A stretch of DNA of 64,000 nt from Verrucomicrobiota bacterium (GCA_027622555.1 JAQBYJ010000018.1:1-64000); one strand, 5' to 3'; shown: positions 1 through 64,000, counted from the first letter of the stretch. The notes: generated by a model from the letters alone, not told the origin. Numbers and translations: made by a program.

Positions 1-81
1 TATTTTTATCATTCATACACTGTGGCATATAACAGGAGTGTAGTCTATCCTAAAGATTGATCAGTAAGTGCCAATAAAAAG

Positions 82-120
82 TGTTACCGATGTCCTTAGA
101 AGATCTGTTACCGATGTCCT
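82..120. repeat. Two direct copies of a 15-bp motif, 24-bp period
   Basis: The motif TGTTACCGATGTCCT occurs at 82-96 and again at 106-120 with nine other bases between. Closely spaced GTTACCNATGT motifs are, from memory, seen at the ends of some IS481/IS21-like insertion sequences. No transposase is visible inside the window, so this may be the edge of an element that lies to the left, or a remnant. Positions 1-187 hold nothing else I recognise. Confidence 0.45.
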
Positions 121-187
121 CGGATCATACCGGATCTATTGGGTTCAGTTTTGTGTATGGGAGTAGCAAAGACTTTCCTTTCTATTT

Positions 188-3100
188 CTAAACCGCTCTC
201 GCCTCTTCAAACAGCTCAGCGGGCATAGGATATTCTAATTCCCAAATCATTGAGATCGGGCGATTGTTTTCATAGGAAAGTAGATCCTTCACAGGACCTA
301 AAAATACATAGGGATTTGTTTCACCATTGGTTCGTTTTTCAAGACGGGCAAAAAAGAGTATCGTGTATTCTCTCTTTTTGAAGTGGACGTAATTTTGACC
401 CGCCGTTCCTTTCTGCGCTGCTGCCGCTTGCGATTCCCAATGCAACTTGCTTCTGCTAATGGGATAATCTTTATACCGCGTTGTCGGCGTAAAATCCTTG
501 TCTTCTTTTTTAAAGGTTACGAGGTGCAAGTATGTTTTAATCTCTTTTGCATGAATCACTCCAGTTCCAGTTACCCCAGAATTGTGTAGATCAGCCAATC
601 CGAGCAACGCAAGAATTTCTCTCAAACCATACTGAGCATGTAAGCGTAGATCAGACGCAAATGGAAGAGGAATGGAAAATGTTGAGTAAGGGTGAAGCTT
701 TCTCCGCCAATCAATCACTTCCTTCAAATCCTTCTGGCTGTGCTTATTTTTTAACCACTTTTCAATCGATTCATAATAATCATTTACTCCCACTAAGCTC
801 CCCTTTTTGCCCCATAACAAATAGTGCAATGCTGCCGAGTCCCGTTCACTCATTCCATACTCACCCGAATCTTCCCCAACTTTCAATTTACCAATCCGCA
901 TAGCCTTTTCCAAAAAGACTGGGTCCGTGCGAAGGCAAAAGCGGCGAAGCGCCTGACGCGTTTCTCTCAAATCAGGATCATCAATAGGGGCATGGTTAAG
1001 CGCCACCGCCTTCCATTCCGACCAGGTTTTATTCTGCAAAAGTTGTATCGGCGATAAATCGGTCAATTCTATGAAATTAGCAAACGTAAGGGGTCGTCCT
1101 GTTTCCTTTTCAAAGGTTTGGATAGACTCAGGTACAAAGGAATTCAAATTACCCAATGTATTGCGAATGCTCTGAAGAATGTACTCCTTGGCCACCCGCT
1201 CGAACTGAATACTGCAACCAGGGGGCAAATTCGGGAAATCTTTTTCGATTTCCTGATCTATCCTTCTTCTCTTCGTCCTCAGCAATGCGGAAAGTTTCCG
1301 ATCGATCCTATACTTTTTATGTGACTGCCCCACAAAATCCAGCACGGTGAGGCAGTCCTTATCTGGAGCATGCCTTAAGCCTCTCCCAAGTTGTTGAAGA
1401 AAGACCGTAAGACTTTCTGTCGGTCTCAAGAACAGAACCATATTAATATCTGGGATATCCACCCCCTCACTGAATATATCCACTGCAAATAAAAACGAGA
1501 TCCGACCTTCCTTAAACTCCTTAAACCGTTCTTGTCGTATTTCACTCGGAGTTTCGCCGAGCACAGTTTCTGCAGAAAGCCCGATTTCCCTAAACTTCTC
1601 AGCCATAAATTCAGCATGACGCACACTCACACAGAATCCCACCGCCCGGATGGAATCCGTATCCGGAAAATAAGTGCGGATGCTATGCAGAATCACATCC
1701 AGCCGCTGACGTGCATTAAAATCATCGCCCGTATAAATGATCTCCAAAGCATTGGTATCATATTTACCGTTTCGCCAGAATTTATCATCCGCAACCGCTA
1801 CCGGATCAGTCACACCAAAGTAGTGAAACGGACAAAGCAGTTTTTCTTCAAGTGCTTCAGGCAATCTGATTTCTGCCGCAAAAGTATTATCAAAATCAGG
1901 AAGAATCGAACTACCGTCCATTCGTTCCGGAGTTGCAGTTAGTCCAAGAAGAATTCGAGGAGCCAAGTGATCCAAGAGAGGGCGGTAACTGTTTGCTGCG
2001 ATATGGTGAACCTCATCTACGACAACGAAATCGAAATGGTTCAAACCCACCTGTTCCCAAGTTCGTTTAGTATTAAAGCTCTGCACGGACGCAAATACAT
2101 ACTTCCAATCACTAGGCAAATCCTGACCGATGAGAAGCTCACCAAAATTATAGTCACGCAGAACCGTCCTAAAACAGTCCCTGGCTTGCTCCAGGATTTC
2201 CTTCCGATGAGCAACAAATAACAACTTATCTGCCAAAGGATTTGCTTTCCTAAATCGAGCATAGTCCAGAGCGGCGACCACCGTCTTGCCTGTTCCAGTT
2301 GCAGCCACAACTAAATTTCGAAACGATCCAGCATCTCTCGCTGCGGCCAACGATTCAAGAATCCGCTCCTGGTAGGGTCTCGGCGTTATCTCTGCAAAAA
2401 AGCGAAACCCACTCGATTTGTCACTTTGTTTCCCGTGCTTAATTGCCTTTCTAAACCGCGAGTAATCCTTTTCGGAATATTCTTCAAACTCTACTCGCTC
2501 CCAGTAGCTTTCAAACTCTGCGGTAAACCGGTCTAGCATATGCGGCATATCTTGAACTGTCACTTTCACAGTCCATTCCAGCCCACTAGTTATCGCCGCT
2601 TTCGACATATTCGCCGATCCGATATAAGCCGTGGAGAAACCCGACTTCCGATAAAAGTGATAGGCCTTTGCATGCAATCGAGTGCGCTCGGTATCGTAAG
2701 AAACACGAATCGAAAAGTTCGGCTGCCCAGCCAACCACTCAACCGCGGCTGGATCGGAGGCACCCATATAGGAAGTGGTAATAATTCTTACCTTCACACC
2801 ACGCTCAATTAGGTTCTCAAATCCAGGCAACAACAAGCGGAGCCCGGACCACTTGATAAAAGACACCAAAATATCCACACGGTCGGCAGTCATCATTTCT
2901 GCTCTAAGCTCACGATCCAACTGCGGGTCGTCTCCAGAACCCGTTAGCAAACTGCTAATACTCATCGGGGTTTCCGGGATAGAAATCACCGCACTCGAAG
3001 ACCGTTTCTTTACCTCCCTCAACAAACTCTTAGGTTTCGATAGAAGCCGCTTGCGAAGCGTATACTCCAATCCATCTTGAGCCGCCAGCAGCTCAATCAG

Positions 3101-3325
3101 GCGATTCACCAAATCCAAACGATTTTCTTTTTTCGTTATTCGAAAAGCACGCTGCAGCACCTGCCACAAAAACTGACTGTAAGCACCCGGTGTTGACTCT
3201 TCATCCACCGATTGAAGTAATCCAATCAGCTCAGGTTGTCCGTTCAACAACGTCTCCAACTCCTCATCGAGCAAAGCCTCATAAAGCCCCTCAGGTAACA
3301 ATTCCTGATTACTTTCAGCGCTCAT
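188..3325 (-). CDS. PLD-like nuclease / SF2 helicase with C-terminal DUF3427-like region
   Basis: A 1045-residue multidomain protein. Residues about 140-290 form a phospholipase-D-like domain with the HxK motif at H218-K220 followed by GSANMS. Residues about 310-690 are a superfamily 2 helicase: Walker A ATGTGKT at 342-348, DEVH box at 437-440, TATP near 464, and an arginine-finger motif QxLGRGLRH. The last 350 residues resemble the DUF3427 tail of this family. It should cut or process nucleic acid while using ATP; substrate unknown. It overlaps the upstream Nudix gene by four bases (ATGA), so the pair is probably translationally coupled. Proteins of this architecture are often found among defence or DNA-repair genes; that role is inferred here. 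Confidence 0.9.
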   Translation of the reverse strand: MSAESNQELLPEGLYEALLDEELETLLNGQPELIGLLQSVDEESTPGAYSQFLWQVLQRAFRITKKENRLDLVNRLIELLAAQDGLEYTLRKRLLSKPKSLLREVKKRSSSAVISIPETPMSISSLLTGSGDDPQLDRELRAEMMTADRVDILVSFIKWSGLRLLLPGFENLIERGVKVRIITTSYMGASDPAAVEWLAGQPNFSIRVSYDTERTRLHAKAYHFYRKSGFSTAYIGSANMSKAAITSGLEWTVKVTVQDMPHMLDRFTAEFESYWERVEFEEYSEKDYSRFRKAIKHGKQSDKSSGFRFFAEITPRPYQERILESLAAARDAGSFRNLVVAATGTGKTVVAALDYARFRKANPLADKLLFVAHRKEILEQARDCFRTVLRDYNFGELLIGQDLPSDWKYVFASVQSFNTKRTWEQVGLNHFDFVVVDEVHHIAANSYRPLLDHLAPRILLGLTATPERMDGSSILPDFDNTFAAEIRLPEALEEKLLCPFHYFGVTDPVAVADDKFWRNGKYDTNALEIIYTGDDFNARQRLDVILHSIRTYFPDTDSIRAVGFCVSVRHAEFMAEKFREIGLSAETVLGETPSEIRQERFKEFKEGRISFLFAVDIFSEGVDIPDINMVLFLRPTESLTVFLQQLGRGLRHAPDKDCLTVLDFVGQSHKKYRIDRKLSALLRTKRRRIDQEIEKDFPNLPPGCSIQFERVAKEYILQSIRNTLGNLNSFVPESIQTFEKETGRPLTFANFIELTDLSPIQLLQNKTWSEWKAVALNHAPIDDPDLRETRQALRRFCLRTDPVFLEKAMRIGKLKVGEDSGEYGMSERDSAALHYLLWGKKGSLVGVNDYYESIEKWLKNKHSQKDLKEVIDWRRKLHPYSTFSIPLPFASDLRLHAQYGLREILALLGLADLHNSGVTGTGVIHAKEIKTYLHLVTFKKEDKDFTPTTRYKDYPISRSKLHWESQAAAAQKGTAGQNYVHFKKREYTILFFARLEKRTNGETNPYVFLGPVKDLLSYENNRPISMIWELEYPMPAELFEEARAV

Positions 3326-3732
3326 ACGGAAAACATCTTTTGCAGTTCTTGTACAATCGGAATGTCCGCCGGAGCCCAGTTCAACTCATGTGCACGCTCC
3401 ACGTCTACCCAATCCATCGCAGAATGTTCGTGCAAAGTAATTTCCGGGATTTCATCACAGTTGGCCAAAAACGGCCACAAGCGAATCGTAGCAAAGCCAT
3501 AAACATGAGTTGTCTCTGTTAGGGCCTTCAACTCCCCCAACTCCAAATTCAACTCCTCCACAATCTCCCGCCTCAGCGCATCCTTAGCAGATTCACCCTC
3601 CTCAATCTTCCCACCCGGGAATTCCCAATACCCACCCAGAGAACTCCTCTCCGGCCGTTGTACCATAAACACCTGGTTTCTGGTATTCATCATCACAAGA
3701 CAACTCACTTCGATTATATTATCTTGTCTCAT
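3322..3732 (-). CDS. Nudix hydrolase, MutT-like (8-oxo-dGTP diphosphatase family)
   Basis: A 136-residue single-domain Nudix protein. The Nudix box is complete: G41, five residues, E47, seven residues, then REIVEE at 55-60, which supplies the Mg2+-binding glutamates. The length and the FPGGK lead-in match MutT-type (deoxy)nucleoside triphosphate pyrophosphohydrolases, which remove oxidised or non-canonical nucleotides. It is the first gene of a two-gene unit: its TGA overlaps the ATG of the helicase downstream. The exact nucleotide substrate cannot be told from sequence, so a role in pool cleaning or in a defence reaction with the helicase both remain possible. Confidence 0.88.
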   Translation of the reverse strand: MRQDNIIEVSCLVMMNTRNQVFMVQRPERSSLGGYWEFPGGKIEEGESAKDALRREIVEELNLELGELKALTETTHVYGFATIRLWPFLANCDEIPEITLHEHSAMDWVDVERAHELNWAPADIPIVQELQKMFSV

Positions 3733-4356
3733 CTACAATTTCAGAGATCGAGCATGCAAAATTCGTGCACGAAGAGCCCGAACGCAAAAAATAAACATCT
3801 GACCGTCACACGATTCGAGAGATTTGTTTTTAGAAGCAGTAGTTGCCATCAAGGGGAAATTGGGACGTCAGAATAAGACCTACAAGGTCTTAACTCATTA
3901 CAAATGATATCATTGAGGTCCGAGACGTGCAAAAGACGTCGCGTCGCGTGCAAAAGACGTCGGGTCTTGACTCTTGACAAAACGCTTCATTGGGGTCCGA
4001 AAAAAGCCGGCTAGGAACACTGGACTTTTTGAAGTTTGGAAATTCTATAATTTCGTGAAGGGGCTGCATTTGAATCGGGAATTGATTGATCAGATTAAAG
4101 CTGAATCCGGCGGAATGGGAAGGAGAAACTTTGGAAGGATGAAGGCTGATCCTACGTCGCCCTATCGGGCTATGCAGGACAAGATGGATGTTGGGGCCCA
4201 GTCGACTTGGTTTTTTCAAAACCCTGGTCGATACCTCCCAACCGCGTTTACCCGCTAAAGCAGGTAGCCCGCGTAAAAAGTTGAAGGTTTATTTTCCAAT
4301 CTACCGGGCTATGCTGGATAGGAGGTGGTGCATGTAGGCCGCTAATTCTTTTTGGA
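3733..4356. other. 624-bp gap with short repeats, no convincing gene
   Basis: Between the Nudix and ORF6N genes no reading frame looks coding. A frame on the plus strand (3974-4258) opens only with TTG and has no recognisable domain. The stretch contains a doubled GTGCAAAAGACGTCG motif at about 3927-3962, a repeated CATTGRGGTCCGA phrase flanking it, and a repeated CGGGCTATGC phrase near 4167 and 4306. This looks like decayed repeat or insertion-element DNA. Confidence 0.5.
3927..3962. repeat. Short tandem duplication (about 21-bp unit)
   Basis: The 15-mer GTGCAAAAGACGTCG occurs twice in tandem, with a unit of about 21 bp. It is followed by GGTCTTGACTCTTGAC, a phrase style also seen near 61.6 kb (TTGACCATTGACTATTGACC). 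Function unknown; likely part of a dispersed repeat. Confidence 0.5.
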
Positions 4357-4917
4357 TTATTTGCGCAGATACTTAGCTTTACACTCCTTGGCTTGGAATC
4401 CGATACGCTTCTTGGGATCATCCGAAGCGGGGGCAATAAGCGGGACCAGCTTCTGGTAAATATCCCAAAGCGTGTTGTCATGCTGGAGGAGGGTTTTCTC
4501 GGTCTCGGCCAGGCGTTTCAGGATGTGCTCGTTGCCCGACAGAAGTTCGCGCTGGCGAACGAAGGCCCGGAGGATGAACACACTCATTTTCACCGCCTCG
4601 TCAGAATTTAGAATCGTGGCCGCCATAAGGGTGCCGTGTTCTGTAAATACAAACGGCGGTTTTCGCCGTCCTCCGTGTCTACTTGATGTCACAGATTGTG
4701 ATATCAAGTTTCTAAACTCCTCATGGGTAAGCTGAAACGCAAATTCCTCAGGGAATCGTTTCAAGTTCCTCTTTACAGCTTGATTAAACACTCGCGTCTC
4801 AACTTCATACGCAAATGCCAGGTCACTATCCAACACAACCTGTAAGCCGCGAACGGTATAAATCGGAGGTTTGTTATAAACTTGAAAGGTCTGAGTAGGT
4901 TTTTTCTTGGTCGCCAT
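4357..4917 (-). CDS. ORF6N domain protein
   Basis: A 186-residue protein whose first 110 residues match the ORF6N DNA-binding domain: IYTVRG near the start, DLAFAYEVETRVFNQAVKRN, RFPEEFAFQLT, and the FTEHGTLMAATIL block. This domain is found in phage antirepressors and in chromosomal proteins of mobile-element origin, and is thought to bind DNA. The C-terminal 70 residues form a predicted helix that may mediate oligomerisation. The gene starts five bases after the stop of a broken nucleotidyltransferase gene on the same strand, so both may once have formed one unit. Target unknown. Confidence 0.85.
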   Translation of the reverse strand: MATKKKPTQTFQVYNKPPIYTVRGLQVVLDSDLAFAYEVETRVFNQAVKRNLKRFPEEFAFQLTHEEFRNLISQSVTSSRHGGRRKPPFVFTEHGTLMAATILNSDEAVKMSVFILRAFVRQRELLSGNEHILKRLAETEKTLLQHDNTLWDIYQKLVPLIAPASDDPKKRIGFQAKECKAKYLRK

Positions 4918-4921
4918 ATAA

Positions 4922-5140
4922 TTACTTCACCTCCTCGTAGAACAAGGGGCCGATTTTCTCCAGAAGAGAGCGGTAGAAATCAGCGTCCCTACTCGTAAAA
5001 GGCTGAAATGAAAAAATGCCAGAATCCAGGGAGCTGTATTTTTCTGCCCAAAGGTTTACGGCCTACCCTCCAACCAATATCAGCCCAGTCTCGGCATTCC
5101 GCAAATCAACGAAATCTTTAACTGTGAGGTTTCTTTCCAA
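4922..5140 (-). pseudogene. Nucleotidyltransferase fragment with in-frame TAG and 3' truncation
   Basis: Translating the minus strand from the TTG at 5138-5140 gives LTVKDFVDLRNAETGLILVGG, then TAG (5063-5065), then AVNLWAEKYSSLDSG and FTSRDADFYRSLLEKIGP before TAA at 4922. The phrases LVGGxAVNLW and TSRDADF are the N-terminal nucleotide-binding signature of small bacterial nucleotidyltransferases (AbiEii/DUF1814-like, MNT-type). Gln (CAG) is usual where TAG stands, so one C-to-T change would explain the stop. Family members normally run about 200 residues; here the frame ends after about 72 codons, so the 3' part is also gone. Both lesions argue for a dead gene. Confidence 0.6.
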
Positions 5141-5327
5141 CTGCGAGGGCTTCCCAATCAATTTCGGATTTGTCCCAGAAATCTTCGGGGAGTATGGAGT
5201 TCCGGCGCTGAAGGTCAGCCGGAGTCAACCGTTCGGACACTGTAGCCTTGGCGTCCAGTCGACGGGCATTCGTCCTCTTACGAGTGAATTCCTGATCGAT
5301 GTCCACAACTGGAGTATTTTTTGCCAT
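5118..5327 (-). CDS. Small ORF upstream of the broken nucleotidyltransferase
   Basis: A 69-residue frame starting MAKNTPVVDIDQEF and ending AVGKKPHS; an upstream in-frame ATG at 5402 would add 25 residues with no obvious role. It overlaps the start of the nucleotidyltransferase remnant by about 23 bases, an arrangement common for two-gene toxin-antitoxin or accessory pairs. The sequence is charged and small, with no domain I recognise. It may be the partner of the degraded nucleotidyltransferase; that is inference from position only. Confidence 0.45.
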   Translation of the reverse strand: MAKNTPVVDIDQEFTRKRTNARRLDAKATVSERLTPADLQRRNSILPEDFWDKSEIDWEALAVGKKPHS

Positions 5328-5506
5328 AGTCGTTAAACTACCATTATTACCTTCAAGGTCAAGAAGCTGGATAATCAGGGATTGGATGTCTGAGCTGAGC
5401 AAAAATCGTCTAAAAAGCGTTGGTTATTTACAGCTTGTAATGGGACATGTACCGAATGAAATGCCAGGAGCCCAGTGACGACAAGACCGGAATATGGGTT
5501 AAGACA

Positions 5507-6223
5507 TCAAAGCTTGGATGGCGTTTTGGTGGCCTTGGCGACAATCGGTTCTAATCCCGCGGCGCGATCCCGGGCGATGGCCTTTTCGGAGGCCCGCTTC
5601 AAGGCAGCTTCGGCTCCGACAAAATCCGGGTTGTTGAGCGGCTGCACACGACGGGCTTTCTTTTCTGACGCTTGGTAAGGAATTGAATCTTCCATGAGTT
5701 TTTCAGGGGGATGGTTTTCACCAGTTTCCAATAATTCCGGTGGTTGTAATGAACCATCGTAAATGGCCCACTCATCGACAATCTCCAAATAGTGCTTCCA
5801 CAAGTTATCCCAACCCCGCGCATAACGGCGACGGATCGTTGAAGCAGGAATATTGTGGCCTCCGTAACGGACACGCCGTTCGACTCGGCGAATGGCAAAT
5901 TCAGGATCGGGAAGTTTGAGAAAGTAGAGTTTTACCTGGTAACCGTCCTTCTGCCATCGCGGAATCATGCGTAGGTAGACTCGGGTGGAGAGAGTCGTTT
6001 CGAAAGCAAAGCTCTTGCCGTTGGCGGCGAGTTCTCCAATCCGTTTCAGCATCACCCGACCAGCTGCAATAGCCACGCCGTCCGGGTGAAACGGACTCAA
6101 TCCTGCGGCGATCAAATCCGCATTCACAAACTCATGGCAGTCGGCCTCCTGAGGAAGAAACTCCTCGGCGAAGGTTGTTTTCCCCGCCCCGTTGGGTCCG
6201 GCAATGATAAGGATCTTCTTCAT
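5507..6223 (-). CDS. Zeta-toxin-like P-loop kinase (COG4185-type)
   Basis: A 238-residue protein with Walker A GPNGAGKT at residues 9-16, FVNADLIAAGLSP, the GKSFAFETTLS block, and RRVERRVRYGGH followed by a basic helix. This order is that of the zeta-toxin/predicted ABC-type ATPase family (P-loop kinases related to UDP-N-acetylglucosamine kinases). The C-terminal 60 residues are Ala/Lys-rich and less conserved. It overlaps a 37-codon ORF just upstream by four bases (ATGA), the usual layout of a toxin preceded by a small antitoxin. Toxic activity is inferred; a housekeeping kinase role is possible. Confidence 0.85.
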   Translation of the reverse strand: MKKILIIAGPNGAGKTTFAEEFLPQEADCHEFVNADLIAAGLSPFHPDGVAIAAGRVMLKRIGELAANGKSFAFETTLSTRVYLRMIPRWQKDGYQVKLYFLKLPDPEFAIRRVERRVRYGGHNIPASTIRRRYARGWDNLWKHYLEIVDEWAIYDGSLQPPELLETGENHPPEKLMEDSIPYQASEKKARRVQPLNNPDFVGAEAALKRASEKAIARDRAAGLEPIVAKATKTPSKL

Positions 6224-6333
6224 GCGGCGAGGACAGAGTTTGACTCCTCAATTTCCTGATCTAACCAGGCGGATTCCTCAAGATGGAAGTCAATGGAATG
6301 GCGTACAAATTGTTCGGGAATCGATTGGAACAT
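6220..6333 (-). CDS. 37-codon ORF coupled to zeta-like kinase, candidate antitoxin
   Basis: Starts at an ATG directly preceded in frame by TGA, so the start is well bounded. It encodes a strongly acidic 37-residue peptide beginning MFQSIPEQFVRHSID and ending SNSVLAA. Its TGA overlaps the ATG of the zeta-like gene (ATGA), indicating translational coupling. I recognise no family. Position, size and acidity fit a small antitoxin or leader for the kinase, but this is inference. It is easily missed by gene callers because of its length. Confidence 0.5.
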   Translation of the reverse strand: MFQSIPEQFVRHSIDFHLEESAWLDQEIEESNSVLAA

Positions 6334-6792
6334 TCAGTGGAAATGAAAGGTTAATTTTTAGACATCCAGGAAATTGGGGCAAGCGTTGAAATAGAAGGGT
6401 CTCACACGGAGGCAAAAGGAGCACAGAGCTGGAAAAAGGAGGAGTGGAGGCTGGATGGCGAAGTAAACTTCGTGCCGGGACCGCTAAGCCCCAGCTTGGC
6501 TTTATTTATTCAACTGCCGAGCTCGGGCTCAGCGTTCCCAGGGGGGTCGCGACTAAAGTTACTCCTACAAAAGGACGAAGGTGACTTTTTCTGTAGTGAA
6601 TCAGCCCAAAGAATTCTGTGCGGAAAGACCATAAGACCATCCACTCGCCAATGGGAATTCGTTGGATCCGGTAGCTCAGATTTTGACATTTTTCGAAATC
6701 ACACCCGGCTTTTCACCATTATCTATATTTCATTTGCCAAGCATGCTGCAATCTATTCTGTAGGAATTAAGTCTTCATTATCAGCTACCCAA
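6334..6792. other. Intergenic region upstream of nuoA
   Basis: About 460 bp between divergently oriented genes. An open frame runs through it into nuoA, but the NuoA family begins at 6793, so I treat this part as non-coding. It contains a REP-like piece (6545-6571) and is the expected place for the nuo promoter. A TTGACA hexamer lies at 6683-6688, but no good -10 box sits 16-18 bases downstream, so I do not call a promoter. Confidence 0.5.
6545..6571. repeat. REP-like element, family A (diverged)
   Basis: Reads GTCGCGACTAAAGTTACTCC then TACA, a diverged copy of the family A palindrome (GCGGCGTAAAGCCGCTCCTACA) found at 7238, 48244, 51636 and 52575. Confidence 0.45.
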
Positions 6793-7158
6793 ATGGACTC
6801 GCATTGGATTAATTACCTTACCCTGCTTGGATTCGCCATATTCGCGCTGATCATTGCCTGTACGCCTCTCCTGATTGCCAGGGTATTGAGTCCCCATAAG
6901 CCGAGTGACTTGAAACAGGCCACCTACGAGTGTGGGTTGGAATCCTCCGGGGAAGCCTGGGGAAAATTTAAAATGCAATACTACCTCTATGCGCTGGTCT
7001 TTGTGATATTCGATATCGAGGCGGTATTTATCTATCCCTGGGCCACCGCGTTTACCAGCATCGGCTTTGGCAGTTTTGTGGCCATGAGTGTGTTCATTTT
7101 AATCATGGCGGAGAGCCTTGTGTATCTCTGGTTGAAAGGATTTCTGGAATGGAAATAA
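6793..7158 (+). CDS. nuoA: NADH-quinone oxidoreductase subunit A
   Basis: 121 residues with three predicted membrane helices, the usual length for NuoA. The conserved YECGLES and FKMQYYLYALVFVIFDIE phrases are present in the family order; the FDIE acidic residues lie in the membrane near the quinone channel. NuoA sits at the joint between the peripheral and membrane arms of complex I. I chose ATG 6793 because the open frame extends 107 codons further upstream with no family similarity. First gene of a 12-gene nuo cluster; 118 bp separate it from nuoB. Confidence 0.95.
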   Translation: MDSHWINYLTLLGFAIFALIIACTPLLIARVLSPHKPSDLKQATYECGLESSGEAWGKFKMQYYLYALVFVIFDIEAVFIYPWATAFTSIGFGSFVAMSVFILIMAESLVYLWLKGFLEWK

Positions 7159-7237
7159 TTCAAAATGTTCAGTTGCGCGAGGAGCTGCGTTGCAGGGCGA
7201 ACCGCGTACCAAGAGCGATCCGAGGCCACTCAATGAA

Positions 7238-7265
7238 ATCGGGGCGTAAAGCCCCTCCTACAGTT
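7238..7265. repeat. REP-like element, family A, in the nuoA-nuoB gap
   Basis: An imperfect palindrome of the form ATCGGGGCGTAAAGCCCCTCCTACAG. The stem CGGGGC/GCCCC is compensated relative to the other copies (GCGGC/GCCGC), so pairing is kept although bases differ. That pattern suggests selection on a hairpin, or spread of a structured element. Confidence 0.7.
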
Positions 7266-7276
7266 CACACAATCCT

Positions 7277-7927
7277 ATGAGCACCACCGAGGAAGAAGAG
7301 GTAGACCTATCACCGGAAGCGACAGCTAAGGCGGGCGTTATTCTGTCTTCCCTGGATTGGATCTACAACTGGAGCCGAAGTAATTCCGTGTGGCCATTGC
7401 AGTTTGGGTTGGCTTGTTGCGCCATCGAGATGATTGGGACGGCCGGTTCGCGCCACGATATTTCCCGGTTTGGAGCCGAGGTGTTTCGCCCGTCTCCCCG
7501 TCAATCGGACCTCATGCTCGTTTCAGGAACGGTCACCAAGAAGATGGCCCCTCAGGTAGTCCGAATCTATAATCAGATGCCGGAGCCGAAGTATGTGATC
7601 GCCATGGGTGCCTGCGCGATTTCCGGCGGTCCTTTCAAACAGGGCTACAATGTACTTAAAGGAATCGACCGTTACATCCCGGTCGATGTCTACCTGCCTG
7701 GCTGCCCTCCCCGTCCCGAAGCATTGCTCCATGCACTGATGACGCTTCAGGCTAAAATCAAAAAGGAGAAAAGCTTGGGGAAGCATATTACCAACCCGGC
7801 TTACAAGGAAGGAAAGCGCATTTATCCCGTGCCCGTGTTGACCGGGAACGATCTCGAGCCTCCCTACAATCACGAAGTCTGGACGCCTCCGGTAAAAAAC
7901 CCAAACATTGCGGACGCCTGCGAATAA
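7277..7927 (+). CDS. nuoB: NADH-quinone oxidoreductase subunit B
   Basis: 216 residues. The N2 [4Fe-4S] cluster ligands are visible: the tandem Cys of LACCAIEM, the Cys of GACAISGG and the Cys of [24 protein letters not shown] is the standard NuoB block. NuoB holds the terminal cluster that hands electrons to quinone. The C-terminus after ALMTLQ is about 55 residues and longer than in the E. coli protein. Its last base overlaps the nuoC start, so the two are coupled. Confidence 0.96.
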
Positions 7928-8514
7928 TGGAGATCAACCACGAAGCCATACTTCGGCATTTTCCAGATCTCGAGTGGGAGGAGGATACAAAGAGCCTCAT
8001 AGTCCCTCCCGAAAAGGTGACAGAGGTGGTTACCTGGTTAAAAGAACATCCGATGATGAAATTGGATTATCTGAGTTGTATTTCGGGGGTGGATTATATC
8101 GAAAGCGAGGTAAAGACCAAGGCCCGCAATGAAGAGGGAAAGATGGAGGTCATCATCACCAAAACGCCCGATAAGATGGAGGTCGTTTATCACCTTTTTT
8201 CCATGGAGAAAAAGATCGGCCCGCTGGTACTTAAACAGCGCGTCATGACTCGCGATAATCCGGTCGTCACTTCACTCACCCCTATTTATCGCGGAGCTGA
8301 GTTGATGGAACGCGAGATCTTCGACCTGTTTGGCATTCACTTTACCGGTCATCCGGATCTCCGCCGAATTCTCATGTGGGATGAGTTTGAGCATTATCCG
8401 ATGAGGAAAGATTACACTCCTCCCAACGATTACGACTACGAACCCACTCCCCACGATTCTGTCATCGAACGAGCAAAGGAACGACAAGAGGAATTGGAAA
8501 GGCAGAAGTCATGA
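7927..8514 (+). CDS. nuoC: NADH-quinone oxidoreductase subunit C (30 kDa)
   Basis: 195 residues. The family block [28 protein letters not shown] is split across residues about 120-145, followed by [14 protein letters not shown]. NuoC is a peripheral-arm scaffold subunit that packs against NuoD and NuoB. It is a separate gene here, not the NuoCD fusion of enterobacteria. It overlaps nuoB by one base and nuoD by four bases (ATGA). Confidence 0.95.
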
Positions 8515-9662
8515 GCGTGATCGAAACCATGCCAGCCCGGGGTTACAGTGTGAGCAAAGACGACCTCGGATCCGATATCCTCGAGATTGCCATGGGGCCG
8601 CATCACCCGTCCACTCATGGGGTCTTTCGCATGGACCTGAAACTCGACGGGGAAACCGTCATGGATCTGAAGCCCATTTTTGGTTACCTTCATCGGAACC
8701 ATGAAAAACTTGCCGAAGACATGACCTACCCGATGTCCATGCCCTTTACCGATCGTCTCGATTACCTTTGTGGCATGACGAACAACTGGGCCTACGCTCT
8801 CAGCTGTGAGAAGCTTATAGAAATTGAAGTTCCCGAACGTGCGGAATACATCCGCGTCATTGTCGCTGAGCTTACCCGTTTGGTGAACCACTGCCTCCTG
8901 GTAGGATTCTTTATCAACGACCTCGGTGCGCTCGGCACTCCCCTGCTCTACGCACTGCGCGAACGGGAAAAGATCCTCGACCTGTTCGAAACGCTTTCCG
9001 GTGCAAGAATGATGGTTAACTATTTTCGCTTTGGTGGTGTGCGTTGCGATCTACCCGAAGGCTGGCTGACGGAATGTAAACGAATCGTCGATGCCTTCCC
9101 GGCCTTCCTCGATGAATACGAAACCTTGTTGGTGGGAAACGAAATCGTGATCACCCGGGCCCAGAACGTGGGCGTGGTGACGAAGGAGGAAGCGGTCAAT
9201 TTCTCCCTCACCGGTCCTATGCTCCGCGCCAGTGGCGTGAACTACGACATCCGCAAAGTTGACAAATACGGCATCTACGACCGCTTCGACTTCAAAGTCC
9301 CACTCGGCGCCCACGGCGATTGTTATGATCGTTTCATGATCCGTATGCTCGAAATGCGGGAGAGTATCAAAATCCTTAACCAGGCACTCAAAGATATTCC
9401 CGAAGGTGAAATAATGGGAGACGCGCCCAAGATCTTTAAACCCGCACCGGGAGAAGCCTATGGCCGAATCGAATCACCCAAGGGAGAGCTGGGGTTCTAC
9501 CTCATAGCGGACGGAACCAACAATCCCTACCGGTTCAAAGTTCGTCCTCCTTCATTCATAAACCTTACTGCCCTGCGCCACATGTGCATAGGGCACAAAG
9601 TTGCCGACGCTGTCATCATTCTTGGCAGTATCGATATCGTCCTGGGAGAAGTCGACCGCTAG
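8511..9662 (+). CDS. nuoD: NADH-quinone oxidoreductase subunit D (49 kDa)
   Basis: 383 residues, within the usual NuoD range. It begins with [12 protein letters not shown] and contains [29 protein letters not shown] and [15 protein letters not shown], all diagnostic of the 49-kDa subunit that forms the quinone site with NuoB. The His of HPSTHG lines the quinone pocket. The C-terminus ends DIVLGEVDR, as usual. Followed by a repeat-filled gap before nuoI. Confidence 0.96.
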
Positions 9663-9689
9663 CATGGGACAAGCCTTTAAATTATTTTT

Positions 9690-9817
9690 GGTAGGGCGGT
9701 CTCGCCGAGACCGCCGACGTATGCCTCTTGTACTATCTCACATTCACAGATGCTCAACGGACCGATCGGCGACGGGTCCAGCGAAGTTATCAAACGAAGC
9801 TGGGATCGGCCCCTACC
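9690..9817. repeat. Family B palindromic repeat in the nuoD-nuoI gap
   Basis: Begins GGTAGGGCGGTCTCGCCGAG with ACCGCCG completing a hairpin, and ends CGGCCCCTACC. The inner segment holds a second palindrome (GGACCGATCGGCGACGGGTCC). The same architecture recurs at 12658-12751 between nuoJ and nuoK. The element contains in-frame codons upstream of nuoI, which makes the nuoI reading frame look longer than it is. Confidence 0.65.
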
Positions 9818-9839
9818 TTTTAACCGAATATTACGATCT

Positions 9840-10742
9840 ATGAGTTTATTCGCAAAAGGCATCATCCAGGGGATGGGCGTAACGGCCAAAAACTTTTTCC
9901 AGAGCTATTACAAAAAAGATCGGCTTCCGACTGTGGAATATCCGGAAGAGAAATCTACCGTTACGCAGTTTTCCAGAAACATACCTTTTCTGGTATTTGA
10001 TGGTGAGGACGCCATCGATGGGATGCGCTGTACCGCTTGCACACTGTGTGAAAAAGCCTGCCCGCCGGCCTGTATCTACATCATCAAGGACAAGGACGAA
10101 AACGGGAGACCGCTTAAACGTCCTGCGGTGTTCGACATCGATTCTTCAGTTTGCATGAGTTGCCAGCTTTGTGTCGAAGCCTGCCCATTTGAAGCTATCC
10201 GGATGGATAGCGAATTCGAACTTTCCACCGAAAACCGTTTCGAAGGGTTGCTGATCAATCGCGAAGCACTCCTCAAATCGAACAAATACTACCACGAAAT
10301 TCACCCCATCGAAGCCCAGGTAACCGACGACCGCATGGCCGCCAAAGTTGCCGAAGCCGAAGCAAAAGCAAAGGAACGGGAAGAAAAAGCCCGCCTGGAT
10401 GCCGAAGCCAAAAAAGCAGCGGAAGAAAAGAAGGCTGCCGAAGAAGCTGCCGCAGTTGCCGAAGCACCCGTAGTCGAAGAAGTAACTGAAGTTGCCCCGG
10501 AGGAACCAACGGCAGAAGCGTCAACAGAAACAGCCGAATCCACAGAACCTGCCGAATCCACAGAAACTCCGAAAGCGGTCGCAGAGGAATCAACAGAAGC
10601 TCCCCAGGAACCAACAGCGGAAACAACCGAAGTTCAGGAAGAACCCAAATCAGTCGCCGCAGAACCTCCTCCTGCAGTTGCCGAAGAAAAGCCCAAGTTA
10701 GCAGAACCCGAAAACTCCGAAGAACCGAAAAAACCAGAATGA
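9840..10742 (+). CDS. nuoI: NADH-quinone oxidoreductase subunit I with long acidic C-terminal tail
   Basis: 300 residues; the family is usually about 150-220. Two 4Fe-4S motifs are complete: C64-C67-C70-C74 and C105-C108-C111-C115, ligating clusters N6a and N6b. After about residue 165 the protein becomes a low-complexity Ala/Glu/Lys, then Glu/Pro/Thr-rich tail of about 135 residues with no similarity to NuoI. The first part of the tail is a likely charged helix, the rest disordered. I chose ATG 9840, since upstream in-frame codons lie in a dispersed repeat. Confidence 0.93.
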   Translation: MSLFAKGIIQGMGVTAKNFFQSYYKKDRLPTVEYPEEKSTVTQFSRNIPFLVFDGEDAIDGMRCTACTLCEKACPPACIYIIKDKDENGRPLKRPAVFDIDSSVCMSCQLCVEACPFEAIRMDSEFELSTENRFEGLLINREALLKSNKYYHEIHPIEAQVTDDRMAAKVAEAEAKAKEREEKARLDAEAKKAAEEKKAAEEAAAVAEAPVVEEVTEVAPEEPTAEASTETAESTEPAESTETPKAVAEESTEAPQEPTAETTEVQEEPKSVAAEPPPAVAEEKPKLAEPENSEEPKKPE

Positions 10743-10752
10743 CAGTTACTCC

Positions 10753-10890
10753 GAACCTCAGAACCTTTGAACCGCTGAACCGCTGAACCCTTGAACCTCT
10801 GAACCTTTAAGCCTTTGAACCTTTAAGCCTCTGAACCCTTTAACCCTTGAACCCTTGAACCTATTTAACCCTTTTAACCGCCTTTAGGCC
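10753..10890. repeat. Degenerate 8-bp tandem array in the nuoI-nuoH gap
   Basis: About 15 head-to-tail copies of an octamer of the form GAACCYYT (GAACCTTT, GAACCGCT, GAACCCTT, GAACCTCT, AAGCCTTT and so on) fill nearly the whole gap between nuoI and nuoH. The 3' end drifts to 9-base units. Copy number could vary by slipped replication. No protein is encoded. It may be inert or change spacing and RNA structure ahead of nuoH. Confidence 0.75.
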
Positions 10891-10893
10891 CCC

Positions 10894-12117
10894 ATGAATA
10901 ACTTTTTTGATCACAAACTTCTAGAGCTCGCCCAATGGGTGGAGTCTCTTTTCAACGATATGCCTTCGTTGAAGATTGTGGTTCATATTGTCTTGTCCTC
11001 CCTGCCTCTGATCCTCGCATTCATGGGTGCGTTCGCTTTTTCCACTTGGCTTGAACGTAAGGGGCTCGCCCGGATTCAAAACCGCCCCGGCCCGAATCGG
11101 GTTGGGATCTTTGGGTTACTTCAACCGGTAGCGGACGGCATCAAAATGCTGTTCAAGGAAGACATCGTTCCAGAAAGATCGGACAAATTATTTCATTTCA
11201 TGGCACCAGTATTATTGATGGTGCCGGCCATGGTAGGCATCGGATTTTTACCCATGGGCGAGGGAATGAGTGCCCTACCCTTTGACTCGGCTATTCTATT
11301 TTTCTTTGCGATCGGATCGATGAATACCATTGCCGTCTTCATGGCTGGTTGGTCATCGCGCAATAAGTATTCCTTGCTCGGAGGCATGCGCGCCGTGGCG
11401 CAAATGATCAGTTACGAAATCCCGCTGGTGCTATCCGCTGTGACGGTTATCATGATTGCCGGTTCACTCAACGCTCAGGAGATTGTCGCTTCTCAACAGA
11501 TCACCGGATGGATCGGAAGTGGAAATATAATCCAGGAGTTCTTTGGGCAGATACTCGGTTGGCATATTTTTAAACCATGGGGATTCGCCGGATTTATCTT
11601 TTTCTTTATCGCAGCACTGGCCGAGGCCAACCGCTCGCCTTTCGATTTACCGGAAGCCGATTCGGAAATCATCGCCGGTCACCTGACCGAATACAGTGGT
11701 TTCAAATACGCCATTTTCTTTATCGCTGAGTACATTAGCGCCTTCGCGATTGCCGGGATAGCGGTCACCTTATTCCTTGGCGGTTGGAGCGGACCGGTTA
11801 TAGCTGGATTACCGTGGTTTATCATAAAACTGTTTAGTCTCTTCGCGGTAATGATCTGGATACGCGGCACCTTGCCCCGGTTACGAGTCGACCAGTTAAT
11901 GGCCTACGCCTGGAAATTCCTGATGCCGTTAGCCATCCTCAATATATTCGTTGCCGGTCTCTACTACTTCGCCGAACAACAATGGGGCATCTGGATTGCC
12001 CTGGTCGGGGGATGGATAGTTGGATTCGGAGCATTACAGTTGGCAGCTAAAGGACTGGCCCGACTCAACAAATCTCCCCTCTTAAAAGACAAAAGGGTCT
12101 ACCAATTTGCGGAATGA
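10894..12117 (+). CDS. nuoH: NADH-quinone oxidoreductase subunit H
   Basis: 407 residues with about eight membrane helices. The family landmarks NRPGPNRVG, LQPVADGIKMLFKED, EANRSPFDLPEADSEI and TEYSGFKYAIFFIAEY are all present; the acidic loop of the third is part of the quinone chamber and first proton path. NuoH anchors the membrane arm to the peripheral arm. The N-terminal 30 residues precede the first helix and are longer than in E. coli. It overlaps nuoJ by four bases. Confidence 0.96.
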   Translation: MNNFFDHKLLELAQWVESLFNDMPSLKIVVHIVLSSLPLILAFMGAFAFSTWLERKGLARIQNRPGPNRVGIFGLLQPVADGIKMLFKEDIVPERSDKLFHFMAPVLLMVPAMVGIGFLPMGEGMSALPFDSAILFFFAIGSMNTIAVFMAGWSSRNKYSLLGGMRAVAQMISYEIPLVLSAVTVIMIAGSLNAQEIVASQQITGWIGSGNIIQEFFGQILGWHIFKPWGFAGFIFFFIAALAEANRSPFDLPEADSEIIAGHLTEYSGFKYAIFFIAEYISAFAIAGIAVTLFLGGWSGPVIAGLPWFIIKLFSLFAVMIWIRGTLPRLRVDQLMAYAWKFLMPLAILNIFVAGLYYFAEQQWGIWIALVGGWIVGFGALQLAAKGLARLNKSPLLKDKRVYQFAE

Positions 12118-12632
12118 GTATCGCATTTTTCATATTGGCAATTGTTGCGATCATGGGCGCCGTTTTGGCGATCACTTTACGCAATGTAATTCACGCCGTA
12201 TTTTCAGTACTGTTGTTTTTCTCTGCAATTGCAGGACTGTTTCTTCTGCTACTGGCAGAGTTTGTTGCTGCAGTGCAAGTGCTGGTATACATCGGCTCGG
12301 TCGGCATTCTAATGCTCTTCGCCATCATGCTCACGACTAAGGTTATGGGTGACGCAACCAGCACGGTCCATTCCCGCGGATGGATCTGGGGAGGAATAGC
12401 CGTTGCAGCTTTGTTACTTGGAGTATTTATTCCGCTCATCTCCCAGCCGATTGCGGAAGCCACGACCCTACTTTCGGATTTCGAACCCTCCGTCAAACAA
12501 CTTGGACTTGTTTTGATGGATCCCTACTTCGCCTCCGTGGGCGTCATCGCTTTGCTACTTACGGCCGGACTTATCGGAGCCGTGGTGGCAGCAAGCAGCG
12601 CGAGTGAACCTGAACCCGAACAAAAAACGTGA
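12114..12632 (+). CDS. nuoJ: NADH-quinone oxidoreductase subunit J
   Basis: 172 residues with five predicted helices. The phrases RNVIHAVFSVLLFFSAIAGLF (in part) and VYIGSVGILMLFAIML are standard for NuoJ; its third helix carries the pi-bulge implicated in coupling. The C-terminal tail is short and acidic. It overlaps nuoH by ATGA. A family B repeat of about 95 bp fills the gap to nuoK. Confidence 0.95.
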   Translation: MSIAFFILAIVAIMGAVLAITLRNVIHAVFSVLLFFSAIAGLFLLLLAEFVAAVQVLVYIGSVGILMLFAIMLTTKVMGDATSTVHSRGWIWGGIAVAALLLGVFIPLISQPIAEATTLLSDFEPSVKQLGLVLMDPYFASVGVIALLLTAGLIGAVVAASSASEPEPEQKT

Positions 12633-12657
12633 CGGTATTTTTTATAACCCATTTTAA

Positions 12658-12751
12658 GGTAGGGCGCTCTGGCCCAGAGCGCCGCCGACAGTTTTTTGTT
12701 ATAACCAAATCCAAAGACATTTCAACAGACCGCCCGGCGATCGGTCCCTAC
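12658..12751. repeat. Family B palindromic repeat in the nuoJ-nuoK gap
   Basis: Starts GGTAGGGCGCTCTGGCCCAG with AGCGCCG, forming a long hairpin, and ends CGGCGATCGGTCCCTAC. Sequence and layout match the copy at 9690-9817, with compensated stem changes. The nuoK start lies 14 bases beyond. Confidence 0.65.
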
Positions 12752-12765
12752 ATGATTTTCAATTA

Positions 12766-13080
12766 GTGGAGCTAACTCTAAATCATTTCCTGATACTCTC
12801 AGCCATCCTCTTCTCGATAGGTTTGGTGGGCGCGCTGACGCGTCGGCATATCATAATCATGCTGATCTGTCTGGAAATCATGCTCAATGCGGGGAACCTC
12901 AACCTGATTGCGTTTTGGTACTATAGTCCAAACCCAGACCTCATGCACGGGCCCCTCTTTACACTTTTCACGATCGCGATCGCAGCCACGGAAGCCGCCC
13001 TTGGGCTGGCACTGGTTCTCGCTATCTTCCGCCACTTTAAAACCATCGACCTGGAGCAAATTCAGGACCTGAAAGAATGA
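12766..13080 (+). CDS. nuoK: NADH-quinone oxidoreductase subunit K
   Basis: 104 residues, three membrane helices, the usual NuoK size. The membrane glutamates that carry protons are visible in ICLEIMLNAGNL and in IAATEAALGLAL. The start codon is GTG at 12766; no ATG is available at the right place. The C-terminal 15 residues are hydrophilic. It overlaps nuoL by four bases. Confidence 0.95.
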   Translation: MELTLNHFLILSAILFSIGLVGALTRRHIIIMLICLEIMLNAGNLNLIAFWYYSPNPDLMHGPLFTLFTIAIAATEAALGLALVLAIFRHFKTIDLEQIQDLKE

Positions 13081-15083
13081 ACCTATTCGATTTTTCTCAT
13101 TCCGTTGGATGGCTGTTGTGGATTCCCCTTTGTCCACTGATAGCCGGAGTATTGCTGGGCTTTTTCAAACCTTCAGGTAAACTGTCTGCGATCATCGCCA
13201 TCGCCGCACTAACGGCCTCCTTGGGATTTTCGCTCAAAGCTTTTGCAATGACCGGGGGGCATGAAGCCCACACCCTCACTCACAATTTTACCTGGATTCA
13301 GATCGCGGGCGTGAACCTCGAATTCGGAGTAGTCCTCAATGCACTGACCGGATCGATGTTGGCGATGGTCAGTTTCATTGGCCTCTTAATCTTTATCTAT
13401 TCAGCCAGTTACATGAGCCATGACGCCCGCATGGGACGGTTCTTTTGCTACCTCTCTATTTTCATGGTGGGTATGCTTGGGCTGGTAGTCTCGAATTCTT
13501 TGTTACTGCTCTTCATGTTCTGGGAGATTGTCGGGCTCGCCTCTTATTTATTGATCGGGTTCTGGTTTGAAAAACCATCGGCTGCGGCCGCTGCGAAAAA
13601 AGCATTTATCACCACCCGGATTGGCGATCTGGGATTCCTCATTGGATTGCTCTGGGCGTTCAAGGCGACCGGTACCTTTCTATTCTTCGACGGAGGAAAT
13701 GGACTCCTTGAAGGCGCACAAATCGCCGCACTGGTTGCTTCCGAGAACGCGCTTGGGGGATTAAATGGTGCGGGTGTAATTGCGTTGTTCCTCTTCATCG
13801 GTGCGGTTGGAAAATCGGGTCAACTTCCACTACACGTGTGGCTACCCGATGCGATGGAAGGCCCTACTCCGGTATCGGCTTTGATCCACGCGGCAACCAT
13901 GGTGGCAGCTGGCGTATTCCTGGTAGCCCGCGCATTTCCACTTTTCCTCGCAGACGAGGTGATGCTTGAAATCGTTTCCTGGGTCGGTGCATTTACCGCA
14001 CTGTTCGCTGCTCTCATTGCCGTTGCGCAATACGACATCAAACGGATTCTCGCCTACTCGACGGTCAGTCAACTTGGCTTGATGATGGTAGGGCTCGGTG
14101 CCGGTGGATTGGCCCTTGGAGAAGGGGGCGTATCGATCGGTATGTTTCACCTCCTTACTCACGCATTCTTTAAGGCCTTACTCTTCCTCGGTGCCGGCTC
14201 GATCATTCACGGTTGTGGCGAGGAGCAGGATATCCGTCTCATGGGTGGTGTGTTTAGCAAAATGAAAGTATCGAGTATTGCTTACCTGGCCGGCACGCTC
14301 GCTCTTTGCGCATTTCCCTTCACCAGTGGATTTTTTAGTAAGGACCAAATCCTGCTCAGTGCCTGGACAACGAACTCCACCGTTTTCTGGATCAGTGCAT
14401 TCGCTTCCTTGCTCACGGCGTTCTACATGACGCGGCAATGCTGCTACGTATTCCTGGGTAAATACCGCGGCAAAGGTCATGTCCATGAAAGCCCGGCATT
14501 GATGACTGTTCCATTGGTGATACTCGCCGCATTCGCTCTCTTGCTCGGAGTCATCAGTGAAAATAAATTCCACGTGCTCGACTATCTTTCAGGTGTCCAC
14601 GTTCACCAGCATGAAACCATCGTGGTCGTTATCAGTGTAATAATTGCCCTGGGTGGAATCGGACTTGGTTTGCTTGTTTACGCTCGAGCCAAAATGGGCA
14701 TGGATATTGTCGATCCAGTCAAGCGCGCCATTGGGGCTCCTTACTCGTGGTTGGAAAAACGTTTATTGGCCGATGAACTGTACGAAGCCACGGTATTCAA
14801 ACTTTGGAACGCTCTGGCGATTAACATTACCGCGATTGAAGCGATCCTGAATGTCCTGGTCGATGCCCTCACAGCAGTGGTGGTGAGTATTGGCAATTTC
14901 TTCTCCAACACCGTCGACCAAAAATTAATCGACTCTGTCTCCTTCGATGGCACCTGCGCTCGCATTTACAAAAGCAGCAGGATCAACGCATTTATTCAAA
15001 ACGGATTCCTTCAGGGATATCTCCGGATTCTCACCGCGGGCACCGTCGTAATCGGTGTTCTTTTCCTGGTCTTTGCCCGATGA
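13077..15083 (+). CDS. nuoL: NADH-quinone oxidoreductase subunit L, enlarged C-terminal lateral helix
   Basis: 668 residues (E. coli NuoL is 613). The antiporter-like core is intact: the TM5 Glu in FMFWEIVGLASYLLIGFW, the lysine of GKSGQLPLHVWLPDAMEGPTP, and the HAATMVAAGV helix. In the C-terminal lateral-helix region, DELY (from residue 566) and DQKLID (from residue 614) are 48 residues apart, against roughly 22 in ordinary NuoL proteins as I recall them. The extra residues are hydrophobic or helical (residues about 580-610). An extended lateral helix would be needed to span a second NuoM. Confidence 0.95.
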   Translation: MNLFDFSHSVGWLLWIPLCPLIAGVLLGFFKPSGKLSAIIAIAALTASLGFSLKAFAMTGGHEAHTLTHNFTWIQIAGVNLEFGVVLNALTGSMLAMVSFIGLLIFIYSASYMSHDARMGRFFCYLSIFMVGMLGLVVSNSLLLLFMFWEIVGLASYLLIGFWFEKPSAAAAAKKAFITTRIGDLGFLIGLLWAFKATGTFLFFDGGNGLLEGAQIAALVASENALGGLNGAGVIALFLFIGAVGKSGQLPLHVWLPDAMEGPTPVSALIHAATMVAAGVFLVARAFPLFLADEVMLEIVSWVGAFTALFAALIAVAQYDIKRILAYSTVSQLGLMMVGLGAGGLALGEGGVSIGMFHLLTHAFFKALLFLGAGSIIHGCGEEQDIRLMGGVFSKMKVSSIAYLAGTLALCAFPFTSGFFSKDQILLSAWTTNSTVFWISAFASLLTAFYMTRQCCYVFLGKYRGKGHVHESPALMTVPLVILAAFALLLGVISENKFHVLDYLSGVHVHQHETIVVVISVIIALGGIGLGLLVYARAKMGMDIVDPVKRAIGAPYSWLEKRLLADELYEATVFKLWNALAINITAIEAILNVLVDALTAVVVSIGNFFSNTVDQKLIDSVSFDGTCARIYKSSRINAFIQNGFLQGYLRILTAGTVVIGVLFLVFAR

Positions 15084-15096
15084 GAGGACGTATTCA

Positions 15097-16593
15097 ATGA
15101 TTAGCATTATCACATTTTTCCCGCTACTGGCAGCCCTCGCGATTGTCCTGACGCCGGGCAATAATAAGGGCTTCATAAAGCTTCTTGCTTTGATAGGTGC
15201 GTTGGCTTCTTCCATTCTGGCGATTTCATTGGCGCTTCAATTTGTTCCTGGTGACGGACTTCAGTTTGTACAAAAGTACGCGTGGATACCGTCGATCGGC
15301 GTGGATTACTTTGTTGGTATCGATGGATTGAATATGCTGCTGGTTATTCTGGTGGCCATCCTCTCACCTATCTTCGTACTCGCCTCCTGGAAGATGGATG
15401 AAAAGGCAAAGACCTACTTCAGTCTTCTGTCCGTTCAAATCACCGCGCTTTACGGCGCATTTACCGCACTCAACTTTTTCCACTGGTTTATCTTTTGGGA
15501 AGCAGCTCTGGTACCGGCGTTTTTCCTTATCAAACTCTATGGAGGTAAAGGAAGGCACAAAGCGGCAATTAACTTCTTTGTATTCACCGTACTCGGGTCG
15601 GTGGCAATGTTGCTGGGGGTGGTTTTCCTCTACCTGAAAACCGGCACCTTTGACTTTATCGAACTCCGCCAATTGGCCAGCCAAGGATTAATCCAAGTAA
15701 AACTCGGCGGACTTTATCCCGTAATCTTTGTTGCGATCGCCCTCGGACTTTGGGTGAAAGTTCCACTCTTCCCACTGCATATGTGGCAGGCACCTGCCTA
15801 TGCTGAGGCACCCGTTCCGGTAAGCATGATACTTACCGGGATAATGTCGAAGATGGGGGTATACGGATTTCTCCGTTTGGTGGTTCCGGTTTTCCCAGAA
15901 GCGATTCGAGAATTTTCAGAAGTATTACTGACCATTGCTTTGGTAACGATTATCTGGGGTGCATTTCTTGCCTTGCGCCAAACAGACATCAAACGCGTGC
16001 TCGCCTACTCATCCTTAAACCACGTGGCCTACTGCATGTTCGGTATATTTGCAGTCGGTGCGGCGATGGGACCTGATAAGATAAACGCTCCGGCAATAGC
16101 CATGCAGGGAGTCATCCTGCAAATGTTTGCCCACGGAATTGGAGCTGCCGGTCTCTTTTATATAGCCGGCAAATTAGAGGACATCAGTGGCACACGTGAC
16201 ATACGAGAATTCGGCGGACTGGGTGCCGTGATGCCGAGGTATGCATTTGTATTTTGCTTCCTGGTGTTTTCGTCCCTGGGACTTCCGTTTCTGGCCGGGT
16301 TCGCCGCGGAGATTCTCGTCTTCTCTGGAGCTTTCGCTCTGGCTCCCTTTCATACCGTATTTGCACTACTGGCACTTTTGGCCACGGCTATTTTTCTCCT
16401 CACCATCATTCAACGGATCTTCACCGGAAAAGCAGGTGAGGCAAAAAGCAGTCTCCCCGATATCTCCTACCGCGAAGTGCTTTATATTTCACCTCTGCTG
16501 GTGCTGACCGTCTGGATCGGAGTGTCGCCCTCCACCTGGTTGGCTTTCAGTGATCCATTTATTCAAACGCTCACCACGCTTTTTATTCCGTAA
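15097..16593 (+). CDS. nuoM: NADH-quinone oxidoreductase subunit M, first copy
   Basis: 498 residues with about 14 helices. All antiporter residues expected of NuoM are present: Glu in FWEAALVPAFFLI, Lys in WVKVPLFPLHMWQ, Lys in TGIMSKMGVYG and Glu in GFAAEILVFSG. I chose ATG 15097, preceded by GAGAGG, because the 14 upstream in-frame codons overlap the end of nuoL. Its TAA is directly followed by the ATG of the second nuoM with no spacer. Confidence 0.94.
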   Translation: MISIITFFPLLAALAIVLTPGNNKGFIKLLALIGALASSILAISLALQFVPGDGLQFVQKYAWIPSIGVDYFVGIDGLNMLLVILVAILSPIFVLASWKMDEKAKTYFSLLSVQITALYGAFTALNFFHWFIFWEAALVPAFFLIKLYGGKGRHKAAINFFVFTVLGSVAMLLGVVFLYLKTGTFDFIELRQLASQGLIQVKLGGLYPVIFVAIALGLWVKVPLFPLHMWQAPAYAEAPVPVSMILTGIMSKMGVYGFLRLVVPVFPEAIREFSEVLLTIALVTIIWGAFLALRQTDIKRVLAYSSLNHVAYCMFGIFAVGAAMGPDKINAPAIAMQGVILQMFAHGIGAAGLFYIAGKLEDISGTRDIREFGGLGAVMPRYAFVFCFLVFSSLGLPFLAGFAAEILVFSGAFALAPFHTVFALLALLATAIFLLTIIQRIFTGKAGEAKSSLPDISYREVLYISPLLVLTVWIGVSPSTWLAFSDPFIQTLTTLFIP

Positions 16594-18081
16594 ATGATTG
16601 CACTACTCACAGTCATTTTAAGTTTTCTAGGCGCCGCCATAATCGGTTTCGTCCCGAGTAAAAACATTAGGCTGATCCGCTCATTGGCTCTCTTTACCGC
16701 TCTGGGAACTTTCGCCGCCGCGGTGCAATGTTACTTTGAATATCTCGATCGGTCCGGTGAAGTATTTCAGCAAATGATTGATCTGACCTGGATTCCTGCG
16801 ATTGGGGCCACGTTCAAGATCGGCGTCGATGGGCTCAGTATCAGCCTACTCGTTTTGACCGGAATCATTGCGGTTTGCGGGGTGTTGTTTTCCTGGACCA
16901 TAGAGGATCGGGCGAACCAGTTTTTCGCCTACTACTTCGCGCTTATTGGAGGCGTATTCGGAGTCTTCCTATCACTCGATTTGTTCCTGCTCTTTGTCTT
17001 CTACGAAATCGCCATTGTCCCCAAGTATTTCATAATCGCCATTTGGGGTAGCGGTGAAAAGGCCTACGCGGCCATGAAGCTGGTGTTGTTTTCTTTTGTA
17101 GGTTCCGCAGTGGCATTGCTGGGATTAATCGCGCTTTATTTCGGATCCGGATTACAGACGTTCGACCTTATCCAGCTGATGGCTGAAGGAGAATTCTCAT
17201 CCCAATTTCAGCTGGTGGTCTTCCCGATCTTGTTTATCGGTTTCGGAATTCTCGCAGGCATGTGGCCATTCCATACCTGGGCACCCACCGGTCACGTGGC
17301 CGCACCTACCGCGGCCTCCATGCTTTTGGCCGGAGTCGTGATGAAGCTCGGCGCTTACGGTTGTTTGCGAGTCGCCATCGGGTTGCTACCGGAAGGAGCT
17401 ATTTATTGGGCACCCATCGTCGCTTGGATCGCAGTCATCAATATCGTTTACGGCGCGCTGATCGCTCTCGTGCAGAAAGATTTTAAATTCGTCATCGGGT
17501 ATTCCAGCGTAAGTCACATGGGGTTTGTCCTGCTCGGACTCGCCACGCTAAATGAAGTGGGACTCATGGGAGCATCCCTCCAAATGTTTTCCCACGGCAT
17601 CATCGGTGCCCTGCTCTTCGCCATTGTTGGCACGGTCATTTACTCACGCACGCATACACGCCAACTTGACCATTTCCACAACCTCATGCAACGGATGCCT
17701 GGAATCTGCTGGGTATTTATTGTGGCTGGACTTGCTTCCATGGGGCTCCCCGGATTCAGCGGATTCGTCTCGGAGTTGCACGTGTTAATTGGCACCTGGA
17801 ATCAGGATCAATTTTCGATCTGGATCATTATTTTGGCAGGTTTCGGCATTCTTGCGACCTTTACCTATACCCTGGTTAAGATTCATGAAGCCTTCTTCCG
17901 CTCATCACCTGCGCATAACCCGAATGAAGTCTATGCGCCGATGACTATCCCTGAGAAATTGGGTTGCGGGATATTGTTGTCATTCGCATTGGCGATCGGG
18001 ATTTATCCGAACCTGCTCACTGTTATCCTTGAACCCAGTTTGGCACCGATTTTGGAGGCGCTGGCAACTGCAGCAAAATAG
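16594..18081 (+). CDS. nuoM: NADH-quinone oxidoreductase subunit M, second copy, TM7 lysine replaced
   Basis: 495 residues, homologous in full to the first NuoM but clearly diverged, so not a recent duplication. Glu of FYEIAIVPKYFII, Lys of AGVVMKLGAYG and Glu of GFVSELHVLIG are kept. The lysine normally found two residues before the PL-PH motif in helix 7 is Leu220 here (GFGILAGMWPFHTW). This residue is central to proton transfer in antiporter-like subunits. With NuoL enlarged, the cluster fits the two-NuoM (2M) form of complex I. Confidence 0.92.
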   Translation: MIALLTVILSFLGAAIIGFVPSKNIRLIRSLALFTALGTFAAAVQCYFEYLDRSGEVFQQMIDLTWIPAIGATFKIGVDGLSISLLVLTGIIAVCGVLFSWTIEDRANQFFAYYFALIGGVFGVFLSLDLFLLFVFYEIAIVPKYFIIAIWGSGEKAYAAMKLVLFSFVGSAVALLGLIALYFGSGLQTFDLIQLMAEGEFSSQFQLVVFPILFIGFGILAGMWPFHTWAPTGHVAAPTAASMLLAGVVMKLGAYGCLRVAIGLLPEGAIYWAPIVAWIAVINIVYGALIALVQKDFKFVIGYSSVSHMGFVLLGLATLNEVGLMGASLQMFSHGIIGALLFAIVGTVIYSRTHTRQLDHFHNLMQRMPGICWVFIVAGLASMGLPGFSGFVSELHVLIGTWNQDQFSIWIIILAGFGILATFTYTLVKIHEAFFRSSPAHNPNEVYAPMTIPEKLGCGILLSFALAIGIYPNLLTVILEPSLAPILEALATAAK

Positions 18082-18090
18082 AATTCTGAA

Positions 18091-19575
18091 ATGAGCTACT
18101 TACATTTATTACAAACTATGTTTCCCGACCTCCTTGTGGTTCTGGTCATGTTTGTAGCACTCGGGTTCGACTATACCAAATACAAAAACCTCGGCCGACA
18201 GACCCGAAGCAACAAAGCGGCAATGATTTCCTCGATCGCGCTACTCCTGGGACTTGCCGGTGTCCTTGGGCAATTCAGTTCAGCTTGCTGCGCAACCGCC
18301 ACCCCGACGACTTATGATGGCCAGCTGGTTTTAACACCGCTTACTCTGGGATTCAAAGCACTGGTATTTGCGCTGGCGCTTTTCGTCATCCAATTCGCGA
18401 AGCCTCAAGTTCCCAATAAACACGTCAGCGAATATTTTAGCCTGATTTTGCTCAGCACCTTGGGCATGGGTTTCCTGATCACGGCTCAAAACCTGATCAT
18501 GTTTTTTGTTTCGATAGAACTGATATCCCTCAGTCTCTACGGACTAACGGCCTTTCAAAATGATAAAAGATATTCTGTCGAAGCGGGCATCAAATACTTT
18601 GCCATCGGTGGAGTATCCTCGGCCTTTTTGCTCTTTGGAATCAGCTACCTCTATGGTGCCACCCACGCACTTAATTTCGACGGTATCGCAAGTGCTATCG
18701 AAACAGCGCCTTCCAGTTACCTGCTGATAGCGTCGCTCTGCCTTGTGGTGGGGCTCGGTTTTAAAATCGCCGCCGCACCCTTCCATCTGTGGGCACCCGA
18801 TACCTACCAATGTGCGCCTGTTCCGGTAGCAGCCTGGATTGCTACCGGCTCCAAGATCGCGAGCTTCTTTGTATTAATCCAACTCTTTGGACCGATCCTC
18901 GAATCTTCAGTGGACCGCGATACCCTCATCAAAGGTCTGGTTATTGTATCAGTCCTCAGCATGGTTCTTGGCAACATAGGTGCCTTGCGCCAATCCTGTG
19001 TTAAGCGATTGCTTGCCTACTCAAGCGTCGCGCATGCCGGTTACATGCTCATCGGTCTCATTGCGGCGAACAAGGACGGCCAGGTTTCCATGCTCTATTA
19101 TATCGTCATTTACTCGTTCGCCACACTTGGAGCTTTTGCGGTTATTGGTATCATCAACAATCGACTGGGACGCGAAGCCTATATTTCCGATTTCAACGGC
19201 TGCTGGAAACAGAATCCAAGACTCAGCCTGCTATTCTTGATTTTCATTCTGTCTTTGGCTGGCATTCCTCCCTTATCTGGATTCGTCGGGAAACTATATC
19301 TCTTTATGGCAGCGATTGGCTCACAGCCGGAAATCGCCAGTTGGTCGGATGGCTATTATTGGCTGATCGCGGTGGCGCTCCTGATGTCTGCGGTATCCTT
19401 GTATTACTACGTCAAAGTTCTGAAAGCATTTCTCGTATCGAACGATACACCTGGCTTGCCAAAACTTACCATCGGTAAGGCCGAAGGTTGGGGGCTTATC
19501 ATTCTGGCCATCCTGGTAGTCGGATTGGGGATCTATCCAACGGGATTGATAGAGTTTATCAGTAGCTCGCTTTGA
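18091..19575 (+). CDS. nuoN: NADH-quinone oxidoreductase subunit N
   Basis: 494 residues, about 14 helices. NuoN landmarks: Glu in FFVSIELISLSLYGL, Lys in GLGFKIAAAPFHLWAPDTY, and a second Lys in TGSKIASFF. It is the last gene of the cluster, nine bases after nuoM2. Downstream is a short gap with a weak hairpin (AGAAT-CTTT-ATTCT near 19623), followed by a gene on the opposite strand. No nuoE, nuoF or nuoG is found on either side. Confidence 0.95.
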   Translation: MSYLHLLQTMFPDLLVVLVMFVALGFDYTKYKNLGRQTRSNKAAMISSIALLLGLAGVLGQFSSACCATATPTTYDGQLVLTPLTLGFKALVFALALFVIQFAKPQVPNKHVSEYFSLILLSTLGMGFLITAQNLIMFFVSIELISLSLYGLTAFQNDKRYSVEAGIKYFAIGGVSSAFLLFGISYLYGATHALNFDGIASAIETAPSSYLLIASLCLVVGLGFKIAAAPFHLWAPDTYQCAPVPVAAWIATGSKIASFFVLIQLFGPILESSVDRDTLIKGLVIVSVLSMVLGNIGALRQSCVKRLLAYSSVAHAGYMLIGLIAANKDGQVSMLYYIVIYSFATLGAFAVIGIINNRLGREAYISDFNGCWKQNPRLSLLFLIFILSLAGIPPLSGFVGKLYLFMAAIGSQPEIASWSDGYYWLIAVALLMSAVSLYYYVKVLKAFLVSNDTPGLPKLTIGKAEGWGLIILAILVVGLGIYPTGLIEFISSSL

Positions 19576-19733
19576 GATAGGAAGCTCACGGTTTTTCCCT
19601 CCCTCAAATAAATAAAACAAAGAATCTTTATTCTCTGGTTAAATATTGTTTGGAGCGGATCCACCAGGATTCACCACCATCAATACTGGTTTCCAGATAT
19701 GATTTCATCCCTGGGTTGATAATATTCAAAATT

Positions 19734-20579
19734 CTAAGGAGCCTCTTCCGGTTCGACGAACCCATAATCAGCAGGACCAAACCCCGGTACGCTGATAAAT
19801 TCATCCCAATCACGTTCACCTCGACGACCACGCCCAAAACGTGAGGTCCAATGTTTACTTTCTAAGTCTTCGTGGAATCCGCTCGTGTTCTTTTCAGCCA
19901 GATCAAACAGGTTCCACTGAGAGCCCCGATTACCTTCGATACTGAATGAACCCCGCTCATCAAAAATGTAATTCCCAGGACCAAGCTCCTGCCCCATGAG
20001 TTGCCCCCAGACTCTTGCCTCGCGTTTGGACAAGCAGCGACCATTTACGTAGAGACGTGAATCGCCCCTGGAAACATTTGATTGGAGAGGACCGTAGTCG
20101 TGCCCTTTCCGCATGTAACCAAACGCATCGTATCCAATCGCACCGTACAGGCCGCTGTTTGGATCATACCAATAGCTTCCCGGTCGAGGATAACGTTGGT
20201 ATTGCTTAAAAAAATCCTCGAGTTGTCTCCGGCTAAGAATCTGGCCGTTAAAGATAACCGTCTGCTCACCTGCCAAGGTCGATTGCACGTAGTTGGCCGC
20301 AGCTGAAGAGGTTTCACCTTGAAGGGTCAACACATAGGTACGCGCCGTCGATTGATCGATCAAGGCACCCCAAGTCATGCCAACCAATGTGAGCTCCAGA
20401 TAGGGACCGTCTTGAAACATGGTGATATGAAGAGGCTTTCCGAGAATGGTGCCGACCAACAGACCGTCTTCCAACTTACAGGCTACCTGATGAACTTCAC
20501 CTTCCCCACGAAATGTCCCCGAGTATACCCCCTGATCTTCACTAAGGGTGATGAGCATGCCATCCTCGTTATCTGGCAC
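19734..20579 (-). CDS. Exported protein of unknown function with two NG-x-LS / PGxY repeats, 5' end missing
   Basis: The central part carries two copies of a motif: FNGQILSRRQLE with PRPGSYWYDPNSGLYG, and VNGRCLSKREAR with LGPGNYIFDERGSFSIEG. I know this pattern from secreted hypothetical proteins of unknown function. The frame continues upstream of the GTG at 20579 through a clear signal-peptide core (SFFASLFFLAGAILNFGQA, 20598-20654). No ATG, GTG or TTG exists upstream before the stop at 20775. The real start therefore seems lost at a junction near 20660, or is non-canonical. The C-terminus is Arg/Gly/Asp-rich. Confidence 0.7.
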   Translation of the reverse strand: MPDNEDGMLITLSEDQGVYSGTFRGEGEVHQVACKLEDGLLVGTILGKPLHITMFQDGPYLELTLVGMTWGALIDQSTARTYVLTLQGETSSAAANYVQSTLAGEQTVIFNGQILSRRQLEDFFKQYQRYPRPGSYWYDPNSGLYGAIGYDAFGYMRKGHDYGPLQSNVSRGDSRLYVNGRCLSKREARVWGQLMGQELGPGNYIFDERGSFSIEGNRGSQWNLFDLAEKNTSGFHEDLESKHWTSRFGRGRRGERDWDEFISVPGFGPADYGFVEPEEAP

Positions 20580-20669
20580 ATAAAATGTTCCGGTGTAGGC
20601 TTGGCCAAAGTTTAGAATGGCACCCGCAAGGAAAAACAGTGAGGCAAAAAACGAAATATTGATGTAACC

Positions 20670-21329
20670 TTGGAGCGGTTTTTCTCCTCCACGACCAAGC
20701 TGTTCGTCATTGTCCTTTTTCTGATAATAGCACTCAACAAGCTGGGAATTGAAATCGCACCTTTCGTAGCTCTCTTAGGTGCCAGTGCCTTGGGTTTGAG
20801 TTTGGCTGTTCAAGGCCCCATTTCCAATTACGGCGCAGGGATAGTCCTCATCATTACCCGCCCATTCAAATTAAATGATACTCTCACTATCTTAGATAAA
20901 CGGGGTCCTGTCTCCGGTCTCGTCAGTTGCATTCACCTCGGCTATACTGAGCTGGAATCTGAGGACGGAGAAATGATAACCATTCCCAATCGCCGGGTTC
21001 TCGGTGAAATCCTGACCAACTCCCATCATTTCAGAGTCGCTGAGGGTGTTATAGGAATCGAATACGGTGGAGATCCTGAAAAAGCGATTGCGGTCATTGC
21101 AAAAGCGCTAAGCGCAATCGAATATATCGACAAAGATCACTTACCCGAAGTGGGGATAAAAGAATTCGCAGACTCATCCATAAATATCGGCTACCGGTAT
21201 TGGGTCGGCACTTCCCATTTTCACAGAATCCAGTTTAAGGCCAACATGGCAGTCTACAAAGCTTTTAAAGAAGCACACATTGGCATTCCTTTCCCACAAC
21301 GGGATGTGCGCTTGTTCAAAGAAAATTAA
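20670..21329 (+). CDS. MscS-type mechanosensitive channel, N-terminally truncated
   Basis: 219 residues covering the pore helix and cytoplasmic part of an MscS channel: ASALGLSLAVQGPISNYGAG is the TM3-like region, followed by the beta domain (PFKLNDTLTI, MITIPNRRVLGE) and the alpha-beta domain. The helices TM1 and TM2 that normally precede LFVIVLFLIIALNKLGIE are missing. The frame opens just after a TGA at 20640-20642 and has only a TTG start. It abuts, head to head, another gene that also lacks a 5' end. Probably non-functional or expressed only as a fragment. Confidence 0.75.
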   Translation: MERFFSSTTKLFVIVLFLIIALNKLGIEIAPFVALLGASALGLSLAVQGPISNYGAGIVLIITRPFKLNDTLTILDKRGPVSGLVSCIHLGYTELESEDGEMITIPNRRVLGEILTNSHHFRVAEGVIGIEYGGDPEKAIAVIAKALSAIEYIDKDHLPEVGIKEFADSSINIGYRYWVGTSHFHRIQFKANMAVYKAFKEAHIGIPFPQRDVRLFKEN

Positions 21330-21483
21330 GACTCTCAAGCTTTATCCATGGAACGACCGGATTTACATTCTAACCATTCGTTCTCTAGTTTTATCAAATT
21401 TGTGAAATCCTGGCTAACTTTCTGCCGTATCTCACCTGCAAGCATTCCATCCGTTTCCATGAGGACTCTCAGAAACAAAGCAC

Positions 21484-22020
21484 ATGCTTGGTAGATATAA
21501 ACACCTAGTAGCGCTCGGAATAGCAGGGATCGTTCTGGGAGTTCCTTTCCTTTTCAGATGGATATCAGATTCCTATGAGATCTACCCGTCGGTACTATTT
21601 CCATCTGGAGCACAATGGTATGAATTGAAGGACGGTTACTATGAGTTTGTATATTTTGAGATTTCCGGAATCGATCGGGAGACGGGTTCATTTAAGAGAC
21701 TCGATCCAACAACGTTCATCGATCCTATTCCCTACCACTTTTTATTTGATCTTGTACAGAATGAGTTCGGACTTAATCCGGATCATAAATCCATGGATCA
21801 CCTTCGGTATTTTCAGAACAGGATCAGGCTTAAGTTTGCAACATTTACCGATTCAGATCGAGCAGAGACGCGCCAATGGTTGAGTGAACGTCTGCTCAAA
21901 GCAGGTTGCAGTAATGAGGAAATCCGGCTCCGCACGATCAAGGCGCGGATCAAACAATACCATAACGAGATGGAGGACCTCAAAACCATCAATGAAAAAC
22001 ATATTTCAATACGCGGATGA
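21484..22020 (+). CDS. Unknown protein with N-terminal membrane anchor
   Basis: 178 residues. Residues 9-27 form one membrane helix or uncleaved signal (LVALGIAGIVLGVPFLFRW); the rest is hydrophilic and probably periplasmic, with a DLVQNEFGLNPDH segment and a charged C-terminal helix. I recognise no family. It overlaps the next gene by 29 bases in another frame, so the two are probably co-expressed. No ribosome-binding site is obvious before the ATG. Confidence 0.7.
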   Translation: MLGRYKHLVALGIAGIVLGVPFLFRWISDSYEIYPSVLFPSGAQWYELKDGYYEFVYFEISGIDRETGSFKRLDPTTFIDPIPYHFLFDLVQNEFGLNPDHKSMDHLRYFQNRIRLKFATFTDSDRAETRQWLSERLLKAGCSNEEIRLRTIKARIKQYHNEMEDLKTINEKHISIRG

Positions 22021-23098
22021 TGGCATAGCCCTTCTTTGGCAGCGGGTTGAAAATGCTACGAAGCTGCCAATCTACGAAGCCTCTGTTTTTCGAATAGTGT
22101 TCGGACTCAGCCTTCTGCTGATCAACACCCCTCATTACTCCTGGATTGGCGAAACCCCGCCAACCTTTTTTGATCCTCCGATTTTTAGTATTGCATCCTT
22201 TTTTAATGGATTCCCTCCACAAGCACTCTTTTGGGCCTACGACCTTCTAACGCCCGTTCTTATCCTCTGCATAACTGCGGGGGTTAAAACAAGGTGGTGT
22301 GGCCTCATTTGTGGAGTAAGCTACTTTGTAGTATCGAGCTTTGGGTACAGCTTTGGAAAAATCGATCATTCATTCCTCCCCTGGGTTTCACTACTACTGT
22401 TCTCATTTTCCAACTGGGGCACCCAGCTTGCATTGATTCCGGACAAGCCGGTAAAGAATCATCAACTGCCCATATCACTCATAGCGCTGGTCATAGCTTT
22501 TGGAATGTTAAGCGCTGGTGCGGAGAAGGCGATTCGATGGATCGATTTCGACCTGGAAACCAGCGGATTCCATACCTGGTTTCTAAGAGGTCACTTCACT
22601 CTTGGAAGAGATTTCCTTCTGGCAAATTTCGTCTTGAAAACACCGGGCATTTTGCTCGAAGCCGGAGAATATGCAGCCGTTTTCATCGAAGTGAGTGGTA
22701 TTCTTTTCCTGGTGTTGGGGCGCACCTCCTGGCGCATATGGATAGTGTTCGTTTCGCTATTTCACTGGGCGAATACACTGTTTCTAAATATCCCTTTCCC
22801 GGCCCACATCGCCGTCTACCTGGTATTTTTTATTTACCCTCTAAATGGAGCCCAAACCGCTTCGGGATATGACAATCCCAGGACCAGGAGCAACTTAAAG
22901 AAAGTATTGTTTTTGGCAGCCTTTCTTACAGTCACTCATTGCGTCACCCGAGTGCTACATTCAGGATCATCAATGCTGTTTATTTCAGATACTTCTTTTA
23001 CCGTCCAACTCAAGCTTGCGGCAATACTCTGGCCCGTTTTGATTCTCATCGGTATCTCAAAGCTTAGGTCCAATCGAACAAAGGACCCGTTGAGTTGA
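21992..23098 (+). CDS. HTTM/DoxX-like multi-pass membrane protein
   Basis: 368 residues from the chosen ATG; the frame is open further upstream but that part overlaps the previous gene and lacks family features. About eight to nine predicted helices. SVFRIVFGLSLLL at the start, WCGLICGVSYFVVSS, and a central WFLRGHFTLG loop resemble the HTTM (horizontally transferred transmembrane) domain found in vitamin K-dependent carboxylase-like proteins. Carboxylase residues are not recognisable. Function unknown; the coupled 178-residue protein upstream may be its partner. Confidence 0.65.
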   Translation: MKNIFQYADDGIALLWQRVENATKLPIYEASVFRIVFGLSLLLINTPHYSWIGETPPTFFDPPIFSIASFFNGFPPQALFWAYDLLTPVLILCITAGVKTRWCGLICGVSYFVVSSFGYSFGKIDHSFLPWVSLLLFSFSNWGTQLALIPDKPVKNHQLPISLIALVIAFGMLSAGAEKAIRWIDFDLETSGFHTWFLRGHFTLGRDFLLANFVLKTPGILLEAGEYAAVFIEVSGILFLVLGRTSWRIWIVFVSLFHWANTLFLNIPFPAHIAVYLVFFIYPLNGAQTASGYDNPRTRSNLKKVLFLAAFLTVTHCVTRVLHSGSSMLFISDTSFTVQLKLAAILWPVLILIGISKLRSNRTKDPLS

Positions 23099-23232
23099 TA
23101 AAAACAACATTTCCAGACGGTATCACTGATCTTCGTTAATCGAGTTGAAAGCCATTAAGCTGCTTGCAATGATTCCGACAAAAAGGAAAGATTCGCATCG
23201 AAAAATCTTCCCTCACATGCATCACCCAAGGA

Positions 23233-25905
23233 ATGACTGGTCAATGTAACTTCTTGTGCATTAAATCGCGTTATTCACTTGCGATCATTTCCCATTCTTT
23301 AAATTTTATTTCTGTGCTTACCCTTTTTCCCCATATCATCCGCCGAACGCTCGCCGGATGTTTTTTGTATATGAGTTTTGGGATCCTCAGTTCCTTTGCC
23401 CAAAGGGAACCAGTGGACGAACCCAATATTTCGTGGGAAGATGCGCAGTTGCTATTTAAGCAAGGCGATTACAAAGAGCTTCTGCCAAAGCTCGAAGTTC
23501 AGACTCAGGAAAATCCGTGGAACGACACTTGGTGGTTTTTACATGGGAAAACACTCAAAACCCTTGGCCGCTACGAGCAGGCCTACGAGACCATACTGGA
23601 AGGACTCGCGCGTCGCAGCTACAGTCTTTCACTCCGCCTGCTGGCTATCGAAGTGGCTAAATTAAACAATAGACCAGAGGAAGTGGCTGAACACCGGGAC
23701 ATGCTTAATTCCTACTTCTCAATGTGGGCTCGTCGCGTTGGCAGTCCAGATGCGTTGATTGAGTTAGGCGATGTTGCCCTGGAACTTGGCGTTGAACCAC
23801 GAATCGTGTTGGAGAATTTTTATAAACGAGCCAAGGAGATGAATAACCCTCCCATATCGGCGTTCCTGGCCTCCGGAAACCTGGCTCTGCAAAAAAACGA
23901 TTACAAACTGGCATCACAAAACTTTCAGGCTGGCCTCGAGCTTTCGCCCGACGACCCGGATCTCTGGTCCGGCTTGGCTGCTTCATTCATGAATGGTGAT
24001 CGCACCCAACTGGTGCAATTTGCCCAATCTGCTCTCGGACTCAATGATAACCATGTGCCCAGTATGCTGCTTATGGCGGAGCATCTCATCGACGCTGAAG
24101 CCTATGACGATGCTACCGAGTTTCTGAATAGCGCACTGCTGGTAAATCCGATTCATCCTGATGCGTTGGCATTACTAACCGTCATCGCTCTTTTGGAAAA
24201 TGATCCGCTATCTGCGGAAATGTATCGAGATACGGCCCTTTCATCATGGAAAACCAATCCAAGGGTCGATCACCAAATCGGTCGTAAGCTTTCCCAAAAG
24301 TATTGGTTCGCTGAAGGCGCGGATGCTCAAAGACGCGCTTTGGCTTTCGACCCCGGTTTTGCTCCGGCCCAACTACAACTAGCCCAGGACTTATTGCGCC
24401 TGGGTGCCAAAACGGAGAAGGAAGGCTGGGTTCTGGCACACAAGGCACACGACCACGATCCCTACAATGTGGAGGCATTCAATCTTGTCACTCTCAGTGA
24501 TAAGTTGGATGGATTTGTCGTACTGGAATCGGAAAATTTCTTTCTAAAAATGGGCGAACAAGAAGCCCCTATTTATGGAAACCGGGCGCTCGATTTACTC
24601 GAACGGGCTTATGAAACACTTTCAGACCGCTACGGGATCCAACTCGAAGAGAAAACAACCGTCGAAATTTATCCGAATCCTGGCGACTTTGGCGTCCGCA
24701 CATTTGGTATGCCGGGTAATCCGGGATACTTGGGCGTGTGCTTCGGCCCGGTAGTAACGGTGAACAGCCCCGCCACAAGACAAGCAAACTGGGAGTCGGT
24801 GCTCTGGCATGAATTCTGTCACACCATTACTCTAAAGATGACCCGCAATCGCATGCCGCGTTGGTTGAGCGAAGGAATTTCAGTTTACGAAGAGCTCGAG
24901 GAAAATCCCTCCTGGGGCCGGTCGATGACCATCGATTACCGGAAACGCATCCTTGACCGGGAGACTCAGGCAATCAGTGAAATGAGCGCTGCCTTCCTCC
25001 AGGCAAATGACGGTGAAGATGTTCAGTTCGCCTATTTTCAGTCATACCTTGTGGTAAAGTTTTTATTCGAAAGCTATGGGGCAGAAGCTATGCAAAAAGT
25101 CCTCCGCGCTTTGGGAGATGGGGTCAATACAAACGACGCGTTGAACGAGCATGTCGCACCTATTGATTATCTGGATCGCACTTTTTCCGCCTGGTCTCGT
25201 GCTGAGGCAACAAAACTTGGTGGCGAATACGAGCTCTCCACGCCTGAGACGATGCTCGAAAAAGCTTTGTCAGCCATAAACACAGACAATAGTTACCAAG
25301 CTGCCCTGGAAAAAGCTTTGGAGTTCATCGAAAAAGAAGAGTGGGAATCCGCGCGTGAACAATTGGAATCCCTCATTGAAGGAGCCGGTTATATTCCAGG
25401 AGAAGGCAATGCGCATGGGTCACTCGCTTACGTTTACCAAAAACTGGAGGAACTGGAAAAAGAAAAAGCTACCCTGGAAACCATCGCGCAAAAGGATGCG
25501 CACGATTTGGTTGCTGTTACCCGTTTATTGACCATCGCCTTTGAGGCGGAAGATTGGCCAGCACTCAAACATTGGAGTGATAATTGGCTGGCGATTAACC
25601 CCTTGGCCGAAACGCCCTGGCGCGGATTGCTTCGAGCCGACGAAGAATTGGGCAATCCGGAGGAAGCAATTAAAGCAGGAAGCATACTGGTCAAACTCGA
25701 CCCACCCGATATTGCTTCCGTTCATTATAGAGTGGCAAAACAGATGGCTATGTCCGATGCTTCAAACGCACGTCGACATGTGCTCATGGCGCTGGAAGAG
25801 GCACCACGCTATCGCGAAGCATATAAATTGTTACACACGTTGAATCAACCCGCCAAAAAAGAATCTTCCATCCATGGCCTGGAGATCCCCGTAGCCCATG
25901 AGTAA
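23233..25905 (+). CDS. Secreted TPR protein with gluzincin-type metalloprotease domain
   Basis: 890 residues. A signal peptide ends near SFGILSSFAQ; the true start could be a GTG at 23314, since the ATG at 23233 puts about 30 odd residues in front. Residues about 60-450 are TPR-like helical repeats. The protease domain carries H526-E-F-C-H530 and the downstream WLSEGISVYEE with E547, the zinc ligands of peptidase MA-like gluzincins. More TPRs fill the C-terminus. It begins the eight-gene MoxR block and overlaps the DUF4159 gene by eight bases. It probably cleaves or senses periplasmic proteins. Confidence 0.88.
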   Translation: MTGQCNFLCIKSRYSLAIISHSLNFISVLTLFPHIIRRTLAGCFLYMSFGILSSFAQREPVDEPNISWEDAQLLFKQGDYKELLPKLEVQTQENPWNDTWWFLHGKTLKTLGRYEQAYETILEGLARRSYSLSLRLLAIEVAKLNNRPEEVAEHRDMLNSYFSMWARRVGSPDALIELGDVALELGVEPRIVLENFYKRAKEMNNPPISAFLASGNLALQKNDYKLASQNFQAGLELSPDDPDLWSGLAASFMNGDRTQLVQFAQSALGLNDNHVPSMLLMAEHLIDAEAYDDATEFLNSALLVNPIHPDALALLTVIALLENDPLSAEMYRDTALSSWKTNPRVDHQIGRKLSQKYWFAEGADAQRRALAFDPGFAPAQLQLAQDLLRLGAKTEKEGWVLAHKAHDHDPYNVEAFNLVTLSDKLDGFVVLESENFFLKMGEQEAPIYGNRALDLLERAYETLSDRYGIQLEEKTTVEIYPNPGDFGVRTFGMPGNPGYLGVCFGPVVTVNSPATRQANWESVLWHEFCHTITLKMTRNRMPRWLSEGISVYEELEENPSWGRSMTIDYRKRILDRETQAISEMSAAFLQANDGEDVQFAYFQSYLVVKFLFESYGAEAMQKVLRALGDGVNTNDALNEHVAPIDYLDRTFSAWSRAEATKLGGEYELSTPETMLEKALSAINTDNSYQAALEKALEFIEKEEWESAREQLESLIEGAGYIPGEGNAHGSLAYVYQKLEELEKEKATLETIAQKDAHDLVAVTRLLTIAFEAEDWPALKHWSDNWLAINPLAETPWRGLLRADEELGNPEEAIKAGSILVKLDPPDIASVHYRVAKQMAMSDASNARRHVLMALEEAPRYREAYKLLHTLNQPAKKESSIHGLEIPVAHE

Positions 25906-26773
25906 CCGTATTTCCAATACAACAAAGAAATCGATAAACAAGATCTTCCTTGGAGCCGGGTTGGCCTTATGGGGGGTCGTCGCTTGCATACCTATTCTTC
26001 ATGCCCAGTACAGAGCTGCCCAAGTTGGCATACCAACGTGGGAGGTTGACCCTGAATTCAAGCACGACGTATTCACGTTTGCCCGGGTGAGATACTCGTC
26101 CTACGGAGGTCGCGGAGGTTTTGGCGGCGGACGTGGAGGTGGTCGTCGTGGTGGTGGCGGTTGGGATGTAGACTACCCGGATGCGGAAATGAACCTTGCC
26201 TTTCGACTCCAACAAATGACGACCATGAAGGTCAGTCCTGAACCAGTGGTCGTAAACCTCGATCAGAAGGACCTGATCAATTACCCGTTTCTGTACATCG
26301 TTGAGCCAGGGGCCATGAGTTTGAGTGAATCGGAAGTTACTTCGTTGCGGAAATACCTGCTCAACGGAGGATTTCTCATGTTTGATGACTTCTGGGGAGA
26401 AAACGAATGGCAAAACGTTTACTACGAGATTAAACGAGTCTTCCCGGACCGGGAACTGATCGACCTACCCATCGAACACCCCATTTTTCATATTGTTTTC
26501 GACTTAAAAGAGAAGCCGCAAGTCCCTGGCATCCGTGCGGCCGTATGGAACCGTGAATCAGGCATCACCTGGGAAAGGGAGGATGCACGTTTCGTCCATT
26601 ATCGTGGTATCTTCGATGATGAAGGTCGACTCATGCTGCTAGTCTGCCAAAATACAGATCTCGGCGATGGCTGGGAACGTGAAGGAGAATCGGAATGGTA
26701 TTTCCGCGAATTTGCCGAAAAGAAAGCTTACCCCATGGGCATCAATATAATTTTCTACGTCATGACCCACTAA
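25898..26773 (+). CDS. DUF4159 domain protein with Gly/Arg-rich insert
   Basis: 291 residues. An N-terminal hydrophobic segment (GAGLALWGVVACIPILHA) anchors or exports it. Residues about 70-90 are a Gly/Arg-rich stretch (GRGGFGGGRGGGRRGGGGW). The rest matches DUF4159, a Rossmann-like amidotransferase-fold domain: LRKYLLNGGFLMFDDFWG and LPIEHPIFHIVFDL. In Verrucomicrobia and Planctomycetes this family sits beside MoxR and BatA genes, as here. Biochemical function is not known. The Gly-rich insert is unusual and may bind partners or nucleic acid. Confidence 0.88.
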   Translation: MSNRISNTTKKSINKIFLGAGLALWGVVACIPILHAQYRAAQVGIPTWEVDPEFKHDVFTFARVRYSSYGGRGGFGGGRGGGRRGGGGWDVDYPDAEMNLAFRLQQMTTMKVSPEPVVVNLDQKDLINYPFLYIVEPGAMSLSESEVTSLRKYLLNGGFLMFDDFWGENEWQNVYYEIKRVFPDRELIDLPIEHPIFHIVFDLKEKPQVPGIRAAVWNRESGITWEREDARFVHYRGIFDDEGRLMLLVCQNTDLGDGWEREGESEWYFREFAEKKAYPMGINIIFYVMTH

Positions 26774-26797
26774 CCCTTTATCAAAACTAAACAATTC

Positions 26798-27925
26798 ATG
26801 AGTGATACCGATCCCGAAACAGAACCAGCAATAGAAGCCCCAATCGAACCTGCGGTTGAACCCGCCGCCGTTGAGCCGGAAATTGCCGTAGCCAAGGAAA
26901 CCCCGACTGCGGTGGAACCAACCCCTCACAAAAAAGACGAAGCCGCATACGAGCGACTACAGGCAGGCCGCGAGCGCGTAAAGAAGGAGCTGGGTAAGGT
27001 CATAATTGGGCAGGAAGCGGTCATCGACCAAATACTTCTTGCCTTACTCTGTGGCGGTCACTGCCTGCTAACCGGAGCTCCCGGTTTAGCGAAAACTCTT
27101 CTGGTAAAATCTGTCGCCAAAATCTTTCAACTGAAATTCAAACGCATTCAGTTTACGCCGGACCTGATGCCGGCCGATATCACAGGAACAGAAATCCTCA
27201 CCGACACGCCTGATGGAAGGATTTTAACATTCGTTAAAGGACCGGTATTCGCAAACATAATACTGGCCGACGAAATCAATCGCACGCCTCCTAAAACCCA
27301 GGCTGCCATGCTCGAAGCGATGCAAGAGCATCAGGTAACCGCTGCGGGTGAACGCCACGTCCTGAGTGAACCGTTCTTTGTATTAGCCACCCAAAATCCG
27401 GTCGAGATGGAAGGCACCTATCCGCTTCCTGAAGCGCAGCTCGATCGATTCCTATTTAACGTCTTGATCGATTACCTACCGGAAGATGACGAAGTAAAAG
27501 TTGTTCAACAAACCACAGCGCGGCTCGAACAACCCATTGAACCGGTTTTCACCAGCGAAGACGCCCTCGCCTTTCAGAAACTGGTTAGTCAAGTGCCTGT
27601 CTCTGAAGAGATCGTACGGTACGCTGTTCGATTGACCGCCGCATCTCGCCCGGGTGACAAAAACGCACCTGACTTTGTCGCAGGTTGGATCAACTGGGGA
27701 GCCGGTACCCGCGCCGCCCAGGCCTTGGTCCTCGGAGGTAAAGCGCTCGCGCTTTGGCAGGGTCGAGCTCACGTCACAGCGGATGACATTCGCAAACTGG
27801 CAGCACCCGTTTTCCGCCACCGCATACTACTCAACTACCGGGCCGAAGCTGAGGGCATAACCATTGAAGACGTGATTTCCAAACTCATCGAAGCAGTTCC
27901 AGAAACCAAACTCAAGCAGGCTTAA
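26798..27925 (+). CDS. MoxR-family AAA+ ATPase
   Basis: 375 residues. Walker A GAPGLAKT at 93-100, Walker B ILADEINR, sensor 1 LATQNPVE and the PLPEAQLDRFLF block define MoxR. The first 45 residues are a low-complexity Glu/Pro/Ala tail not usual in MoxR. MoxR ATPases work as chaperones that activate or assemble VWA-containing partners; those partners are the next genes (DUF58, BatA-type). Cytoplasmic. Confidence 0.95.
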   Translation: MSDTDPETEPAIEAPIEPAVEPAAVEPEIAVAKETPTAVEPTPHKKDEAAYERLQAGRERVKKELGKVIIGQEAVIDQILLALLCGGHCLLTGAPGLAKTLLVKSVAKIFQLKFKRIQFTPDLMPADITGTEILTDTPDGRILTFVKGPVFANIILADEINRTPPKTQAAMLEAMQEHQVTAAGERHVLSEPFFVLATQNPVEMEGTYPLPEAQLDRFLFNVLIDYLPEDDEVKVVQQTTARLEQPIEPVFTSEDALAFQKLVSQVPVSEEIVRYAVRLTAASRPGDKNAPDFVAGWINWGAGTRAAQALVLGGKALALWQGRAHVTADDIRKLAAPVFRHRILLNYRAEAEGITIEDVISKLIEAVPETKLKQA

Positions 27926-27954
27926 CACAACGAAATATTTCCAACTTTAAAATA

Positions 27955-28878
27955 ATGCCGTCCGACACTGCAATCAACCCACAAGCACTCCTCGCTATTC
28001 GCGATTTGGAGATGCGTGCCCGTGTGGTGGTTGAGGGTCTGTGGTCAGGACTTCACCGAAGTCCACTTCAAGGGTTCTCAGTAGAGTTTACGGAGTATAG
28101 AGAATACAGTCAGGGCGACGATCTACGTTACCTCGATTGGCGCGCCCTGGCCCGAACCGACAAGGAATACATCAAGAAGTTTGAAGATGAAACGAACCTC
28201 CGGTGTCACATAGTTCTAGATACGAGCCGTTCCATGCTCTTTGGGTCTCTGGACTACAACAAAGCCGACTATGCGCGCAGCCTGGCAGCCACTCTGGCTT
28301 ATTTCCTCATCCAACAACGCGATGTGGTGGGCCTTTCTATTTTCGATAGCAAAGTACGCGACTACCTGCCGGCACGTTGGCGACCCGGACAATTACGCCT
28401 ATTACTTTCCAAACTCCAACGTGAACCCCGTGGTAATGAAACCAATCTCGGTCAAGCATTGGAAGAGGTGGCACTCCTAAATCAAAAGCGAAGTCTGATC
28501 CTTATCATTTCGGATTTCCTAACACCTCCGTCCGAGTGGGAAAAGGAGATCAGCCACCTGGTAGCCATGCGCCATGATGTGCGAGCGATTCAAATTCTTG
28601 ATCCAGCAGAATTATCCCTGGACTTCGGAACAGCCGCACAGTGGGAAGACCTGGAAACGGGGAAAAGGGTTTATATCGATCCTGATGTGGCACGAAAAGA
28701 TTACCTGGAAAAATTGTCCGAACATCAGGAAAAGGTTAAAAAGAGTTTCGACGAACGCGGCGTTTCCTTTCAAATGGCATCCACCGATACACCGTTGGAT
28801 TATGTCTTATTGGATATGATTAAGTCCGGCGGCCTGGCCCGAAAGACAATTCGCGCAAACCACAGGAGGTCGGGATGA
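27955..28878 (+). CDS. DUF58 protein with VWA-like fold
   Basis: 307 residues. DUF58 signature EYSQGDDLRYLDWRALARTD is followed by a MIDAS motif DTSRS at 89-93 and SDF at the T-D position, so metal binding is plausible. DUF58 proteins almost always follow moxR and are taken to be its VWA-type client or adaptor. Overlaps the next gene by four bases. No membrane helix. Confidence 0.93.
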   Translation: MPSDTAINPQALLAIRDLEMRARVVVEGLWSGLHRSPLQGFSVEFTEYREYSQGDDLRYLDWRALARTDKEYIKKFEDETNLRCHIVLDTSRSMLFGSLDYNKADYARSLAATLAYFLIQQRDVVGLSIFDSKVRDYLPARWRPGQLRLLLSKLQREPRGNETNLGQALEEVALLNQKRSLILIISDFLTPPSEWEKEISHLVAMRHDVRAIQILDPAELSLDFGTAAQWEDLETGKRVYIDPDVARKDYLEKLSEHQEKVKKSFDERGVSFQMASTDTPLDYVLLDMIKSGGLARKTIRANHRRSG

Positions 28879-30923
28879 GTTTTCTTTCTCCATGGTTTTT
28901 ATTAGGTGCGGCAGCCATAGTCGGTCCTGTCATTTTTCATCTGATACGCAGAGCTACCCGAAACAAGGTGCAGTTCAGCTCGACTCAATTTTTGAGTGCA
29001 TCTCCACCTCGGCTGCAAAAGAAAAGTAATCTTCAGCATCCGTGGTTGCTGCTGCTTCGGTGCCTGGTCATCGCATTACTTGCATTTGGATTTTCGCGTC
29101 CATTCCTAAAAAGGGATGTCCCCCTTTTGAAGGAAAACAATCAAGAACACCATACCGTCCTTATCCTCGACGAAAGCGCAAGTATGCGTCGAACCGGTCA
29201 ATGGGAGGCGGCAAAATCACAATTAATAAACTGGGTGGAAGAGACCGGGCAAGATCACCGGTTGAGCATCATTGGTGTGTCGGATCAGGTAAGCTATATC
29301 CTTTCAAACGAACTCTGGGAGAAAACGCCTTCATCGGAAAGAGTACCCCTTGTACGCAGTGTATTAAAGGATAGGGAACCAGGCTGGGGAGCCACCTACC
29401 TCGATTCGGGAATCGACACCGGTCTGGATGAGTTGGAGCAACTCGCCGAAAATACCGGAACAAACGCAAAAAAAACCATCCGCATTTTTTCAGACCTGAC
29501 TAATGGCAGTAGACTAACCGGATTGGCCGGAAGAGATTGGCCGGACAATTGCGTGGTCGAGTTTGAGCCAACCGTTGGCGGAGAAACCAGGAACGCAGGC
29601 TTACAGTGGTTAGGCTGGTCGAAGATTGGCGAAGGCCCCAGAAACGCACGCCTGAGTTTAATCACCACAGGTGAAAATCAAACCATCACTTTGAAGGCGA
29701 TCGACGCGGTAACAGGTCAATTGATAGGCCAGCAACAAACAGTGTATTCCCAGGTTGGCGACAAACGATTGTTTATCATGGAAATTCCGGAAGATCAGAC
29801 CAATCCACTTACCATCCAGATTGAGGGTGATTCAGAACCGTTTGATAACACCTTTTATGTGGCACCAAAAAACAAACGCGAAGCCACCCTGCCATTCATC
29901 GGTTCCCAAGCATCGGACGATCCAAAGGCCGCACGCTTCTATATGGAACGAGCCGTATCCGGCTGGAAGGATCCTAAAATCTCCATCACTACTGCCGAAG
30001 CCAATTGGGAAAAGAACACGGCATCGCTATTGCTTATCGGCGAAACACCCACCGACTCTCAGGCACGTGGGATACAAACTTTTTTATCCAACGGAGGAAC
30101 CGCTCTACTCCTTTTAACGAACCCTTCTCAAATCGAACTCATAGAATCGATTACCGGAGAAGCTGGCTGGAAAAGCCCGAAGTTAAGTCGAAACTATGGA
30201 CTCTTCGGAACCATAGATTTCGAGCATCCCATATTCAAGATCTTCGCCGATCCGCGCTACAATAACTTCACCAATATACGATTCTGGAATGCGAACACCC
30301 TGCTGGCTCCGGATAATTCAGAAGCGCGTATCCTTGCAAAATTTGACGAAGGCCCTGCTGCGGTGGTTGAATGGAAAGTCGGAGACGGTTCCTTAATTGC
30401 TTGGGGCGGCGACTGGACTCCTCAAGCCAGCCAATGGGTGTTATCATCAAAGTTTGTTCCTTGGTTTCAAGAATTGATCGAGCAATCGCTGGGTGGACCT
30501 ACCCTACCGACCATGGCGTTCGTCAACGAATCAGATCAACTTGCCGGTGATGGCGAAGTCATTTGGACTTCACTCGGATCAGGCGTCATTGATGCCAACT
30601 CAACCAAAGCACCAGGGCTCTATCAGCTTGGCAGCGAAGGGGAATCTCATTGGGTAGCTTTAAATATTCCACATGAGGAAAGCCGAATCGACTCACTTCC
30701 TTTCGATACCTGGGAAAAACTAGGTGTGCCACTTGAGGCGAGTCAGCATCTTATATCGGAAGAAATTTCTGAACAACAAGCAGCCGCAAAAAATGCCATC
30801 GAACTGGAAGGCGAACAAAAACTCTGGCGTTGGTTACTTATTGGCACTGCTCTTTTTCTGGCCTTCGAAAGCCTCCTTTCAATCAAGATTAGCCGCAGAG
30901 GATTTACTCCAGCCGAAGCATGA
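28875..30923 (+). CDS. BatA/VWA-domain membrane protein
   Basis: 682 residues. Residues 1-30 match the BatA N-terminal membrane segment (FLSPWFLLGAAAIVGPVIFH), a second helix lies at 57-72, and a VWA domain has the MIDAS DESAS at 99-103. A GATase-like segment follows (FLSNGGTALLLL). The last helix (LWRWLLIGTALFLAFES) places the C-terminus in the membrane. BatA-type proteins work with MoxR in envelope stress tolerance in other bacteria. Coupled at both ends by four-base overlaps. Confidence 0.88.
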   Translation: MSFLSPWFLLGAAAIVGPVIFHLIRRATRNKVQFSSTQFLSASPPRLQKKSNLQHPWLLLLRCLVIALLAFGFSRPFLKRDVPLLKENNQEHHTVLILDESASMRRTGQWEAAKSQLINWVEETGQDHRLSIIGVSDQVSYILSNELWEKTPSSERVPLVRSVLKDREPGWGATYLDSGIDTGLDELEQLAENTGTNAKKTIRIFSDLTNGSRLTGLAGRDWPDNCVVEFEPTVGGETRNAGLQWLGWSKIGEGPRNARLSLITTGENQTITLKAIDAVTGQLIGQQQTVYSQVGDKRLFIMEIPEDQTNPLTIQIEGDSEPFDNTFYVAPKNKREATLPFIGSQASDDPKAARFYMERAVSGWKDPKISITTAEANWEKNTASLLLIGETPTDSQARGIQTFLSNGGTALLLLTNPSQIELIESITGEAGWKSPKLSRNYGLFGTIDFEHPIFKIFADPRYNNFTNIRFWNANTLLAPDNSEARILAKFDEGPAAVVEWKVGDGSLIAWGGDWTPQASQWVLSSKFVPWFQELIEQSLGGPTLPTMAFVNESDQLAGDGEVIWTSLGSGVIDANSTKAPGLYQLGSEGESHWVALNIPHEESRIDSLPFDTWEKLGVPLEASQHLISEEISEQQAAAKNAIELEGEQKLWRWLLIGTALFLAFESLLSIKISRRGFTPAEA

Positions 30924-33900
30924 GCACACCGAACAAAATAGATCCCAGAACCATCGATCCCCGCATTCGCAAGGAGCTGTTGATGACCGCTCACCGTCTG
31001 CGAGAAAATAAGGCAAATCGATTGGGAGCCCGCCGATGGCTAATCGCTTCAGGCCTGGCCGCTTTCACTCTTGTACTCAGGCTATTCTTCCCTTCATTCA
31101 GCGGTTTGGCATTTCCGATCATTTGCGGAATAACCCTGATAACCTTATTCTATAATTACATCTCAAAGCTGAAGTTACCGCTTGATTATTCCGAATCGGC
31201 TAAAGCAGTTGAGAAGAAATTTCCGCAAGTCGAAGGACTTCTCACGACGGCTTTGGAACAACAGCGCACAAGCGAGGGATTAAATTTCCTTCAGGAAAAG
31301 CTGATTAAAGAAACGCTTCATTTTTCCTTGTTTCAATACTGGGAGGATGTAGGAAAGGAATCCAGGACGCGTTGCAAAACGGCCTATCTGGCCGCGATGA
31401 GTCTTCTCGTCGGAATTGCCGCGCTCACTTTCTACACAAAAGACCGGGAAATCTCCATCAATGCCCCCGGTATGCCGGTTTTCATTTCTTCAGTTGAGGT
31501 GACTCCGGGTAACACCGAGATCGAGGAAGGATCGGCTGTGGTGATTGCGATTCGTTTTCGAGGTAATGTCGCCAGGTCTGCCACCTTGGTTGTGCGGCAG
31601 GATGACGGTGTGGTTATGCGCCATGCCATGGCACAAAGTTTGTCCGATCCAATTTTTGCATACACCTTACAATCGGTCGAAGAATCATCCCATTACCATG
31701 TCGAATACCCGGGCGAAGAAACCGATGACTACCGCTTGGAAGTATATGACCTCCCAGCCTTAGTCCAGGCTGATGCGTTTCTAGACTATCCTGACTACAC
31801 TGGAATAAAGGATAAGCTCGTAGAAGACACGCGACGCGTAAGCGCCGTTGAAGGCACAAAGTTGGAATACCAATTCTTGGTAAACAAACCACTGGCGAAG
31901 GTGGAGCTGGTAGACAAAGCCGGCAACCGCATCCAGTTGGCCGCGGCAAATCCGGAAAAAACCAAGTTCAATACTGAGTTTGTCTTAAAAGAAGACCTGC
32001 GCTATTATCTTCACCTGACGGATAACCAAGGGCGTAAGAACCCGTACCCGCCGGACATCCGCATCGCCGTACGCGAAAACAAAAAACCAGAATTAAAACT
32101 CAATTTCCCCAGAGGCGACCAGGCCGTATCTCCCATAGAGGAATTAGCTTTTGAAGCGAAAGCCAATGATGATTTTGGCCTGGTTGATTACGGTCTTGCA
32201 GTGACGATCGGCGCAAACAGCCCAGAATATGTTTCTCTAAAATCCGACAATACAGACCAGCTGGAAGCTGAGTTTGAAAAGCTCTATGCTTTGGAAGATG
32301 CAGCGGTCGAGATCGATCAGCTCGTTACATGGTTTGCCTGGGCAGATGATTTCGGAGCAGAAGGTGAAAAAAGACGAAGCACCAGCGATCTGTTCTACGC
32401 AGAAGTCCGTCCACTTGAAGAAATTTATCGGGAAGGCGAAGGCGGTGGCGGAGGAGGCCAGGGACAACAGGGAGGCCAGGAAGAAGAAGCCCTCGACCAA
32501 CAACGCAATATCGCTATCGCCACTTTCAAATTAAAAGAACGTGGGGACAGAGATCCGGGATTCCTGGAAGACACGCAAGTCCTGCTGGAATCGCAGCAAC
32601 AAGTTAGCATGCAAGTACAGGAAATGATTCTGGAATTGCAGGAAGACAAAAAACTTCTGGCGGCCGCGACCGATGCTCTGGAATTTATGGAGAAAGCGAT
32701 CAGTGCCTTCGATGAAGCTCTGGAGGAAGAGTCAGACAACTCGATAGACGAAGCATGGCTGGCAACACAAGGTGCTTATCAGTCGCTTCTGAGGCTTAGA
32801 CCACGAGAAATGAATGTGACTCAAGGCCGGCAACAAGGCGGTGGTGGCGGAGGCGGCAATAACCGCAATCAGCGCCAGTTGAATCAACTCGAATTTAACG
32901 AAGATGAAAACCGCTACGAAACCGAGAGTCAGGCCCAGGCTATGACTACGCCGGAAGAGCGTGAAGAATTGGAGGTGCTGAGTAGATTGAGTGAATTGGC
33001 ACGTAGGCAAGGCCAGATGAACGATCGTCTCAAGGAACTTCAAACAGCGCTGGCTGCCGCAGAAGATGAAGAAGAACGTAATAAAATTCAACGGGAATTA
33101 AAACGCCTGGAAGAAGAGCAACGCCAAATGTTAACCCAAATGGACGAAGTTCGCCAGCGAATGGACCAAATGCCTACCGATGGAGATACACGCGACACAC
33201 AAGAGAGGCTCGACGAAACCCGGGAGGACATGCGCAACATCAGTGAAGCTCTGGAAAAAGGAGAGGTTTCCCAAGCCTTGGCATCCGGGAGCCGTGCTCA
33301 AGAAAACCTGGAAGAACTAAAAGAAGATTTTCGTCAATCGACCTCCAGTCAGTTTTCCGAATCCATGCGAAAGGTTCGCGACGCCGCACAAGATTTGGCA
33401 GAAACACAAAGAGACCTGTCGCAGGAGCTTGATTCAATTGAAGAGGACAAAATCCCAAGTCTGGATGGATCAGGGAAACGGGGTGAAGTCGCCCAACGTT
33501 ATAGCCAACAACAAGAAAACCTGGAACAACTCCTGAACGATTTAAGACAAATCACGGAAGACTCAGAATCCGGGGAACCGACACTCCACAGAAAACTGTA
33601 CGACATTCTAAGACGCCAAAATCAAAGCGACACGAAGGATAACCTTGGTGTCGCCGAAGAACTGGTACGCCGAGGATTTTTGGAACAAGCCCAGAATATG
33701 CAACCCGGTTTGCAGGCGTCCTTAAATGAACTGGAACGCGCGGTATCCGAAGCGGCAGAATCCGTTATGGGCGACGAAACCACAGCGCTGCGTTTTGCCC
33801 AGGAAGAACTAAATGATTTGCTCAATGAATTAGAACAAGAACGCCCTGAAGGCGGGGAACTCGCTCAAGCTGGAGAATCTTCGCAAGGTCAGCAAGGTCA

Positions 33901-34702
33901 GCAAGGTCAGTCCGGACAAACACTTGGAGAAGAAGGTCAACAACCAGACGGCCAACAACCAGGTTCTACACCGGGCGAGGGACAGGAAGGTCAACTCGCT
34001 CAAGCTCAAAGCCAAGGTCAGGGACAGCCATCGGAAAACGGTCAAGGTGGTCAGCAACCAGGACAACAACCTGGCAGCGGTCAACAACCAGGCAGTGGCC
34101 AACAACCAGGCAGTGGCCAACAGGGTCAACAGCCCGGAAGTGGTCAACAGCCTGGCCAATCCGGACAACAAGGTGGTCAGCAACCAGGCGGATCTTTGGC
34201 ACAAGATGGACAGCAACCAGGCCAAGCAAACGGGCAACCCGGTCAACCAGGCCAGCGTGGTGGACAACAAACCGGCGGAACCACCGGTGGTGGTGGAAAT
34301 AATCAACTACAGAATTTAAACGATATCATCCGTTCAATCTCGGAAGGGAACCGCAGATGGGATGGGCCCATAACCGGTGAGGGGTTTGTCGATTGGAACG
34401 AACGCTTGCGGACCATAGAAGAATTAATGGAACTTCCGGAAGCCCGGGAACAGATACAACAGGCTAGAGAAAGGGCCGAGCAGTTTCGGGCAGATTTCAA
34501 AAGGCACGGCACCCCACCAAAATGGGGAGACATTGACACTTCGATACTTCAACCCATTCGCGAAGTTGAGTCCTGGGTACATCAGGAACTACTTCGTAAA
34601 GACAGCCCGGATACGCTTCAACCCATCGACCGGGATCCGGTTCCACCCAAATATGCGGATTCTGTGAAGAACTACTACGAAGCCCTGGGGGGAGATTCAT
34701 GA
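30920..34702 (+). CDS. Giant DUF4175-like coiled-coil membrane protein with Gln/Gly repeats
   Basis: 1260 residues. Two or three N-terminal membrane segments (about 44-80 and 155-173), then beta-rich Ig-like modules to about 500, a Gly/Gln patch, and a long acidic coiled coil rich in Glu/Gln (about 520-980). A disordered region of GQQPGSG-type repeats covers about 985-1130. A conserved C-terminal domain ends YYEALGGDS. The N-terminal layout resembles DUF4175 proteins of the same gene neighbourhood. The predicted topology puts the coiled coil in the periplasm. A scaffold or tether role is inferred. Confidence 0.82.
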   Translation: MSTPNKIDPRTIDPRIRKELLMTAHRLRENKANRLGARRWLIASGLAAFTLVLRLFFPSFSGLAFPIICGITLITLFYNYISKLKLPLDYSESAKAVEKKFPQVEGLLTTALEQQRTSEGLNFLQEKLIKETLHFSLFQYWEDVGKESRTRCKTAYLAAMSLLVGIAALTFYTKDREISINAPGMPVFISSVEVTPGNTEIEEGSAVVIAIRFRGNVARSATLVVRQDDGVVMRHAMAQSLSDPIFAYTLQSVEESSHYHVEYPGEETDDYRLEVYDLPALVQADAFLDYPDYTGIKDKLVEDTRRVSAVEGTKLEYQFLVNKPLAKVELVDKAGNRIQLAAANPEKTKFNTEFVLKEDLRYYLHLTDNQGRKNPYPPDIRIAVRENKKPELKLNFPRGDQAVSPIEELAFEAKANDDFGLVDYGLAVTIGANSPEYVSLKSDNTDQLEAEFEKLYALEDAAVEIDQLVTWFAWADDFGAEGEKRRSTSDLFYAEVRPLEEIYREGEGGGGGGQGQQGGQEEEALDQQRNIAIATFKLKERGDRDPGFLEDTQVLLESQQQVSMQVQEMILELQEDKKLLAAATDALEFMEKAISAFDEALEEESDNSIDEAWLATQGAYQSLLRLRPREMNVTQGRQQGGGGGGGNNRNQRQLNQLEFNEDENRYETESQAQAMTTPEEREELEVLSRLSELARRQGQMNDRLKELQTALAAAEDEEERNKIQRELKRLEEEQRQMLTQMDEVRQRMDQMPTDGDTRDTQERLDETREDMRNISEALEKGEVSQALASGSRAQENLEELKEDFRQSTSSQFSESMRKVRDAAQDLAETQRDLSQELDSIEEDKIPSLDGSGKRGEVAQRYSQQQENLEQLLNDLRQITEDSESGEPTLHRKLYDILRRQNQSDTKDNLGVAEELVRRGFLEQAQNMQPGLQASLNELERAVSEAAESVMGDETTALRFAQEELNDLLNELEQERPEGGELAQAGESSQGQQGQQGQSGQTLGEEGQQPDGQQPGSTPGEGQEGQLAQAQSQGQGQPSENGQGGQQPGQQPGSGQQPGSGQQPGSGQQGQQPGSGQQPGQSGQQGGQQPGGSLAQDGQQPGQANGQPGQPGQRGGQQTGGTTGGGGNNQLQNLNDIIRSISEGNRRWDGPITGEGFVDWNERLRTIEELMELPEAREQIQQARERAEQFRADFKRHGTPPKWGDIDTSILQPIREVESWVHQELLRKDSPDTLQPIDRDPVPPKYADSVKNYYEALGGDS
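33885..34290 (+). repeat. Imperfect tandem repeats coding for Gln-Gly-Pro-rich segment
   Basis: Short units of 9-18 bp, best seen as GGCAGTGGCCAACAACCA at about 34074-34130, repeat within the coding frame and give QQPGSG peptides. Repeats stay in frame, so copy changes would alter only the length of the disordered segment. Confidence 0.75.
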
Positions 34703-37101
34703 CGGTTGCTTCATTGACATTCACGAACACCGGGTGGTGGTGGATTCTAGTTCCGGCTGCCTTCATTCTTCTATTTTTAACCTGGACCGCCTGGAAGCCT
34801 TTAGGGAGTAGAACCATTGGCGAATGGTTACCATTCGGTTTCCGCGTGCTGGGAATTTTGCTCATTCTTCTTTTCTTACTCGAACCTCATTGGACAGGTA
34901 AGCGGGCCGCACGCGGCGCTAACATAGTGGCAGTCATTGCTGACAATAGTCAGGGACTCCAACTAAAGGAAACAGGCTCCGACCTGACACGTGGAGAAGA
35001 GTTGCTCGACCATTTAACAGGTTTGAACAGTGCTTGGTTGGCGCAATTGACAGACAATTTTCAAATCCGCCCCTACCAATTTGATCGCGACCTGCGACGT
35101 ATTCCAGATTTCAGCCAACTGGATTTCCAGGGAGATCGAAGCAACTTGGGATTGGCGTTGAAAAACCTCAAGGACCGTTACCAGGGGCTTCCATTGGCAG
35201 GAGTTGTCGTCCTAACCGATGGTAACGCCACCGACATGGAAGAAAGCCTGGCAGGACTCCCGGACTTACCACCGATTTATCCAATCGTGGTCGGAAATCC
35301 CGGCTCTATGCCGGACGTCAGTATAGATCGCATCGAATTGAAACAAACGGCTTTCGACGATTCACCGGTTACCTTGACGGCCGATGTGGCGAGCAGAGGA
35401 GGTTTCAGAAAAGCAATGGAAGTGCGTGTAAAGTCGTTGAACACAAAATCCATTCTCGATGCCGAGGAGGACGAAGATTTCCTCCCCCAGCCTGTTCGTA
35501 TTTCACCTAAATCATCCGGCGATCCTCAAAGTCTAAACTTTCGCTGGCGGCCATTGCAGACGGGTATTCAATTTTACGAAGTGGCAGCTGTGGCCGAAGC
35601 AGAGACTAATCTCATGGAAGATATGGCATCGCCGGAAGAAGCCACACTTTTAAATAATCGTCGCCTGTTTATGATTGATCAGGGGCAAGACGAATATCGG
35701 ATTCTTTACGTGAGTGGGCGCCCAAACTGGGAGTTTAAGTTTCTCAACCGGGCATTAGCAGAAGATCATCAGCTAAGCCTGGTTGGACTTATTCGCGTGG
35801 CTAAACGGGAACCTAAATTCGAATTTAAAGGCCGCTCGGGTGAATCAAGTAACCCACTTTACCGCGGTTTCGGGCGGGAGGACGAAACGGAGCGCTACGA
35901 TCAACCGGTACTGGTTCGTGTCAATACGAGGGATCAAGATGAGCTCGTTGGTGGGTTTCCTAAAACAGCAGAGGGGCTCTTCGAATATGATGCAGTGATC
36001 ATTGACGATCTGGAAGCGGAGTTTTTCTCTTTCGATCAACAAAACCTCCTAAGACGATTTGCAAGCGAGCGTGGAGGCGGACTCCTCGTCCTGGGAGGTG
36101 CCGATTCCCTGGAAAACGGAAACTATGCTGACACACCACTGGCGAGTGCGTTACCGGTTCATTTGGACCGCAAACCAGACATTTTACCAGGTACGGATTT
36201 GCAATGGGAGCTTACCCGCGAGGGCTGGGTAGAACCTTGGGTCCGAGTGCGCCCAATCGAGTCCGAGGAAAGAGAGCGACTCAATGCCATGCCACCCTTT
36301 AAAGTTCTCAACCCACTCAGCAGCCTGAAACCAGGTGCCCAGGTATTGGCGGAAGCAGTTGATCGCACGGGTAACCGGTATCCGGGGTTGGTCGCGCAGC
36401 AATTTGGTTCGGGTCGCGTTGCAGCTCTGGCTCTCGGCGATCTTTGGCGCTGGGGAATGAAGGGAGCAGAGGAACAAGTCGATCTCGCCCGTTTCTGGCG
36501 TCAACTTGCACGTTGGCTGGTCACGGATAATTTGGCGCAAGTGGAGTTGAATACCGTAAAGACCGGCGAAACGATGCAGTTAAAGATCATTGCCCGGGAC
36601 AAAGACTATCTTCCCATTGATCTGGCCCAGGCTCGTGTTACTATAAAACGGGTTGCCAAGATAGAAACGAAAACGGGCGAAGAATCCGGATTCGAAGAAG
36701 TATCGGTCATCGCCGATCCAGTCTCCGACCAACCGGGTCATTTTTCTGCTGAGTTCCTCGCTCGTGATGCTGGCGCCTATCTGGCTACGCTTGAGGTAAC
36801 CAATGCAGAAGGAGCCGTTGTGGGATCCTCGGAAGCCGGCTGGGTGCTCGACCCTGCAGCAGAAGAGTTTCGCTCACTTGAACCTAACAGGAACCTTCTG
36901 GAAAACCTGGCCAACAAGACAGGCGGCCGAGTATTGGGATATTCGCAACTCAGTTCCTTGAATGACCTGCTAACCCGGAATCCTGCACCTATCACCGAAA
37001 CTTACTCATCGCCTCTTTGGCATAAGAGCTGGTGGTTTCTGGCCATCCTAACCTGCTTCCTTCTCGAATGGGGCGTCAGAAGATTGCGAGGCTTACCATG
37101 A
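34699..37101 (+). CDS. Membrane protein with VWA-like and class I amidotransferase-like domains
   Basis: 800 residues. N-terminal helices at about 12-32 and 48-62, a VWA-like region with degenerate MIDAS (ADNSQG) but an intact VLTDGNATD strand, then an amidotransferase-fold region (YDAVIIDDL, ERGGGLLVLGGADSLENG) without a visible catalytic Cys, and a C-terminal helix. This domain order is common in large PVC membrane proteins beside BatA genes. Likely periplasmic, non-enzymatic, and part of the same complex. Overlaps its neighbours by four bases each. Confidence 0.82.
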   Translation: MTVASLTFTNTGWWWILVPAAFILLFLTWTAWKPLGSRTIGEWLPFGFRVLGILLILLFLLEPHWTGKRAARGANIVAVIADNSQGLQLKETGSDLTRGEELLDHLTGLNSAWLAQLTDNFQIRPYQFDRDLRRIPDFSQLDFQGDRSNLGLALKNLKDRYQGLPLAGVVVLTDGNATDMEESLAGLPDLPPIYPIVVGNPGSMPDVSIDRIELKQTAFDDSPVTLTADVASRGGFRKAMEVRVKSLNTKSILDAEEDEDFLPQPVRISPKSSGDPQSLNFRWRPLQTGIQFYEVAAVAEAETNLMEDMASPEEATLLNNRRLFMIDQGQDEYRILYVSGRPNWEFKFLNRALAEDHQLSLVGLIRVAKREPKFEFKGRSGESSNPLYRGFGREDETERYDQPVLVRVNTRDQDELVGGFPKTAEGLFEYDAVIIDDLEAEFFSFDQQNLLRRFASERGGGLLVLGGADSLENGNYADTPLASALPVHLDRKPDILPGTDLQWELTREGWVEPWVRVRPIESEERERLNAMPPFKVLNPLSSLKPGAQVLAEAVDRTGNRYPGLVAQQFGSGRVAALALGDLWRWGMKGAEEQVDLARFWRQLARWLVTDNLAQVELNTVKTGETMQLKIIARDKDYLPIDLAQARVTIKRVAKIETKTGEESGFEEVSVIADPVSDQPGHFSAEFLARDAGAYLATLEVTNAEGAVVGSSEAGWVLDPAAEEFRSLEPNRNLLENLANKTGGRVLGYSQLSSLNDLLTRNPAPITETYSSPLWHKSWWFLAILTCFLLEWGVRRLRGLP

Positions 37102-38096
37102 GATTTGGAATACCTGTATCCTTGCTATTTTTCGCGAGCCTGAGTGGGTTCGCTTCAACCGACCATCAAGTGCTGGTTATCGTAGGCGCTCCAGGAGAAG
37201 CCAGTTACGCCGAAGGATTTGAAGAAGCCGCACAAGCCTGGGAAGAAGCCGGCCAGGCTACCAATGCGGTCGTCGATTTTATTGGAAGAAACACGAGCGA
37301 AGCATCCACCCCCAAAGAAGAGATTCTTAAGTGGATCCAGGACCTGGATACAGAATCAGCGGCTCCCGCATGGATCGTTTATATTGGCCACGGCACCTAC
37401 AATCGTCGCGATGCCTACCTCAACATCAAAGGACCTGACATCTCTTCAAAAGAACTCGCAGACTGGATACCAAAGATGGATCGTACGCTCATCTTTATTC
37501 ATGGCGGATCAGCCAGCAGCCCATTTATGTCAGCTCTGTCGGGGCCAAACCGAATTATCATTTCAGGGACGAGAAATCCGGATGAAATCAACTACGCGCG
37601 TTTCGGAGAATACTTTGCCAACGTACTCGCCAAATCAGACGGTGACATCGACCAGGACGGACAAACCTCACTGCTCGAGGCATTCCTCACAACGTCGGAT
37701 CGCGTAGAATCATTTTATACGGAAGCCGGACGCTTATCGTCCGAGCATGCATTGTTAGATGATAACGGTGACAAGCTCGGTACCCCGCCCGATTGGTTTC
37801 GTGGAGTGCGGGTAACGAAACGTTCCAAGACGGGAATGGACGCTGATGGATTTCGTGCCCATCAAATAGCATTGATACCATCGGAACAGGAAAAGCGTCT
37901 GTCCGCGGAACAGCGCCAGGAACGCGACGCACTTGAAGCAGAAATAGAAGTGTTACGAAAAAAGAAATCTACCTTTCAGGAAAACGCGTATTACGAAATG
38001 CTCGAAGCCATTTTACTGAAGCTTTCCAACCTGTATTTCCCGAAAGATGCGGAAGGGAATCTCATCGACCCACTGTCTGAGCAAGAAGGATCCTGA
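37098..38096 (+). CDS. Secreted caspase/legumain-fold protein lacking catalytic Cys
   Basis: 332 residues with a signal peptide (MRFGIPVSLLFFASLSGFAS). The fold markers are VLVIVGAPGE, VYIGHGT with the His at 98, and RTLIFIHGGSAS at about 129-140, where active C13/caspase-like peptidases have a Cys after a hydrophobic strand. No Cys is present there, so it is probably a pseudo-enzyme. DQDGQTSLLEAF looks like a Ca-binding EF-like loop. ATG 37098 overlaps the previous stop (ATGA) and begins a clean signal peptide, hence the start. Last gene of the block. Confidence 0.8.
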   Translation: MRFGIPVSLLFFASLSGFASTDHQVLVIVGAPGEASYAEGFEEAAQAWEEAGQATNAVVDFIGRNTSEASTPKEEILKWIQDLDTESAAPAWIVYIGHGTYNRRDAYLNIKGPDISSKELADWIPKMDRTLIFIHGGSASSPFMSALSGPNRIIISGTRNPDEINYARFGEYFANVLAKSDGDIDQDGQTSLLEAFLTTSDRVESFYTEAGRLSSEHALLDDNGDKLGTPPDWFRGVRVTKRSKTGMDADGFRAHQIALIPSEQEKRLSAEQRQERDALEAEIEVLRKKKSTFQENAYYEMLEAILLKLSNLYFPKDAEGNLIDPLSEQEGS

Positions 38097-38127
38097 GCAT
38101 CTTGAGAACAAACGTGGGCACCACATT

Positions 38128-38556
38128 TTACTTCTTCCCGTCCAAGTACTTCCAGGCACCCTTAAAGCGCTTGAACCGGGAACGTTCGTGCAATTCGTAA
38201 AGCTCACCCTCTAAATAGTAATCAGCTATAAATTCAACTTTCCCGGTCTTGTCTTCTTTCCCACCGCCACTGGTGCTGAGAATTCTCAGGAAACTCCAAC
38301 TGACCTGTTCCATCGTTTTGACGATTTCCTGCCGCAGTCCAGGCTCGCGTGTATCAGGATGAGTGGTATCGAGCAGGTATTCGATTCGCCTGAAAAAGTA
38401 GGCACTATATCTGGAACGCATAAGTTGCTCCGCTGTTTCAGGCTTTGCCTTCAAATAATGATATGGCATACAACAAGCACCATAGGTCTTCTGGCTCTTA
38501 CAAGGGCAGAGAGACTCCTCTCGTTCGGTTGGCTTGTGTTTAGGTTTTGCACTCAT
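38128..38556 (-). CDS. ychJ: YchJ family protein (SEC-C zinc motif)
   Basis: 142 residues. N-terminal SEC-C-type motif CPCKSQKTYGACC binds zinc; LMRSRYSAYFFRRIEYLLDTTHP, here split after LMRSRYSAY, is the UPF0225/YchJ core with an NTF2-like fold. Function unresolved. It converges with the secreted caspase-fold gene (31 bp gap) and diverges from the adenylation gene (about 50 bp gap). Confidence 0.88.
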   Translation of the reverse strand: MSAKPKHKPTEREESLCPCKSQKTYGACCMPYHYLKAKPETAEQLMRSRYSAYFFRRIEYLLDTTHPDTREPGLRQEIVKTMEQVSWSFLRILSTSGGGKEDKTGKVEFIADYYLEGELYELHERSRFKRFKGAWKYLDGKK

Positions 38557-38605
38557 CAGAAACTACCCTCCAGATACTGACCTATTGTTCAAAACAAAAT
38601 ACTTA

Positions 38606-40183
38606 ATGATTTCCTTCGAGCCCATTTCAGTTGCTGAGACTGCTCAGTCCATTCCCAAACGCATTGAGGAACAAGTAAGGAAACACGGGAAACACCTCGC
38701 CGTTAAAACACAGAGTTGTGGGCTCACTTATAATTCCCTCAATCTCTACGCAAACCGCATTGCATCGGATCTACTTTCAAAAAAAGTTCCTGCCAAATCC
38801 CCAATCGTGATCCTATGCGAACAAGGAGCCCCATTTATTGCGGCTACCCTGGGGGTATTAAAGGCAGGAATGTTTTACGTGCCATTAGAGCCATCCGATC
38901 GACCATCATACCTACTTGAGATACTTCAGTGCCTGGATGCCTCCACCATTCTGACTGATAACAAAAGCTCCTTTAGGTTAAACAACCTTGTTCAATCCGG
39001 ACAGAGAATTATCAATATTGAGGAATTTGAATCTGGGCCGCCAATTGAGAATCCGAGTCTCCAAATCGATCCAGATTCCTTGGCCTACATTTACTTTACG
39101 TCCGGTTCAACTGGTCGACCCAAAGGAGTCACTGACACCCATCGAAATGTTCTACACAATATTCTGAGGTATACAAACAGTTTGAAAATAACCTGGAAGG
39201 ACAAACTCACCTTGCTTCATTCCCCCAGTTTAAGTGCCTGCGTTTCAAGTCAGTATGGTGCTTTGTTAAATGGTGCCAGTGTTTTCCCAAACAGGACAGA
39301 TAGGGATTCCATCGACACCTTGGCGAGTTGGTTAATTGAGGAGGAGATAACCATTTATCATTCCATTCCTCTGGTATTTCGCTTTGCCCTTAATGAGTTC
39401 TCTGTAAAATCCAGTCTTCGCATGATTCGGCTCGAGGGAGATGAAGCAGCTGTCGAAGACCTGCAATTGTTTTCAAAATTTTGCCCACCAAAATGCATCC
39501 TGGTGAACGGATTAGGTTCAACCGAAACCGGATTATGCAGACAATTCTTTTTTGAAAAAGATGGGGAGCTACCAACTACAACAGTCCCTATAGGTTACCC
39601 GGTCGAAGATATGGAAATCTTCGTGATTGGTGAAGATGGCAATCCAGTGGTCACTAATCAGTTGGGAGAGATTGTTGTTCGAAGTCGTTTTCTAAGTCCC
39701 GGATATTGGAATGATACTGAAAGGACGATTAAGTCATTTCTAGAAGACACCCGTAACCCGGGATTCAGGATTTTCAAAACAGGTGATCTCGGACGATTTA
39801 AAGAGGATGGCTGTCTGGAATACCTGGGGAGGGTTAAATCAGGGCCTGAATTCCAAGAACAAGTATCAAGAAACGGATCCTTTAAGGATTCATCCACTGA
39901 ACAGCATACGACCCCGAATCAGGAAATTCAAAACACAGATCCAAGCTCGCCGACGGAAATAATCCTGGCAACCATATGGGTAAACATACTGAACTGTGAA
40001 TCGATCAGCACTAACGACGACTTTTTATTACTAAACGGAGATTCAATAAAAGCCATGCGCATGGTGAACCAAATAAACCTGGAGTTAGGAATTCAGATTT
40101 CGATAAAAGACCTGTTTTTGCATAACGTTTTCTCAGACCTGGTGAAGTTCGTGGAAAGTCGGACGGAATCCAGTCCAAAGTAA
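38606..40183 (+). CDS. Adenylation-thiolation didomain (NRPS-like), C-terminal adenylation subdomain absent
   Basis: 525 residues. An AMP-binding large subdomain with core A3 FTSGSTGRPKGV (164-175) and A7 FKTGDLGRF (390-398), then GCLEYLGR ending at residue 409. The usual A8-A10 subdomain, including the catalytic lysine, is missing. A polar linker of about 35 residues leads to a carrier domain with its phosphopantetheine Ser at 480 (LNGDS). Without the small subdomain, adenylate formation would be impaired. No condensation, thioesterase or Sfp-type gene is near. I chose ATG 38606; upstream codons overlap the ychJ region. Confidence 0.85.
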   Translation: MISFEPISVAETAQSIPKRIEEQVRKHGKHLAVKTQSCGLTYNSLNLYANRIASDLLSKKVPAKSPIVILCEQGAPFIAATLGVLKAGMFYVPLEPSDRPSYLLEILQCLDASTILTDNKSSFRLNNLVQSGQRIINIEEFESGPPIENPSLQIDPDSLAYIYFTSGSTGRPKGVTDTHRNVLHNILRYTNSLKITWKDKLTLLHSPSLSACVSSQYGALLNGASVFPNRTDRDSIDTLASWLIEEEITIYHSIPLVFRFALNEFSVKSSLRMIRLEGDEAAVEDLQLFSKFCPPKCILVNGLGSTETGLCRQFFFEKDGELPTTTVPIGYPVEDMEIFVIGEDGNPVVTNQLGEIVVRSRFLSPGYWNDTERTIKSFLEDTRNPGFRIFKTGDLGRFKEDGCLEYLGRVKSGPEFQEQVSRNGSFKDSSTEQHTTPNQEIQNTDPSSPTEIILATIWVNILNCESISTNDDFLLLNGDSIKAMRMVNQINLELGIQISIKDLFLHNVFSDLVKFVESRTESSPK

Positions 40184-40232
40184 ATCCAGGATTGATTCGT
40201 TGGTTAAACCCTCTTTTATCGCGACATCCAGT

Positions 40233-40814
40233 ATGGCTAGAAGAAACAACAGATCGAAGAACCCCCCACGGGAAAGCAAACACGTGGATATCAACGCCCC
40301 GCTTCCCCGTATGTCGGAAGAAGAGCTCTATGAGAAAATTATCGAGCTCGATAGCCCCACCGTCCTGATACTCGATTGTATCGAAGATCCACATAACCTT
40401 GGGGCCTGTTTAAGAACTGCTGACGCAGTAGGAGTCATTGCTGTGGTTACTCCCAAGAACCGGGCCGCTTCGATCACCGAAACCGTTCGTCGTGTTGCTT
40501 CTGGCGGAGCGGAATCAGTACCTGTCGTGCAAGTCAGCAACCTGGCCCAATCGATGACCAAGATGAAAGATGCCGGGCTCTTCCTTATCGGAACTTCCGA
40601 CCAAGCGAGACAAGATCTTTATGATCTCAAACTTACTGGTGCCATCGGCATCGTGATGGGATCTGAAGGAAATGGCCTAAGACGTCTGACCATGGATACT
40701 TGCGATGACCTGGTTAAAATCCCCATGGAGGGAAATGTGCCTTGCCTCAATATTTCCGTAGCGACGGGAGTATGCCTGTATGAAGTAGTTCGGCAGAGGA
40801 AGGGTAATAAATGA
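40233..40814 (+). CDS. rlmB: SpoU-family 23S rRNA 2'-O-methyltransferase, RlmB-like
   Basis: 193 residues from ATG 40233; an earlier TTG adds nothing recognisable. The three SPOUT motifs are present: NLGACLRTAD with the catalytic Arg, GIVMGSEGNGLRRLT, and IPMEGNVPCLNISVATGV, which forms the knotted SAM site. The N-terminal substrate-binding domain of long RlmB proteins is reduced to about 45 residues. Likely methylates a 23S rRNA guanosine; exact site unproven. Confidence 0.88.
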   Translation: MARRNNRSKNPPRESKHVDINAPLPRMSEEELYEKIIELDSPTVLILDCIEDPHNLGACLRTADAVGVIAVVTPKNRAASITETVRRVASGGAESVPVVQVSNLAQSMTKMKDAGLFLIGTSDQARQDLYDLKLTGAIGIVMGSEGNGLRRLTMDTCDDLVKIPMEGNVPCLNISVATGVCLYEVVRQRKGNK

Positions 40815-40846
40815 TCTCTTCTGTCCCTCGGAACTATTCCCTATAA

Positions 40847-42082
40847 TCAGGAAACCGAATATTCCTTTACGAGTTCCTCAGTGAGCGCGGTACCGAACCC
40901 CGGCTTTTCGGATGGAAGGTAGTAACCGTTTTCAAAGGTTGCACTCATGGCATTCATCAATTCAGTTCCCGCGTCCGTGGTGCCGAAGCTTTCTGCCCAA
41001 TTGCATTGTCCCGAAGCTAAACAAAGGGGAAGACCAAAAAGACTACCTCCCCGATGAGGTGTAAATTCGAGTCCGTGAGCAGCGGCCATTGCTGAAATTT
41101 TCCGAAGAGAAGTTACACCACCGCACCAGGTCACATCGGGCTGCAAAACATCGGCAGCATTATGCCGTATCAATTCAGCAAATCCAAAACGGGTGTACTC
41201 ATGCTCGCCATTGGCAATTCGGGTGCTGTCGATTTCTTTTACCAATCGCTCGTAGCCCAGAATGTTGTCCGGTGAGAGTGGCTCTTCTATCCAATAAAGA
41301 TCTAAGTCTTCCAATCGTTTGGCCATATCGATGGTGTAATCAACATCGTCCCAGCCGGCTACGCATTCGATCATCATGGTCCGATCCGGACCGACCTTTT
41401 CCCTAAATGCCTGAAGCGTCTTTACGGTTCTGCGTTTACCTTCTTCGCCTTCCGCCAGCCCATCCCAAATAACCACCTTGAAGTGGCGAATGTTCAAATC
41501 GAGTCCATTTTGAACCGCTTCCGGCACACCGGTATGATACACAGGAATCCGGTCTTTGGTTGTCCCACCCAATAGGCGATACACAGGCTGATCCGCATGT
41601 TTTCCAAAAATATCCCATAAGGCATTATCCACTCCACTCAGGGCCATTACAAAAACACCACGCCGTCCATAAAAGTTTGAGGACGTGTACATTTGATCCC
41701 ACAGCAGCTCTATGTTTAAAGGATTGGTTCCGATCAACAAATGCCTCAAGTGACCCTGAATAATTTCGCAGCCCACTTTGCCTCCACCACCCATACCAAA
41801 TCCGGTTATGCCATTGTTTGTTTTGATAACCACGACAATGGCACCAGCCAATTGGGCAAAAGGACCGGTATAACGCCAGCGTTTCGGATCAAAGTCGGAC
41901 TTAAACTCTGGCAAAGTTCCTTGATTGGAGCGCTCCCACAACTTTACCGGATAAGCGTCGACTGATACGATTTTTAGTTTCGAATTCGTAACCCTTGATT
42001 GAGCATTTAACTCATTGGGGAATTTTAAAATGGATGCTGCTCCAGCTAGAGCCAGACCTTGGATGAAGTTGCGTCGGTTCAT
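40847..42082 (-). CDS. Enolase-superfamily dehydratase, L-rhamnonate dehydratase-like, Tat-exported
   Basis: 411 residues with a Tat signal (NRRNFIQGLALAGAAS). Metal-ligand positions: E239 in MMIECVAGW (usually Asp), E266/E267 in YWIEEP and E293 in NGEHEYT. VLQPDVTWCGGVTSL and EFTPHRGG are close to rhamnonate-type sugar-acid dehydratases. Export of a sugar-acid dehydratase is unusual in most bacteria but seen in PVC members. Substrate not provable from sequence. Part of a three-gene minus-strand group of exported proteins. Confidence 0.85.
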   Translation of the reverse strand: MNRRNFIQGLALAGAASILKFPNELNAQSRVTNSKLKIVSVDAYPVKLWERSNQGTLPEFKSDFDPKRWRYTGPFAQLAGAIVVVIKTNNGITGFGMGGGGKVGCEIIQGHLRHLLIGTNPLNIELLWDQMYTSSNFYGRRGVFVMALSGVDNALWDIFGKHADQPVYRLLGGTTKDRIPVYHTGVPEAVQNGLDLNIRHFKVVIWDGLAEGEEGKRRTVKTLQAFREKVGPDRTMMIECVAGWDDVDYTIDMAKRLEDLDLYWIEEPLSPDNILGYERLVKEIDSTRIANGEHEYTRFGFAELIRHNAADVLQPDVTWCGGVTSLRKISAMAAAHGLEFTPHRGGSLFGLPLCLASGQCNWAESFGTTDAGTELMNAMSATFENGYYLPSEKPGFGTALTEELVKEYSVS

Positions 42083-42142
42083 AAAACTTCTTTATCCCGA
42101 ATTATTCAGAACCTTACAAGCCAAGTCGCCCGTATTCTGTAA

Positions 42143-43645
42143 TTAACTTAGCGCGGCCCGGGTCCGAGCCACCAACCTATTGTCAGGTTTTTCATGGCCA
42201 TCCAGCCAGAAAACGGTAGAAGAAAGGAAGCGCGCCCGGATTTCTGGCGAAAGATGCCGATAATCCTCCAGCATGGCGGAACTGAATTTATAATCATGTG
42301 AATCGTTGCCCTTGAGATAAATCATGCGCTGAGCGGCGGCAATAAATGACTGCGGGTCCTGAGACTGCTCGAGGTAGGCCAACGTCTTTTGCGCAGACAG
42401 TATCCTATTATTACCTACGTCCGATAAAACGTCTTCCAGGCTTGGAGTTCCCTCGACTGGATTGAAGGTGTCAATTGAGATACCCTCCCCTACGCCTCCG
42501 GCCCGACGAAACATAGTAAGGAAGGCCGAGTTCTGCAGGAGCAAATATCGCCGGGTCTCATCGTTGTTTGTGTGCTGGTATAGGTAGTGCATGGCATTGG
42601 AAGTCGTACACGCATGCAGCGCAACAATAGCTGGCCGCCGCATCATCATCTCAGCCGCATGCTGGAAATGGGCGTCCCAAATAGATTGTGGATCAATCCC
42701 ACGGTTGAGCAGATCGATTACTTTTTTGCTGGCATCCTGCCAACTGCCCTGACGTAGAACGTTCAAAAGTTCCAACGAGGCTTCCGGCTTGATTTCTCCC
42801 TGTTGCCAACCGGTTCGAATTTCTTTGAGCGCTTGAAGATTTCTTCGACCGGGTCGATCGGCCTCGTAATCATTCTGGGCAGGGTTATCTTCGCCGCCTT
42901 CGAGGAGCGCGTATGCTAGCGAGCGCAGCACTGGCTCAGCATGTTGCCAGCCAATCGTTTTTAATGTCCTCCAAGCATTGGCTACATAAATGGCCTTGTG
43001 CCCGATGTCCCGGAAATCACGTGCACCATAACGACAAAATATATCGAATAGTTCTTCGTTTCCCGCCGATCGAGCCAGACCAGCTACAGCGCTATCCGCT
43101 TTGGTTTCATCCCACTGGTCCATGGCTTCTCTAAACAGAGCTAAAGCCTTTGAAGCGGAAGGCAGCATCCGTTCATCCACCGATGGCAAAATCCAATCAC
43201 CTTCCGACACATCGCGCGCCTGAGACGATTTGAAATAGTCCAGAGCCCAGAATATGGGTAACCACCGATCACTATCAGGGGAGTTCTGACTGGCCAGGTG
43301 AGCGGAATGCACCACCAATACTGCATGAAACTTGAACCCGACCGGGCGTGGCTGGATATTACGCACGCCGGCAAGAAACAAGGATGTGAGCACTTCATGA
43401 TACGAAGTTCCGGTTTTAATCCGGTGAGCGATCTCCTCCAACAATCGATCACGTGAGCTCTCTTCCAGTAAACGAACTAACGGCTCGATATCCGGACTGA
43501 ATCGGACGAAGTTTGTTTGGATTTGCGACTCGGCCGCTCGCAGGACAGGAAGGCCTGGAATTAATCCACCATCTCCCAATCCCAAAAAAGCACCAGTAGC
43601 TGCACAGGATTTAAGAAATTGCCGACGATTGGACATATTGCTCAC
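42143..43645 (-). CDS. Tat-exported protein of unknown function
   Basis: 500 residues with Tat signal NRRQFLKSCAATGAFLG. The mature part is mostly helical, with conserved-looking FKFHAVLVVHSAHLA and IVALHACTTSNAMHYL blocks whose His and Cys residues could bind metal. I know similar proteins only as uncharacterised PVC products. It follows the enolase gene's upstream side on the same strand with a 60-bp gap. Function unknown. Confidence 0.75.
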   Translation of the reverse strand: MSNMSNRRQFLKSCAATGAFLGLGDGGLIPGLPVLRAAESQIQTNFVRFSPDIEPLVRLLEESSRDRLLEEIAHRIKTGTSYHEVLTSLFLAGVRNIQPRPVGFKFHAVLVVHSAHLASQNSPDSDRWLPIFWALDYFKSSQARDVSEGDWILPSVDERMLPSASKALALFREAMDQWDETKADSAVAGLARSAGNEELFDIFCRYGARDFRDIGHKAIYVANAWRTLKTIGWQHAEPVLRSLAYALLEGGEDNPAQNDYEADRPGRRNLQALKEIRTGWQQGEIKPEASLELLNVLRQGSWQDASKKVIDLLNRGIDPQSIWDAHFQHAAEMMMRRPAIVALHACTTSNAMHYLYQHTNNDETRRYLLLQNSAFLTMFRRAGGVGEGISIDTFNPVEGTPSLEDVLSDVGNNRILSAQKTLAYLEQSQDPQSFIAAAQRMIYLKGNDSHDYKFSSAMLEDYRHLSPEIRARFLSSTVFWLDGHEKPDNRLVARTRAALS

Positions 43646-43903
43646 GACCGACTCATCATCGACCGAGTTGCATTAATCCGCAAGCCTCAAACCAGAGCCA
43701 ATTCGGAGCAAGGGTGACGAGATCACTACCATCATAGGCAGGGTTTACCGCTTAATAACGCTAAATTCACGCTTAACTAATTCTCCTTTCAAATTAGTGC
43801 CTTTGAGCGTCCTTAGGTGTCCATTATAACTCCTGAAGCGACGTGGAAGGTGGATTAAAAATGCCAATGCAATAAACAAATTGTCGGCACGAGAATGTGA
43901 TAC

Positions 43904-44608
43904 CTATTTCGCAGACAGCTCCTTCAACGGAATCGGTTCGCGAACCCGAACATTATCGATGTAGAGATAGCTTTCCAACCCTCCTGTTTGAAATCCAAAG
44001 TTGTCCTTCTTTTCGGTAAAGCCGTCGTGCTGGCCAACGACCGATTTGCCATCAACCTGCAGACTCAACTTATCACCGACCGATTCAATAACTACGTGAT
44101 ACCACTGCCCTTCTTTGAGGTTCAATGGAACTTCCTTTATGACGAAGGTTGCTTCCTCATAATCACCCTTCAAGGGATCAAGACCCTGGTCACGCTTCTG
44201 CTTGGCCATTTGAGCACGCTTGCCTTTTTCCTTTATCTTAACCACCTGTGCCTTGTCGTAATGGATCTCTCCTTTTGAGACATGGACCAGATCCCAGTTG
44301 ATCATCAGACGTGTGAATCCGTCCCCTTCCATCTTCATGTCGTATTCGTAAATGACATTATAGTGATCCAAATGGATTTTCCGAAAAGCGGTATGATTGT
44401 CTTCTGCTCGTTGTCTTCCGCGAAGTGTCCCATCCACAATATCCCATACACCCGCTCCTTCCCTGAAATGCTCGGGAAGCTCTTCAGAACCGAAGTCTTC
44501 TTTCAGGAGTAGTTCACCGGGTTTGGATAACAGATAACTTGTTTTGCCAAAACCGGCAGAACTCAAAAGCATACCAATCAAACCGAACACGAATAATTTT
44601 TTGATCAT
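43904..44608 (-). CDS. Secreted DUF1080-like (concanavalin-fold) protein
   Basis: 234 residues with signal peptide (KKLFVFGLIGMLLSSAGFG). The core, LKEDFGSEELPEHF, GVWDIVDGTLRG, and WYHVVIESVGDKLSLQVDG, is the jelly-roll of DUF1080/3-keto-disaccharide hydrolase-like domains that bind or cut glycans. The C-terminal SYLYIDNVRVRE strand is typical. Periplasmic. Probably acts on sugars in concert with nearby catabolic genes; substrate unknown. Confidence 0.8.
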   Translation of the reverse strand: MIKKLFVFGLIGMLLSSAGFGKTSYLLSKPGELLLKEDFGSEELPEHFREGAGVWDIVDGTLRGRQRAEDNHTAFRKIHLDHYNVIYEYDMKMEGDGFTRLMINWDLVHVSKGEIHYDKAQVVKIKEKGKRAQMAKQKRDQGLDPLKGDYEEATFVIKEVPLNLKEGQWYHVVIESVGDKLSLQVDGKSVVGQHDGFTEKKDNFGFQTGGLESYLYIDNVRVREPIPLKELSAK

Positions 44609-44702
44609 GATTAGGTAGATAGAGGGATTGATTCACTAGAGCGAATAAAAAGGATTGCTTGATCAGCCCCAGGAAGGAGTAGATTATCCCACTCTTTAAT
44701 CA

Positions 44703-44776
44703 GCGGGCGTAGTACATCGGTAGTATGTGAGCTTCCCAAGCTTGAGAGGGGGGTTCGATTCCCCCCGCCCGCACCA
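44703..44776 (+). tRNA. tRNA-Gly (anticodon CCC), CCA encoded
   Basis: Acceptor stem GCGGGCG pairs with CGCCCGC; the T-arm GGGGGTTCGATTCCCCC is perfect. Anticodon stem TGAGC/GCTTG (two G-U pairs) encloses loop TTCCCAA, giving anticodon CCC for GGG codons. The 3' ACCA is encoded. It borders a 3.8-kb stretch with a truncated Fic gene and an insertion sequence, so it is a possible integration site. Confidence 0.93.
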
Positions 44777-45391
44777 AAGCTATTGTATATCATGGCTTTA
44801 AAGGGGTATTATTCCTGCCAAAACGAGCTAGGATCAAGCTCGGGCAGACATTTTGAATAAAGATCGAGAGGAACAAGAGAACAGACGGGACAACCTCATA
44901 CCATACTTCTCGAATGGTAATTTTGGTATTCGAGGTTTCCACGAAAGAATTGGAAAATCCCGTCCCCCACACCAGAAAATGGAAGGCTCATAACTGCCAC
45001 TTGATTTTTCAGGAGCAATACCTGATTGTAAGACCATAGGTTGATCACTGCGTAGCGGGGCCTCATTTTTTACTAAGATCCCATGGGACTCTATAAGATC
45101 GAGGCACTACACCAAGCTTGGCGAGAACACTACTTCACGACCATCGAGATCAACTGACTTGCAGGACAATGTCGTATCAAGTCTGTCATGACACCTTATA
45201 TGGAAAGCCTATTTGCGTGAACAATCCCAATCTCACCATTCCTGCCTTGTCGCAATTTAAGAATCGCTCCTTCGTCCTTTCGTTACATACCCAAAAGCAC
45301 AATAATCCAATTGCGCATTGACATAATAGCCTAATAACAGGGACACTTAATAGCATCACTTTAAGTACGCACAAAAACCTAATTAACAAAA
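44777..45391. other. Gene-free flank downstream of tRNA-Gly
   Basis: About 615 bp without a convincing gene. Short frames on both strands lack start signals and family similarity. I searched by eye for a second copy of the tRNA 3' end (an attR-like repeat) further right and saw none. Probably decayed island DNA. Confidence 0.45.
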
Positions 45392-46024
45392 ATGAGTTCA
45401 CCGTCAGAAAATCTGGCAAAGTCTCTTGAGCGCCTCAAGCAGCTCCAGAAAGAAGATGGTGCGGCAGCAATCCGCTCCAAGGACCTTTCTCGTACGGACC
45501 GTGAGCGTTTACTTAAAAATGGCTTCATCAAGGAGGTCATGAAAGGATGGTATGTCCCCTCCCGCTCAAATGAACTACAAGGCGAAAGCACAGCTTGGTA
45601 TGCCTCATTCTGGCAATTTTGTGCCGCCTATCTCAATAACCGCTTCGGCAAGAATTGGAGCCTTTCGCCAGAACAATCGATATCTCTCCATGCGGGTAAC
45701 TGGTCAGTTCCCAAACAATTACTGGTTCGTGCTACAAAAGCTGGTAACACGGTATCCAATTTCCCATACGAAACGTCTTTGATGGAAGTTCGCGCATCAT
45801 TACCTAATCCTCAGGACGCGGTTGAATTAGACAGACTGAAACTGTTTTCTCTTGAAGCCGCGTTAATCTCAGCTTCTCCAACAATCTTTAAACAATCGCC
45901 AATGGAGGTCCGTATAGCACTTTCCATGGTAAAGGACGCTTCATCACTCCTATCACGCCTTTTGAATGGCGGCCATAGTAAGATTGGAGGTCGACTAGCT
46001 GGACCCTATTCGAAAAGGTGTTGA
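45392..46024 (+). pseudogene. Fic-family protein, N-terminal domain only, cut by insertion sequence
   Basis: The first about 203 residues match the N-terminal region of large Fic/AbiEi-like proteins: KNGFIKEVMKGWYVPSR, TAWYASFWQFCAAYLN, SLSPEQSISLHAGNW and LLNGGHSKIGGRLAG. In intact relatives the frame runs on (GAFRNIGR) into a Fic AMPylation domain of about 300 more residues. Here it changes after GRLAG (about 46003) and stops seven codons later. The insertion sequence starts at that point. I found no Fic catalytic motif after the element, so the 3' part is deleted, not only displaced. Confidence 0.75.
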
Positions 46025-47760
46025 TTGGGCGTAAAATGCGCGTGAAAAAGTTTAATAAATCCAGTATTAAGACTTGAATAGTGCCGCAACATACTAGTAT
46101 CCAACAGCTTAACTACAATCAAGGAGCTGAATATGCTAGTATGTGCGACACAAAATAAAACAAACTTTTCCCTTCCGTCGGGCAACCTTTTTTTACCGGT
46201 TCCGGACACCGACTTTCGTGATTATCTGGACGAACTGGATGAGGTGCTCCGGTTTGCCCCGGAGATTGTGGCTGCAATCGAACAGGATCTGGATATTCAT
46301 GCGCGGAAGAAAAAACACTTGCGCATGGAGGACCGGAGGTTCTTTGAAAGCCGCACCGGTGATCTGCCGCATCTGGATATCAGGCAGCGCACTATCGTTG
46401 CCGATGAATTGACCCTTGCGGTGGGGCGTCCTCGGATGCCGGGAAACGTGGTGTACCTCTTCCTGATGCTTCGCGGATTTCTCGGATCATTGAGCTCCAA
46501 GAGCGCCCAGCGCTTTCTTCGCGAATCGATGAGCCTGCACGCCTTGCTGCAGGAGCGGGAATTGAATATGCCGGGATGGACAACCATTCTGGAGAACGTG
46601 AACCTGGTAAGCCTTGCCACCCGGGAGTTAATCCTGGACAAACAGATTGAGTTTGTACTGAAAGAAAGCCTCGATGACTTCAAGGAATCGACGATCGACA
46701 GCACTGCGGTGAAAGCTAACAGCAGCTGGCCCACCGACGGGAAGATACTCACCGGCCTCTTGGGCCGGGTGCATCGCCTGGGACAGAAACTCCACATCTT
46801 GGGATTGCAGGACTTTCGCAAAGGATGGGTCCCGCGCTGGCTTGATGAGATGGACAAACTGGAGTTTCAAATCTGCCTGAGCGCGGGCAAACCCCATTCA
46901 CGGGGCAAGCTGAAAAAGCACTACCGCAAACTGCTAAGGAAGGGCGGGCAAGCCGCTGACTCATTGAGGGGTGAACTCGCCCGTCTCGAAGAAGGTTTGA
47001 AAATGAACTCACTGCCGCCCAGCAGCCGGGAGTTTCTGAAGCGGGTGCTGGAGCGCATCCGCAACGATATTGCCGATGCGAAGCGGGTGGTCGAGTATGC
47101 TGCGGACCGCGTGTTCCACGGCAAGCAACTCCCCTCCACCGAGAAGGTCCTGAGTCTGTCGGACGGATCGGCGGGCTATATCAAGAAGGGTGGCCGCGAT
47201 CCCGTCATTGGTTACAAGCCGCAACTGGTACGCAGCAAGAACGGATTTGTCACCAGCCTGATGGTTCCCCAAGGCAACGCGGCGGACTCCATCAAGCTCG
47301 TGCCGGCTATCCGCGAATCGATTGAGCGCACCGGGGTGATTGCCGAGCTGGTCAGCACCGATGACGGATACGCTTCAGCGAAGGGCCGCGGCCAACTCCT
47401 GAAGATGGGAGTGAAGATCCTCAGCATCAGCGGAGCCAAAGGAAAGAAGCTGACTGACCCGCAGGACTGGGACAGCGATGTGTATCGCGATGCGCGGCGG
47501 AATCGCTCGGCGGTCGAGTCGCTGATGTTCACGATCAAAGATGGATTTGAATTTGGCGAACTGGGTCGCCGCGGTATCGATGCGGTGCGCAACGAACTGT
47601 TGGAAAAAGTTCTGGCCTATAACTGCTGCCGGATCACCTTGGTGCGCAAACGGCACTTGGAGAAATTGAAGCAAGCGGCCTGAATCCAGCCCCTTACCCT
47701 GCGCAGCAGAGATTAGTACGGGATAACTGCGCCCAAAAACCAGACAAAATGCCCTGAACA
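46004..47760 (+). mobile_element. Insertion sequence with DDE transposase, about 1.75 kb
   Basis: Left boundary set by the break in the Fic frame. Right boundary is uncertain; weak inverted similarity (GATTGGGCG at about 46023 against TTTTGGGCG on the complement at about 47730) suggests it lies near 47735-47760. One transposase gene fills it. No target duplication could be identified by eye. G+C is higher than in the flanks. Confidence 0.7.
46133..47683 (+). CDS. DDE-type transposase (IS1182/ISNCY-like)
   Basis: 516 residues. The probable catalytic acids are in STIDSTAVKANSSWPTDG (first D), ELVSTDDGYAS (second D) and RNRSAVESLMFTIKDGFEF (E). The wide spacing and the long helical insert between the first two resemble IS1182- or ISNCY-type transposases; the exact family needs an ISfinder search. 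The gene appears intact. It is the cause of the Fic gene truncation. Confidence 0.85.
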   Translation: MLVCATQNKTNFSLPSGNLFLPVPDTDFRDYLDELDEVLRFAPEIVAAIEQDLDIHARKKKHLRMEDRRFFESRTGDLPHLDIRQRTIVADELTLAVGRPRMPGNVVYLFLMLRGFLGSLSSKSAQRFLRESMSLHALLQERELNMPGWTTILENVNLVSLATRELILDKQIEFVLKESLDDFKESTIDSTAVKANSSWPTDGKILTGLLGRVHRLGQKLHILGLQDFRKGWVPRWLDEMDKLEFQICLSAGKPHSRGKLKKHYRKLLRKGGQAADSLRGELARLEEGLKMNSLPPSSREFLKRVLERIRNDIADAKRVVEYAADRVFHGKQLPSTEKVLSLSDGSAGYIKKGGRDPVIGYKPQLVRSKNGFVTSLMVPQGNAADSIKLVPAIRESIERTGVIAELVSTDDGYASAKGRGQLLKMGVKILSISGAKGKKLTDPQDWDSDVYRDARRNRSAVESLMFTIKDGFEFGELGRRGIDAVRNELLEKVLAYNCCRITLVRKRHLEKLKQAA

Positions 47761-47850
47761 TGCTCTCGGCCCCGTTAATAAGCTTTCCACACCCGCTAAA
47801 GCCTCAGAGGGAGAGTCTGCAAGCACAACTCAAAGCAAAAAAAGCGAAAA

Positions 47851-47875
47851 ACCTTCCTTCCGGAAGGCTTTTCGA
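47851..47875. terminator. Terminator-like hairpin
   Basis: AAAACCTTCC-TTCC-GGAAGG followed by CTTTT: a six-base-pair G/C-rich stem extended by A-T pairs with a T-run on both strands. Could end the transposase transcript or act in both directions. Confidence 0.4.
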
Positions 47876-48243
47876 ACAGGGTCTAGCTACAAGGGATATA
47901 ATCAAAGGGCATTTCATAATCAAAGTATTCGACCATGTAGAAGGAGCCCCGACGTTTCCAACCGGAAACGCTTATTCGGTAAAACAAGTATGGACCAAAG
48001 ACTGAGTAAAGACACTACTTGGGTATAGGCATTTAAACTTTGTAGCAGGAGCGGGTTGTTATGTTGGTGTCGCTCCGCTCGAAACTGCGCTCCGCTTGTT
48101 GAGGTGTCGTCGCGATGCTCCTCGGTAACCCCGCGATTGCTTTGAGCCAGTCATACTGGTTGTGATTATTTTCGTTTTGGCATTAGCATGTGCGGACGAT
48201 GTGGAGATTTGGAATATCTATCTAAAATGTCGATGGTCTTCGA

Positions 48244-48272
48244 GCATCGCGGGGTAAACCCGCTCCTACAGT
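48244..48272. repeat. REP-like element, family A
   Basis: GCATCGCGGGGTAAACCCGC followed by TCCTACAGT. The stem GCGGG/CCCGC is compensated relative to other copies. Confidence 0.65.
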
Positions 48273-48346
48273 AATGGGTGTAATTTAAAAAAAAGGGGGA
48301 GTTACAACTTTGATGCAGTTGATTTCCGGTGTCACATAGACAAAAA

Positions 48347-48456
48347 GGTAGGGCGGGTGCGTCCCCGTCGCACCGTGCCGTAGCCTTGCGCGAAGGCAGG
48401 CACCGCCGCCGAACGTCCCGGAAATACACGGCACTGCGAGGACGCAGTCGCCCTAC
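48347..48456. repeat. Family B palindromic repeat
   Basis: Begins GGTAGGGCGGGTGCGTCCCC and ends GACGCAGTCGCCCTACC. Its last 35 bases are nearly identical to the end of the 49931-50008 copy. The outer ends are inverted repeats. Confidence 0.65.
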
Positions 48457-48609
48457 CCATCTTGGGTTCAAGAAAAATTGGATTGAGCCGTTCGGTTTAG
48501 CAAAAGGCCGGACACTCCCCGCAGATAAAATTGCACCCTAAAGCAATCTCTTAAAAGTATCGCTGGCAATTTGTACATCCTCCTTCTAAGGTTAAAAAAT
48601 TGAACTACC

Positions 48610-49866
48610 ATGAATAAGCGTACCTTCATTAAACGGATAGCCTTGATGGGATTGACTGCTCCGGTGTTTTCCCAGTTGGAAAGCATACTTGGAGCTTTCG
48701 AACACCTTCCCTCGGAAAAGTTGGCCAAGAATAACGATTTCTGGGCGAAGATTCGAGCTACCTACAAACTCAAGCCCGACTACATCAATCTGGAAAGCGG
48801 TTTCTACTGCATACAACCGGAAGAAACGTTGGAGCATTTTATAGAGCATGTCCGCGAAGTGAACTACCAAGGCTCGTACTACATGCGGAATTTTCGGATC
48901 GAGAATAAGGCCAGAATAACGGCGAAGCTGGCTGAAATGGCAGGCTGCGGAGCCGATGAATTGATCATTACGAGAAACGCCACTGAATCCTTGGATACGG
49001 TCATTGGAGGGTATGATTGGAAAGCGGGAGACGAAGCGGTCTACGCAAACCAGGACTACGGCGCCATGCGGAACATGTTTGAGCTCGTAGAAAAGAGATA
49101 CGGTGTGGTGAGGAGGGTCATCGATGTTCCCATGCATCCTAAGTCGGACGAAGAAATCGTCGAAGCCTATGCTGCGGCGATTACACCAAAAACTCGTTTA
49201 TTGATGGTGTGTCACATCATCAACATTACCGGCCACATCCTTCCTATCCGAAAAATCTGCGATATGGCCCACTCTAAAGGAGTCGATGTGATGGTGGATG
49301 GAGCGCATGCCTTCGGTCATTTCAATTTCTCAATAAGCGACTTCAATTGCGATTACTACGGAACCAGTCTTCACAAATGGCTAAGTGTCCCACTTGGCGC
49401 AGGCTTCTTGTATGTGAAGAAAAAGAACGTCCATAAGATCTGGCCTGTGTTTGCCGATCAACCCAGGGAAGATGACGACATCCTTAAACTCAATCATACA
49501 GGTACCCATCCTGCGCATACCGACCTGGCGATTGCCAACGCCATCGACTATCATAACAGGATCGGAGGAGACCGCAAAGAGGCCCGCTTGCGCTACATTC
49601 AAAACTATTGGACGGATAAAGCCCGCAAAATGGATCATGTTATCATGAATACTCCCAAGGAGCGACATCGCTCCTGCGGAATCGCCACCGTCGGAATCAA
49701 AGGCATGGATCCAGTGGAGATGGCCACAACCTTATTGGAAAAACACAAGATCTGGACCGTGGGAATAAATGGAAGCGGTGTTAATGGCTGTCGCATTTCC
49801 CCGAATGTATTTACCACTACGGATGAACTGGATGTTTTTGTTGAAGCGCTGAAGAGCATGGGTTAA
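48610..49866 (+). CDS. Class V aminotransferase-fold PLP enzyme, exported
   Basis: 418 residues. N-terminus KRTFIKRIALMGLTAP is signal-like, possibly Tat-dependent. PLP-site residues: ITRNATESLD, VMVDGAHAFGH with Asp230, and TSLHKWLS with Lys256 as the Schiff-base lysine. Overall closest to isopenicillin N epimerase/cysteine desulfurase-like enzymes. Members of this group epimerise or eliminate from amino acids; the substrate is unknown. Stands alone between repeat-rich gaps. Confidence 0.87.
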   Translation: MNKRTFIKRIALMGLTAPVFSQLESILGAFEHLPSEKLAKNNDFWAKIRATYKLKPDYINLESGFYCIQPEETLEHFIEHVREVNYQGSYYMRNFRIENKARITAKLAEMAGCGADELIITRNATESLDTVIGGYDWKAGDEAVYANQDYGAMRNMFELVEKRYGVVRRVIDVPMHPKSDEEIVEAYAAAITPKTRLLMVCHIINITGHILPIRKICDMAHSKGVDVMVDGAHAFGHFNFSISDFNCDYYGTSLHKWLSVPLGAGFLYVKKKNVHKIWPVFADQPREDDDILKLNHTGTHPAHTDLAIANAIDYHNRIGGDRKEARLRYIQNYWTDKARKMDHVIMNTPKERHRSCGIATVGIKGMDPVEMATTLLEKHKIWTVGINGSGVNGCRISPNVFTTTDELDVFVEALKSMG

Positions 49867-49930
49867 TTGTTAAAAGTGCACTTTTTTGTGCTGAGTTACT
49901 AAGGCAATTTGGCTACCTTGTTAATAAACA

Positions 49931-50008
49931 GGTAGGGCCAGAGCGTCCCCGCTCTGCCGCCGAACATTCAATAATTACACGGCACTGCGAGGACGCAGTC
50001 GCCCTACC
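49931..50008. repeat. Family B palindromic repeat
   Basis: GGTAGGGCCAGAGCGTCCCC at the left, GACGCAGTCGCCCTACC at the right, on the promoter side of the first sulfatase gene. Shares its right half with the copy at 48347-48456. Confidence 0.65.
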
Positions 50009-50069
50009 ATAATATAGCATTAGGACATTTTACACTTGGTCTTAGCGAACGACTCTATTGATTGAGGGT

Positions 50070-51626
50070 ATGTTCTCCTTTCAAAAGTCCGTTCTTCCCC
50101 TAATCAGTTTCCTATCCCTGACAATTGCTCTGTCAGCAGCAAAGCCGAATGTAGTCTACGTGCTCGCCGACGATTTGGGTTGGGGTGATTTGAGTTGCTT
50201 CAACCAGGAATCCAAAATCCATACCCCTCACCTGGATCGAATCGCAGCTGCCGGTATGCGCTTTACCGATGCCCATTCGGGATCAGGAGTTTGCACGCCT
50301 ACCCGTTATGGAATCGTCACCGGGCGTTACAGCTGGCGTAGTCGCCTGAAACGAGGAGTATTGGGCGGAGCCTCTACGCATTTAATCAATACGGATCGTT
50401 ACACCGTGGCGGACCTGATGAAAGACCAAGGTTACCACACGGCCATGATTGGAAAATGGCACCTGGGTTGGGACTTTGCGTATAGCAAAGGCGGTCCCAA
50501 TGATCAGTACAATCTTAAGACCAACGATGTCATCGATTACAACAAACCGGTTAAAAATGGACCAGATGCGTTAGGATTTGATTATTATTACGGTCACTGT
50601 GGTTCTTTGGATATGGCACCTTATGTGTACGTGGAAAACGGCAAGATCACCGCCCCGCCTGATCGCATAACTGTGAATCAAGACTACAAAGGCTTCTGGC
50701 GTGAGGGTCTTACCGGGTCGGACTTTAATCACACCCAGACAACACCCAATTTTGTGAATCGCGCGATCAACTATATCGACAAACAATCTCAAACCAAGCA
50801 ACCGTTTTTCCTCTATTTACCTCTACCGAGTCCACACACACCGATTCTCCCGATCTCCGAGTTCATGGGAAAAAGTAACACCAATTTTTATGGCGATTTT
50901 GTCATGCAGGTGGATTGGCATATGGGACAAATCATGGAAGCGCTTGAACGCAATGGGATCGCCGAAGACACACTGTTTATTTTTACGAGTGACAACGGTT
51001 GTTCACCCCGTGCCGTATTTGAAGAGCTGGACGCCGTGGGGCATAAGCCGGGAGGTATTTTCCGCGGAAACAAGGCCGATATCTACGAAGCCGGCCACCG
51101 TGTCCCCTTTATTGCGCATTGGCCAAAAGGCTTCAAAGGAGGATCCAGTTCCGAAGCCACCGTTTGCCTGACGGACTTGTTTGCGACGCTGGCAGAAATC
51201 ACAGGAGCAAAGGTCCCCAAGAATGCGGCCGAAGACAGTGTCAGTTTCTACGACTCTCTAAAAGGGAACACCAAGCAGCATCGCGAGGCGACGGTTCACC
51301 ATTCAATCAACGGTTCATTCGCCATTCGCAAAGGAGATTGGAAATTGGTACTCTGCCCGGGATCGGGTGGTTGGAGTTATCCAACACCCAATGAAACCAA
51401 GGACCTGGACCTGCCACCGATTCAGCTGTTCAACCTTCGCTCTGATCCTTCCGAAACCACAAATGTATATTCAGCCAATCACGACAAAGTGAGGGAGCTA
51501 TACAGGTTACTGACCTCCTACGTCGAAAACGGCCGAAGTACACCAGGTCCCAAGCAATCGAATGAGGAAAATACGCCCTTCGATCCGGCGGGGTTTGAAA
51601 AACTTAAGGCGGAGTTGAATCTGTAA
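50070..51626 (+). CDS. S1-family sulfatase, secreted
   Basis: 518 residues from ATG 50070, with a signal peptide (PLISFLSLTIALSA). Sulfatase signature CTPTR at 75-79 followed by the GRY box, so C75 should become formylglycine. Metal ligands: LADDLGWGD and FTSDNG. GKWHLG is the substrate-binding block. A TTG four codons upstream is an alternative start. Removes sulfate esters from glycans or aryl substrates; which one cannot be told. Needs a formylglycine-generating enzyme encoded elsewhere. Confidence 0.92.
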   Translation: MFSFQKSVLPLISFLSLTIALSAAKPNVVYVLADDLGWGDLSCFNQESKIHTPHLDRIAAAGMRFTDAHSGSGVCTPTRYGIVTGRYSWRSRLKRGVLGGASTHLINTDRYTVADLMKDQGYHTAMIGKWHLGWDFAYSKGGPNDQYNLKTNDVIDYNKPVKNGPDALGFDYYYGHCGSLDMAPYVYVENGKITAPPDRITVNQDYKGFWREGLTGSDFNHTQTTPNFVNRAINYIDKQSQTKQPFFLYLPLPSPHTPILPISEFMGKSNTNFYGDFVMQVDWHMGQIMEALERNGIAEDTLFIFTSDNGCSPRAVFEELDAVGHKPGGIFRGNKADIYEAGHRVPFIAHWPKGFKGGSSSEATVCLTDLFATLAEITGAKVPKNAAEDSVSFYDSLKGNTKQHREATVHHSINGSFAIRKGDWKLVLCPGSGGWSYPTPNETKDLDLPPIQLFNLRSDPSETTNVYSANHDKVRELYRLLTSYVENGRSTPGPKQSNEENTPFDPAGFEKLKAELNL

Positions 51627-51635
51627 AGTTTTTTC

Positions 51636-51665
51636 AAACTGTAGGAGCGGCTTTACGCCGCGATC
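51636..51665. repeat. 30-bp perfect inverted repeat, left copy (family A)
   Basis: Reads AAACTGTAGGAGCGGCTTTA then CGCCGCGATC. Exactly the reverse complement of 52575-52604. It also forms its own GCGGC/GCCGC hairpin, and lies just after the sulfatase stop, so it may serve as a transcript end. Confidence 0.85.
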
Positions 51666-51844
51666 TTTCGATGAACGTCCAGTTGAAATCGCAACTTTGC
51701 TGAGAAGCTTTGTTGCGAATCATCAATTAGCTTTGCGTGGGATAATTTTTGGCCGCAAAAGATCGCAAAGAACGCAATAAATTCAGTTTCGGGTGTGTGC
51801 TAAATTAGCGTGTTTCAATTTTTGTCGAGTGTTTCCTGATTTTT

Positions 51845-52520
51845 GTTGAAACCACAAAAAGCGCAAAAGCCACAAAAGAAATCAGCCTAAGGGTCATTGG
51901 GTTCTTTGTACTGCTATCCGGTAGAATCTTATTTTTAAAGCAAAGTGTTCATGCCTCAACCCATCACGGTAACCTCTCGATTAACCAGTATTAAAATACG
52001 TTCGACGAAAACTGCTTAAACTACGAAAAGCACTGAATTACGCGAAAAACTGAAAGCCTTTCTTTATGACAGAAACATTTAACCATTCCAAGAATCAGAC
52101 CCGAAATCCGAAACCGCATAAGCTAACCACGAATAATTTGGTCTTTTTTCATCAGTGGAAATCAGTGTCATCAGCCGTGCCGTGACGTAGCCTGGGCGGA
52201 GACTGGTGGTTAAGACCTGTATCTTTTTCCGTTTAGAAAAATGCTTTGAACAAGGCAACAGAGGAAACAGAGTTGTATGGATTTTTTCCTTCGTTATCTC
52301 CGTTACCCTGTCTTGGCCTGAGCAATGTCGAAGGGTTCAAATAAAAAAATGAACGAACAAACCTTTCAGGATATCGGACCGCTCGGCGTGTCGGTCCCTA
52401 CCTTCTGATTCGTGTCAGTTGGTGTCCATTCGTGGTTAAGGAATCATTACAAAATCTGTGCCAATCTGAGCAATCTGTGGTTGAGTAAAACTGTGGTTGC
52501 GGCTTGGCTGCTCTAAGTTC
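51845..52520. repeat. Long degenerate inverted repeat, left arm
   Basis: Reverse complement matches the right arm (57760-58725) in many blocks, in the same relative order: around 51850, 51905-51980, 52010-52045, 52135-52215, 52340-52405 and 52465-52515. The best block (52145-52213) is nearly identical over about 70 bases. Confidence 0.75.
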
Positions 52521-52574
52521 CTTCGCGCCAATTCTAATGTATTAACAGTCATCTACCTGAATGGTTGACCGTAT

Positions 52575-52604
52575 GATCGCGGCGTAAAGCCGCTCCTACA
52601 GTTT
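52575..52604. repeat. 30-bp perfect inverted repeat, right copy (family A)
   Basis: Reads GATCGCGGCGTAAAGCCGCT then CCTACAGTTT. Identical to the complement of 51636-51665. Lies 20 bp past the stop of the second sulfatase gene on the minus strand, so each sulfatase gene ends in one copy. Confidence 0.85.
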
Positions 52605-52623
52605 TATAATCACCAATATAATT

Positions 52624-53982
52624 TCAGAACGTTTCCTGCCACTTTCTAAACGTACCCTCCAACTTCGCGACGAGATCAGGAAACTTGTTCGCGAGGTTTC
52701 TGGACTCCGAAATATCGTTCTTCAGGTTAAACAGCTGCCAGAGTTCCTCTGAATCCTCCCGCACGATTTTCCAATCTCCCTCACGCAAGGCTTCATGCTT
52801 CTGATAAACGAAGAATAGCGACTCGTGAGGAGACTCGGCCCCGTCAGTCAGAGCCAGAAGCGGATTCTTGCCGTCGAAAACAATACCGGTGGGAAGCTTT
52901 GCATCTGAGAGTTCGGCGCACGCCGTCATCAGGTCGGGCGACCACAACGCTTCTCCGATTACCGATCCTGCTTCAATATGCCCTGGCCACCTCGCCATCG
53001 CAACAACGCGTATCCCACCTTCCCAGCAAGTGACTCCTCCACTCCTGAGCGGATCATTGATCCCCACGTCGATCCCTTCTCTATCGAGACGGAAGCCACC
53101 GTTGTCTGACATGAAGAAGACAAAGGTATTTTCCGCTACGCCTGCCTCCTCGAGGGAATCCAACACCTGGCCAATCCCTCGATCAAGAGCAGTGACCACC
53201 GCAGCGTACCGTTTCTCAACATTTTGCTCAGCCGGTGACCATCCATATTCTTCGAACGCCCAGTCCGGTGCCTGCCAGATATTGGGTTGACCCGGTTTTT
53301 TGTTTTTTGCGCTGGGAAAATGCGGAGCATTAAAAGGCAAATAGCAAAACCACGGATTGTCTTTCTTTGAGTTCCGTTGGATGAAATCTACCGCTGCATC
53401 GGCAATAATATCCGTGGCGTATTCGCCTTCTCGATGCAATTCCGTCGTGCCTTCGTAAAGATCGTGCCGAGTCCGGTAATTGTGATGATAGTAGTCCATG
53501 TTCCCGGATGCATGCCCTACAAACTCATCAAATCCACGCTCAGTCGGACGGGAGCCTTCGGCAAAGCCAATGTTCCATTTTCCAAAACAACCAGTAACGT
53601 AGGGTGTCGGGGCTGTTTTAAGAATCTGAGAAATTAATAGCTCTTTTTGATTTAGCCCAACGCCGTAATTTCCCTCCTCCCCTGACAATTGATCCAGCAA
53701 TCCATGCCGTTGTGGAATACGACCGGTCAGCAAGCAGGCGCGGGAAACAGTGCATGTGGACGAAGCCGTGTAAAAGCTAGTCAGCCGGGTCCCTTCCTCC
53801 GCCAAGCGATCTAATCGGGGAGTTATGATCGAGGACTCAGAATTATAGCACCGAAGATCTCCATATCCGAGGTTGTCTGCGGTAATGATCAATATGTTTG
53901 GCGGGGATGATCGCGCCTCTGGTTGTATCAAACAGAAAACCGTCGCAACACTGGCAGCAAAAGTGATTAATGACTTTCTCAT
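52624..53982 (-). CDS. S1-family sulfatase, secreted, variant active-site motif
   Basis: 452 residues with signal peptide (KSLITFAASVATVFCLIQ). The signature reads CTVSRACLLTGR from C77; Val stands where Pro or Ala is usual (C-x-P/A-x-R), but Cys and Arg are kept. Metal-site phrases ITADNLGYGD and FFMSDNGG are present; the first has Asn for the second Asp. GKWNIG replaces the common GKWHLG, so a substrate-site His is changed. Likely active but with an altered pocket. Followed at 11 bp by the amidohydrolase on its upstream side. Confidence 0.9.
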   Translation of the reverse strand: MRKSLITFAASVATVFCLIQPEARSSPPNILIITADNLGYGDLRCYNSESSIITPRLDRLAEEGTRLTSFYTASSTCTVSRACLLTGRIPQRHGLLDQLSGEEGNYGVGLNQKELLISQILKTAPTPYVTGCFGKWNIGFAEGSRPTERGFDEFVGHASGNMDYYHHNYRTRHDLYEGTTELHREGEYATDIIADAAVDFIQRNSKKDNPWFCYLPFNAPHFPSAKNKKPGQPNIWQAPDWAFEEYGWSPAEQNVEKRYAAVVTALDRGIGQVLDSLEEAGVAENTFVFFMSDNGGFRLDREGIDVGINDPLRSGGVTCWEGGIRVVAMARWPGHIEAGSVIGEALWSPDLMTACAELSDAKLPTGIVFDGKNPLLALTDGAESPHESLFFVYQKHEALREGDWKIVREDSEELWQLFNLKNDISESRNLANKFPDLVAKLEGTFRKWQETF

Positions 53983-53993
53983 CAGTTAGACCT

Positions 53994-54932
53994 CTAGGAA
54001 ATACGAATGATCCGACGGGCATTCTTTGAAAATATTTTGGCGCGAACCTCGGGATCATGCGCGTAAGTCCTCACGTTGGCGATCTGGCCCGAACCTTTGC
54101 AGCTTTCCCCTTCCCCTTCTATGTCGGGACAATCAGTTCCAAGACACAGTTTATCCTGATGTCTTTCCAGAAACGCAGCGGCATGTTCCGGATCGCGATC
54201 CAGCGCATTCTTGCCCGAGCCCGCCGAGAGGTCGCCATACATATTCGGGTAGTCGGCCAGGTAGCGATCCGTCAATCCACCCGGGGTAACAGGCCCTGCA
54301 GGATACATCACTTCCTGCTCATGCTTCGCATCAATATTGCCCCACCAGGTCTGAGCATGACCAATGAAATTCACATCGGGAAAGCGTTCGAGGATTTTGT
54401 AAAAGCGTTCGAAGCCGTGATTGTACATGCCATGCTGGAAATGAATCAACACCGGCACCTGATACTCGTTGGCCAATTCGTAAACCCGAATCATCGGAGC
54501 GGAGTCACAGTCGATATTAAACTTCATTTCTCCGATCCCAACCGCGCCTTTCTTTAGCCACGACTCCATCGATTCGATGGCACCATCCGTATCAGGTACT
54601 TCGCAACAGAAGTAGACAAACTTGTCAGGGTGCTCCTGAGTTAACTCATAGGCCGACTGCGTCACCGAGATTTTCGCAGCCAATCCGTTGGACTCACCAA
54701 AATGCGTAGACTCCACATTCAGGTACGAACCCGCTGGAAGTAATACCGATCGCGTAACACCCATCCTCTCCTGATGGGCAATAAAGTCAGGATCACTACG
54801 GTTCACATAGTTGAGGTGTTGGTGAATATCGATCACCTCTTCCTTCTTTTTATTGGAGCAGCCTTGAGAAAATGCCATACCGGCAAATCCGCAGGCGGCA
54901 GTGATTGCAAATTGTCTTCTTCCTATCAACAT
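53994..54932 (-). CDS. Amidohydrolase-2 family TIM-barrel hydrolase, exported
   Basis: 312 residues with Tat-type signal GRRQFAITAACGFAGMAF followed by a Cys (GCSNKKK), so it may be a lipoprotein. Metal-site phrases: DIHQH, LIHFQH, FIGHAQ and LGTDCPD, in amidohydrolase order. Such enzymes decarboxylate or hydrolyse small ring or lactone compounds. Together with the sulfatase downstream and the divergent dehydrogenase it may process a released aglycone or sugar lactone; substrate unknown. Confidence 0.85.
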   Translation of the reverse strand: MLIGRRQFAITAACGFAGMAFSQGCSNKKKEEVIDIHQHLNYVNRSDPDFIAHQERMGVTRSVLLPAGSYLNVESTHFGESNGLAAKISVTQSAYELTQEHPDKFVYFCCEVPDTDGAIESMESWLKKGAVGIGEMKFNIDCDSAPMIRVYELANEYQVPVLIHFQHGMYNHGFERFYKILERFPDVNFIGHAQTWWGNIDAKHEQEVMYPAGPVTPGGLTDRYLADYPNMYGDLSAGSGKNALDRDPEHAAAFLERHQDKLCLGTDCPDIEGEGESCKGSGQIANVRTYAHDPEVRAKIFSKNARRIIRIS

Positions 54933-55028
54933 GGCAGTTCAGTGATTACAAAACGCCTACCTTCTCTTAGCCAGCTTTTTTCAACGTTTCCCGTAAAGCG
55001 AATCCAGTCCAGCGAATTTAACTATGCG

Positions 55029-57719
55029 ATGAAATCGCTCGGAACGTGGTCCACTTTCATTCTCTTTCTAACGACCGCTATAGCCGGAATGGGACAGGAA
55101 CCGGAGATCGATCCATCGCAACTCCCCCGCATCCCAGCTACAGAACCCGAAAAGGTATTCGAAACCTTTGAAATTAGTCCTGGATTCCAACTTCGCCTCG
55201 TTGCCCACGAACCGAAGATAGTGGATCCTATAGCCATGGCATTCGACGAAGATGGAGGCATGTATGTCATCGAGATGCGCGGATATTCTGAGCGCAGGGA
55301 AGAGGCGCTAGGTCGAATCCGTTACCTGGAAGATGTAGACGGCGACGGCATATTCGAAACCTCCACTATTTTCAAAGATGGCCTGAAATGGCCTACGGGA
55401 ATTGTCTGCTACAAAGGAGGTGTCTTTGTTGGAGCGACACCGGACCTTTACTACTTCAAGGACCTGGATGGCGACCGTGTCAGTGACGAGGAGCGACTCG
55501 TTTTCACCGGTTTCGGAGAAGGCAATCCGAGGCTCAATATGCAGGCGCTCTTCAACAGCTTTCGCTGGGGACCCGACAACCGAATCTGGGGTGCCACCGC
55601 AGCGAATGGGGGCAACGTTACCAACCCAATCGATCCAAACTTTGGGCCGGTATCTATCCGGGGTGCGGACTTTTCGTTCGATCCTGAGAAACTGGACCTT
55701 CGACCTGAAAATGGGACCGCACAATATGGAATGAGCTTCGATTCCCTGGGCCGCCGATTTGTATGCAGCAATTCACAACATGCCCTCTGGGTGGCATACG
55801 AACGAAACCATGTCCGAGCTAATCCCTTTTACGATCTACCCGCCGCATTGGTGGATATTCCAAACGACGGAGCTGCAGCTCCCGTTTATCGCATAAGCGC
55901 GGATGAACCGTGGCGCGTCGTTCGAACGCGGTGGCGGGTATCGGGTGTGGTCAAAGGTATGATCGAAGGCGATGGCCGTGTCTCCGGCTACTTTACCTCG
56001 GCCACCGGCATTCATGCCTACTGGGGAAACGCCTATGGGGAAGCCTACCAAAATAATCTATTTGTCGGCGATGTAGGCAGTAACCTGGTCCATCGCAAAG
56101 TGCTCAAGGAAATAGGAGGACAGGTCCAACCAATTGCCATCCGAGCTGATGACGAAAATCAAACGGAATTCCTGCGTAGTAGCGACAACTGGTTTCGACC
56201 CGCGAGTTTTTCCACCGGTCCCGATGGTTGTCTCTACATTTGCGACATGTACCGCGAAGTTATCGAACACCCCTGGTCGTTGCCCCCAGGAATAAAAAAA
56301 CACCTCGACCTCAATAGCGGTTTTGATCGCGGCCGAATATACCGCGTCGAACCGGAAGGGTTCATGAGGTCGCCAATTCCCAAACTCTCAGAAGCAAGCA
56401 ATACGAAGCTTGGTATTTTGGCTCGTCATGCGAAAGACGACTGGCAGCAAACGACCGCAAGGCGTTTACTTTTCGAACGTGGAAACTCGTTTGAACACAA
56501 GGCAATTCAATCCCCATTTCCAGCGAGTCTCAATGGCGAAGAATCATTGATAAAAAACTTGTCGGACTGGAAAGGCGATCCATGGCTCGAAGCCGCCATT
56601 CTCAATTCTCTTCGTGATGAATCGGCGATCATCGCCGCATGGAAACATCCGTCGGTAAAAGAGTCTGATGGTTTTATTTTGGAGTTGGCCAAAATGTCCG
56701 GACGAAACGGCAACAAGAAAGTACTCGAAGCCGCATTAGGTAGTTTAGCAAGTTCCAGCTTGCCTGTTCAAATCGTCACCTGGTTAACAGCATTTAAAGA
56801 CGGGGTTTCATATGCGAACGGAGATTGGGGCGAAATCGAAAGACTTGAAATCCTATCAGGTCTTTTTACGAACGCAGCCAAAGTTGCGAACGATTCTGAG
56901 GCACCGGAGGCGGACCGCCTGAGTGCTCTACGTTTGTTAAGACTCCAATCTGGAAACGCAAACGAAGCATTACGCAAAAGCATTCTAGTGAACGAGTCCT
57001 CCTCGGAGTCGCTAGCGACAGAGGCGGTACGGGAAATCACAGACAACTCGTTTATCATAGAGCACCTCGACAAACTATCCTCAGAGGCACGCGACTTCGC
57101 AGTCAGAAAAATGATCAGTAAGCCCGGGGATGCACTCCAGCTCCTTGAAGCCATTGACGAAAACCGATTGAGAATCGAGGAGGTACCTGCCGATGCGATA
57201 CAAACGCTTCGTGAACACGAAAACCATGAGGTACTGAAAATAGCTGCGCACGTTCTCCCCGCTGTTGAGCAACGATCGGGGCTTATTGAGCGCTACCAAG
57301 CTGCACTTGAAACTGCTGGAGATCCACAACGCGGTGAAACCATTTTCAATAACACCTGCCTTAGCTGTCATCAGACTCAGGACGGCAGAGGGTTTGTGTT
57401 CGGACCACCCATTGCTACCTTTAAAAGCGCGGGGAAAGATTCCATTCTGAACAACATCCTGGACCCCAACAAAGAAGTGGCACCTCAATATCAGGCATTT
57501 CATTTCAAGCTAAACAACAGTGAATCTTATACAGGGATGATCGCCGCCGAAGACAGTCGCAATGTTACTCTAATGCTTCCGGGCGGTATCAATAAAATTT
57601 TCCCTCGGAGCGAGGTTGGGAGTATGAGTGGAATTGGTCGCTCTCTTATGCCCGAAGGCCTGGAGCATACATTCACGATAAATGATATGGCCGATCTACT
57701 CAGCTACTTGACTCAATAA
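55029..57719 (+). CDS. PVC-type membrane-associated dehydrogenase fused to c-type cytochrome
   Basis: 896 residues from ATG 55029, which starts a signal peptide (SLGTWSTFILFLTTAIAG); the frame extends upstream over the divergent gene but without similarity. Residues about 45-450 are a beta-propeller of the PVC dehydrogenase type (ISPGFQLRLVAHEP, DEDGGMYVIEMRGY). HEAT-like helices fill the middle. The C-terminal heme domain has CLSCH at 777-781 and a possible Met ligand in SLMPEGLEH. Likely oxidises a sugar or alcohol in the periplasm and passes electrons on. Divergent from the amidohydrolase. Confidence 0.88.
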   Translation: MKSLGTWSTFILFLTTAIAGMGQEPEIDPSQLPRIPATEPEKVFETFEISPGFQLRLVAHEPKIVDPIAMAFDEDGGMYVIEMRGYSERREEALGRIRYLEDVDGDGIFETSTIFKDGLKWPTGIVCYKGGVFVGATPDLYYFKDLDGDRVSDEERLVFTGFGEGNPRLNMQALFNSFRWGPDNRIWGATAANGGNVTNPIDPNFGPVSIRGADFSFDPEKLDLRPENGTAQYGMSFDSLGRRFVCSNSQHALWVAYERNHVRANPFYDLPAALVDIPNDGAAAPVYRISADEPWRVVRTRWRVSGVVKGMIEGDGRVSGYFTSATGIHAYWGNAYGEAYQNNLFVGDVGSNLVHRKVLKEIGGQVQPIAIRADDENQTEFLRSSDNWFRPASFSTGPDGCLYICDMYREVIEHPWSLPPGIKKHLDLNSGFDRGRIYRVEPEGFMRSPIPKLSEASNTKLGILARHAKDDWQQTTARRLLFERGNSFEHKAIQSPFPASLNGEESLIKNLSDWKGDPWLEAAILNSLRDESAIIAAWKHPSVKESDGFILELAKMSGRNGNKKVLEAALGSLASSSLPVQIVTWLTAFKDGVSYANGDWGEIERLEILSGLFTNAAKVANDSEAPEADRLSALRLLRLQSGNANEALRKSILVNESSSESLATEAVREITDNSFIIEHLDKLSSEARDFAVRKMISKPGDALQLLEAIDENRLRIEEVPADAIQTLREHENHEVLKIAAHVLPAVEQRSGLIERYQAALETAGDPQRGETIFNNTCLSCHQTQDGRGFVFGPPIATFKSAGKDSILNNILDPNKEVAPQYQAFHFKLNNSESYTGMIAAEDSRNVTLMLPGGINKIFPRSEVGSMSGIGRSLMPEGLEHTFTINDMADLLSYLTQ

Positions 57720-58865
57720 ACTGTTGGAAAAAAGAATTTTAACCACTGATCAACTTAGAGCAGCGAAGCCGCAACCAAAGTTTAACCACAGATTGCTCAG
57801 ATGCGCACAGATATTGTAATTATGAAACCACGAATTGACCAAGTGACACGAATCATGAGGTAGGGACTGATCGCCGAGCGGTCCGATATCCTGAAGGGTT
57901 TGTTCGTTCATTTTTTTATTTCCAACAGGAGGCAACGGAGAGAACGGAGGAAAAAATCAATACAACTCTGTTTCCTCCGTTGCCTGTTGGAAATGAAAAA
58001 AACTTAACAACCTGTCTTCGCCAAGGCTACGCCTCGGCACGGCGGAGTGCCCTGAGACTCGGAGAAAAAGCATACATGGTTATTTCCGCATTCCTTTAGC
58101 GAATCAATTTCTCAAAAGGAAAAGATACAAATTTTAACCACCAGTCTCCGCCCAGGCTACGTCACGGCACGGCTGATGACACTGATTTTCACTGATGAAA
58201 AAAGACAAAATCATTCGTGGTTACTATTTTCTTTTCAAACGGATCCAGCCTTCAGTTTTTTGCGTAATTCAGTGCTTTTCGTAGTTTAAGTATTTTTCTT
58301 CGAACTTATTTTAATACCATCTATTCGCGAGGTCACCGTGATTGGTTGCGATATGAATACTTTGCTTAAAAAACAAGATTCTGCCGGATAGTAGTAAAGA
58401 TTCACACTGATCCATGAAATGGTTAGGCTATATAAATTTAACCGCCATCAGTGCTCATCAGTGATGGTATCGGTGGTTGAAAAAAAGAAGAGAAAAAATA
58501 AATCAGGATCCTAAATCTTGTTTGCTACGAGCCATCTAGATCTCCACTACTAAAAGATAGATTTCCCCCATGACGATGAACCCTTCTCGCAGATCTCGCC
58601 ATAGTTCTTCAACGACGGCGTAAGATCAACTACTCAAATTCCAACAAGACGCCGCTCAAAATCCAGACACGCGGGTTTTGGTGTCAGACTTTGTGCCTTC
58701 TGCGCTTCTTGTGGTTTCCACATCTAACTTCCTGCCGCTGGATTGGAGAACTTAGCGATTAACCGGAGTCATTTAGCTCGGCCTGCGATCATTAGTGCAA
58801 CCCAATTGTATTGTAAACTTTCCGCACTGTTTCAGTGTCTGGAAGCAACCCGTTACCTTCGAGCT
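57720..58865. other. 1.1-kb non-coding gap built of repeats
   Basis: No gene. Contains the right arm of the long inverted repeat (57760-58725), a family B-like piece (57859-57890), a local palindrome (CAACAGGAGGCAACGGAG at 57924 facing CTCCGTTGCCTGTTGG at 57975), and two further copies of a CAGGCTACG/CGGCACGGC phrase (58020, 58153). Confidence 0.7.
57760..58725. repeat. Long degenerate inverted repeat, right arm
   Basis: Inverted relative of 51845-52520. Longer than the left arm because of inserted segments at about 57925-58130 and 58400-58680. Together the arms enclose the second sulfatase, amidohydrolase and dehydrogenase genes. Confidence 0.75.
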
Positions 58866-61448
58866 ATGAACCCCAAGGCGCGCTTTTATCTCTTCTGTGT
58901 TACTCTCCTGACCACAACCATTACGTGGCAACCACTTCTCACGGGCTCCTCCTATCCTGAAATCGACAAGCACTTCAGCATCTACGAAAAGCGGGATGTC
59001 TATTCCGCTTGGCCGGCGATTGCCCGGGCGGAAAACGGTGACCTTCTAGTTCAATTTACAAGGACCGAAGAACATATGTCTCCCAACGGGGAGATTCTTC
59101 AAGTTCGATCGACCGACAATGGAGAAACCTGGCAACCACCCTCCATTGTTTATGATACCATTGTGGACGACCGTGAGTCTGGCCTAACCGTGTTACGGGA
59201 TGGTCGGCTGCTTACACATCTCCGCTCGGTTAAATTTCCGGACACCACCTACACCACTATGCCAGCCACGTCCTACCCACCAGAGTTGATCACGCGTTGG
59301 GCTGACTATGTAACCAGGGAGGATTATAAAAACGCAGACCACCTCCATCGTGCCTGGCAAACGATTTCCACCGATAACGGTTACACCTGGTCCTCTCCCA
59401 CACCCGGAACCGATTCCATCCATGGCGGCATCCAACTGGCCGATGGTTCACTACTGGTGGCCTCCTATCGTGAGAGTCCGGAAAAACTTGGCATTTATGC
59501 CACGCCGAATCCGGAAACACCCTGGGAACACATCGCAACCATCGAGACGCCACCCGAGGTCTCGGACAACATTCGATTTGGCGAACCTCACATCCTGCAA
59601 TTGCCGAGCGGACGCGTCATCTTGATGACCCGGGCCACCGCAAAACCCTATGACGATCAATCCCCGCTATGCAACTTATGGGGCACTTACTCCGACGACC
59701 ATGGCAGGACCTGGGCCCCACCCTACGAAACGCCACTCTGGGGATTCCCTCCGCACCTCACCCTGCTGTCGGACGGTCGCGTGCTTTGCACCTACGGTCA
59801 TCGTCGACCTCCCTACGGCCAACGCGCCTGCGTAAGCGAGGATGGCGTGAATTGGAGCTTGGCCAATGAATACATCTTACGTGACGATGCACCCAATAAG
59901 GATCTCGGTTACCCGGTTTCCATTGAGCTTTCCCCGGGGAAAATACTTACGGTCTATTACCAACAAAATGTGGAACCAGGTTTTAAGCCGGAAGCAGGAC
60001 CACCCCACCCCAACCGGAAAAAGCCCGGCATACTCGGCACTATTTGGAATCTCCCTGGCTATGAAGACCAAGCAGATGAAGTCATCAGCATCGGCTCCCG
60101 GCGCGAGCTCTTTGTCGACGGTTTTCTCATCGATAAACTGGAAAACGTTCGCCAGGAGATGCACCGTCCGGACCGTGAGGGTGTTGCCTTCTATTTCGAC
60201 AAACCCTGGGAAGGAAACTGGTCCGCCTACCCAACCGTGATCAAGGACGGTGAAATTTATAGAATGTATTACCGGGGACTTCCCGCGGTTGGAGACAAAA
60301 TGCACGCGGTGACCTGCTATGCCGAATCAAGTGACGGCATCACCTGGACCAAGCCGAACCTCGGACTCTACGAGGTCATGGGCACTCGGGACAACAACGT
60401 GATTCTCATGGAGAAGGAAGTATGGTCTCATAACTTCAGTCCGTTTCTCGATTCACGACCTGGCGTTCCCAAGTCAGAACGTTTTAAAGCTATCGCCAGC
60501 GAGAAAAAAGACGGCCTGGTATCCTTCGCATCTGCCGACGGGATACATTGGAAACGCTGGAAAGACGGATTCTTCTTCACTGACGGAATGTTCGATTCCC
60601 ACAACGTCGCCTTCTGGTCAACCAGCGAAAAACAATACGTCTGCTATTTCCGAACCTGGACAGGAACCGAATATTCCGGCTTCCGCACGATCGCTCGTAC
60701 CACGTCCAAGGATTTCATCCATTGGGAACCCAAAGAGGAAATGACCTACGGTAATACGCCTCAGGAACACCTGTATACCAACGGCACGCATCCGTACATC
60801 CGTGCGCCTCATATCTATATCGCTTTGGCCAAACGCTTTTTTCCCGACAAGGCAGCTCTCAGTAAAGACGTCGCAGCAAAACTGGTCGACAATCCAGACT
60901 ATGGAAAAGCTTCCAGCGATTCGATCTTCATGAGCACACGCGGTGGCAACCGCTATGATCGCAGATTCATGGAAGCCTTCATCCGTCCAGGAGAAACCTT
61001 GGAAGACTGGGTAGCCCGTGACAATACACCGGCCCTTGGCGTAATTCAAGGGAATGATCGACAGCTCTTCATGTACCGCATGTCTCACTACGGACAGGAC
61101 AGCTCTCACATGACACGCTACTCCCTACGCCTCGACGGCTTTGCCTCCCTCTCCGCTCCCTATCAAGGAGGTGAAATAACAACCAAACCATTCACCTTCT
61201 CCGGCGAAGCGCTGACGATCAACTACGCCAGCTCCGCCGCCGGCGAAATCCGTGTTGAAATCCAAGACCAAAACGGCCAACCCATTCCCGGATTTACCCT
61301 CTCCGATTGCCTCCCCATCTTCGGCGACGAAATCGAACGCACCGTTCAGTGGGATAACACCCCTTCGCTTTCCAACTTGGCCGAAAAACCAGTCCGCCTT
61401 CGCTTCTTCCTCAAAGACGCCGATCTGTTCGCGATACGCTTTAAATGA
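58866..61448 (+). CDS. Two-propeller glycan hydrolase: sialidase-like plus GH32/43-like domain
   Basis: 860 residues from ATG 58866 with a signal segment (YLFCVTLLTTTITWQPLL). The N-terminal half is a sialidase fold with Asp-box type motifs STDNGETW, STDNGYTW and SDDHGRTW. After a short linker (near GSRRELFVDGFLID) comes a second propeller with YAESSDGITWTKPNLGLYE and SADGIHWKRW, resembling five-bladed GH32/GH43-related proteins. Catalytic residues cannot be assigned with confidence. Two glycan-active modules in one secreted protein suggest stepwise trimming of one substrate. Confidence 0.82.
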   Translation: MNPKARFYLFCVTLLTTTITWQPLLTGSSYPEIDKHFSIYEKRDVYSAWPAIARAENGDLLVQFTRTEEHMSPNGEILQVRSTDNGETWQPPSIVYDTIVDDRESGLTVLRDGRLLTHLRSVKFPDTTYTTMPATSYPPELITRWADYVTREDYKNADHLHRAWQTISTDNGYTWSSPTPGTDSIHGGIQLADGSLLVASYRESPEKLGIYATPNPETPWEHIATIETPPEVSDNIRFGEPHILQLPSGRVILMTRATAKPYDDQSPLCNLWGTYSDDHGRTWAPPYETPLWGFPPHLTLLSDGRVLCTYGHRRPPYGQRACVSEDGVNWSLANEYILRDDAPNKDLGYPVSIELSPGKILTVYYQQNVEPGFKPEAGPPHPNRKKPGILGTIWNLPGYEDQADEVISIGSRRELFVDGFLIDKLENVRQEMHRPDREGVAFYFDKPWEGNWSAYPTVIKDGEIYRMYYRGLPAVGDKMHAVTCYAESSDGITWTKPNLGLYEVMGTRDNNVILMEKEVWSHNFSPFLDSRPGVPKSERFKAIASEKKDGLVSFASADGIHWKRWKDGFFFTDGMFDSHNVAFWSTSEKQYVCYFRTWTGTEYSGFRTIARTTSKDFIHWEPKEEMTYGNTPQEHLYTNGTHPYIRAPHIYIALAKRFFPDKAALSKDVAAKLVDNPDYGKASSDSIFMSTRGGNRYDRRFMEAFIRPGETLEDWVARDNTPALGVIQGNDRQLFMYRMSHYGQDSSHMTRYSLRLDGFASLSAPYQGGEITTKPFTFSGEALTINYASSAAGEIRVEIQDQNGQPIPGFTLSDCLPIFGDEIERTVQWDNTPSLSNLAEKPVRLRFFLKDADLFAIRFK

Positions 61449-61793
61449 CAACGAAGCTTTTCGTTTTCTTGATATCGGAAATTTAAACCGACCTCTATAC
61501 GCCTCAGTAAAACCTCGAGATCCAAGGTAGATCCCCCACACCATTCGAAGCCGCTTCCTGAGGCAACCGCCATTCTTCCCCTCTACAAGAAACTTGACCA
61601 TTGACTATTGACCCTATCGGTTAGTCCCCTCCCGGTTGAAGCGATAGTTTAACGGTCAATGCTAAACAACTTGGTTCGCCCCATGATTTGCCCTGATATG
61701 GTCCCCTGATATATTGGAGGTTTTCCCGTGGAGAAAGCAAAAAGGAGTGGAAGCTTGTGGAGGTTTATTTGTCGAAATCCAAGATATGACCCC
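61449..61793. other. 345-bp gap with repeat-like debris
   Basis: No gene supported. Contains TTGACCATTGACTATTGACC near 61597 and CAAGATATGACCCCC just before the broken lipA end. The latter resembles the AAGACCTGACCCC phrases that, from memory, flank REP-associated IS200-like elements. Confidence 0.45.
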
Positions 61794-62462
61794 CTATTTC
61801 CCCCCCGCGTTGCGAATATCCTGCATGACTTCCTTGATCTCGTCCTCCTTCTCGCCAATACCAAGCATGATGCCTGACTTAGTTATAAAGCCCCGCGATT
61901 TGGCATGCTCCAGAACCCAGAGGGACCGCTCATAACGGGCGGTCTTGCGAATCGGTCTTTGGAGGCGCTTCACTGTTTCCAGGTTATGGTTAAATATATT
62001 GGGACAGGCATCCAGTACAACATCTAGATGCTCCTGCCGGCCTTGGAAATCAGCAGTAAGCACTTCAACCGCGCATTCCGGTATTCGGTGGTGGACGGCA
62101 CGAATTGTTGCAGCCCAGACAGAAGCACCGCCGTCCATCAAATCATCTCTTGCAACAGAAGTGATTACGACATACTTCAAATTCATCCTGGCTATCGACT
62201 CGGCTACCCGAGCAGGCTCACCCAGATCGGGCTCCGACGGACGGCCAGTTTGGATCGCACAGAAAGCGCAGGAGCGTGTGCAGACATTCCCAAGTATCAT
62301 AACCGTGGCGGTTCCTCGCGACCAACATTCCCCCATATTGGGGCAACGGGCACTCTCACATACCGTGTGCAGTGAATGGCTCTCTACAATCTCGCGTGTT
62401 TCGTTAAAGCCGTTTCCACCCGCAATCTTTACCCTCAACCAATTTGGTTTTCGATTTTCCAT
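61794..62462 (-). CDS. lipA: Lipoyl synthase, C-terminally truncated
   Basis: 222 residues; LipA is normally about 290-320. Both iron-sulfur motifs are intact: auxiliary cluster C35-C40-C46 (CESARCPNMGEC) and radical-SAM C61-C65-C68 (CTRSCAFC). The protein stops at IRNAGGK, where relatives continue with a TxGQYL strand and a C-terminal RSSY motif whose Ser ligates the auxiliary cluster. None of the other two frames restores it. A run of seven C (61800-61806) and repeat debris lie at the break. Probably a dead or impaired copy, with a full lipA elsewhere. Confidence 0.85.
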   Translation of the reverse strand: MENRKPNWLRVKIAGGNGFNETREIVESHSLHTVCESARCPNMGECWSRGTATVMILGNVCTRSCAFCAIQTGRPSEPDLGEPARVAESIARMNLKYVVITSVARDDLMDGGASVWAATIRAVHHRIPECAVEVLTADFQGRQEHLDVVLDACPNIFNHNLETVKRLQRPIRKTARYERSLWVLEHAKSRGFITKSGIMLGIGEKEDEIKEVMQDIRNAGGK

Positions 62463-62499
62463 GAGTCGACAATTCGCTGGTAAGTCTTATTAAAAAACG

Positions 62500-63495
62500 C
62501 TAACGCAACTCTCCTTTATGCTGCATTGAGTCGAGTGCTATGGCGAAAAAGATGATGACGCCTCTTACTATGGTATAAAGAAAGGGAGACGCATTCATCA
62601 TCGCCAATCCATTCATTATGGTCGTTATGAGAAGGATGCCAATTATCGCACCCGGGATTATATTCCCCTTGCCCCCGAATAGACTAGTTCCTCCGAGAAC
62701 TGCGGCGGAGATGACAATGAATTCATTGCCTTCGCCGAAACCGGCAGCTACGCTTCCTATCTGTCCCGCCGACAATATGCCACCCAGAGCACCCAGCCCG
62801 CCGCATACCATGTAGGCGATGATGATGTTGCGGTTAACCTTGATTCCAGTGCGTTCCGCATTCCCGGGGGAATCGCCTATGGCTAGCAGGTGGCGGCCAT
62901 AGGCCGTATGACGCAATACATAATCAAACACGATTAAGACCAGTATGAAAATGATCAGCACATAGGGAACCGGCCCCAATCGGCCATTCGACAATCCACC
63001 CAGCACGGATACATTGATGGAGGCAGAGCCGGAAAGTTTTAATCCCAAGCCCCTCAGGATGCTTCCAGTGGCCAGGGTCACAATAAAGGGGAGTATGCAA
63101 AACCGCGTCACCAACACCCCGTTGATGTATCCGACCGCACAACCCAGGGTCAGGACGATGCCGAGCACCAGACAGAGGCCTCTGGCATCGGCAAAATAGG
63201 CCTCCGGAATCAGGTGGGTGGTTGTAACCAGATAACCGACAAGAGTGGAAATAAAAAACATACTGCGCCCGACAGAGATGTCGATTCCCACAACCAGAAG
63301 CACGAAAACCATGCCGACTACAGCGATTCCCAATGGGGATGCTTGTTGCAGAATCAACAAAATATTGGCGATCGTCAGGAACCGGCTGTTGACCAAAGAA
63401 AAGGCGATCAGCAAAAGTACGAACACGACATAGATGCCATACCGCGTCAGTAAGGACAAATATTCGGAACCGTGTCGTCGTTTATTGGATTGCAT
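62500..63495 (-). CDS. Sugar ABC transporter permease (RbsC-like)
   Basis: 331 residues, about ten helices. GIDISVGRSMFF, NGVLVTRFCILPFIVTLAT (split) and GTSLFGGKGNIIPGAIIG are typical of the carbohydrate-uptake CUT2 permeases (ribose, xylose, galactose). Starts seven bases after the ATPase gene on the same strand. Substrate unknown; a periplasmic binding protein should lie upstream of the window edge. Confidence 0.9.
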   Translation of the reverse strand: MQSNKRRHGSEYLSLLTRYGIYVVFVLLLIAFSLVNSRFLTIANILLILQQASPLGIAVVGMVFVLLVVGIDISVGRSMFFISTLVGYLVTTTHLIPEAYFADARGLCLVLGIVLTLGCAVGYINGVLVTRFCILPFIVTLATGSILRGLGLKLSGSASINVSVLGGLSNGRLGPVPYVLIIFILVLIVFDYVLRHTAYGRHLLAIGDSPGNAERTGIKVNRNIIIAYMVCGGLGALGGILSAGQIGSVAAGFGEGNEFIVISAAVLGGTSLFGGKGNIIPGAIIGILLITTIMNGLAMMNASPFLYTIVRGVIIFFAIALDSMQHKGELR

Positions 63496-63502
63496 GCGCT
63501 AA

Positions 63503-64000
63503 TTATTTTCCAAGCAGGGCCAACTGCAGAATTTTCTCCCGGTCATATTCCGACTTCGGGATGTCACCGGTGACACGACCGTCTTTCATAACCAGTATAC
63601 GGTCGCAGGTTCCAATGAGCTCTTCGATTTCAGACGATATGAACAACACGGCCGATCCGCTTTTCGCCAGGTCGATAATAATGGAATAAATCTCGAACTT
63701 CGCTCCGACGTCCACACCGCGGGTTGGTTCATCGAGTATAAATATTTTCGGGTCATTCATAACCCATTTCCCGAAAACCACCTTTTGCTGGTTCCCACCT
63801 GAAAGGCTGTTTGCCAACTGATGTCTATAATCCGATACTTTTATTTTAAGGTCCTTTATGGCCTTGAGATTATGTTTTTCCTTTTCCTTTACGTCGACTA
63901 CCCCGATCCGATTCGACAGCCGGGACATCTTCACCAGGCTTAAGTTTTCGTCTATCGATTTGGTCATTAACAAACCCTCATGGTGCCGATCTTCGGTGAT
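63503..64000 (-). CDS. Sugar ABC transporter ATP-binding protein (RbsA-like), partial
   Basis: The C-terminal part of the second ATPase domain. The frame continues off the window end (EDRHHEGLLMTK precedes the first internal Met). Signature LSGGNQQKVVFGKW and Walker B FILDEPTRGVDVGAK are present. CUT2 ATPases have two fused domains of about 500 residues; only about 165 are seen here. Pairs with the permease downstream. Confidence 0.92.
   Translation of the reverse strand: MTEDRHHEGLLMTKSIDENLSLVKMSRLSNRIGVVDVKEKEKHNLKAIKDLKIKVSDYRHQLANSLSGGNQQKVVFGKWVMNDPKIFILDEPTRGVDVGAKFEIYSIIIDLAKSGSAVLFISSEIEELIGTCDRILVMKDGRVTGDIPKSEYDREKILQLALLGK

Follow-up and report, generated by a model that had tools for sequence, protein, structure and literature searches.

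Whether a second nuoM gene adds a proton pump to complex I is the question raised by a gene cluster in a 64,000-nucleotide stretch of DNA from a Verrucomicrobiota bacterium, hereafter called the window. Complex I with two NuoM subunits (2M complex I), reportedly described by Chadwick et al. 2018 (ISME J, doi 10.1038/s41396-018-0210-1), is cited as possibly pumping five protons per two electrons, and so it could drive reverse ferredoxin reduction in slow-growing autotrophs.

The host is an Opitutales-like member of the Verrucomicrobiota with a genome of 6.0 Mb (95.8% complete), in which the window lies on contig C18. The nearest relative found, an Opitutales metagenome bin (locus L009), has a NuoL 76% identical to that of the window. 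Between 6.8 and 19.6 kb, the window carries nuoA, B, C, D, I, H, J, K, L, M, M and N, all in one direction (Table 1). nuoD is followed directly by nuoI and nuoH, nuoEFG being absent from the cluster. An alternative GTG start of the first nuoM, at 15055, overlaps nuoL.

Table 1. Coordinates of the nuo genes and of the NuoL lateral helix in the window, with the basis of each assignment
Feature	Coordinates	Strand	Basis and remarks
nuoA	6793..7158	+	121 aa; NCBIfam NuoA models match residues 113-228 of the mechanical ORF starting at 6472; homology from near 6808, in-frame ATG at 6793
nuoB	7277..7927	+	TIGR01957 NuoB, 236.9 bits
nuoC	7927..8514	+	TIGR01961 NuoC, 109 bits
nuoD	8511..9662	+	TIGR01962 NuoD, 468 bits, above cut-off
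nuoI	9750..10742	+	TIGR01971 NuoI, 85 bits, residues 57-172; additional Glu/Ala/Pro/Thr-rich C-terminal tail
nuoH	10894..12117	+	NF004741 NuoH, 326 bits, above cut-off
nuoJ	12114..12632	+	Gene order and homology common to 2M loci
nuoK	12766..13080	+	Gene order and homology common to 2M loci
nuoL	13077..15083	+	668 aa, lengthened lateral helix; NF005141 NuoL, 596 bits, above cut-off; alignment
NuoL lateral helix	14760..14990	+	Residues 562-638, including about 26 extra near 590-616
nuoM-1 (K-type)	15097..16593	+	498 aa, ATG start; E135, K221 (TM7 Lys kept), K252, E405; trees
nuoM-2 (lysine-less type)	16594..18081	+	495 aa; E138, L220 replacing TM7 Lys, K251, E394; trees
nuoN	18091..19575	+	TIGR01770 NuoN, 370 bits, above cut-off; TM5/7/8/12 charged residues kept

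NuoI ends in a tail (10310-10742) that is enriched in Glu, Ala, Pro and Thr and well over 100 residues long; the NuoI ORF of L009 has only 223 aa and is without it. In L009 (293-15516), an ordinary nuoL-M-N series lies directly upstream of the 2M cluster, the two operons being neighbors. On the minus strand of the window, genes at 188-6223 code for a PLD-helicase-DUF3427 protein (1045 aa), a NUDIX protein and an ORF6N protein, with a zeta-toxin-like kinase adjoining, a group that is possibly a defense or mobile island. A 281-aa ORF with no Pfam match is found just 3′ of nuoN (19734-20579, minus strand).

The earlier note on this DNA had described the two adjacent nuoM genes as diverged. Their products were found to be 29.9% identical, and with the NuoM model TIGR01972 they scored 426 and 448 bits, both above the curated cut-off of 263.8. 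Alignment to E. coli NuoM indicated that Glu144, Lys234, Lys265 and Glu407 are kept in NuoM-1 (E135, K221, K252 and E405 in the window). NuoM-2 keeps Glu144, Lys265 and Glu407, and has Leu220 at the position of Lys234, the lysine of TM7. The alignment around Leu220 is gapless and held by a PFHTW motif, and no Lys, Arg or His was found at any other position of the NuoM-2 TM7 helix.

The same arrangement was observed in related clusters. All two-NuoM loci of the first set (36/36) had the residues EKKE in the first NuoM and ELKE (once ELNE) in the second; Verrucomicrobiota clusters analyzed later showed the same pattern (6/6), and those of Nitrospirota had EKKE followed by EIKE (7/7). Overall, the NuoM adjoining NuoL carries the TM7 lysine and the second NuoM Leu or Ile at that position in 49/49 2M clusters of Verrucomicrobiota/Acidobacteriota, Chloroflexota and Nitrospirota, a sample skewed to relatives of the window, as loci (mostly metagenome bins) were mostly found by similarity to its NuoL, and in which many clusters are close kin and independent events far fewer than 49. 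The missing lysine was unexpected. It is essential in E. coli, where mutation of the TM7 lysine of NuoM (K234) leads to loss of function (PMC3046159). Literature searches on the lysine returned no match, and the papers matching K234, judged from their titles and abstracts, dealt with complex I in general or with formate hydrogenlyase. The TM7-lysine pattern, and the insert origin and long-helix one-nuoM clusters described below, are additions, part of which may be known already. Further class-specific positions correspond to 244, 247, 250, 313 and 316 of E. coli NuoM. The charged set is reduced further still in a Gemmatimonas-titled record (L064), whose sole NuoM has Trp where the TM7 lysine would be and Asn for that of TM8.

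In the NuoM tree, all lysine-less NuoM formed one clade with a support of 100/100. It contains NuoM-2 of the window with all other second NuoM, from the three groups, as well as the sole NuoM of ordinary short-helix complexes, including the one encoded on contig C49 of the same genome. The second NuoM of Nitrospirota side with those of one-NuoM complexes within this clade, apart from the Verrucomicrobiota copies, and the K-type partners belong to different K lineages, NuoM-1 of the window to a Verrucomicrobiota/Acidobacteriota group and that of Nitrospirota to a separate one. The simplest reading of these placements is that the K-type and lysine-less pairing was assembled more than once. The lysine-less clade is ancient, and it also supplies sole NuoM; thus, the pair is no recent duplication, and an "extra proton" is not assured.

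The adjacency of the two genes is what a recent local duplication of nuoM would produce, or what would be seen if a Mrp/hydrogenase subunit had been mis-called NuoM. However, the two are 30% identical, orthologues exist for each of them separately (74-80% identity to L009), the two NuoM classes part deep in the tree, and neither copy joins Mrp, which forms the outgroup. A Mrp/hydrogenase origin of the second NuoM is excluded by the profile scores and the trees, and a recent tandem duplication by the low identity and the deep, separate clades, so that we give this explanation next to no weight.

The lack of the TM7 lysine in NuoM-2 makes a fifth pumped proton, or more ions per electron pair as the earlier note had expected, doubtful. 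NuoM-2 may be present in the complex without pumping in the usual way, acting as a spacer or as a charge relay between NuoM-1 and NuoN, with a proton yield close to that of ordinary complex I. The presence of Leu or Ile at the lysine position in the second NuoM of 49/49 two-NuoM clusters argues for such a role, as do the loss of function of E. coli NuoM mutants of this lysine (PMC3046159) and the observation that the lysine-less class has no visible compensating charged residue. Nevertheless, the TM5 Glu, the TM12 Glu and usually the TM8 Lys are kept, and many Verrucomicrobiota, the host with its other cluster among them, have an ordinary complex I whose only NuoM is lysine-less, so that this type must work somehow. 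A spacer or relay is thus quite possible, if short of probable. A more general reading, to which we give somewhat less than even odds, is that every 2M complex pairs a lysine-bearing NuoM with a lysine-less NuoM of an ancient clade, in a combination assembled more than once, and that the fourth subunit would be no ordinary extra pump, either moving protons without the lysine or serving as spacer or relay. If the added subunit does lack a residue needed for pumping in E. coli, the energy bookkeeping of 2M complexes is in doubt. A NuoM class that naturally lacks the TM7 lysine also offers a route to the role of this residue in complex I.

The second feature of the cluster is its NuoL, of 668 aa, which had been credited with about 26 extra residues between DELY (566) and DQKLID (614). 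Both motifs were found at these positions. The alignment with E. coli NuoL bore out an insertion in the lateral helix: the segment from DELY to QGY is 83 aa long in the window, versus 57 in the ordinary NuoL of the same genome (C49) and 53 in E. coli. Twenty complete one-NuoM loci had segments of 56-58 aa, relative to which the window has 26 more residues, and all complete loci with this short helix had one NuoM (20/20). Every related two-NuoM locus of the genome collection with a complete L-M-M-N series had a segment of 82-85 aa (34 by automatic count, plus L077, added by hand, whose first NuoM is in an overlapping open frame), and the two-NuoM clusters obtained later had 82 aa each in 6/6 other Verrucomicrobiota genomes and 7/7 Nitrospirota. 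AF2 models, built from family alignments, gave a lateral helix of 77 aa for the window (562-638, one kink at 622, with a pLDDT of about 45-55 over its last part) and of 51 aa for a one-NuoM comparator (L068, 567-617). At 1.5 Å per residue, 26 residues correspond to about 39 Å of helix. The NuoL helix is therefore truly longer, by an amount that agrees with published 2M complexes (PMC9040806).

The earlier note had ascribed the longer helix to the extra subunit. This holds in one direction, every 2M cluster having the long helix. However, about 14 complete clusters combine a segment of 82-85 aa with one adjacent nuoM, always of the K-type. Their hosts include Omnitrophota, Zixibacteria, Armatimonadota, Coatesbacteria, Ignavibacteria, Elusimicrobia, Chloroflexota and others, and no second nuoM above the cut-off was found in the whole assemblies of five such genomes (bins, completeness not given). 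A comparable anomaly was reported for Ca. Manganitrophaceae (PMC9040806). Thus, the long helix alone is no proof of a 2M complex: it is present in every 2M cluster examined, yet it is not diagnostic, and these clusters rule it out as a sure sign of two NuoM. As a companion reading, the complex that they encode could contain its single type of NuoM twice. In locus L051 (8920-10917), nuoL is of the 2M type up to about alignment column 320, where it changes sharply to the ordinary type; its helix is short, and a single lysine-less NuoM is encoded downstream. Either recombination between two nuo operons or misassembly accounts for this chimera, because of which L051 was dropped as a candidate natural revertant (a 2M-type cluster with a short helix and one NuoM).

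When each long helix was compared with itself, the score peaked at a shift of 26 residues, and hence the insert seems to have arisen by tandem duplication of a single helix unit of this length. The mean best 18-residue self-score was +35 for long-helix one-NuoM loci, +8 for two-NuoM loci and -12 for short-helix loci. Shuffling of single sequences gave p values of 0.0005-0.001 in the four long-helix one-NuoM loci tested and of 0.007-0.02 in Nitrospirota; in L041, for example, WVDQKLVDGTVNLVGIITIILARVHQ is followed by LFDTYIVDGCVNLVGTVTRQMGFALR. The window NuoL itself had no detectable tandem-duplication signal (shuffle p = 0.78), the 26-residue duplication being clear in relatives and eroded in the window. 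Grouping of all long-helix NuoL in one clade was rejected by an AU test (p = 0.002) on a NuoL core tree built without the helix, which is weakly resolved and contains long branches. This result agrees with the convergent origin proposed in the literature, although losses would fit too.

These data also bear on whether the two NuoM might be alternatives, either one joining a three-pump complex according to conditions, with no four-pump complex being formed. Both genes are full length and diverged, and the lysine-less NuoM serves alone in other complexes, as this explanation would have it. However, it leaves unexplained why a helix longer by 26 aa goes with every two-NuoM cluster in three phylum-level groups, an association that, given the AU test against a single long-helix clade, either recurs or is retained against loss. 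We consider it unlikely. The gene order, the 83-aa segment, the modeled helices of 77 versus 51 residues and the NuoM trees all match the published 2M type and support the proposal of a complex I with two NuoM and a longer lateral helix. We therefore identify the window cluster, with a probability of roughly 0.85, as a 2M-type complex I, a known kind, here in an Opitutales-like member of the Verrucomicrobiota. The trait is patchy within this phylum: in a sample of 145 Verrucomicrobiota genomes with a completeness of at least 90%, an orthologue of NuoM-1 at E < 1e-100 was present in only seven apart from the window, and the six of these clusters that were read all had two NuoM (6/6).

Analyses of the DNA around the loci revealed no nuoEFG homologues in or beside the window cluster, nor in the two-NuoM clusters of its clade. 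The same genome has a separate 14-subunit-type nuo cluster with nuoEFG (C49), and POR/KOR-type homologues that would yield reduced ferredoxin. The combination of these features makes ferredoxin the likeliest donor, and it is probably the one used by the 2M complex of the window; NuoF homologues elsewhere in the genome make a shared NADH module conceivable, which counts against a ferredoxin-only view. At G000:C19 (L094, 5610-9993), the gene for a fused NuoE/NuoF-like protein precedes that for a formate-dehydrogenase-like protein of 906 aa, the N-terminus of which is NuoG-like; together they may encode an NAD-linked formate dehydrogenase.

We infer that both NuoM are part of one complex, which would comprise the eleven core subunits and a fourth antiporter-like subunit, with no NuoEFG from the cluster. 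NuoL would form the distal end of the membrane arm, its amphipathic lateral helix spanning the two NuoM and anchoring at NuoN. Reduced ferredoxin would deliver electrons through NuoI and NuoB to quinone with concomitant proton pumping, and the reverse reaction would be possible. NuoM-1 would contribute the full Glu-TM5/Lys-TM7/Lys-TM8/Glu-TM12 set, and NuoM-2, from the ancient clade without the TM7 lysine, might itself pump protons. Such an enzyme could draw extra energy from ferredoxin oxidation, or reduce ferredoxin when driven backwards, as proposed for the 2M complex of Nitrospira (PMC6606698).

Among known systems, a second NuoM and a lengthened NuoL are common to published 2M complexes (PMC9040806, PMC6606698); nuoM is duplicated in Acidobacterium (PMC11636273), and the order LM1M2N occurs in Chloroflexi (PMC7117926). 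No structure paper on a 2M complex was among the matches listed in the literature search. The window cluster shares with this type the NuoL-NuoM-NuoM-NuoN order, the insertion of about 26 aa in the lateral helix, the lack of a complete NADH module and a second, ordinary nuo cluster alongside. It differs in its Opitutales-like host and in the low-complexity tail of NuoI, which is missing from the nearest relative, and it has NuoH, unlike the Nitrospira-clade 2M complexes (PMC6606698). The ordinary 14-subunit complex I, as encoded on C49 or in E. coli, has homologous core subunits, and the NuoM of C49 is also lysine-less, but there is one NuoM, the NuoL segment is 53-57 aa long and nuoEFG, which the window cluster lacks, are present. 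The NDH-1 of cyanobacteria and chloroplasts is an eleven-subunit, ferredoxin-dependent complex without NuoEFG. It resembles the window complex in having core subunits only and no NADH module, and differs by a single NdhD (NuoM) per complex and by extra Ndh subunits of its own. Verrucomicrobiota loci L101, L102, L103, L106 and L107 combine two NuoL/MrpD-like genes with those for a K-type NuoM and for NuoN, and resemble the rhizobial "green" complex I. The latter and Complex_I_3 of Ca. Manganitrophaceae (PMC9040806) have, like the window complex, more than three antiporter-like subunits, but in them two MrpD-like subunits replace NuoL, whereas the window has a single true NuoL.
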